A stretch of 30,245 nucleotides of DNA from a virus, in the IMG/VR virus record IMGVR_UViG_3300027156_000028, positions 1 through 30,245 of that record; one strand, 5' to 3'. Below the pieces are notes generated by a model that had not been told where the DNA came from, ran no database searches, and saw only the letters and a list, made by a program, of their open reading frames with translations. Position numbers and translations under genes: made by a program. This document shows positions 1 to 30,245 of this stretch, piece by piece (positions within the stretch are counted from its first letter, which is position 1; every line of letters starts with the position of its first letter).

Positions 1-1
1 A

Positions 2-814
2 GGTTTAAGCCATATTACTGGTTTAAGCGTAACAAGCAATACAACTTATACAATCACAGTTGGCGCAGGAGGAGGACAAAATGTTGGAGGAGGATCAGCG
101 GCTGGAAACAATGGTGGACATTCTTCTGCTTTTAATTATACTGGATATGGAGGAGGCGGTGGAGGAGGAGAAAACATAAGCGGGAAAACTGGAGGTTGCG
201 GAGGAGGGGCGGGATTTTATTCAAATGGTTTTGATGCAGATGGCGCATCTGGATTTTCTGGATCTAATGCAACAGGATTATCTTTCTTAGGTTGGACTAA
301 CGCAACGTATAATACAGGTCGTTATAATTTTCAAGGATTTTCTGGAGGAAGGCCATATTACTATGGTGCTGGTGGTGGAGGAGGCGGAACATTGCAATCA
401 GGATCAGCGGGTGCCAATAATCAATATAATATTATTAGAGCAACTGGTGGACAAGGATGGGTTATGGAAAATGCAGCAAGCACAATTTATAATCCAACAT
501 TTGGCTATCCAACACTCTATTATCAATGGGTTTCAAAAGCTTTAACAAGTGGAGGCGCTAACGTTCGTCTTGGCGCTGGTGGTGGAGGCGGTGGAACTTA
601 TATAGGCAAAGGAGGCACTAACGCTGGGAATGGAAGCGCAGATTGGGGCGAAGATTATTATGCTTTTCCCGCCGGTTTAGGAGGCAGTGGAACTTATTAT
701 GGCGCTGCTGGAGGGGGTGGTGGTAGAGGAGGTGGAGGCGGTGGAGCAGGTTATAGCGGAGTAGTTATTGTCGCTTATGTAACTGGGGATTACAGTAATC
801 CATTAGGAAACTAA
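2..814 (+). CDS. Glycine-rich tail adhesin-like protein (5' end missing)
   Basis: The reading frame is open from base 2 to the TAA at 812-814, so the gene begins upstream of the window; an ATG at 392 is only internal. The 270 visible residues are dominated by glycine runs (GYGGGGGGGE, GAGGGGGGT twice, GGGGGRGGGGGGAGYSG) alternating with Tyr/Asn/Ser-rich stretches. The C-terminus reads GYSGVVIVAYVTG, the usual closing beta strand of phage glycine-rich domains. Known relatives in this style include T4-like gp38 adhesins, whose tips are polyglycine-II helix bundles. It is likely an exposed fibre tip or adhesin that contacts the host; this is inferred from composition and from neighbouring fibre-related genes, not from a specific binding motif. 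The next gene follows after one base. Confidence 0.75.
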   Translation, partial: GLSHITGLSVTSNTTYTITVGAGGGQNVGGGSAAGNNGGHSSAFNYTGYGGGGGGGENISGKTGGCGGGAGFYSNGFDADGASGFSGSNATGLSFLGWTNATYNTGRYNFQGFSGGRPYYYGAGGGGGGTLQSGSAGANNQYNIIRATGGQGWVMENAASTIYNPTFGYPTLYYQWVSKALTSGGANVRLGAGGGGGGTYIGKGGTNAGNGSADWGEDYYAFPAGLGGSGTYYGAAGGGGGRGGGGGGAGYSGVVIVAYVTGDYSNPLGN

Positions 815-815
815 C

Positions 816-1133
816 ATGCCAATATACGCAAAAATAAATTTAGAGAACATTGTTGAAAATATTATTGTTGCAGAGCAAGATTTTATTGATTCTTTACCAG
901 ATTCTGGTTTTTATAAACTGGGAGAATTTCCTATTATCGATAAGAAACCAAGGGCAAATATGGGAAATGTATATATGCCCGAATTAAATGCGTTTGTTGA
1001 ACCCAAACCATATTCGTCTTGGGTTTTAGATCAAAATTATGATTGGCAACCTCCCGTGCCTTTCCCAATACTACCTGGAGATTACGAATGGGACGAAACA
1101 ATTCAAAATTGGAGGAAGTTAGATGGCGCTTAA
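816..1133 (+). CDS. Small tail-fibre-associated protein
   Basis: A 105-residue protein that starts one base after the glycine-rich adhesin, with AGGAAA about six bases before the ATG. It has an N-terminal 'MPIYAKI..ENIVENIIVAEQDFIDSLP' pattern and a C-terminal SSWVLDQNYDWQPPVPFP then YEWDETIQNWRKL pattern. This Trp/Pro-rich tail (W-x-LD-x-x-x-x-W-x-PPVPxP followed by Y-x-WDE-x-x-x-x-W) is familiar from small proteins next to fibre genes in T4-like cyanophages and other aquatic phages, where the exact role is not established. It may be a fibre accessory or assembly protein. The 3' end overlaps the glycosyltransferase start by 11 bases, so translation is probably coupled. Confidence 0.6.
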   Translation: MPIYAKINLENIVENIIVAEQDFIDSLPDSGFYKLGEFPIIDKKPRANMGNVYMPELNAFVEPKPYSSWVLDQNYDWQPPVPFPILPGDYEWDETIQNWRKLDGA

Positions 1134-2172
1134 TTATTTAATGAGAGAGAACAGAAATTCTGTTTTCGTTAATACTAATCAAGATAAAGATTTAATTTTA
1201 GCTCATCTAAAAAACAAAATGGATGAGACAGCTTTAAAAAGCGCCGCCCCAATTGGTCAAAAAAATTTGATTTATTTTACTGTATTTAAGGAAGAGTCGT
1301 ATTTAGACTTATTGGAAATTTGTTTAAAAAGCATAGCAAAATATACTCCTACCCCATGTTTGTTTGATATATTGTTCATCACTCAAGAAAGTTTTGTTGA
1401 AAGAATAAAGGCTTTTCAAGTTTTACAAAACTTTAATTACGATTTTCATGTCACAAAAAATACAAATGATGGCGTTCAAGCTTCAATGAAGAAATTGAAA
1501 ATTTTTAATTATAAAAACATTGATGATTATAAAAATATACTTTTCTTAGACTGTGATATAATTTGCGTAAAAAATATGAATATAATATTCAATCATATTT
1601 ATGATACAGAGTATTTGCAAGTAGCTTCTAACGGAGCATTAACTCACAGTGTATGGGGGCATAGAGGAGTATTTTGGAATTTAGATTACATGACTCAGGA
1701 ACAAGCTAATTTCATTGAAGAACAAAAACCCATTCCATTTAATGCTGGACAATTTTATTTTTGCAATTCAGAAAGAATGAAAAGTCATTTTGAAAATGTT
1801 TTATGGCTGAGTCAAGCATGGCCTGGTGAGTATTTTTTTGAGCAGTCATTTATGAATTTTTATTTTACGTTAAATGGCTTGTGCAAAAAAACAGTGATAA
1901 ATAATTTAATGAGATTCATTAATATAGGACCAGTGCCAAATGTTAATTTAAATCAGCCTGCCGAAAAAATTCAGCCTATTGGTAGCTGGACAATTAAGGA
2001 TAATAAAAAAATATATAGAATAAAAGATCTAGAAACTCAGAAAGAAAGAGTATCTATGGACTTATTGGGCGAAAATGATCATATCATTCATTTTATAGGC
2101 TTGTCTTTGTTTGGCAGCAGCAAGAAAAATTTTATCTTAAACTTTTTAACTAAAAATAATTTATGCCTATAA
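1123..2172 (+). CDS. GT8-like glycosyltransferase (GT-A fold)
   Basis: A 349-residue predicted glycosyltransferase. After a variable N-terminus of about 45 residues the GT-A core begins (NLIYFTVFKEESYLDLLEICLKSI). The metal/nucleotide-sugar signature D-x-D lies in NILFLDCDIICVKN (D143-C-D145). Later parts fit GT8-type enzymes: FNAGQFYFCNSERM near residue 206, FFEQSFMNFYF near 243, and the C-terminal IIHFIGLSLFGSSKKN, whose His323 would be the family's metal-ligand histidine. Donor and acceptor cannot be read from sequence. A GGAGG ribosome site lies seven bases before the ATG at 1123, inside the previous gene. It overlaps the sulfotransferase by 10 bases. It probably acts in the infected cell on a surface glycan or virion protein. 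Confidence 0.8.
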   Translation: MALNYLMRENRNSVFVNTNQDKDLILAHLKNKMDETALKSAAPIGQKNLIYFTVFKEESYLDLLEICLKSIAKYTPTPCLFDILFITQESFVERIKAFQVLQNFNYDFHVTKNTNDGVQASMKKLKIFNYKNIDDYKNILFLDCDIICVKNMNIIFNHIYDTEYLQVASNGALTHSVWGHRGVFWNLDYMTQEQANFIEEQKPIPFNAGQFYFCNSERMKSHFENVLWLSQAWPGEYFFEQSFMNFYFTLNGLCKKTVINNLMRFINIGPVPNVNLNQPAEKIQPIGSWTIKDNKKIYRIKDLETQKERVSMDLLGENDHIIHFIGLSLFGSSKKNFILNFLTKNNLCL

Positions 2173-2867
2173 ATAGAAAATTAAATCTTGTATTTTTGCA
2201 TATACCAAAGGCCGCAGGAACGACAGTTGAAAAAATATTAGATATGTCTTGCAGGAGTAACTTTTTCACAATAGATAGAAATCATGGCGGCAATGTAAAT
2301 TGGATTTCTTTAGAAAAGTTTTCAGAAGAAGAAAAGCAATTTTGCGCGGCAAAAAATATGCAGCATTTTACTTTTTTAGAGCTTAAAAAAATACTTGAGC
2401 CAGAATTTTTTGATAACGCTTTTAAATTTTCTGTAGTGAGAAATCCTTATTCAAGAATAGTTTCTGAATATTTTTTCGTCAAAAAAATAGCTGGATTTAA
2501 TCCTCTTTTGACGAATATTGAAGTAGACTGCCCATCTTTTTCTTTTTTTGTTAAAACACAATTAATTTTGCCCCGTTTGCAGAGAGTCCATAAATTCGAT
2601 GGTCATTTAGAAACTCAAGCTAGTTTTCTTTTAAATGAAAACGGCGATCTATCATCTATAAATAAAATATATAAATTTGAAACAGAAATGCAGGATTGTT
2701 TAGATTTTTGCCGTCAAAGAGCTAATATAAATATTATGAACATTCATGCTCGCGAAGGAGATTATGACAAAAATATAGCTCAATATTATGATGCAGAAAC
2801 CAAAGATTTAGTTTATAATTTTTATAAACAAGATTTTGATTTATTTGGTTATAGTAAAGATTTATAA
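2163..2867 (+). CDS. Sulfotransferase family protein
   Basis: A 234-residue protein with both PAPS-binding signatures of the sulfotransferase family. The 5'-phosphosulfate loop is FLHIPKAAGTT (residues 11-21, Lys16), and the 3'-phosphate site is FSVVRNPYSRIVSEYFF (Arg93, Ser97). The short size and HIPKAAGTT form match the group that includes carbohydrate sulfotransferases and many phage and cyanobacterial relatives. It should transfer sulfate from PAPS to a hydroxyl group, plausibly on a sugar, but no acceptor can be deduced. The start overlaps the GT8-like gene, which suggests glycosylation followed by sulfation of the same target. There is no signal peptide or membrane segment, so it is cytoplasmic. 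Confidence 0.85.
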   Translation: MPINRKLNLVFLHIPKAAGTTVEKILDMSCRSNFFTIDRNHGGNVNWISLEKFSEEEKQFCAAKNMQHFTFLELKKILEPEFFDNAFKFSVVRNPYSRIVSEYFFVKKIAGFNPLLTNIEVDCPSFSFFVKTQLILPRLQRVHKFDGHLETQASFLLNENGDLSSINKIYKFETEMQDCLDFCRQRANINIMNIHAREGDYDKNIAQYYDAETKDLVYNFYKQDFDLFGYSKDL

Positions 2868-2869
2868 TT

Positions 2870-3634
2870 ATGGCAAAGTACGCGGCTCTTCCTTTTACAA
2901 GGAAACAATCAGAAAGAAAAATATCAGGTAGAACTTTTGGCGATCAAGAAATCCCAAATATCACTGGGATTACTAGTGGATCATGCAGTAACTGTTGCTC
3001 CCAAAATGGGAATTTTGTTGGCCCATTTGAAGGTCTTACTAGTGCTATTGCAGATATAACTATTTATTTCAATCCATTATGTACTATCGGCGGTGGCGCA
3101 AGATATCAAGTTTGGATGGCTCCATCTGGAAGATTTAATAATAATTGCACAAATAATTATATGCGACCGTTAACTAGCGGTTCTGGGTCTATAACACCAG
3201 GAGTGAGTTCTCTTACATTCAATAATAATAATACTAGTTACTGGCAAAACGGCTCTCTTCCTGGCAATTATTACAATTCTTCGGTAAATATTCCGACGAA
3301 TGATTATGGAGTGGCTGCATTTTATAAAATCTGCATAACTAATAATGTTGGTAGCGGATGCTCTCCTTGGACTGCTGTTGTGACAAAAGAAGCTTATAAC
3401 TGCAATTGTACTTGTCCAGCTGGTTACGTTGATGCTTGTTGCTGTTACGATTGCAATCTAGATGGTATAACTTGTTGCGATTCCCCACCAGGTACCCCTG
3501 CCAGTAGTTGCTGTAGAGCAACATGTGATCCAGGTGATCCTGGATATGCTTGTGGATACGATTGTCCAGGAGGAGAATCGTGTGATACTTGTTATACTTG
3601 CAACGCTCCATTAAACACAGGAGCCTGCTCTTAA
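2870..3634 (+). CDS. Cysteine-rich virion-associated-like protein
   Basis: A 254-residue protein not matched to any family I can name. Residues 1-175 look like a soluble beta-rich virion domain (Asn/Ser/Gly/Thr-rich, e.g. SSLTFNNNNTSYWQNGSLPG) with seven scattered cysteines. Residues 176-254 hold 18 cysteines in 79 residues, as CxCxC, CCC, CC and CxxC groups separated by Gly/Pro/Asp turns (GYVDACCCYDC, SSCCRATCDPGDPGYACGYDC). That density resembles disulfide-stabilised EGF/knottin-like or metal-clustering modules. The N-terminus lacks a signal peptide. The position between sulfotransferase and zinc-finger-like genes in a fibre-gene operon suggests a virion surface component. Its stop codon overlaps the next start (TAATG). 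Confidence 0.55.
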   Translation: MAKYAALPFTRKQSERKISGRTFGDQEIPNITGITSGSCSNCCSQNGNFVGPFEGLTSAIADITIYFNPLCTIGGGARYQVWMAPSGRFNNNCTNNYMRPLTSGSGSITPGVSSLTFNNNNTSYWQNGSLPGNYYNSSVNIPTNDYGVAAFYKICITNNVGSGCSPWTAVVTKEAYNCNCTCPAGYVDACCCYDCNLDGITCCDSPPGTPASSCCRATCDPGDPGYACGYDCPGGESCDTCYTCNAPLNTGACS

Positions 3635-4341
3635 TGAATAAAACAGAAACCCAAAAAAGAATAGACGCGGCTAAAGAAAATTTAGCCTCTGAAAATATTG
3701 AGCAGTTTCCTTCTGTTTTTCAGATGGCAAGAAATTTAGCTAAACAAGCTTGGTTAAGTGGAAAAGGGGCGGTTATTGGACAAGGCTTTTTAACAACAGC
3801 AGAGAAAGCTCATTCAAGATTAACTATCTGCGAATCTTGTGAATTTTATAGAGACTCTAGATGTTTAAAATGCGGCTGCTTTATGGATAAAAAGGTTCAT
3901 TTAGAAGCAGCTACTTGCCCAGTGGATAAATGGGGAGAAAATACTGGGATAAAATCAGTTGCTCAAATTCCAACTCCAAACTTTGACCTTTCAAAGTTTC
4001 CAGAAAATGAAAGAATTGAATTAGAAAATCTTGCAAAACAAGCAGTTTCCGATGGAACTGGAACCCCAATCAATCCAAAAGTTTTTTCTTATAAAGAAAT
4101 TCAATACAAGGCTTACAGAGATAATTATGGCGTAGTGCATATTGGATTATATATTCCAAAACTTTCTATAGTTGATCAAATGACAGAAGATGAAAAAAGA
4201 AATTTTTATATTCTAGCTCATAAAGCTAGAGCTTTAAAAGAATCATTTATTTACAGAGATAAGCAATTTTTTATTCAAAATTTGCCTAATGGAGATTTTG
4301 CGATACGCTCAAGGCGATTAAACGGAACAATGGAATTATAA
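3634..4341 (+). CDS. Protein with cysteine zinc-finger-like cluster
   Basis: I place the start at 3634 (235 residues), where ATG overlaps the previous stop as TAATG. A longer frame from 3589 would add 15 residues that lie within the cysteine-rich gene and look like out-of-frame sequence. Residues 63-100 carry LTICESCEFYRDSRCLKCGC, then a Lys-rich linker and ATCPVDKW: Cys66, 69, 77, 80, 82 and 95. This CxxC-x7-CxxCxC-x12-CPxxxW pattern occurs in many small phage proteins and probably binds zinc; function unknown. Residues 120-235 are alpha/beta without a recognisable family (YKAYRDNYGVVHIGLYIP). It is the last gene before the strong terminator at 4342-4369. Confidence 0.6.
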   Translation: MNKTETQKRIDAAKENLASENIEQFPSVFQMARNLAKQAWLSGKGAVIGQGFLTTAEKAHSRLTICESCEFYRDSRCLKCGCFMDKKVHLEAATCPVDKWGENTGIKSVAQIPTPNFDLSKFPENERIELENLAKQAVSDGTGTPINPKVFSYKEIQYKAYRDNYGVVHIGLYIPKLSIVDQMTEDEKRNFYILAHKARALKESFIYRDKQFFIQNLPNGDFAIRSRRLNGTMEL

Positions 4342-4369
4342 AAAAACCCCCGATTTCTCGGGGGTTTTT
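4342..4369. terminator. Bidirectional rho-independent terminator
   Basis: A perfect 7-bp stem CCCCCGA (4347-4353) and TCGGGGG (4358-4364) with a TTTC tetraloop, flanked by five A on the left and five T on the right. The symmetry gives a T-run on both strands. It sits one base after the stop of the plus-strand zinc-finger-like gene and 26 bases from the stop of the minus-strand tail tube gene, so it can end both convergent transcripts. Confidence 0.95.
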
Positions 4370-4394
4370 AGTTTATTTTATTTGTGTTGTTTTA

Positions 4395-5516
4395 TTATGG
4401 GGCAACAGCTACGAATACACCATTTGTGGTATCGCCAATGCCACCGATCTGAGTAGTGAATACCAGATCAACTGATTTGTTGTCGCCAATTGAGCTTGAG
4501 AAGTTTTCGCTGGCGATTTTGCATCCTTTTACTTGGTAAACCATCTTGCTTCCACCAGTAGCGTCCTTAAATTGGAATGTAAGGGTTTTATCAGCATCGC
4601 TTGTGATGATAGAGCTAAGATCTCCAGCAGCTTTCAAGTCAGCAACTGTTGCGGATACGTTAACTGTAACTTCTACAGGGAAGTCAATGACCTTTGCATA
4701 ACCGAAGTTGCTGCCAAGACGCTGAAGTGTTGAGCGTCCGATTGGAACTTCAATTGAGAAAGATTGAATGTGGGCAGCTGTGTTGCTGGCATTATCAATG
4801 CCTGTTGGAAGGTCTGTGAGAATTCCTTCTTGCAAGGTAAGAGTAATGTCACCAGGGCGAAGAGCGCCTACTTGAACGCTTCCAGTTACAGGAGCAGGAA
4901 GAGCAAAGCTATTTGTTCCTGTCGTGGATGTTTCGATTGAAAGCGCAGGGTTAAGACCTGTTCTTCCTTCGCAAACATTAATGTTTAGACCTTCTACTCC
5001 AACTGAAACTGTTGGAATTGCTCCTACAGCAGCTTCAACTGAATAGTTTGTCACGAAGCCGTTGCCAATTGAAATGGTGCTGGCTGTTGTGCCAGTCATA
5101 TTGGCGGCACCAGTGGTCAATCCGTTAGCGTCAACACCTTCTGGAGCAGTAAAGATGTGGAAATTTCTACCAGAAAGAGTTCCTACATTTGCTGTGTCGA
5201 TAAGGCCGCTGATAAAAGAAGGAGCGGCGCTTAATGTTGCACCAGTAGCAAAACCTAAAAGTCTTTCGTTTGTGCCATCGTGCAGATAGTATGTAAAATC
5301 AAGATTTACAGTGGGAGCCTCCATGATGATGGAGTCGATACGAGCAAGATTACCAAATTGATTGATATTCTGGCGAGAAACCGAGAAGCCATAATTGGCT
5401 GATTGAACACGGTGAAGCTGGGCGATATCTCCTGCGGTATGGTTCGCATTGGTAGCGATATTCCCAGTACCAACGAAAAGCGCCTCTGATTGATAAATGA
5501 CTCTATTGCGTGGCAT
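4395..5516 (-). CDS. Major tail tube protein
   Basis: A 373-residue tail tube-like protein. It is clearly paralogous to the protein at 17245-18402 and more distantly to that at 15498-16277: shared YGFSVSRQNINQFGN / YGFSFDVERTPLKQLG, APTVNLDFTYYL..NE / APDVDFNLEYYL..NE, SFSIEVPIGR / SLSISVPIER and SSSIGDNKSV / GSSIGDRSVI. These blocks fit a beta-sandwich ring subunit. It is visibly richer in G+C than its neighbours, as expected for the most abundant tail protein, and it ends the minus-strand connector operon, where the tube gene normally sits in phage gene order. A promoter-like element lies just upstream (5538-5561). The start ATG has no strong Shine-Dalgarno. Assignment as the main tube rather than a minor ring is inference from order and composition. 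Confidence 0.75.
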   Translation of the reverse strand: MPRNRVIYQSEALFVGTGNIATNANHTAGDIAQLHRVQSANYGFSVSRQNINQFGNLARIDSIIMEAPTVNLDFTYYLHDGTNERLLGFATGATLSAAPSFISGLIDTANVGTLSGRNFHIFTAPEGVDANGLTTGAANMTGTTASTISIGNGFVTNYSVEAAVGAIPTVSVGVEGLNINVCEGRTGLNPALSIETSTTGTNSFALPAPVTGSVQVGALRPGDITLTLQEGILTDLPTGIDNASNTAAHIQSFSIEVPIGRSTLQRLGSNFGYAKVIDFPVEVTVNVSATVADLKAAGDLSSIITSDADKTLTFQFKDATGGSKMVYQVKGCKIASENFSSSIGDNKSVDLVFTTQIGGIGDTTNGVFVAVAP

Positions 5517-5537
5517 AATTTAAAAGAAGGTTTAAAA

Positions 5538-5561
5538 TACTTTACATTTTTTTATATCTAA
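5538..5561 (-). promoter_or_regulatory. Promoter-like element before tail tube gene
   Basis: On the minus strand this reads TTAGATAT, seven A, then TGTAAAGTA, about 20 bases before the tail tube start codon. It is a near copy of 7452-7474, differing by one base change and one base of length in the A-run. It contains TATAAA, similar to the T4-type late promoter core TATAAATA. It lies in a 53-base gap and would give the tube gene its own transcript in addition to read-through from upstream. No -35 box is evident. Function is inferred from conservation and position. Confidence 0.5.
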
Positions 5562-5569
5562 ATGGAACG

Positions 5570-6409
5570 CTAAACTCTTGGGTAGCGGTATTTAATAATC
5601 TCAAAATCTAGAAATCCAACGTAAGCTTTTGAGCCTAATTTTGATCGGTCTCTAAGCTTTGATGCAGTAACGTCATCTATGTATAATTCTGTTGTGATAT
5701 CTGGATTAGTATAGTAATCGTCAAACGAATAAGTGCCAGATTTTATATCGCCATATTCCGTTATTGGAAAGTCTGTGAAATCTTTTAATTTAAATACTTT
5801 TTGAGTTGAATCGGAGAATAAAGATAAAACTCCATCAAGTTGATAAGAACTTTCGGCAAAAACTACAGCCCTCATTAAAGATCTAGTTTCATCTTCTCCT
5901 CCAAACGCGAAAGGAGTGTTTTTGTTACCATCAGATAAAACGTAAATTGCAGGGAAAGACTCGTCATATGGGGCAATATAAGTCCCAGTTTGAGGAAACT
6001 TAGAATTTGCTTCTATATTGTTTTCTAATATTAAATCTTCTTCGTTTTCGTTTGAGAGATATATATTAAAATCTTTAACCGAATAAGAGCCAGTTACGTT
6101 AACGCCTGTTGTTGTTCCACTTACTAAAGCTCTTCCATTTATAAAGTCTAAAACAACTCCGTTATTTCTATTTTTAAAAATTCCGCTTACATAAACCCCA
6201 CTTGGGATAGTTGCACCAGTTATACTTGAATCGAAAACCCACTGTTTATGTGGGCTACCAAAAACTTTATAAGTGCTTGATACTCTAGGATCTGAGTAAT
6301 AGTAGAGCTTACCAGTTTTATTTGTATAAGCCTCTCCTTTGTCTAACAAATGATGGTCGAGCCATAAAGCAAATGAGGTCGTGATATTATGTTGATATTG
6401 AGGCTTCAT
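5570..6409 (-). CDS. Virion protein, possibly tail terminator/neck
   Basis: A 279-residue protein with no family I can name with certainty. It starts MKPQYQHNITTSFALWLDHHLLDKGEAY, then is rich in beta-strand and turn residues (VYVSGIFKNRNNGVVLDFINGRALVSG), with SFPAIYVLSDGN and DETRSLMRAVVFAESSYQLDGVLSLF in the middle, and ends YVGFLDFEIIKYRYPRV. There is no signal peptide or membrane helix. It overlaps the preceding gene by 23 bases and directly precedes the tail tube gene in the transcript. In many long-tailed phages the gene before the tube encodes the tail terminator or a neck protein, so that role is inferred from position. The stop is TAG at 5570-5572. Confidence 0.5.
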   Translation of the reverse strand: MKPQYQHNITTSFALWLDHHLLDKGEAYTNKTGKLYYYSDPRVSSTYKVFGSPHKQWVFDSSITGATIPSGVYVSGIFKNRNNGVVLDFINGRALVSGTTTGVNVTGSYSVKDFNIYLSNENEEDLILENNIEANSKFPQTGTYIAPYDESFPAIYVLSDGNKNTPFAFGGEDETRSLMRAVVFAESSYQLDGVLSLFSDSTQKVFKLKDFTDFPITEYGDIKSGTYSFDDYYTNPDITTELYIDDVTASKLRDRSKLGSKAYVGFLDFEIIKYRYPRV

Positions 6410-6992
6410 CTAATTGAGAAAATTTTTTTTCGTACTTGTTCAAAATCTCTGTTATGTATTTTACATTTTTAAATCTACTTTTTCCGCGTAATTTTGATTT
6501 AACTTGCACGGCGGTTTCAGAACGTGAATTTTGCAATCCTCCACGCAGGGTATAAAAATACTCTCCAAGTCCAGAAATGCCAGTTTCTATTCCTTTGGCC
6601 CAACTTCTACCTTCTGCCCAAGGCATTGGGGTCACTTCCCATATATCTTCTTTTGCTGGTATATATATGTTCCAAACTGCACCTCCGTCTACAAGCCTAG
6701 AAAAAACTATTGTACTTTTTTCAAACTCTTCTAAAACTGGTTCCACAGGATCTTCACCTTCATAAAAACCAATGTAAGAAAATAAATTACCGTAACCGCC
6801 TAAAGTATTGCTAATATTTTGAGCCTGTGGCCCTTCTTTAATTTCTTTCGTTACGGGATGATTTAGGAATTCTTTTATCATTTCTCTTTTGATTTGTTCA
6901 AATTTCATTCTCGCAATTCTTTCAAAATCATTTCTTAGCAATTTACCAGATTGCTTATTTATAGCTTCTTGAGCGTCTTTTGGTAAGGCCAT
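6387..6992 (-). CDS. Neck/tail-completion-like protein
   Basis: A 201-residue protein. The N-terminal half is helical and charged (DFERIARMKFEQIKREMIKEFLNHPVTKEI). The middle is a short beta-rich section (FEKSTIVFSRLVDGGAVWNIYIP) and the C-terminal half contains MPWAEGRSWAKGIETGISGLGEYFYTL then a basic helix. The W-x-x-G-R-S-W-x-x-G-I-E-x-G-I-S-G-L pattern and the size fit proteins of the HK97 gp10 / neck type that complete the head-tail joint, but the match is by resemblance only. It follows the 6995-7447 gene after two bases and overlaps the next by 23 bases, so all are one operon. Confidence 0.5.
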   Translation of the reverse strand: MALPKDAQEAINKQSGKLLRNDFERIARMKFEQIKREMIKEFLNHPVTKEIKEGPQAQNISNTLGGYGNLFSYIGFYEGEDPVEPVLEEFEKSTIVFSRLVDGGAVWNIYIPAKEDIWEVTPMPWAEGRSWAKGIETGISGLGEYFYTLRGGLQNSRSETAVQVKSKLRGKSRFKNVKYITEILNKYEKKFSQLDEASIST

Positions 6993-6994
6993 TT

Positions 6995-7447
6995 TTATTC
7001 ATTGATTGGCGAAAGAAAAAAAGAATAGTATTTTGGCCCAAACATTCCATAAGGTTTGTTGTCTGAAACGATAGAGTATCGTCTGCCATCAAATTCAACT
7101 TTTCTAGCCTCTTTTAAGACTAAATACCCATCTTCAGCTACTTTTATTTTAACTGTTCCCGCTGGCACCATTAATTTATCTTGAGCGCTTGATCCGGGCA
7201 TTTGGTCCAAAGAATTATTAACGTATTTGATTCTGGCTTTAAATGTCTGTTTGTTTTCAGTATACTGTACTGTTTCAGCAGCAGATGAATCTTTGTCGTA
7301 AAAGTAATTATAGGTAGGAGAACTTGAAATAACCGTTAACTTTGGATTAGAAATAACAGTTATAGTTCTGGCGAATGTTTCATGTATATTGTCAAAAGCG
7401 CCATTTATAAAATTTTTTTCGTTTGCAGAAATATACGAAATAGCCAT
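6995..7447 (-). CDS. Connector-like or head-tail joining protein
   Basis: A 150-residue protein and the first gene of the minus-strand block, starting at a conserved promoter-like element. It is mainly beta (VQYTENKQTFKARIKYVN, MVPAGTVKIKVAEDGYLVL) and ends with YSIVSDNKPYGMFGPKYYSF. The size, beta content, and position ahead of neck-like, terminator-like and tube genes fit a head-completion or head-tail connector protein; no specific motif proves this. The ATG comes directly after the conserved TGTAAAGTAAATT sequence with no clear Shine-Dalgarno, so the leader may be very short. Confidence 0.45.
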   Translation of the reverse strand: MAISYISANEKNFINGAFDNIHETFARTITVISNPKLTVISSSPTYNYFYDKDSSAAETVQYTENKQTFKARIKYVNNSLDQMPGSSAQDKLMVPAGTVKIKVAEDGYLVLKEARKVEFDGRRYSIVSDNKPYGMFGPKYYSFFLSPINE

Positions 7448-7451
7448 AATT

Positions 7452-7474
7452 TACTTTACACTTTTTATATCTAA
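7452..7474 (-). promoter_or_regulatory. Promoter-like element in divergent gap
   Basis: On the minus strand this reads TTAGATAT, AAAAAG, TGTAAAGTA and is followed within five bases by the ATG of the connector-like gene. It matches the element at 5538-5561 apart from one base change and one base of length. It lies in the 52-base gap between divergent operons. On the plus strand the same gap is AT-rich (TTATATCTAATTTATTATAT) and may also carry the promoter for the gene at 7500. Confidence 0.5.
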
Positions 7475-7499
7475 TTTATTATATGGTAAGGTAAAAGGT

Positions 7500-7796
7500 A
7501 TGACAGGTTCAGAATATTTAAATGATAGGGTAAGAACAAACACATCTGATTTATTTAAAAGGATGCTGGAGGTTCTTGAGGACATAAAGCATGAACATGA
7601 CCGTCAATTTGCGACGCTGTATTCCTCTGCGCCAGAATCATTTAAGCCAGTAGTAAAACAAGCTAATTATTTGGATGATGCTCAAATGGCTTGGTTAAGA
7701 AAGCGAATTCTTGATATGGGCAACGAGTCCATTAGAAAAATGGCTTCTGAATTTGATGTCGTGAGAGTTGAATTTTACCACAAATTTAAGCAATGA
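7500..7796 (+). CDS. Small protein of tail-assembly operon
   Basis: I choose ATG 7500 (98 residues), preceded by AAGGTAAAAGG as a ribosome site. The frame is open further upstream to 7389, but that stretch runs through the minus-strand gene and the promoter-like gap and looks non-coding. The protein is mostly helical (SEYLNDRVRTNTSDLFKRML, MAWLRKRILDMGNESIRKMA) with no family I recognise. It is the first gene of the plus-strand tail operon and its stop overlaps the next start as ATGA. A role as tail completion or assembly factor is possible only by position. Confidence 0.55.
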   Translation: MTGSEYLNDRVRTNTSDLFKRMLEVLEDIKHEHDRQFATLYSSAPESFKPVVKQANYLDDAQMAWLRKRILDMGNESIRKMASEFDVVRVEFYHKFKQ

Positions 7797-8536
7797 AAGA
7801 ATTATTCAGCTACATTGTAAAGGTAAACAAAGAAGTCGAAAAGACCGAAACTAAAGAAGAAAACGGTCAAAAGATTACTGTTACACAAAAAATAAAGGAA
7901 GAAGTTCCTGTTAGAGTAATCATCAAGCAGCCTTCTCGCAAGAACCTTGAAGATGCTGAACTTCAATTTAGCGTCGAGTTGTCAAATTGCATTAAGAAGG
8001 GCATTTTGACAAAAGGAATGTTAACAAAAAAATATTCTGATACTGGTGGCATGTTATCAGAAGAAGACGCTAAAGAATTGGTAACTCTTTATAATAAAAT
8101 TACTCAATATCAAAACGAATTATTGCTTCTTACTTCAAAGACTGATTATGACAAACAAATTGAAGCCGAGATAATTAATAGAATTACAACAACAAGAATG
8201 AGGATGGTTCAAGTTGAATCTTTGTACAGAACATTATTTGATAATACCGCCGATAACATTGCTCAAAATAATGTTATTCGCTGGTTTTGTCTTCACATGG
8301 CTCATACTCAAATCATGCCAGACGGAAACATTGAGCCAATGTTTAAAGGAAACAGTACAGAGCAAAAGCTGGAGTCGTTGCACCAAATGGACGAAAATGA
8401 AGATGAAATTTATACTAAAGCTTACAGAAAACTTGCCACATTTATGTCTTTCTGGTTCTTCAGCAAAAACGCCAAACACGAAGATTTCCAAAAATTAGAA
8501 AATGACATCGAAACAGGAAAGTTTGACGAACAGTAA
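7793..8536 (+). CDS. Putative tail assembly chaperone (first reading frame)
   Basis: A 247-residue, largely helical, charged protein. The N-terminal 50 residues form beta strands (FSYIVKVNKEVEKTETKEEN, KIKEEVPVRVIIKQPSRKN), followed by helical EDAELQFSVELSNCIKKGIL and TKKYSDTGGMLSEEDAKELV. The C-terminus has AYRKLATFMSFWFFSKNAKH. It lies between the tail-tube block and the tape measure gene, where long-tailed phages place tail assembly chaperones (lambda gpG/gpGT type). It overlaps the next frame by 35 bases. The identification comes from position and character; no diagnostic motif is visible. A scaffolding or minor tail role is the alternative. Confidence 0.45.
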   Translation: MKELFSYIVKVNKEVEKTETKEENGQKITVTQKIKEEVPVRVIIKQPSRKNLEDAELQFSVELSNCIKKGILTKGMLTKKYSDTGGMLSEEDAKELVTLYNKITQYQNELLLLTSKTDYDKQIEAEIINRITTTRMRMVQVESLYRTLFDNTADNIAQNNVIRWFCLHMAHTQIMPDGNIEPMFKGNSTEQKLESLHQMDENEDEIYTKAYRKLATFMSFWFFSKNAKHEDFQKLENDIETGKFDEQ

Positions 8537-9503
8537 ACTATTCCTATCGTTTAACGAAATCATAAAGGGCTACTCCAAAAGAAAATTTAGGGGTAGCCCT
8601 ATTTTTATTAAACATTTAGGTATAAGCGAGAAAGCATTTTTTGATTTTAGGTTTCAAGAATTTTACGAATATGCTTTGTCTTCTGGTATTCTATCAGAAG
8701 AAGAGGCTTTTAAAAGAGCCGTTGAAGATGGTTTTTGGTCACAAAAAGAGGAAGAAGAAATTGATGTTTTAAAGGACTATATTGACCGCTTAATTTTGAC
8801 TAAAAAGAATTTTGTTCGCAAGCTTGAAATAGAAACTATAAGCAAACAAATTGACGAAGAGCGTCAAAAGCTCGCAAAAAAGATTTCGCAAAGAAAAGAA
8901 ATTTTAGGTAAAACAGCCGAAGAGTATGCGAGTAATCGATCAAATGATTATATCATATACGAATCCTTGTTTAAAGACGAAGATTTAAAAGAGCGGGTTT
9001 TTAAAGAGGCAGAATTTGAGGAAATGACCTATGAAGATCTTATCGAATATATTTTATTTTTTAATGAGTATATGGATGATTTTAAAGAATATAATTTGCA
9101 AAAAATTGCGTTATTAGATTTTTTTCAACCATACTATCTTGTTTTAGATCAGCCAGTCCAGTTTTGGGGCAAACCTATGGTTCAACTAACTGATTTTCAA
9201 GTTAGGGTAAATATTTATGGTAAAATATTTAAAAGTATATTTGAAACTACAGAAAACATACCAGATGAAATAAAAAAAGATCCAGATAAGTTATTTGAAT
9301 ATACCGACAAAACAAAAGCAAAGAAAAACTTAGAATCTAAGCAGAAAAATAAGGATAAAGCTAGTGGAGAGGCTGTATTTGGAGCAACTAAAGAAGAAAT
9401 GCAAGAAATGAAGACTTCTGGAGCTAAAACAATCAATGAAGTCATGAAAGGTAAAAAAACCATGACTATGGACGAGCTTATGAAATTGCACGGTGAAGCG
9501 TAA
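8502..9503 (+). CDS. Second tail-assembly protein, in shifted frame
   Basis: A 333-residue, highly charged helical protein; Glu, Lys and Asp dominate (KEEEEIDVLKDYIDRLILTK, ISKQIDEERQKLAKKISQRK). The ATG at 8502 lies inside the preceding gene, in the frame reached by a +1 (or -2) shift, and has no good Shine-Dalgarno. That frame is closed by TAG at 8496-8498, so any shift must occur between 8499 and 8536. The C-terminal 60 residues are Lys/Glu/Met-rich (EVMKGKKTMTMDELMKLHGE). It may be the T-part of a gpG/gpGT-like chaperone pair or a separately started protein. It ends 34 bases before the tape measure gene. Confidence 0.5.
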   Translation: MTSKQESLTNSKLFLSFNEIIKGYSKRKFRGSPIFIKHLGISEKAFFDFRFQEFYEYALSSGILSEEEAFKRAVEDGFWSQKEEEEIDVLKDYIDRLILTKKNFVRKLEIETISKQIDEERQKLAKKISQRKEILGKTAEEYASNRSNDYIIYESLFKDEDLKERVFKEAEFEEMTYEDLIEYILFFNEYMDDFKEYNLQKIALLDFFQPYYLVLDQPVQFWGKPMVQLTDFQVRVNIYGKIFKSIFETTENIPDEIKKDPDKLFEYTDKTKAKKNLESKQKNKDKASGEAVFGATKEEMQEMKTSGAKTINEVMKGKKTMTMDELMKLHGEA

Positions 9504-9505
9504 CT

Positions 9506-9528
9506 TTTTGAGTGTAAATATCTCAAAA
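9506..9528 (+). promoter_or_regulatory. Small inverted repeat before tape measure gene
   Basis: TTTTGAG (9506-9512) and CTCAAAA (9522-9528) can form a 7-bp hairpin whose loop contains TGTAAATA, the same octamer found before the S74 fibre gene at 18403-18410. It ends nine bases before the tape measure ATG and overlaps the AAGG ribosome-site region. It has no downstream T-run, so a terminator is unlikely. It could modulate translation or be a late-promoter-like element. Confidence 0.3.
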
Positions 9529-9537
9529 GGTTAAAGG

Positions 9538-12500
9538 ATGGCTAAAGGCATATCACTTCCAGTAGTTCAATCTGGCTTAGAAGCTTCTATTCAACAAGGA
9601 GTTAAAAATGTTGGCCAGATCAATGTTCCTGTCAATATTGATCCAACGGCATTTAAAAATTTAGCTCAACCTCTTGGTCGCGTAAGCGGATTAGCAACAG
9701 AGTTTGAAAAGTCAATTGCCGCTTCAAATGCCCGTGTTTTAGCGTTCGGAGCTTCAGTAGGAATTATTAATGGAGTGCAGAATGCTTTTGCAAGTCTTGT
9801 AAAAACTGGTATTGAAGTCCAAAAAACTTTAGCAGATATTGCAGCAATAAGTGGCAAAAGTGGCGATGAATTGTCAAAATTTGGAGATGCTGTTTTCGAT
9901 GTTGGTAAAAATACTGGACAAAGTTTTAAAACAGCCGCCCAAGCAGCGCTTGAGTTTTCTCGTCAAGGCTTAAGTGTCGAAGAGACTTTAAAAAGAACAA
10001 ATGACGCTCTCACTTTAACTAGATTTACGAGTCTAAATGCAGCGGAAGCCGTTGACGTTTTAACTGCCGCTGCAAATTCATTTTCTGAAACTGGAATCAC
10101 AACCGCTCAAATCATCAACAAACTCGTCGCGGTTGACACTAAATTTGCTGTTTCGGCAGAAGATCTTGCTAACGGTCTCGCGCGCGCGGGATCAATCGCG
10201 CAGGAAGTTGGCGTTAATTTTGACCAATTAAACGCAGCTATTACTGTAGCTCAGGAAAGAACCGCTCGCGGTGGCGCAGTTATAGGTAACGCTTTAAAAA
10301 CAATTTTTACTAGAATAAGAAGCGATGAAACAGTTCAAGCTTTAAGAGACATTGGTGTAGAATCCTTAAATGCCCAAGGAGAATTAAAAGGTGCAATTCC
10401 TCTTTTGCAAGAATTATCTCAAAAGCTTGAAGGGCTTTCCGGTGGAGAAAGAGTTCAGATTTTAGAAGCTGTAGCGAGCAAATATAATATTAACATATTG
10501 TCAGCTTTGCTTAATGATTTGAACGACGCGAATAGTAAATTCGCACAAGCAGTTGGAGTTTCTGCTGGAGCTAGTAATCAAGCTTACGAAAGACAAATAG
10601 AACTGAATAAAACTCTTGCAGCTCAGATTAATAACGCAACAGTTTCAGTAACTCAGCTTTTTAACAAGCTTGCTGAAATAGGAGTCACAGAAAGCCTAAG
10701 TAGCTTACTTTCATTTGTCAATGATTTAATAAGCGGCTTTAATAAACTTTTAGATTCTGAAAGTCTTGGCGGTAATATTGCTAAAGGTTTAGTTAAAGGA
10801 ATTTCCGATGTATTTTTTACTATTGGATTACCAATCCTTGGAGCAATTTTTATAAAACTTACAAAAGATGTTGCTCAATTTGGACTTGAATCTTTAAAAA
10901 CAATTTTAGGAATTAATCAACAAGTTAGAGAGCGTCAAGCTCTTGAGCAAGCCGTTGTTAATACTTTAATACAAGACCAACAAATAATGGCAAGTATTCT
11001 TGCCTTAAGCGGTAATCGCGCAAAACAGGAAGAGTATTTACTTGGAGTTTACAATAGACAACTTGCGGCTTTACAACAAGTTCAAAGTATCGCTTCTTCA
11101 GTAACCCCAGCATTAATGGCGGGCGGTCTTAGCGCTACTACTGGACGAGTTCAAAAACGTGGCGCAGGTGGCTACCTTCCTGCTCAAGAAGCCGCTGATG
11201 TTCGTCGCGGAGTTGGAGGAGCAACTGCATCTTCTAAAGTAGTTTCAATCCCAAATTTTGCATTTGGTGGTGGCAAACGCGGCACAATGATCGCTAATAC
11301 TAGCGAATACATTGTACCAAATTTTGCTAATGGAGGTTCCGCTATATTTAACAGAGATATGGCAAGAGCTTATGGCTTACCTCCAGGAGCAAAAAAGATT
11401 TCTGCGGCAGGAGGATATATCCCAAATTTTGCGGCTATGGGTGATTATGCGGCACTGGTTGGAGAAAAGGCTCTTGGAGAAAAGGGCTTTTTACAGAACA
11501 CTGTAAAATACGTTAAAAAAGGAAAAGATAACCAACTTGAAGTTTCTCAAAGCGCGGCGCAAGGAGGAGAGCCAATAGCCTTTGATATTTATGGAGTTCC
11601 TAGTCAAAGTGTATCTCAAATAGCAAAAGCAAAAGAAGCTCTCAGTGAGACTGGAAAAAATTTAGCGGTTAATATTGCTAGATCAATGACAAGGGATTTG
11701 CCAAGTGATTTGGTTCAAGGTAAATTAGCCGCAACATTTAATCCTGGTTCTTTGCAATCTTTTGCGAACACTGTTTTCGAGGCCAGTATTGGATCTTTGT
11801 TAGGCGATAAAAGATTTGATGATTATGCAGAACAATCAACTACTTCAGCATTCGACTTAGATATCTCTAATAATCCTAATATTAAAGATTCATTAGGTAT
11901 AGCAAATGCAGTTAAATTTTTAGAAGTTAAAGGAAACAAAACGCCAAAATTAATGGACAGCGTTGCTAAAAAAATATATCAAGTTACACAAGAAGGAAGA
12001 GCCGCAACATCTACAAGAAAAATTACAAGAGAAATAGCGATAGAAAGGGGGATAGCTCGGCCATTTGTGCAAAAAATTGGAAATGCTTATACTGTTGACG
12101 GTCAAACTTTCAATTCGAAAAATGATGTTGAAACATATTTAAGTCAAAAATACGAATCAAAATTTGGAATTACGAATAATCCATCCGCTAAGGCTCTTGG
12201 ATTAACCTCTCCGGTAAAAAGAGCCGCTCTTGGATATGTACCAAATTTTGCACAAGATCCATTAAAAGATGCTATAGATAGAGAAATAGCAGCAGGAGTA
12301 AACCCCAGTAGCATTCGTATTACTCAAGATGGTAGACTGAGAAATGCAGGAAATCCAGATGGTCTTGCAGTTATAAACACAAGGGACGAACCAAATGGTA
12401 AAATACCTAACTTCGCTAGTAGAGGAAGACCAGATTCTCCGTCTGATATTGCAAGAGCTAAAGCAAGAGCAGAGCAGCAAGAACTTGAATTGGCTACTAA

Positions 12501-15498
12501 AGCTGCTGGAGGATCACTTACTGTTTCTTTTGAAAAAGCTACTCAAAAAACTAGTGAATTAGCAAAACAAACTGAAGACTTAAGCGAAAAAACACAGCAA
12601 GCATCATCTGGCCTTGATAAATTATTTTATGCAACTGGTGCGTTAATGACAATAAATGCAGGTTTAGAGCAGACATTTAAAAACACAACTGGAGGAGTAA
12701 GACTTTTCGGAGATGTTCTTTCGACGGCTAGTAAAGCCGCTCAAGGAGCCGCAACTGGAGCCTTATTGGGTGGTCAGATAAAGGACATGACAAAAGGTAT
12801 GGTTGGAGCGAAGGGAGTAAGAGGACTTATTGGAGGGATAGGAGCGGCAGCACCACAAATTGCAATTGCAACGGCAGTAGGGGGAGCTGTAATTGATTCG
12901 CTGGAATCCATAGCAATGGACCGTTTGGAAAACAAAGAGGCAAAAGCCGCTGGGCAAGCAACAGCGCAAAATTTTATTAAGACTGGTGATAAAAAGGTTA
13001 TAGAAGATAGAGCGGCGGTTCTCCGCAGCAGAATATTTAAACAGGGAGGTCAAGATGATCAAACAAATGCGGAATACGATGTAATTAGAAAAAAACTAAA
13101 AGAGATTAACGATGAAGAAAAAAAGAGAAAAGACGCCGCTGACGAAGCTGCTAAAAATGCACAAAAAGAAGCTGAAGAAATTAATAAGAGAGTAGCTTTA
13201 GTTACTAAACTAAATGAAATTTCTTTGGCTTTTAGTGAAGGTGAAAATAAAGCTTTCATGGAGAGAGCCATAGCTCAAGGCAATGCTTTAAAAAATCAAG
13301 AAAAATTGACTGAATTACAAAAGTTTGCAATCGACCAATCGTTAAAAGAAGCAGAATTTCAAGGCAGAATAAGAACAGTAAAGGCGCAAGGTATTCAAGA
13401 TCTGATAAAAGAATTGTCACAAAAAGGAGCTTTGGCTACTGTAGATGAACAAGCGTTAAACGCTCTTCTTGAAAAAGCTAGAGCTTCTGGAGATTTCCTT
13501 TCAATAGAAAAAGAAATTCAAGCTCTTTCAATAAAGGCGGCTGCTGGATCTCAAACAGCAATAACAAACGCCAAGACAAAAAATGCTATCGAACAAAACA
13601 GCTTAACAACACAAGAAGCTGCTAGAAAATTTTTAGCCGAACAAACCAAGTATACCGAAATACAGAGATCTGCACTACAAAGTGTTTTCAATGTGCAGAC
13701 AAAAATAGCATCAATGGACCGTGAAAGAGTAAATGCTATAAAACAGGCCGCAGCTGAAATTAAAAATCTTAAAGCCGAATCCGAAGTTTCTGCAATAGAA
13801 GCAACTCAAGCCGGTCGCCCTCAAACAAGAGCAGACAGAGCGCAATTGGCAATGGCAAAATTTAATCAATTTGAAACTTCTGAACGCAGTAAACTCTCAG
13901 AAAAAGCAACGGCAGATCAAAATAATATTTTAGAAAAATATAGAAGTACAGCGGAAACTGCATTAAATGCACTTACTAATTTATCAGACGAAGAAAAAAG
14001 ATCTATAGCTTTAAAACTCTCTCAAGCTAGAAGTATTGAAGAAGTCTCTGAGGCGTACCGTGAGGCTGCGGAGTCAACAACAGAAACCTTGGCTCAACAA
14101 AGATTATTGCACACAGCCAACAGTTTAGTAACTCAAGCAGAAACCGACGCAACTGATGCAGTAAATAGAAGAACCGAAGCTGAAGGATATTTAATTGCTC
14201 AAATGGAGAATAGAATCGCTATTCAAAGAGTAGCTGCTGACTTAGCGGTCAAAGAAGCCGAAAGTCCATTTCAAATGGGAATGAAAGCCGCTACTGATGA
14301 ACTTGTGGTTCAAACCGATGCTTTTCAAAATAAATTAGGCAAAGAAACAGTTACTTTGTTCAGAGATGGAATGAGAGACGCAATGACAGCAGCAATATCT
14401 CAAACAGATGATCTTGGTTCTGCTTTAAGAGGTGTAGCTACTGGATTTTTAAAATCATTGCAAGGAGCATTTATGCAAAATGCGGCTGATAATATTTCTC
14501 TAGCTCTTTTTCAAAAAAGGGCATCTGGTGGTCTTATCACGGGTGGTAGTGGATATAAAGATGACGTTCCTGCGCTTCTTACCGGAGGAGAATTTGTTAT
14601 GAGAAAATCAGCGGTAGAAAAATATGGTGCCGCTAATCTTGCCAAAATGAATAATGGAGGAATGTTTATTCCTGGAACTCGGGGAGCAGGAGCAATTTCT
14701 GGAGAAGACGCTTTAAGAGCTTTTGCAAGTCAAACCACAACAAGTGGAGCGACTGATATTTTAAGAGGAGGAGCAAGTTCTGCGTTTATTAATCTTGAAG
14801 ATCAAAGTCAAAGATTATCAAGATACGCTTTGTTGGGAGACGATACAATCAGTCAGGAAGTTCGCGGCGCTCAAGGGCAAGCTCTTGATATATTAAAAAA
14901 TAAATCTGATTTTGAAAGGCAGCAAAAAGAAAGAGAAAAGCAAGAAAAGAAAGCTTTGACTCGTCAATTAATATCAACTGTCGCAAGCGCAGCTATAAGT
15001 TACGGCGTAGGAAAAGCAGTTAAAATGGGACAAGTAGGGGCAGGAGAAGGTAAATTTATTCCTGGTAGCAACATGCTATCTCCTGTAGTTGTCAGAGGTG
15101 CTTACGGAGGAATGATTCGTCGTTATGCAGCAGGAGGTCCAACTGATGATATTCCTGCGCTATTAATGAGCGGCGAATACATAATGAATCGCGGCGCTAC
15201 ATCAAAATACGGTAAGAGAATGCTTGAATCAATGAATCAAGGTCGCGCTCCAAGATTTGCAGACGGTGGCGAAGTCATGCCTTCCGCTCCAACCACAACT
15301 ACAGAAAATAATGCTAAAATGATGGGAGATGTCAACATTAGCATTAATGTCACTGGACAAAACTCTCAGTCAGAGACTCAAGGTAATTCAAATCAAGGCG
15401 GCGTAGACTACAAGAAAATGTCAGAAAGGATAAAGGCTGTAGTGTTAGAAACCTTAAACGAGGAAAAGCGTTTAGGGGGGACACTCAGAACTAGATAA
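9538..15498 (+). CDS. Tail tape measure protein with embedded domains
   Basis: A 1986-residue tape measure protein. The N-terminal 400 residues match the TP901/PhageMin_Tail class (DIAAISGKSGDELSKFGDAV, AEAVDVLTAAANSFSETG, RGGAVIGNALKTIFTRIRSD). A hydrophobic Gly/Ala segment lies near 1080-1120 (GLIGGIGAAAPQIAIATAVG). A charged coiled-coil-like stretch follows near 1185-1215. Two copies of a C-terminal motif occur, DDVPALLTGGEFVMRKSAVE and DDIPALLMSGEYIMNRGATS, each followed by KYG and MN(N/Q)G. It ends with a VNISINVTGQ strand and a Gly-Gly-x-x-Arg tail. Five PNFA motifs start at residues 572, 594, 629, 902 and 957, and a nuclease-like region lies between the third and fourth. At about 0.15 nm per residue the tail would be up to about 300 nm (rule of thumb). 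The ATG at 9538 follows AAGG; the stop overlaps the next start. Confidence 0.95.
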   Translation: MAKGISLPVVQSGLEASIQQGVKNVGQINVPVNIDPTAFKNLAQPLGRVSGLATEFEKSIAASNARVLAFGASVGIINGVQNAFASLVKTGIEVQKTLADIAAISGKSGDELSKFGDAVFDVGKNTGQSFKTAAQAALEFSRQGLSVEETLKRTNDALTLTRFTSLNAAEAVDVLTAAANSFSETGITTAQIINKLVAVDTKFAVSAEDLANGLARAGSIAQEVGVNFDQLNAAITVAQERTARGGAVIGNALKTIFTRIRSDETVQALRDIGVESLNAQGELKGAIPLLQELSQKLEGLSGGERVQILEAVASKYNINILSALLNDLNDANSKFAQAVGVSAGASNQAYERQIELNKTLAAQINNATVSVTQLFNKLAEIGVTESLSSLLSFVNDLISGFNKLLDSESLGGNIAKGLVKGISDVFFTIGLPILGAIFIKLTKDVAQFGLESLKTILGINQQVRERQALEQAVVNTLIQDQQIMASILALSGNRAKQEEYLLGVYNRQLAALQQVQSIASSVTPALMAGGLSATTGRVQKRGAGGYLPAQEAADVRRGVGGATASSKVVSIPNFAFGGGKRGTMIANTSEYIVPNFANGGSAIFNRDMARAYGLPPGAKKISAAGGYIPNFAAMGDYAALVGEKALGEKGFLQNTVKYVKKGKDNQLEVSQSAAQGGEPIAFDIYGVPSQSVSQIAKAKEALSETGKNLAVNIARSMTRDLPSDLVQGKLAATFNPGSLQSFANTVFEASIGSLLGDKRFDDYAEQSTTSAFDLDISNNPNIKDSLGIANAVKFLEVKGNKTPKLMDSVAKKIYQVTQEGRAATSTRKITREIAIERGIARPFVQKIGNAYTVDGQTFNSKNDVETYLSQKYESKFGITNNPSAKALGLTSPVKRAALGYVPNFAQDPLKDAIDREIAAGVNPSSIRITQDGRLRNAGNPDGLAVINTRDEPNGKIPNFASRGRPDSPSDIARAKARAEQQELELATKAAGGSLTVSFEKATQKTSELAKQTEDLSEKTQQASSGLDKLFYATGALMTINAGLEQTFKNTTGGVRLFGDVLSTASKAAQGAATGALLGGQIKDMTKGMVGAKGVRGLIGGIGAAAPQIAIATAVGGAVIDSLESIAMDRLENKEAKAAGQATAQNFIKTGDKKVIEDRAAVLRSRIFKQGGQDDQTNAEYDVIRKKLKEINDEEKKRKDAADEAAKNAQKEAEEINKRVALVTKLNEISLAFSEGENKAFMERAIAQGNALKNQEKLTELQKFAIDQSLKEAEFQGRIRTVKAQGIQDLIKELSQKGALATVDEQALNALLEKARASGDFLSIEKEIQALSIKAAAGSQTAITNAKTKNAIEQNSLTTQEAARKFLAEQTKYTEIQRSALQSVFNVQTKIASMDRERVNAIKQAAAEIKNLKAESEVSAIEATQAGRPQTRADRAQLAMAKFNQFETSERSKLSEKATADQNNILEKYRSTAETALNALTNLSDEEKRSIALKLSQARSIEEVSEAYREAAESTTETLAQQRLLHTANSLVTQAETDATDAVNRRTEAEGYLIAQMENRIAIQRVAADLAVKEAESPFQMGMKAATDELVVQTDAFQNKLGKETVTLFRDGMRDAMTAAISQTDDLGSALRGVATGFLKSLQGAFMQNAADNISLALFQKRASGGLITGGSGYKDDVPALLTGGEFVMRKSAVEKYGAANLAKMNNGGMFIPGTRGAGAISGEDALRAFASQTTTSGATDILRGGASSAFINLEDQSQRLSRYALLGDDTISQEVRGAQGQALDILKNKSDFERQQKEREKQEKKALTRQLISTVASAAISYGVGKAVKMGQVGAGEGKFIPGSNMLSPVVVRGAYGGMIRRYAAGGPTDDIPALLMSGEYIMNRGATSKYGKRMLESMNQGRAPRFADGGEVMPSAPTTTTENNAKMMGDVNISINVTGQNSQSETQGNSNQGGVDYKKMSERIKAVVLETLNEEKRLGGTLRTR
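11251..12417 (+). repeat. Five PNFA linker motifs within tape measure gene
   Basis: The sequences IPNFAFGGG, VPNFANGG, YIPNFAAMG, YVPNFAQDP and IPNFASRG begin (at Pro) at residues 572, 594, 629, 902 and 957. Most are preceded by Gly-rich stretches (AAGGYIPNFA, ALGYVPNFA). They divide the middle of the protein into segments. After the fourth comes DPLKDAIDREIAAGVNPSS, then GLAVINTRDEPNG, a self-contained module. From memory, similar (G)Y(I/V)PNFA motifs occur in other aquatic phage virion proteins. They may be processing sites or linkers between cargo-like domains; no function is demonstrated. Confidence 0.75.
11455..12210 (+). other. PD-(D/E)XK nuclease-like domain inside tape measure protein
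   Basis: Tape measure residues about 640-890, between the third and fourth PNFA motifs, do not look like ordinary tape measure helix. Potential PD-(D/E)XK catalytic positions occur in order: Glu748 in a helix (NTVFEASIGSLLG), Asp773/Asp775 in SAFDLDIS, and Glu796-x-Lys798 in KFLEVKGNK. The rest has alternating strands and helices (KFGITNNPSAK, AYTVDGQTFNSKNDVETYLS). This motif pattern is short and can arise by chance, so the assignment is tentative. A structural non-enzymatic insert is the alternative. Confidence 0.4.
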
Positions 15499-16277
15499 TG
15501 GCTAAACTATCAACAGCGAACTACGATGTTGAAGTTTTTCTCAGTGGCTACAAACTTTTTGGAGTCGCTGATGTTAACTTTGGGTATTCGCTGCCGATTG
15601 ACCATTTAAACGTAATAGGCTACAATAAGTTCAGAACATTCACATCTGGTCCACCGCAATCTAATTTAAGTATACAAAAGTACCTTTCTCCTAATGACTT
15701 TATCACAGGAATGACGGGAACTTTCGGAGTAAGTGGCGGTTTATTTTATAATTCTAGAAATACAAATTTTGGTTTTCATTCTGGTTATTTAAATTCTTAT
15801 TCAGTGTCTTGCTCGGTTGGAAATTTCCCAAATTTAAACGCTGATTTTTCTGTTTTCGGCAATGTAGGCACAGGTTTAATTTCTACAACAAATAATCAAA
15901 CCGGAACATTAGCTCTAGTTAGACCAGCAGATATTTTGGTTCAGTGCGATGGAACAGGAACAAATCGCGTCGAATCATTTACCTATAACGTTGAATGCAA
16001 TAGACAACCATTTTACGGAGCAAGTGGAAATAGACTGATTGATGTTGTAACTACAAGACCTTATAAAGTTACTGCTCAATTTTCAATAGCTGTTGACGAT
16101 TATCAATCTAAAAGAGCTTTTGATTTCGTTATAGACTCTAATAAAAAAAATATTAATATACAGATAGGCTCGCTAGGAACATTCACGATGTCAAATATGG
16201 AACTTATTGGAGAGTCAATAAATACAAGCGCAACAGATGATGCCATAATGACTCTTAATTATCAAGGATTTTTATAA
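15498..16277 (+). CDS. Tail-tube-like tail-tip protein (short paralogue)
   Basis: A 259-residue protein starting at the tape measure stop (TAATG). Shared blocks place it in the same family as the tube proteins at 4395-5516 and 17245-18402: FGYSLPIDHLNVIGYNKF, NLSIQKYLSPNDFITGM, SYSVSCSVGNFPNLNADFSV, LALVRPADILVQ and VESFTYNVECNRQPFYG. The C-terminal third (AFDFVIDSNKKNINIQIGSL) is a beta hairpin unit. Coming directly after the tape measure gene, it probably forms a ring at the distal tail or tip; distal tail (Dit) proteins share the tube fold. That role is inferred. Confidence 0.65.
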   Translation: MAKLSTANYDVEVFLSGYKLFGVADVNFGYSLPIDHLNVIGYNKFRTFTSGPPQSNLSIQKYLSPNDFITGMTGTFGVSGGLFYNSRNTNFGFHSGYLNSYSVSCSVGNFPNLNADFSVFGNVGTGLISTTNNQTGTLALVRPADILVQCDGTGTNRVESFTYNVECNRQPFYGASGNRLIDVVTTRPYKVTAQFSIAVDDYQSKRAFDFVIDSNKKNINIQIGSLGTFTMSNMELIGESINTSATDDAIMTLNYQGFL

Positions 16278-17245
16278 TGTCATTTTTATACGATAGAGAT
16301 CAAAATGTTACAGGAACGATTCCATCGTCGTTCACATTTACTCCTTCGTATGGAATGCAAGTTTCTTTTTCGTCGGAATTAACAGAATACACAACTGTTG
16401 ATAATTATTTTTATACAATGCCAAAGGGCCTTAATCATTTGCAAATGCAAATATCAATGCCATTTGAAAACCGTAAGCAAGAACAAGCGAGACAAATTCT
16501 TGGGTTTTTCGAAAGCTTGCATGGCACAGGGTTTTTTCAGTATACTGACGCGGCTCAAATTTATAAGCCATTTAATTGTTTTGTTAATAATATTGATAAC
16601 AGTTATAGCGAAAATGATTTGTACAATATAACAGTTAGCGTAAGCACCGATCAAATATCCACTTTATTAAATTGGAATAATTTATTAATAACGGGGTCAA
16701 ATGTAAAAGGTGATTGGGCTTCAGCTACAAGTTATTCAAAATATGATGTTGTTCGTTATACTGGAAATTCTACTTACCCAAGTAACACCGGACATCTTTA
16801 CGAATCTTTTTATTATTGCACGGGATCAACTTTTACATCTTCGTCTATAGCTGCGTCCAACACGATTCCAAACACCGACAAATGGACTCGCGAATTTGAA
16901 TTTCAGCCAACATACTCAACCCAAGTTTCGAAAGAAACTTCAGTCATAAAAACGGAATTACCGTATTCTTTTACCAAAAGAACTAATTTTGGTTTGCACG
17001 CAAATGTACTAAGGCAATTCAAAATTGATTTTAAAGGGGTTAGCGATGCCGAGGCTCGTTGTATTTTGCATTTTTTAATAAACAAACAAGGATATAGAAA
17101 ATTTCAATATAGATTTCCAAAGATATATAATCAGAATAAATATTTTTACGCGCCGCAGTGGGAGCATACATTTGTTTATAAAAATGTAAATGATATATCG
17201 GTTACCATGATAGAAGACCCATTAGGAGTAAGGAGGACTTACTAA
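16277..17245 (+). CDS. Minor tail protein, duplicated gpM-like with inserted CBM
   Basis: A 322-residue protein made of two similar halves around an insert. Residues 1-145 and 207-322 share the pattern ARQILGFFESLHGTGFFQY / ARCILHFLINKQGYRKFQY, each followed by a short domain ending in an ITVSV / ISVTM strand, as in lambda gpM-type minor tail proteins. Residues 147-203 read WASATSYSKYDVVRYTG, then Tyr/Cys residues and IPNTDKWTREF, the aromatic pattern of a CBM5/12-type carbohydrate-binding module of about 57 residues. It is likely a tail-tip component that touches surface sugars. TAATG overlaps link it to both neighbours. Confidence 0.65.
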   Translation: MSFLYDRDQNVTGTIPSSFTFTPSYGMQVSFSSELTEYTTVDNYFYTMPKGLNHLQMQISMPFENRKQEQARQILGFFESLHGTGFFQYTDAAQIYKPFNCFVNNIDNSYSENDLYNITVSVSTDQISTLLNWNNLLITGSNVKGDWASATSYSKYDVVRYTGNSTYPSNTGHLYESFYYCTGSTFTSSSIAASNTIPNTDKWTREFEFQPTYSTQVSKETSVIKTELPYSFTKRTNFGLHANVLRQFKIDFKGVSDAEARCILHFLINKQGYRKFQYRFPKIYNQNKYFYAPQWEHTFVYKNVNDISVTMIEDPLGVRRTY

Positions 17246-18402
17246 TGCCTAGACAATATATATCTTATGAAATGGAGGCGATATTTGCTGGACCTAGCGG
17301 AGCCATGCAAACGCCGGGCAATGCATCTGGTGTCGCTAAATTAGATTTCATTCAATCATATGGATTTTCTTTTGATGTTGAGCGCACGCCACTAAAACAA
17401 CTTGGAACTGGAAATTTTGCAATAAGACATACTCAATTGGCTCCAGATGTTGATTTTAATCTAGAGTATTATTTAAACAGAGGGTGGAATGAAAAGTTTG
17501 TAGGTATGGATGTGGGCATAACAACCGATGGTTATAAAAATCCATTCTCTGGAATATTCACATCAAACCAAGATAGAAATTTTTATGTTGTAATTGCTCA
17601 AGATAACGGCAAAGATCTTAACGCTAATACAAGTTTTAATGGTCATAATGTATTAAGCATAGGTAATGTTTATTTAAATAATTACGAATTAAGTATAGGT
17701 TTAAATAGTTTAGCTACAGTTTCAATGTCTTTTGTTGGAGCTAATGCGGAAATATCTCAAGTAAGCGCTGCAACTTTTGAAAATCCAGCGTTATTTGTTA
17801 CTGGGTCTGGAACAGAGGTGACAAGTAACCAATCAATTGGAATCTTAGACTCTTCAAGAAATTTAAGGTACATGACAGGTTATAGCGGTCTTTTTGCTGG
17901 CGGCTGTCCACATGGAAAGTGTCAGATAACAGCAACTGCCGAAGCTTCAAACGCAGTAAAGTTGGGTTTTGATTTTGATAATTTTCAATCTTTGTCAATA
18001 TCAGTCCCAATAGAAAGAAAGGCTCTTTATGGATTTGGGAATAATTACCCATTTCATAGAAAAGTTCAGAAGCCTGTAATGGCCACTTTAAGCATTGATT
18101 CTTTAGTTGATTCTTTTACCGCAGAAAATTTAGCCACAACATTTAAACAAGAAGATGTTTCTATTAGCGGATATTTATTTGATATTGTTTTTTCAAATCA
18201 GGCTAATGTTAAAAAATTTGGAGTAAAAGTTCAAAACGCCAGATTAGATTCTTACTCAATAGGATCAAGTATTGGGGATCGTTCAGTAATTTCAACTTCT
18301 TGGTCTTTTGAGGTTAATGAATCTACTGGAATTTTAATGTCAGGCTCTTACGCTGCCCCAGTAGCAACAGCGGGATATATCACCGAAGCAATCAATCTTT
18401 AA
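17245..18402 (+). CDS. Tail-tube-like protein, second full-length paralogue
   Basis: A 385-residue paralogue of the major tail tube protein (4395-5516), of similar length (373) and with matching blocks through most of the chain: MPRQYISYEMEAIFAG versus MPRNRVIYQSEALFVG, APDVDFNLEYYL, NYELSIGLNSLATVSM, SLSISVPIERKALYGFGNNY and SIGSSIGDRSVISTSWSFEV. It differs in a middle section including a Cys pair (GGCPHGKC). Because it is transcribed with tip genes it may be a specialised last ring or tip adaptor rather than a second tube, though an alternative tube is possible. It overlaps the gpM-like gene by one base. The gap to the next gene is 14 bases. Confidence 0.7.
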   Translation: MPRQYISYEMEAIFAGPSGAMQTPGNASGVAKLDFIQSYGFSFDVERTPLKQLGTGNFAIRHTQLAPDVDFNLEYYLNRGWNEKFVGMDVGITTDGYKNPFSGIFTSNQDRNFYVVIAQDNGKDLNANTSFNGHNVLSIGNVYLNNYELSIGLNSLATVSMSFVGANAEISQVSAATFENPALFVTGSGTEVTSNQSIGILDSSRNLRYMTGYSGLFAGGCPHGKCQITATAEASNAVKLGFDFDNFQSLSISVPIERKALYGFGNNYPFHRKVQKPVMATLSIDSLVDSFTAENLATTFKQEDVSISGYLFDIVFSNQANVKKFGVKVQNARLDSYSIGSSIGDRSVISTSWSFEVNESTGILMSGSYAAPVATAGYITEAINL

Positions 18403-18410
18403 TGTAAATA
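18403..18410 (+). promoter_or_regulatory. TGTAAATA late-promoter-like octamer
   Basis: TGTAAATA fills part of the 14-base gap between the tube paralogue stop and the S74 fibre ATG, and is followed by ATATAT. It resembles the T4-type late core TATAAATA and repeats the octamer at 9513-9520. The fibre gene has no visible Shine-Dalgarno, so transcription could begin very near the start codon. Octamers this AT-rich also occur by chance. Confidence 0.25.
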
Positions 18411-18416
18411 ATATAT

Positions 18417-20993
18417 ATGTCCACAGGAAGCAGAAGAATAGATGACTTACAAGAGGTCAATATCTTAGACGATAAAGACCAGTTTATATTTTTTCAAAAC
18501 TCCACTAAAAGAACTAAGCGCGTTACCAAAGGTAATATGGCGAATAGTGGGGGAGGATTGAGGGGAATATTCATTAACGCCACAACAAATGAAAATGTTT
18601 GGGGTGTTGCAGATTATGCTAGAACTACTGCTAACGCTGCAAACATTAGCGCGTCTGGCGCGCAAGCAAGCGCAAATGGAAGAAATAAAATTTTTTATCA
18701 AGCCGATACTCCAGTAGCAAGTCAGTTTCAAGGATATATAGCGGCCACAACATTATACGCTGATGCAATTTCAAATACTGGTGGAGTTCCAATAAGGGTT
18801 GGAAGTATTTTAACTGGAACCGGAATAAGCGCTGGAACTGTTGTGACTGCATTTGGTACTGGATCTGGCGGAGCAGGAACATATACCATAAATAATAGTC
18901 AAAATGTCGGTTCAGCTGGATCAAAAATAACTATAACAGCAGATCCTCAATTTTTAGAGGGAGATATTTGGTACGAAACCGATAATAATTATAGAACCTA
19001 TAGGCGCAGTTCATCTGGAACTTGGGTTAGTGCATTTGCTCCAATACTTACCTTAGATGGAAGCAATAAAGTAAGTGGATTTATTAGAGTTTCTGACATA
19101 AATGGCAACACTGCCACAGATGAATTTGCTGTAGTTGCCAGTAAATTTCAAATTTGGAACGGTTCAAGCGATGAAGTTCCATTTACGGTAGATGCTAGTA
19201 GTCCAGCCGTTACTTTCACTGGATCTATAACTGGATCAGTTTTAACATTAAATAGTAATGCATCTGGTACATTAAAATTAGGAACCAATTTAACTGGGAC
19301 GGGAGTTGCTGCAAATACAGTTATTAAAACTTTATTAAGTGGAACAATAGGACAATCTGGTTCAACTTATTTTTTGTCTCAAATTACAAGTCCAAGCGTT
19401 TCAAGCGTATCAATGACTGCTAGTTATGCTGGGCAAGTTAGAATAACCGACGCTTTGATTCAAACTCTTGATGCTGGAAAAATAACTTCTGGCTTTTTAT
19501 CTTCTCAGGTAATTGAGCTTCCAAATTCTCAATCTTATATACAATCAGCAAATTTCGTTGAAACGTGGACTAGTGGAAAGCAATATGTCAAAGATGGAGA
19601 AAGGACACAACCATCAGACCAGTCTAAAGTTAAAGTTTTAGGAAATGATGGAACATATACAGTATATAAAGCTACAGTAACGCATACTTCTGGAGCAACA
19701 TTTGCTGGAGATTCTGCGAATTGGACAACAAGTGGAGTTTCTCAAACACTTCAAGGTTTCAGAATTGTCGGTAATGGGCAGGCTGATTTTCAAGACTGTA
19801 CTGTTCTTGGCACAATAAGAAGCTCAGTTGGACATTTTGGAAGCAATGTAAATGCAGTAAAAATAGATAGTAGTGGATTAGTAATTGGTACTAGCGGCAG
19901 TATAATATCCGCTGGATTAACCTATACGAGCAGTGGTTGGGGTAGTGGAAGTGGGTTTTTTCTTGGAAACACTGGATCAGCATATGAATTTTTTATTGGA
20001 AATAATACAAGATATTTAAGGTGGGACGGAGCAGATTTATCAGTAAATGGAAGTTTGGTAGCAAAAGTAGGATCAACGGCTCAAACAAGCATATCTGCTG
20101 GATTAGTGCTTCAAAGTGGATTTGGCATATCTCAAAATACCAATACTTCAATTTTAACCATAAATTCAGGATCTAATAATGGAAATCAATATGGATCTCA
20201 AATAGATATGGTGGCAACTGATTTTGCTTCAACAGGAAAAGGAACAGTTATAATAACTGCTGGGTGGAAAACTGGCTATAGCGGAGCAAGAGATGGAGTT
20301 ATAGAATTTAGAACTCACCAAACAAATAGTCCAACTGAATTAAAGCAGAATGACAATTCTAGCTTTTCTCCACCAAAATATTCTGAAGTAGGTATGCGCA
20401 GAATGATAATAAAACGAGATGGAGAAATAATAATTGGAGATGATCCAGGAGAAGATCCAGAAGAAGCGGGTCAAGATGGTGGACATGGAATATTAACTGT
20501 AGTTAATCAAATTAGAGTTGGTGGCTCTATAGATAGTTTTGGAACAGATGGAACGCTTTATGTTAGAGACAATGATAATTATAATCGAATTTCATTGATT
20601 GCAGATGATAGCGGACCATCTAAAATTTTAGTGAAAGATGGCTCTAACAATACAAAAATAACAATTTCCTCTAGCGGAGATATTACTGCCGATTCTTTCA
20701 CCACATCATCCTCTAAAAAATTTAAAACCGATATCAAACAATTAAATTCTGGTATTGAAACTATAGATAAACTTAAGCCGGTGTCATTTAAGCGAAAAGG
20801 TACAAAGCAACAAGACATTGGTCTTATTGCAGAAGAAGTTGATAAAGTCTTGCCGGTTATCGTTAAACATAACGATAAAAACGAAGCCGAAGGTCTCGAC
20901 TATTCTAAGCTTACCGTTATTCTGATAAACGCCGTCAAAGAGCTTTCTGCTGAAGTTAAAGAACTCAAAAAGAAGCTAAAAGATGCCAACTGA
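18417..20993 (+). CDS. Tail fibre with S74 intramolecular chaperone
   Basis: An 858-residue fibre. Residues 1-50 are a short attachment domain (DDLQEVNILDDKDQFIFF). Residues 104-175 and about 267-340 are two copies of a small beta domain (RVGSILTGTGISAGT / KLGTNLTGTGVAANT, each followed by a GTYTI / STYFL strand). Residues 365-560 are stalk with GFFLGNTGSAYEFFIGN. The C-terminal 95 residues are an intramolecular chaperone of the endosialidase/S74 class: SSKKFKTDIKQLNSGIETID, DIGLIAEEVDKVLPVIV, LDYSKLTVILINAVKEL. The catalytic Ser-x4-Lys dyad matches Ser765 and Lys770, so it probably trimerises the fibre and then cleaves itself off. Receptor unknown. Confidence 0.85.
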   Translation: MSTGSRRIDDLQEVNILDDKDQFIFFQNSTKRTKRVTKGNMANSGGGLRGIFINATTNENVWGVADYARTTANAANISASGAQASANGRNKIFYQADTPVASQFQGYIAATTLYADAISNTGGVPIRVGSILTGTGISAGTVVTAFGTGSGGAGTYTINNSQNVGSAGSKITITADPQFLEGDIWYETDNNYRTYRRSSSGTWVSAFAPILTLDGSNKVSGFIRVSDINGNTATDEFAVVASKFQIWNGSSDEVPFTVDASSPAVTFTGSITGSVLTLNSNASGTLKLGTNLTGTGVAANTVIKTLLSGTIGQSGSTYFLSQITSPSVSSVSMTASYAGQVRITDALIQTLDAGKITSGFLSSQVIELPNSQSYIQSANFVETWTSGKQYVKDGERTQPSDQSKVKVLGNDGTYTVYKATVTHTSGATFAGDSANWTTSGVSQTLQGFRIVGNGQADFQDCTVLGTIRSSVGHFGSNVNAVKIDSSGLVIGTSGSIISAGLTYTSSGWGSGSGFFLGNTGSAYEFFIGNNTRYLRWDGADLSVNGSLVAKVGSTAQTSISAGLVLQSGFGISQNTNTSILTINSGSNNGNQYGSQIDMVATDFASTGKGTVIITAGWKTGYSGARDGVIEFRTHQTNSPTELKQNDNSSFSPPKYSEVGMRRMIIKRDGEIIIGDDPGEDPEEAGQDGGHGILTVVNQIRVGGSIDSFGTDGTLYVRDNDNYNRISLIADDSGPSKILVKDGSNNTKITISSSGDITADSFTTSSSKKFKTDIKQLNSGIETIDKLKPVSFKRKGTKQQDIGLIAEEVDKVLPVIVKHNDKNEAEGLDYSKLTVILINAVKELSAEVKELKKKLKDAN

Positions 20994-22806
20994 AACTAAA
21001 TTTATTTGCGTTAGTGGAGCGACTAATATTGATTTAAGCGGAATATTTGAAGACCTTGATGGTGGGACTTCTTACGGAACGCAAACTAAATTCAAAGTAG
21101 GTTCTATTGATTTAACTGGTTATTTCCATGCGTCAACAAGCTCAGAAGATAGGCCGAGTTTTAATACGGGTTTTAAAGTAAATGGAACTGATCTTTCTAC
21201 ACTTTTTAGAAGAAGAGGGTTTGTAGGAATAACTATAACGACACAGCCAACAAATCAAATTGTAGTTAATAATACGTCTGCAACGTTTTCTATAGCTGCT
21301 ACGGCTCTTGGAACTCCAACTTATCAATGGTATAAAAATAGCAGTATAATATCTGGAGCCACATCAACGACTTATACAACGGGAGCTTTAACTACAGCAA
21401 ATGATACAGATACTTATTTTTGTAGAGTAAGTTATGGTGGATCTTCGGTTGATAGTAATTCTGTAAGCACAAAGATAAAACCATATATTATAACAAATCC
21501 AATTGGAGGCAGTTTCAATGAAACCGATGGAATGTCGTTAAGCGTTGTTGCTGGAGGAAGTCCCACTTTATCTTATCAGTGGTACAAAAATGGAAATATA
21601 ATATCTGGAGCAACAAGTTCTTCTTATCCAGCTTCTGGTCAATTTTCTTTAACTTCGTCAACGGCTGGAACATATACTTGCAAAGTTACAAGTACGCATG
21701 ATGCTGTTGGAGTTACATCGTCTGGAGCAACATTAACTATAATTCCACCAATTGTAACAATTTCTTCATTTAATAACCAAACACAGTTTAATGAAACAGA
21801 TACTGTTCAGTTTTCAAGCAGCTTAAGTCAAGGAACGAATGTAACGTATCAGTGGTATAGAAATAACAATATTATTTCTGGAGCTACAAGCTCAACTTAT
21901 AATTTTGCAATTTCGAGTTTAAACACTGGAACATATAAAGTTAGGGCAACTAACGGTGGCGGCTTTGACGATTCAAATGAAATTACAATTTCTATAATTG
22001 CGCCAATTGTAACTATCAGCAGCACTCAATATATATATAATAATACAAATGCCGTTGAATTAAGTTCCTCATTATCACAAGGAACCAATGTAACATATCA
22101 ATGGTATGGACCAGCGGGCTTAATTAGTGGAGCTACAAATTCTAATTATACATTCACAATGAGCAACTCTACACACGGAAATTATTATGTAAGAGCAACT
22201 AATGCAGGTGGATTTGATGATTCAAATGTTGTCACAGTATATATGAATCCAATAATAACAGACGATCCAGATACTCAAACCGTAAACGCTGGAGTTTCTG
22301 TTACTTTTAGTGTTACTGCTGCGGGTGGCCCAAGTCTTTCTTATCAATGGTACGAAAATGGCAGTGCGATATCTGGCGCCACTAATCCCTCTTATACATT
22401 TACGACCGCTTCTTCAGATAACGGCAAAACTTATTACTGTATTGTCTCTGGGGTATCTGGTACTACTCCAGACACATCTACCACCGCAACATTAACAGTA
22501 GAGTTTGCCCCAACTGTTGGAAGTGTTTCTGTTAATGGGTCAACAGTAACTTATAATGAAGAAAACTTTAATATTGGGAATGGTGATTCATTTACATTAG
22601 CGGTGTCTAGCGTAAATGATGGTCAGCCAAACGCAACCGGAGGTTGGTATAAGTGGAACGGGAGTACCGCTTATGACATATTTTTAAGCTCTGACTTAAG
22701 TTATAGCTTAACGCAGGTGGATAATTCTACCGAATACTATAGATTTATATTGACAAATTCTGAGGGAACAGCACAATCTTATGAGATATCTATTACTACC
22801 TCGTAA
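20983..22806 (+). CDS. Multi-Ig-domain virion surface protein
   Basis: A 607-residue protein that overlaps the fibre gene by 11 bases. Residues 1-80 are an attachment-like region with two GxxDLSxxF-like elements (TNIDLSGIF, GFKVNGTDLSTLF). Then come five Ig-like domains of 82-91 residues, each with a YQWY tryptophan motif (residues 114, 198, 289, 372, 454) followed by an ISGAT strand. A sixth diverged domain (GGWYKWNGSTAYDIF) follows. Domains 1, 2 and 5 keep a late Cys (YFCRV, YTCKV, YYCIV) but its usual disulfide partner is not evident. Phage Ig domains commonly decorate tails or capsids and weakly bind surface sugars. The next gene follows after two bases. Confidence 0.85.
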   Translation: MPTETKFICVSGATNIDLSGIFEDLDGGTSYGTQTKFKVGSIDLTGYFHASTSSEDRPSFNTGFKVNGTDLSTLFRRRGFVGITITTQPTNQIVVNNTSATFSIAATALGTPTYQWYKNSSIISGATSTTYTTGALTTANDTDTYFCRVSYGGSSVDSNSVSTKIKPYIITNPIGGSFNETDGMSLSVVAGGSPTLSYQWYKNGNIISGATSSSYPASGQFSLTSSTAGTYTCKVTSTHDAVGVTSSGATLTIIPPIVTISSFNNQTQFNETDTVQFSSSLSQGTNVTYQWYRNNNIISGATSSTYNFAISSLNTGTYKVRATNGGGFDDSNEITISIIAPIVTISSTQYIYNNTNAVELSSSLSQGTNVTYQWYGPAGLISGATNSNYTFTMSNSTHGNYYVRATNAGGFDDSNVVTVYMNPIITDDPDTQTVNAGVSVTFSVTAAGGPSLSYQWYENGSAISGATNPSYTFTTASSDNGKTYYCIVSGVSGTTPDTSTTATLTVEFAPTVGSVSVNGSTVTYNEENFNIGNGDSFTLAVSSVNDGQPNATGGWYKWNGSTAYDIFLSSDLSYSLTQVDNSTEYYRFILTNSEGTAQSYEISITTS

Positions 22807-22808
22807 AA

Positions 22809-24764
22809 ATGAAAATTCTTTACATAGCCCCTCACCTTTCAACAGGTGGATTGCCACAATTTCTTTTAAAGAAAATACAGATATTAAAAAAAGAATGTGA
22901 AATATATTGCGTTGAATATGCTGATCACGGTGGGTTTGTAGTACAAAAAAATCAAATCATCGATTTGCTAAAAGATAAATTTTTTACTTTAAGAGAAGAT
23001 AAAAATGATTTATTAAAAATCATAAATCAAATAAATCCAGATGTTTTGCATCTTGAAGAGATGCCAGAATATTTTATGGATAATGGTTTGGCTGAAAAAA
23101 TATATTCTAAAGAAAGAAAATATACTATAGTTGAAACTTCTCACGATAGCAGCTTTGATCCATCTTCAAAAAGGTTTTTCCCAGATAAATTTACATTTGT
23201 AAGTGAATTTCAAAAAAGAAATGTAGAATCTTTAAAAATATCTTCGGAGGTTCACGAATATCCGATTTCAATAAAAATCAGAAAGTCAAGAGAAGAGGCT
23301 TTAAAAGTATTAGGACTAGATCCATCTAAAAAACACGTTGTTAACGTTGGTCTTTTTACCCCAAGAAAAAATCAAGCAGAAATTATAGAGTATGCAAAAA
23401 GTCTTTTAAATTACCCGATCCAATTTCACTTTATTGGAAATCAAGCTGATAACTTTAGATTTTATTGGGAGCCTTTGATGAAAGAGTGGCCAAGTAATTG
23501 TACTTGGTGGAATGAAAGAAAAGATGTTGAAAATTTTTACCAAGCAGCAGATCTTTTTCTATTTACCTCAAGAGGATCAGATAATAATAAGGAAACAAGC
23601 CCTCTTGTTATAAGAGAAGCCATTTCCTTCAATGTTCCAAGCTTAATTTATAATTTGCCGGTATATCTGGGCATGTATAATAAATTTCATAATATAGAAT
23701 ATTTAAATTTTAATGACTTAAAAGAAAACGAAGATAAAATCTTAAATAAACTAAATCTTGCAAAGCTTAATGATTATGTTTTTATTGTATCAAGTTATCC
23801 AACAAATAATTGTATAACGCAAACAACTCAAAAATGCATTGAGAGTTTAAACAAAATTAGTAATGCTCCTGTTATTTTGGTATCGCACTGCTCAGTTCCA
23901 GAGGCGTTGCAAAACACTTCAGATTATTCAATAGTAGATAAAAACAATATTTTAACCCGACATACTTTTTATAAAAGATTTACTGGCTATGCAAGTGAAA
24001 ATAATAGCAATTATCAAATTCAATTATTTTTAGACAAAACTGATAACGACATATATCACGGACCAGCCGTATATACCAATTATTATAATGCGATTAATTT
24101 TGCTAAAAAGCTTGGCTATAAAAAAGCTATATGCATGAACTTTGATTTTATCTTAAATGATAAAAAATTCTTATCTAAAGTCCTCGCAAAACTAGAGCGA
24201 AGTAACGGTTATTTTGTTGAAGAGCAGTGTCAAGAGGGCAAAACATTTAAAACAGTTTTTCATGCAGTGCGAACAGATTTGTTTGCCGATAAATTTCCAT
24301 TGATTAAAAACGAATCTGAATACAACAGCTGGATGGAGCGAGTAAAGTCAGAATCTAATGGTCTGGAAAATATTTACTTTCATAACCTAAAAGAAGCCGA
24401 TAATATTTATATGTCTTCTTTAAACGAATACGCTGAAGACACAAAACAGTGCCAAATAGATTCCAATTCTCAAGTAGAGTATTTCGCTGTTCTTCCTGTT
24501 CAAGACGAAAATAAATTAGCTATAGTTTTTCATACTTCCAATTCTATTGATAATAGATTTGCAGAATTAATAATTGGCGCGCAAAGTTCAAGCGTTCAAA
24601 TAAACGGTAAACAGACATTTATAAAAATTATTGATTGGCCGATTGTACCAACAGATGTTGAATTAAAGGTAAGCGAAGAAAAAGAAATTTATACTAAAAA
24701 AGTAGTTGTCGATGAGCAGTATTTGTCTAAAATAAATCAACTTGGCTTGGTCAAAAAAATATGA
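22809..24764 (+). CDS. Two-domain glycosyltransferase (GT-B plus GT-A-like)
   Basis: A 651-residue protein. Residues 1-320 are a GT-B (GT4-like) enzyme: MKILYIAPHLSTGGLPQFLL, then HVVNVGLFTPRKNQAEIIEY at the start of the second Rossmann lobe, and SPLVIREAISFNVPSLIYN, the donor-binding signature. Residues 323-560 look like a GT-A type domain: DYVFIVSSYPTNNCITQTTQ, CIESLNKISNAPVILVSHCS, GYKKAICMNFDFILNDKKFL. The usual DxD is degenerate here (NFDF, Asp446), so activity of this half is uncertain. Residues 570-651 form a beta-rich tail. It may add two sugars in sequence. It shares ATGA with the next gene, implying a common pathway. Confidence 0.75.
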   Translation: MKILYIAPHLSTGGLPQFLLKKIQILKKECEIYCVEYADHGGFVVQKNQIIDLLKDKFFTLREDKNDLLKIINQINPDVLHLEEMPEYFMDNGLAEKIYSKERKYTIVETSHDSSFDPSSKRFFPDKFTFVSEFQKRNVESLKISSEVHEYPISIKIRKSREEALKVLGLDPSKKHVVNVGLFTPRKNQAEIIEYAKSLLNYPIQFHFIGNQADNFRFYWEPLMKEWPSNCTWWNERKDVENFYQAADLFLFTSRGSDNNKETSPLVIREAISFNVPSLIYNLPVYLGMYNKFHNIEYLNFNDLKENEDKILNKLNLAKLNDYVFIVSSYPTNNCITQTTQKCIESLNKISNAPVILVSHCSVPEALQNTSDYSIVDKNNILTRHTFYKRFTGYASENNSNYQIQLFLDKTDNDIYHGPAVYTNYYNAINFAKKLGYKKAICMNFDFILNDKKFLSKVLAKLERSNGYFVEEQCQEGKTFKTVFHAVRTDLFADKFPLIKNESEYNSWMERVKSESNGLENIYFHNLKEADNIYMSSLNEYAEDTKQCQIDSNSQVEYFAVLPVQDENKLAIVFHTSNSIDNRFAELIIGAQSSSVQINGKQTFIKIIDWPIVPTDVELKVSEEKEIYTKKVVVDEQYLSKINQLGLVKKI

Positions 24765-26884
24765 AAGTTATTAATGTAACTCCTGGTTTGTTGGCTATAC
24801 CTCCAAATGGATGGGGGGCGGTAGAAAAAATCATTTGGGATTATCATCTTCAACTAGAAAAAAACGGCATCAAAAGCGAAATAAAGTATCTAAATGATGT
24901 CAATTATGATGATAGTCAAGTAGTTCATGTTCATGTCGCTAATCTAGCAAACATGTGCTTTGAAAGAGGAATTCCATATATTTTTACCATTCACGATCAC
25001 CATGCTTTCTTGTATGGAAAAGATTCTCACTGCTTTAAAGAAAATTTAAAAGCCATAGAAAATAGCGTAATATCGACATCTCCATGCAAGTTTTTCGTCG
25101 AATATTTTGGAAGTAAAAAATTAAGATATTTTTCTCACGCTGTAAATACGGATGTTTTTACTCCGACAAAAGACAAATTAAATTTTAATCTTTTAAAAGA
25201 TAGTGTTAGTTTGCTATGCGTCGCAAATAACGGGTATGCTGGTAATCCAAATGCAGACAGAAAGGGTTTCAAAATTGCTATTGAAGCAGCGATGAAACTT
25301 GACTTGCCCATAACTGTAGCTGGCCCCCAAAATAATGAAAACTTTTTTTCTACCTTGCCAAGCGAAATAAATAATTATTCAAAACTGACTAAGTTTTTTG
25401 ATTTGAGCGAAACTCAACTCATAGAGCTTTACGGTAAGCACGATATTTTTCTGCATTTTTCGGAATTAGAAGCGGGCCATCCAAATTTAACTTTACTTGA
25501 AGCTATGTCTTGTGGACTGCCAGTTGTTGGGACTTTTGAAGAAAAACAATACGACGGGATGTGCGTCACAGAAAGAACTTTGGAATCAGCAATTGAGGGA
25601 ATTAAAACAGTAGTAAATAATTACTCAAGTTTTAAAGAAAAAGCTTTGGCGAACGCTCAAAAAAATTCTTATTCAAATAGAGTAAATGATTTGGTCAATT
25701 TGTACAGTGAATACAGAGAGCAGATTTTTGCAAATAGATTTATTCAGTCTTATCGGGACACAAAAATAAATACCGAAGATAATAAAGTTATTGTAGATTT
25801 TCGCCAAGGAGTTAAAGCTGAAGTTATTGGCTCTCGAAAGAAAACATATGATATTGAATTTATAGATGACTCTTCTGGCGAATTAATATACGCGACAACA
25901 ATAAATAATAATATGTGGTCAAGGCCAAAACGAAGTTATTTTGTAAACTGGAAAGTGGATGTTTATGAAAAAACACCTAATGGCAGAATGTTGATTTTTT
26001 CTGAAAAATTAAATTTAAAAGGCAAAAAGGTAAAAATAAATGTAGAAACAGGAAGCTTGGGTGATTTGTTGGCCTATGTTCCTGTTATAGACAGGTTCCA
26101 AAAAAAGCATGAATGTCAAATAGATTGCACTTTATACAATCAAGATTTGCTCAGATCTTTAAAGCAAAATTATAAAAATATAAATTTTATTTCGGAACAA
26201 AATTCAAATAATGGCTATTACGCTGTTTATGACGTAGGTTATTTTATGGACAACTGGATTGATAAATCTGTTGTTAATCCTAGATTAACTAAACTAAATC
26301 ATGTTCCAAGCTATATTTTAGACCTAGAGCATCGCGAGGATAAACCAAAATTATCGTTTCCAAACGTAGGACAGACAAATAAAAAATATGTCTGCATAGC
26401 AACTCAAAGCACGGCGCAATGCAAATATTGGAATAATCCGAATGGGTGGGAAAAGCTGATTCAGCTTTTGAATAAAAAGGGGTATGAGGCTTGGTGTATT
26501 GATAGATATTCGTTATTTGGTAATGCGATAATGAATCCAATTCCCAAAGGGGCAGTTGATAAAACTGGAGATTTCCCTCTTGAGTTAAGAATGTCACAAA
26601 TCCATAACTCAAAATTTTTTATAGGTCTGGGATCTGGCTTGTCTTGGCTAGCTTGGGCTTTGAATAAACCTGTAGTTTTAATTAGCGGGTTTAGCAAGCC
26701 ATTTGCAGAATTTGAAACACCCTATAGAATTATAAATGAAAAAGTATGCAATGGATGCTGGAACAATGAAAAGCATACGTTTGATAAAAATAACTGGCTG
26801 TGGTGTCCAGAAAATAAGAATTTTGAATGCACAAGATCCATTACTCCAGAAATGGTAATGGAGAAGATTAGTAATCTACTTTAA
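24761..26884 (+). CDS. GT4 glycosyltransferase fused to TibC/Aah-type O-heptosyltransferase
   Basis: A 707-residue fusion. Residues 1-325 are a GT4 GT-B enzyme (NVTPGLLAIPPNGWGAVEKI near the start; EAGHPNLTLLEAMSCGLPVV near 237-256). Residues about 345-425 form the strand-loop-strand region (VIVDFRQGVKAEVIGSR, TINNNMWSRPKRSYFVNWKV) typical of bacterial autotransporter heptosyltransferases. Residues 427-707 are the GT9-like catalytic part: GSLGDLLAYVPVIDRFQKKH (431 onward), GLGSGLSWLAWALNKPVVLI, and a four-Cys cluster C663-x2-C666-x15-C682-x7-C690, like the iron-binding motif of TibC. Known enzymes transfer heptose to serines of autotransporter adhesins in Gram-negative bacteria. The target here is unknown. 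It overlaps the previous gene by ATGA and converges with the FmdB-like gene. Confidence 0.85.
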   Translation: MKVINVTPGLLAIPPNGWGAVEKIIWDYHLQLEKNGIKSEIKYLNDVNYDDSQVVHVHVANLANMCFERGIPYIFTIHDHHAFLYGKDSHCFKENLKAIENSVISTSPCKFFVEYFGSKKLRYFSHAVNTDVFTPTKDKLNFNLLKDSVSLLCVANNGYAGNPNADRKGFKIAIEAAMKLDLPITVAGPQNNENFFSTLPSEINNYSKLTKFFDLSETQLIELYGKHDIFLHFSELEAGHPNLTLLEAMSCGLPVVGTFEEKQYDGMCVTERTLESAIEGIKTVVNNYSSFKEKALANAQKNSYSNRVNDLVNLYSEYREQIFANRFIQSYRDTKINTEDNKVIVDFRQGVKAEVIGSRKKTYDIEFIDDSSGELIYATTINNNMWSRPKRSYFVNWKVDVYEKTPNGRMLIFSEKLNLKGKKVKINVETGSLGDLLAYVPVIDRFQKKHECQIDCTLYNQDLLRSLKQNYKNINFISEQNSNNGYYAVYDVGYFMDNWIDKSVVNPRLTKLNHVPSYILDLEHREDKPKLSFPNVGQTNKKYVCIATQSTAQCKYWNNPNGWEKLIQLLNKKGYEAWCIDRYSLFGNAIMNPIPKGAVDKTGDFPLELRMSQIHNSKFFIGLGSGLSWLAWALNKPVVLISGFSKPFAEFETPYRIINEKVCNGCWNNEKHTFDKNNWLWCPENKNFECTRSITPEMVMEKISNLL

Positions 26885-27251
26885 CATTTTTTGACTCGTA
26901 AGTCTTTTTCAATAACGATGGGTGTTTTTTACCCTTCGTCTTTTTTGAATAATCATTTAAAAACTTTTGCTTAACAGGGTCTTCGCCTCCGTATGTTTTG
27001 GCCCTCTTTTCGCTAAGTTCAGCGCTTTTGTCTAAAAGGTCGCCGTATGTACCCTTCTTGTTCCTTGTTGCGTCCACGAATGCCAGTGGGTTATTAGCGT
27101 CTATTTGCGAGTCTACAGCAGCATTAGGTACTTGGAATACCCTTTTCCATTCAAGCCCATTTTTGTCGGTATATGAATGCTCCTCATTCATTCCTTGGAT
27201 TAGGTCAATTGTTTCTCCCGTCTGTGGATTCTGATAAGTGTAAAGTGGCAT
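26868..27251 (-). CDS. FmdB-like family small protein
   Basis: A 127-residue protein resembling the N-terminus of FmdB-type regulators: MPLYTYQNPQTGETIDLIQG, then EWKRVFQVPNAAVDSQIDAN. The zinc-ribbon cysteines usual in FmdB are replaced here by polar residues (no Cys in the whole protein), so it probably does not bind zinc. The C-terminal half is Lys/Glu/Asp-rich (GGEDPVKQKFLNDYSKKTKG). Similar Cys-less proteins occur in other aquatic phages, by recollection. Function unknown. Its 3' end overlaps the convergent glycosyltransferase by 17 bases and contains that operon's candidate terminator on the opposite strand. TATAAAATA immediately precedes the ATG. Confidence 0.6.
   Translation of the reverse strand: MPLYTYQNPQTGETIDLIQGMNEEHSYTDKNGLEWKRVFQVPNAAVDSQIDANNPLAFVDATRNKKGTYGDLLDKSAELSEKRAKTYGGEDPVKQKFLNDYSKKTKGKKHPSLLKKTYESKNVKVDY
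26915..26946 (+). terminator. Terminator of the plus-strand fibre/glycosyltransferase operon
   Basis: ACGATGGGT (26915-26923) and ACCCTTCGT (26931-26939) form a nine-position stem with one mismatch and a T-rich loop, followed by C and six T (26941-26946). It lies 31 bases past the stop of the GT4-heptosyltransferase gene, as expected for a rho-independent terminator on the plus strand. It is inside the 3' coding part of the oppositely oriented FmdB-like gene. The mismatch and the coding context lower confidence. Confidence 0.55.
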
Positions 27252-27264
27252 ATTTTATATTAAC

Positions 27265-27291
27265 AAAAAAGCCGCTTTTTCAAGCGGCTTT
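27265..27291 (-). terminator. Terminator after Hsp20 gene
   Basis: A perfect 10-bp stem AAAGCCGCTT (27268-27277) and AAGCGGCTTT (27282-27291) with a TTTC loop. Read on the minus strand it ends in six T (complement of 27265-27270). It lies just past the Hsp20 stop (27296) and before the FmdB-like start (27251), so it ends the minus-strand SSB/Hsp20 transcript and separates it from the FmdB-like gene. Confidence 0.9.
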
Positions 27292-27295
27292 GGAT

Positions 27296-27709
27296 TTATG
27301 ATATTTTAACTTCTTTAGGTTTTGAATTTTTGCCGTGCGGAATAGAGATGGTCAAAATGCCATTTTTTAAAGAGCATTGCATTTCATCCAAATTAAACTT
27401 GCTGGGGACATAATATGAAGCTTCGTAGTTTCGCTTGAAGTTTTCAACTTCTGACTTGGCCTCAAGCTTCACAAGGTTTTCATCAGAAATATATTTTACA
27501 GAAACATTTTCCTTTGGACAACCAGGAATCAAAGCAATAATTTTATAACCGCTTTCAGTCTGATCTTCAAATTCAGTAAAGCTATTTGATCTGGGGAATA
27601 GCCCACATGATGTTTTAGTGGTCACATTACAGTTAGGATACGTGTAAAGTGAACCAAATGTTTGTGTAACTGCATCAGTTATTTGAGAATTAATATATAG
27701 TGTACTCAT
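27296..27709 (-). CDS. Small heat-shock protein (Hsp20/alpha-crystallin)
   Basis: A 137-residue Hsp20 family protein. Residues about 44-130 are the alpha-crystallin domain (FEDQTESGYKIIALIPGCPK, ASYYVPSKFNLDEMQCSLKN), closing with the diagnostic GILTISIPHG strand (family consensus G-x-L-x-I-x-x-P). The N-terminal arm is about 43 residues with several Asn/Thr and the C-terminal extension is short. It acts as an ATP-independent holdase against aggregation. Hsp20 homologues are also known from T4-like cyanophages. The nearest ribosome site is weak. The terminator follows at 27265-27291. Confidence 0.9.
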   Translation of the reverse strand: MSTLYINSQITDAVTQTFGSLYTYPNCNVTTKTSCGLFPRSNSFTEFEDQTESGYKIIALIPGCPKENVSVKYISDENLVKLEAKSEVENFKRNYEASYYVPSKFNLDEMQCSLKNGILTISIPHGKNSKPKEVKIS

Positions 27710-27761
27710 AATTAGAATTTATTATTTGCATTTGCCATGCCAACTTGTTTACGGGTAAAAC

Positions 27762-28862
27762 TTAATGAAGTTGATTTATAATTGAAACAATTTGTCCCAC
27801 AGTCCTTTCGTAAGTGAAAGTTTGTCCCAATTTTACCCCTTCTTCATTTATTTTTTTGTCTTCAACAAGTTTAACAGCTTTTTCCATAGCTGCGACAGCC
27901 TGATCTTCAGTAAAATCATAGATATTACCTTGATTAAATGGCGCGCCTTTCACAAAGAAAGTATTATCGTATGCTGGAATTTTACCAGAAGGTTCAACTA
28001 GAATTGAGTTTGTTTTTGTAGCCCAATCTAAATGGCTAGTGGCATTAAGCACAATGCTCCATTTGCCTAAGCATGTTGCGTTAAAAGCTGGCAGTCCCCA
28101 ACCCTCTGCTCCAGATAGACCGCTCAAATCGATATCAGCAGAGTTCAAAATATCATTAACTTCTGAGTTCGTTTTTACGAAAGGTAGAAAATTAATGTTC
28201 CAAGCCAACGACCTGTATCCATCCATTATGTTTTTCATCAAATCTTTATTCAAGAAAGGATTTAAAATAGAACAGGTAAGTTGATATTTCGGATTGTTTC
28301 CGTATTTCTTTATCCAAGTCTTGATGATTTTGTCAGTATGCTTTCTTTTTTCAAATTTGCCCATTAAAATAAAATGGGTTTTACCTTCAAGATATGTTTT
28401 TGACGTTTTAAAGAAATCGCTGTCAAATCCTAATGGAACAGAGTAAACTTTTCCAAGACCGGAAAAAGCAAAGCTTCTAGCGGAATTTGCGCTCGAAAAA
28501 ATTGTTGTATCCTGTAGGCCGACGATGCAGCGTTCTACATCTGTCGGCTCGTCAAGTTCATAAAAAGTATAAAGCACTTGTTTTGGGCAAATTCTATTTT
28601 GCGCTCCATTTAAATGCCAAAGCTTTAAACTTATAGTATCCTTTGTTAAGAATTTAAACCTATTATTTAAGCATGACTGAATCCAGTCAGCAAAATCTTT
28701 TTCAATCTTATCAAATGAGCTTAGATTGACCTCACCTATAGGGTGAATCACAAAAGAAAAAGAAGAATCCTTTTGGGAAATCTTATAAAATTCTTTTAAG
28801 AAATTATAAGAAACGTTCCCAAATGAAATTTGGTTTAACGGAGCTTCAAAGGATATTTTCAT
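27762..28862 (-). CDS. GT-B glycosyltransferase (GT4-like)
   Basis: A 366-residue protein. The start MKISFEAPLNQISFGNVSYN and N-terminal lobe are a GT-B Rossmann domain. The second lobe contains HFILMGKFEKRKHTDKIIKT and the donor-site signature GAEGWGLPAFNATCLGKWSI, like GT4-type E-G-x-G-L-P. The C-terminus is helical (DQAVAAMEKAVKLVEDKKIN). Substrate unknown. Its ATG overlaps the SSB stop by one base, so it is part of the dUTPase-sigma-SSB transcript, which otherwise holds replication and transcription genes. That is unusual placement for a sugar transferase and suggests expression at a different time from the fibre-cluster enzymes. Confidence 0.8.
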   Translation of the reverse strand: MKISFEAPLNQISFGNVSYNFLKEFYKISQKDSSFSFVIHPIGEVNLSSFDKIEKDFADWIQSCLNNRFKFLTKDTISLKLWHLNGAQNRICPKQVLYTFYELDEPTDVERCIVGLQDTTIFSSANSARSFAFSGLGKVYSVPLGFDSDFFKTSKTYLEGKTHFILMGKFEKRKHTDKIIKTWIKKYGNNPKYQLTCSILNPFLNKDLMKNIMDGYRSLAWNINFLPFVKTNSEVNDILNSADIDLSGLSGAEGWGLPAFNATCLGKWSIVLNATSHLDWATKTNSILVEPSGKIPAYDNTFFVKGAPFNQGNIYDFTEDQAVAAMEKAVKLVEDKKINEEGVKLGQTFTYERTVGQIVSIINQLH

Positions 28863-29296
28863 TAAATTGGAATGTCGTCGTCTGAGTCAACTGCTGGTTT
28901 TGGAGCAGCCTTTGCGTAAGTTTTTGCGGCGGGCTTTGCGGTGCGTGGCGCAGGAGCGTCTTCGTCAGAAGCCGCTTCTCCGTCCTTCTTCTTTCCAGAA
29001 TTTACGAAATTAAGACGCTCGGTAATTACGGAAATAGAAGAGCGCTTTTGACCATCCTTCTCCCAAGTATCTTGCTTCAATCTGCCAACGACTGAAATAA
29101 GACTACCCTTCTTCACGTACTTTTCAACGAATTCGGCTTGTTTTTCCCAAGTATCGACATCGATGAAAAGTACTTCCTTTTCAGAAAGTGGATTGTTTAC
29201 GGCAAGACGAAAGGTTGCGACCTTCTTACCGGAGTTTGTCGAACGAACAGTGGGATCTCCCACGGCATTTCCTGCGAGTGCTACTACATTAATCAT
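28862..29296 (-). CDS. ssb: Single-stranded DNA-binding protein
   Basis: A 144-residue bacterial-type SSB. The OB fold spans about residues 1-105 (MINVVALAGNAVGDPTVRST, GKKVATFRLAVNN, FIDVDTWEKQAEFVEKYVKK, GSLISVVGRLKQDTWEKDGQ). A Pro/Ala/Lys linker and an acidic tip ending DSDDDIPI follow. The usual tip ends in Phe (DDDIPF), so the last residue here is Ile. It coats ssDNA during replication and recombination and may recruit partners through the tip. Base composition is richer in G+C than its neighbours, which suggests high expression. It overlaps the sigma-like gene by eight bases. Confidence 0.92.
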   Translation of the reverse strand: MINVVALAGNAVGDPTVRSTNSGKKVATFRLAVNNPLSEKEVLFIDVDTWEKQAEFVEKYVKKGSLISVVGRLKQDTWEKDGQKRSSISVITERLNFVNSGKKKDGEAASDEDAPAPRTAKPAAKTYAKAAPKPAVDSDDDIPI

Positions 29297-29870
29297 ATTT
29301 TTTTTGATAGGTTTTCTTCAGCTTTTTGAAGGCTGAATTGTGGATATTTATACAGCCTTGAATCGATAAGTCAAGCTCTTTTGCAATTTTTCTCCAAGCT
29401 AATGGCTTTTTTTCTCCGCTAAAATATCTCATGCGAAATATTTTTTTAATTCTTTGGTCTTCGAATTCGTCAAGTTTAGACAAGATTTCTTCTATAGTTT
29501 TTTGATCTGAAGATTCTTTTTCTTCTTCGGTTTCAAATATGCAATCAAAATTTTCTTCAATTTGTTGGTGCCTTCTTTTGTTAGAGGAATTTAAACAAAG
29601 CCAACGAGTGCAATTGCCAAGATAAGTTGAGAATTTTATTTTTCTATTTTGATCAAAAGATTGAATCGCATCGTAAATATGCGATTCTTTACTATTTAAT
29701 AAATCATAAAAATTATCAATAGAAGTCTCTTTTGGAGCGTAGCTATGAATCATTTGAAGATAAATGCCAGAGTGACGATTAACGATTTCTTTGAAACAAG
29801 AACTGTTTCCGTTTGACCTGACTTCTTGAATCAGGTCGAGATCGTCCATCTGCTCTGGCATTAATCTCAT
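29289..29870 (-). CDS. Sigma-70-like RNA polymerase factor
   Basis: A 193-residue protein of the sigma-70 fold, short and without region 1 or most of region 3. The region 2 core is IYDAIQSFDQNRKIKFSTYL with the downstream WLCLNSSNKRRHQ helix. Region 4 has the helix-turn-helix WRKIAKELDLSIQGCINIHN followed by basic FKKLKKTYQKK. A Glu/Asp/Lys-rich linker separates them (EEEKESSDQ). Short phage sigma-like factors such as T4 gp55 direct late transcription, so a late-gene role is plausible. The start overlaps the dUTPase stop (ATGA), and a second Met lies at codon 4. Confidence 0.75.
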   Translation of the reverse strand: MRLMPEQMDDLDLIQEVRSNGNSSCFKEIVNRHSGIYLQMIHSYAPKETSIDNFYDLLNSKESHIYDAIQSFDQNRKIKFSTYLGNCTRWLCLNSSNKRRHQQIEENFDCIFETEEEKESSDQKTIEEILSKLDEFEDQRIKKIFRMRYFSGEKKPLAWRKIAKELDLSIQGCINIHNSAFKKLKKTYQKKYD

Positions 29871-30245
29871 GAACCTGTCCTTTCTCCAAATCCAGCTAAA
29901 CCTCTTTCGGATTCTTCAAGCGATTCTGTTTGATGAGCGGAAAACATAAACATTGGAGCGAATATCAATTGCCCAATTTTATCTCCTTTTTGATAAATCA
30001 GGGAGTTTTTAGAAAGCTTTTTGCCTAAAAATCTAAACCTTAATTTAATTGTATTTCTATAACCAGAGTCGATAACTCCAACAGAATTTGCTAAAGCTAA
30101 TTCATATTTACTGATGCTAGATCTAGGGAACAGTAATGTATAAAATCCATTTGGTGGCTGAAGCACAACACCAGTGTCATATTCAATATATAAAATATTT
30201 TTCTTTTTCTCGTCAGAGAAAACAATTTCTGGATCGGAAGAAGCA
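29867..30245 (-). CDS. dut: dUTP diphosphatase (N-terminus off window)
   Basis: The frame stays open from the TGA at 29867-29869 to the window edge, so the gene is truncated at its 5' end. A GTG at 30164-30166 is internal, because upstream codons continue the family pattern (VFSDEKKKNILYIEYDTGVV). Trimeric dUTPase motifs seen: motif 2 PRSSISKYELALANS, motif 3 GVIDSGYRNTIKLRF (catalytic Asp, Tyr), motif 4 KGDKIGQLIFAP, and motif 5 RGLAGFGERTGS at the C-terminus (usual form RGxxGFGSTG). It hydrolyses dUTP to dUMP and PPi. It is transcribed with sigma-like factor, SSB and glycosyltransferase genes. Confidence 0.9.
   Translation of the reverse strand, partial: ASSDPEIVFSDEKKKNILYIEYDTGVVLQPPNGFYTLLFPRSSISKYELALANSVGVIDSGYRNTIKLRFRFLGKKLSKNSLIYQKGDKIGQLIFAPMFMFSAHQTESLEESERGLAGFGERTGS

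Follow-up and report, generated by a model that had tools for sequence, protein, structure and literature searches.

The 30,245-base IMG/VR virus record IMGVR_UViG_3300027156_000028, the whole of which is called the window here, comes from an uncultivated phage. It begins within a fibre-like gene, close behind which lie genes of a predicted glycosyltransferase of the GT8 type and a predicted sulfotransferase (ST). This arrangement raises the question of whether the two enzymes belong together, and whether they act on the phage's own adhesins, on the surface of its host or on another target.

Genes of the adhesin region and the two enzymes

The region in question comprises the following features:

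2..814, + strand: 3' portion of a fibre/adhesin-like gene rich in Gly (32%), which runs off the edge of the window (phrog_2295, E 1e-12)
816..1133, + strand: small fibre-associated protein of 105 aa (phrog_7759), of a type that recurs behind fibre-like genes
1123..2172, + strand: GT8-type glycosyltransferase of 349 aa (PF01501; alignments; AlphaFold model)
2163..2867, + strand: sulfotransferase of the PAPS type, 234 aa (PF03567 Sulfotransfer_2; phrog_3347; alignments; AlphaFold model)
2870..3634, + strand: Gly/Ser/Thr/Asn-rich protein with 10% Cys, directly behind the ST gene (from composition; 32% identity to its counterpart in a sibling phage)
4315..4341, no strand: approximate right edge of an exchanged module, where identity to the sibling rises sharply, from about 50-55% on the left to 87-99%

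The initial annotation, which placed a GT8-like glycosyltransferase and a sulfotransferase in an adhesin operon, agrees with these results. Both enzymes are encoded by open reading frames at the coordinates listed and score above the curated profile cut-offs, and the operon is a reasonable description of a Gly-rich fibre fragment followed by a member of a small fibre-associated family. The lengths of the reading frames exceed chance (among 500 shufflings of the same stretch, no open frame was longer than 121 codons). The product of the 2-814 gene is a candidate acceptor of glycan, the Cys-rich product of the 2870-3634 gene is possibly a surface protein or acceptor, and a role of the 105 aa protein as an assembly chaperone is a guess. 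Two copies of the phrog_7759 family stand behind fibre-like genes in another record, L003 (2128-2439 and 3319-3684), perhaps in connection with fibre assembly.

Further tail genes of the window encode a tape measure protein (9538-15498), a minor tail protein (16277) and a fibre (18417). The products of 4395-5516 and 17245-18402, which lie on opposite strands, are distant paralogues (27% identity, E 2e-27), possibly both tail tube proteins or related to them. No match to the 4395 and 16277 proteins was found among named phages.

The GT8 product passes the PF01501 cut-off in the Pfam profile search (27.0 vs. 24.3 bits, E 4e-6). Alignments of 19 to 30 relatives indicate the conservation of the DxD residues D143 and D145, of the NAGQF and FFEQ motifs, and of H323 and K334. 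Its AlphaFold model (pLDDT 88) resembles the GT-A enzymes UGGT, LARGE1, LgtC and GlyE (Z 16-18.6; 17.0 for LgtC and 16.6 for GlyE). While it shares with GT8 enzymes such as LgtC and GlyE the GT-A fold, the DxD metal site and the C-terminal H...K motif, it differs from them in belonging to a subfamily of its own, which has FFEQ and NAGQF, is paired with an ST and shows 14-18% identity to solved members. As judged from sequence comparisons, viral contigs are the home of this subfamily and cellular genomes are nearly without it, so that it may be called virus-enriched. Among the matches listed by a pattern scan of cellular genomes was one weak relative, and "virus-restricted" is thus too strong a label. 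A search for this GT8 in named phages found none.

The ST product exceeds the PF03567 cut-off by a wide margin (66.4 vs. 22 bits, E 6e-18) and also matches phrog_3347. Residues of its HIPK..G loop (H13, K16, G19), as well as H68, R93 and S101, are kept in alignments of 14 to 34 relatives, and the PAPS 5'-loop, the Arg and Ser of the 3'-phosphate site and the candidate catalytic His are invariant among all 34. The last of these would be H68, by analogy with heparan sulfate enzymes. Heparan sulfate 6-O- and 2-O-sulfotransferases are the solved structures closest to its AlphaFold model (pLDDT 94; Z 9.3-9.5), followed by other sulfotransferases (Z 8-9). The active sites of both enzymes look intact, and their activity is likely, since the active-site residues are conserved and the models are confident and match known enzymes. 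As for the sulfate donor, no PAPS synthesis genes of phage origin were found with an APS-kinase profile in the records; the profile matches in two of them resemble other short P-loop kinases and were rejected. Because no phage-borne supply was recognised, PAPS is assumed to be derived from the host.

Coupling of the pair and its exchange with the fibres

The 816-1133 gene overlaps the GT8 gene by 11 nt, and the GT8 gene overlaps the ST gene by 10 nt, which had been taken to mean that the products are likely made together. The overlaps exist, but they are weak evidence of coupling because overlaps of 1-35 nt are common to many neighbouring gene pairs in the window. The start of the GT8 gene is preceded by a Shine-Dalgarno-like GGAGG, and that of the ST gene is not.

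Stronger evidence comes from the comparison of gene neighbourhoods. A search with GT8 alone yielded 23 loci, 15 of them distinct, and the ST gene was the very next gene in 12 of these 15 and stood two genes on in one more, a count that was obtained before any ST sequence was used in searching. In a wider set clustered at 60% identity, an ST is the next gene after GT8 in 20 of the 32 clusters, a position that it holds behind 2 of the 533 remaining genes of these loci; where it is missing, the next gene is often another glycosyltransferase. Divergence of GT8 is correlated with that of ST (Spearman rho 0.54 for 23 pairs, not reached in any of 2000 permutations), and several divergent pairs have the same 10-nt overlap. 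These comparisons argue that the GT8-ST couple is real.

The link of the couple to fibres, also proposed in the initial annotation, is borne out by the same approach: about twenty divergent phages have the pair behind a fibre-like gene. When a gene rich in Gly/Ser/Thr/Asn, with a product of at least 120 aa, on the same strand and within two genes upstream was counted as fibre-like, 17 of 22 GT8-ST pairs had such a gene, whereas it was present for 6 of the 66 comparable genes (Fisher p 3e-9, to be read as a guide only, as the loci are not wholly independent of one another). Baseplate or lectin domains occur in some of the proteins encoded upstream. The pair is absent, within the available sequence, from five relatives that share structural genes (L032-L035 and L042).

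The history of the region can be followed by means of contig 3300013372_004188, a collinear sibling of the window. While the two phages share 95-100% identity in their tail-tip, SSB, sigma-like and 24761 proteins and 96-100% in their structural genes, identity falls to 62% for GT8, 70% for ST, about 70% for the 816 protein and about 35% for the fibres, including that at 18417. The values of dS are about 2.0 for GT8 and about 0.9 for ST, compared with 0.07-0.14 for two genes to the right of the module edge at about 4315. Such high values beside near-identical structural genes point to the exchange of a module rather than to rapid change, and the GT8 and ST genes thus appear to have been swapped between the siblings together with the adhesin module. 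Their dN/dS values (0.14 and 0.21, respectively) indicate that both are under constraint by purifying selection.

Two local features of the comparison may be added. The 3' end of the ST gene (2700-2850) is 95% identical to that of the sibling, compared with about 70% for the rest of the pair, which marks a recombination tract inside the gene. Near the other end of the window, a small heat-shock-like (Hsp20) protein (27296-27709) is 65% identical in the sibling and its neighbours are 96-98% identical.

The second glycosyltransferase cassette

Glycosyltransferase genes are also found on the far side of the structural genes:

20983..22806, + strand: Ig-like repeat protein with 30% Ser+Thr and five Ig stretches (Pfam; PHROG Hoc-like/tail protein families)
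22809..24764, + strand: glycosyltransferase with a GT4-type domain (Pfam, Glycos_transf_1), with 62-74% identical homologues in the GT8-bearing records G019/G020 and G029
24761..26884, + strand: fusion of a GT4-like domain with a TibC-type protein O-heptosyltransferase (residues about 325-705)
27762..28862, - strand: additional glycosyltransferase (phrog_2170), with 96% identity to that of the sibling

The Ig-like protein directly precedes the glycosyltransferase genes and is a candidate acceptor; it is absent from the sibling, which has a 494-aa gene in its place. Profile matches agree with the earlier reading of the 22809-26884 genes as glycosyltransferases, and they allow the second to be assigned more closely: it scores 359 bits against TIGR04414 (cut-off 200) and matches TibC (PDB 4rap) with E 8e-78. 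TibC O-heptosylates a bacterial adhesin. Residues D435, K555, C663, C666, C682 and C690 of the fusion align with D110 and K230 of TibC, its catalytic Asp and Lys, and with its four iron-binding cysteines. Thus, the C-terminal half of the phage protein is a full-length homologue of the bacterial autotransporter O-heptosyltransferases TibC and Aah. It differs from them in that the predicted phage enzyme is fused to a GT4-like domain and encoded beside tail genes, with no autotransporter among the annotated genes of the window.

A TibC-type gene is present in five of about 32 GT8 records (the window, G001, G019, G020 and G029), most of the records being fragments. The sibling carries one, and the type is found in Microcystis phage Mel-JY01 and in huge phages as well. 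In Mel-JY01 it is annotated only as methyltransferase FkbM (4750-8430 of that record), and no ADP-heptose genes were recognised beside it.

It had been suggested that the GT8-ST pair and the 22809-26884 genes form one glyco-modification cassette split by the structural genes. In favour of this, G019/G020 and G029 carry a GT8 relative, a glycosyltransferase of the 22809 type (62-74% identity) and the fusion (57-58%) in a single gene run, on one strand and within about 11-16 kb; their GT8 members have no ST behind them. The assignment of the 24761-26884 product as a TibC-type fusion speaks for the suggestion as well. GT8 belongs with this pathway in these relatives, and the pair of the window may therefore be its exchangeable end. 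Between the siblings, however, the exchange of the adhesins took in GT8 and ST but not the 24761 gene, which is still 97% identical. Since the parts do not change together, the two cassettes represent at most one pathway and not one inherited unit.

Target of the pair and its meaning

We consider it fairly probable that the pair forms the outer part of a phage-encoded glycan pathway that acts, in the host cytoplasm, on fibre or adhesin proteins of the phage itself and ends in a hexose with sulfate. In such a pathway, virion proteins would receive heptose on Ser/Thr from the TibC-type domain (24761-26884), and the chain would be extended by the GT4-type domains (22809, 24761). GT8 (1123), as a retaining enzyme, would then attach a hexose taken from a UDP-sugar, and sulfate from host PAPS would be placed on this hexose by the ST (2163). 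As the genes of the last two enzymes travel with the exchangeable fibre module, the cap sugar could change along with the adhesin. In its complete form, that is, TibC-type O-heptosylation of the phage's own fibres with a hexose-sulfate cap whose enzymes are swapped with the fibre as a module, we put this forward only tentatively, as somewhat less than an even prospect. The sequences establish the enzyme classes, the intact active-site residues, the coupling and the fibre linkage, but activity, donor, order of steps and the virion as acceptor are inferred. Points that weigh against a pathway of this kind are the missing ST behind the GT8 members of G019/G020 and G029, the TibC-type gene being present in only five of the GT8 records, and the failure to find PAPS synthesis of phage origin.

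The main competing explanation, which we regard as unlikely though deserving serious attention, is that the pair adds hexose and sulfate to host lipopolysaccharide or capsule and thereby blocks superinfection or the sticking of progeny to debris. GT8 enzymes are commonly lipopolysaccharide transferases, and LgtC, which is close to the model in structure, acts on this substrate; sulfotransferases outside the couple, such as that of Pelagibacter phage Mosig, sit in general glycan/nucleotide clusters. This is countered by the recurrence of the pair directly behind fibre-like genes and its exchange along with the adhesin module, and by the fact that the genome also encodes an O-heptosyltransferase of the protein type. 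In addition, no clear membrane segment was predicted and no Pfam match to an O-antigen flippase or GtrAB was found among the scanned proteins of the window, which may be a fragment, so that the flippase and membrane glycosyltransferase partners of a GtrABC-like conversion cluster are lacking there. None of these points against a host-surface target is conclusive.

That the enzymes act on something else, such as a small molecule, nucleotide sugar or host protein, appears improbable. While the ST model is barely nearer to sulfotransferases of carbohydrates than to those of small molecules (Z 9.5 vs. 8.8, a gap of less than 1 Z that does not separate the groups), the steady pairing with GT8, and the other glycosyltransferases that stand in the place of the ST gene, point to glycans. 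The region is a recombining one, as the tract inside the ST gene indicates, and the pair could in principle be an inert passenger of a hotspot beside the fibre genes; the low dN/dS values, the active sites, whose residues do not vary even between very divergent members, and the correlated divergence of the two enzymes make this highly improbable.

The favoured reading, in which virion proteins are the acceptors, joins elements that are individually familiar. GT8, Sulfotransfer_2 and TibC are all known families, and annotated sulfotransferases exist in phages (phrog_3347, phage Mosig). The Mosig-type enzymes belong to the same family as that of the window and have the PAPS motifs, but are encoded in clusters for general metabolism or glycans from which this GT8 is missing, whereas the ST of the window forms a couple with GT8 and follows a fibre gene. 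Among bacterial GT8 enzymes, GlyE acts in the glycosylation of a pneumococcal serine-rich adhesin. Virion proteins of mycobacteriophages are glycosylated, and phage-borne glycosyltransferases have been proposed to modify them; the enzymes are other ones, and to our knowledge no sulfotransferase has been reported in this process. In the case of phage Maravista, glycosylation of virion proteins has been suggested (PMC11256854). Our search of the open-access literature found no paper on phage-encoded sulfotransferases as such and no account of a GT8-ST pair or a TibC-type phage fusion in virion glycosylation, which is weak evidence of absence; judging by titles and abstracts, none of the papers listed there for TibC and phages seems to deal with the glycosylation of phage virions.

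Sugar enzymes encoded by phages are usually listed singly, as auxiliary genes without a known target. The fixed GT8-ST pair, tied to fibres by its position and by exchange in many unrelated uncultivated phages, together with a recognisable protein O-glycosyltransferase encoded by the same genome, leads to a testable claim, namely, that phages may put negatively charged, sulfated glycans on the proteins that contact their hosts. If true, this would matter for host recognition and for the ways in which adhesins escape or make use of surface charge.
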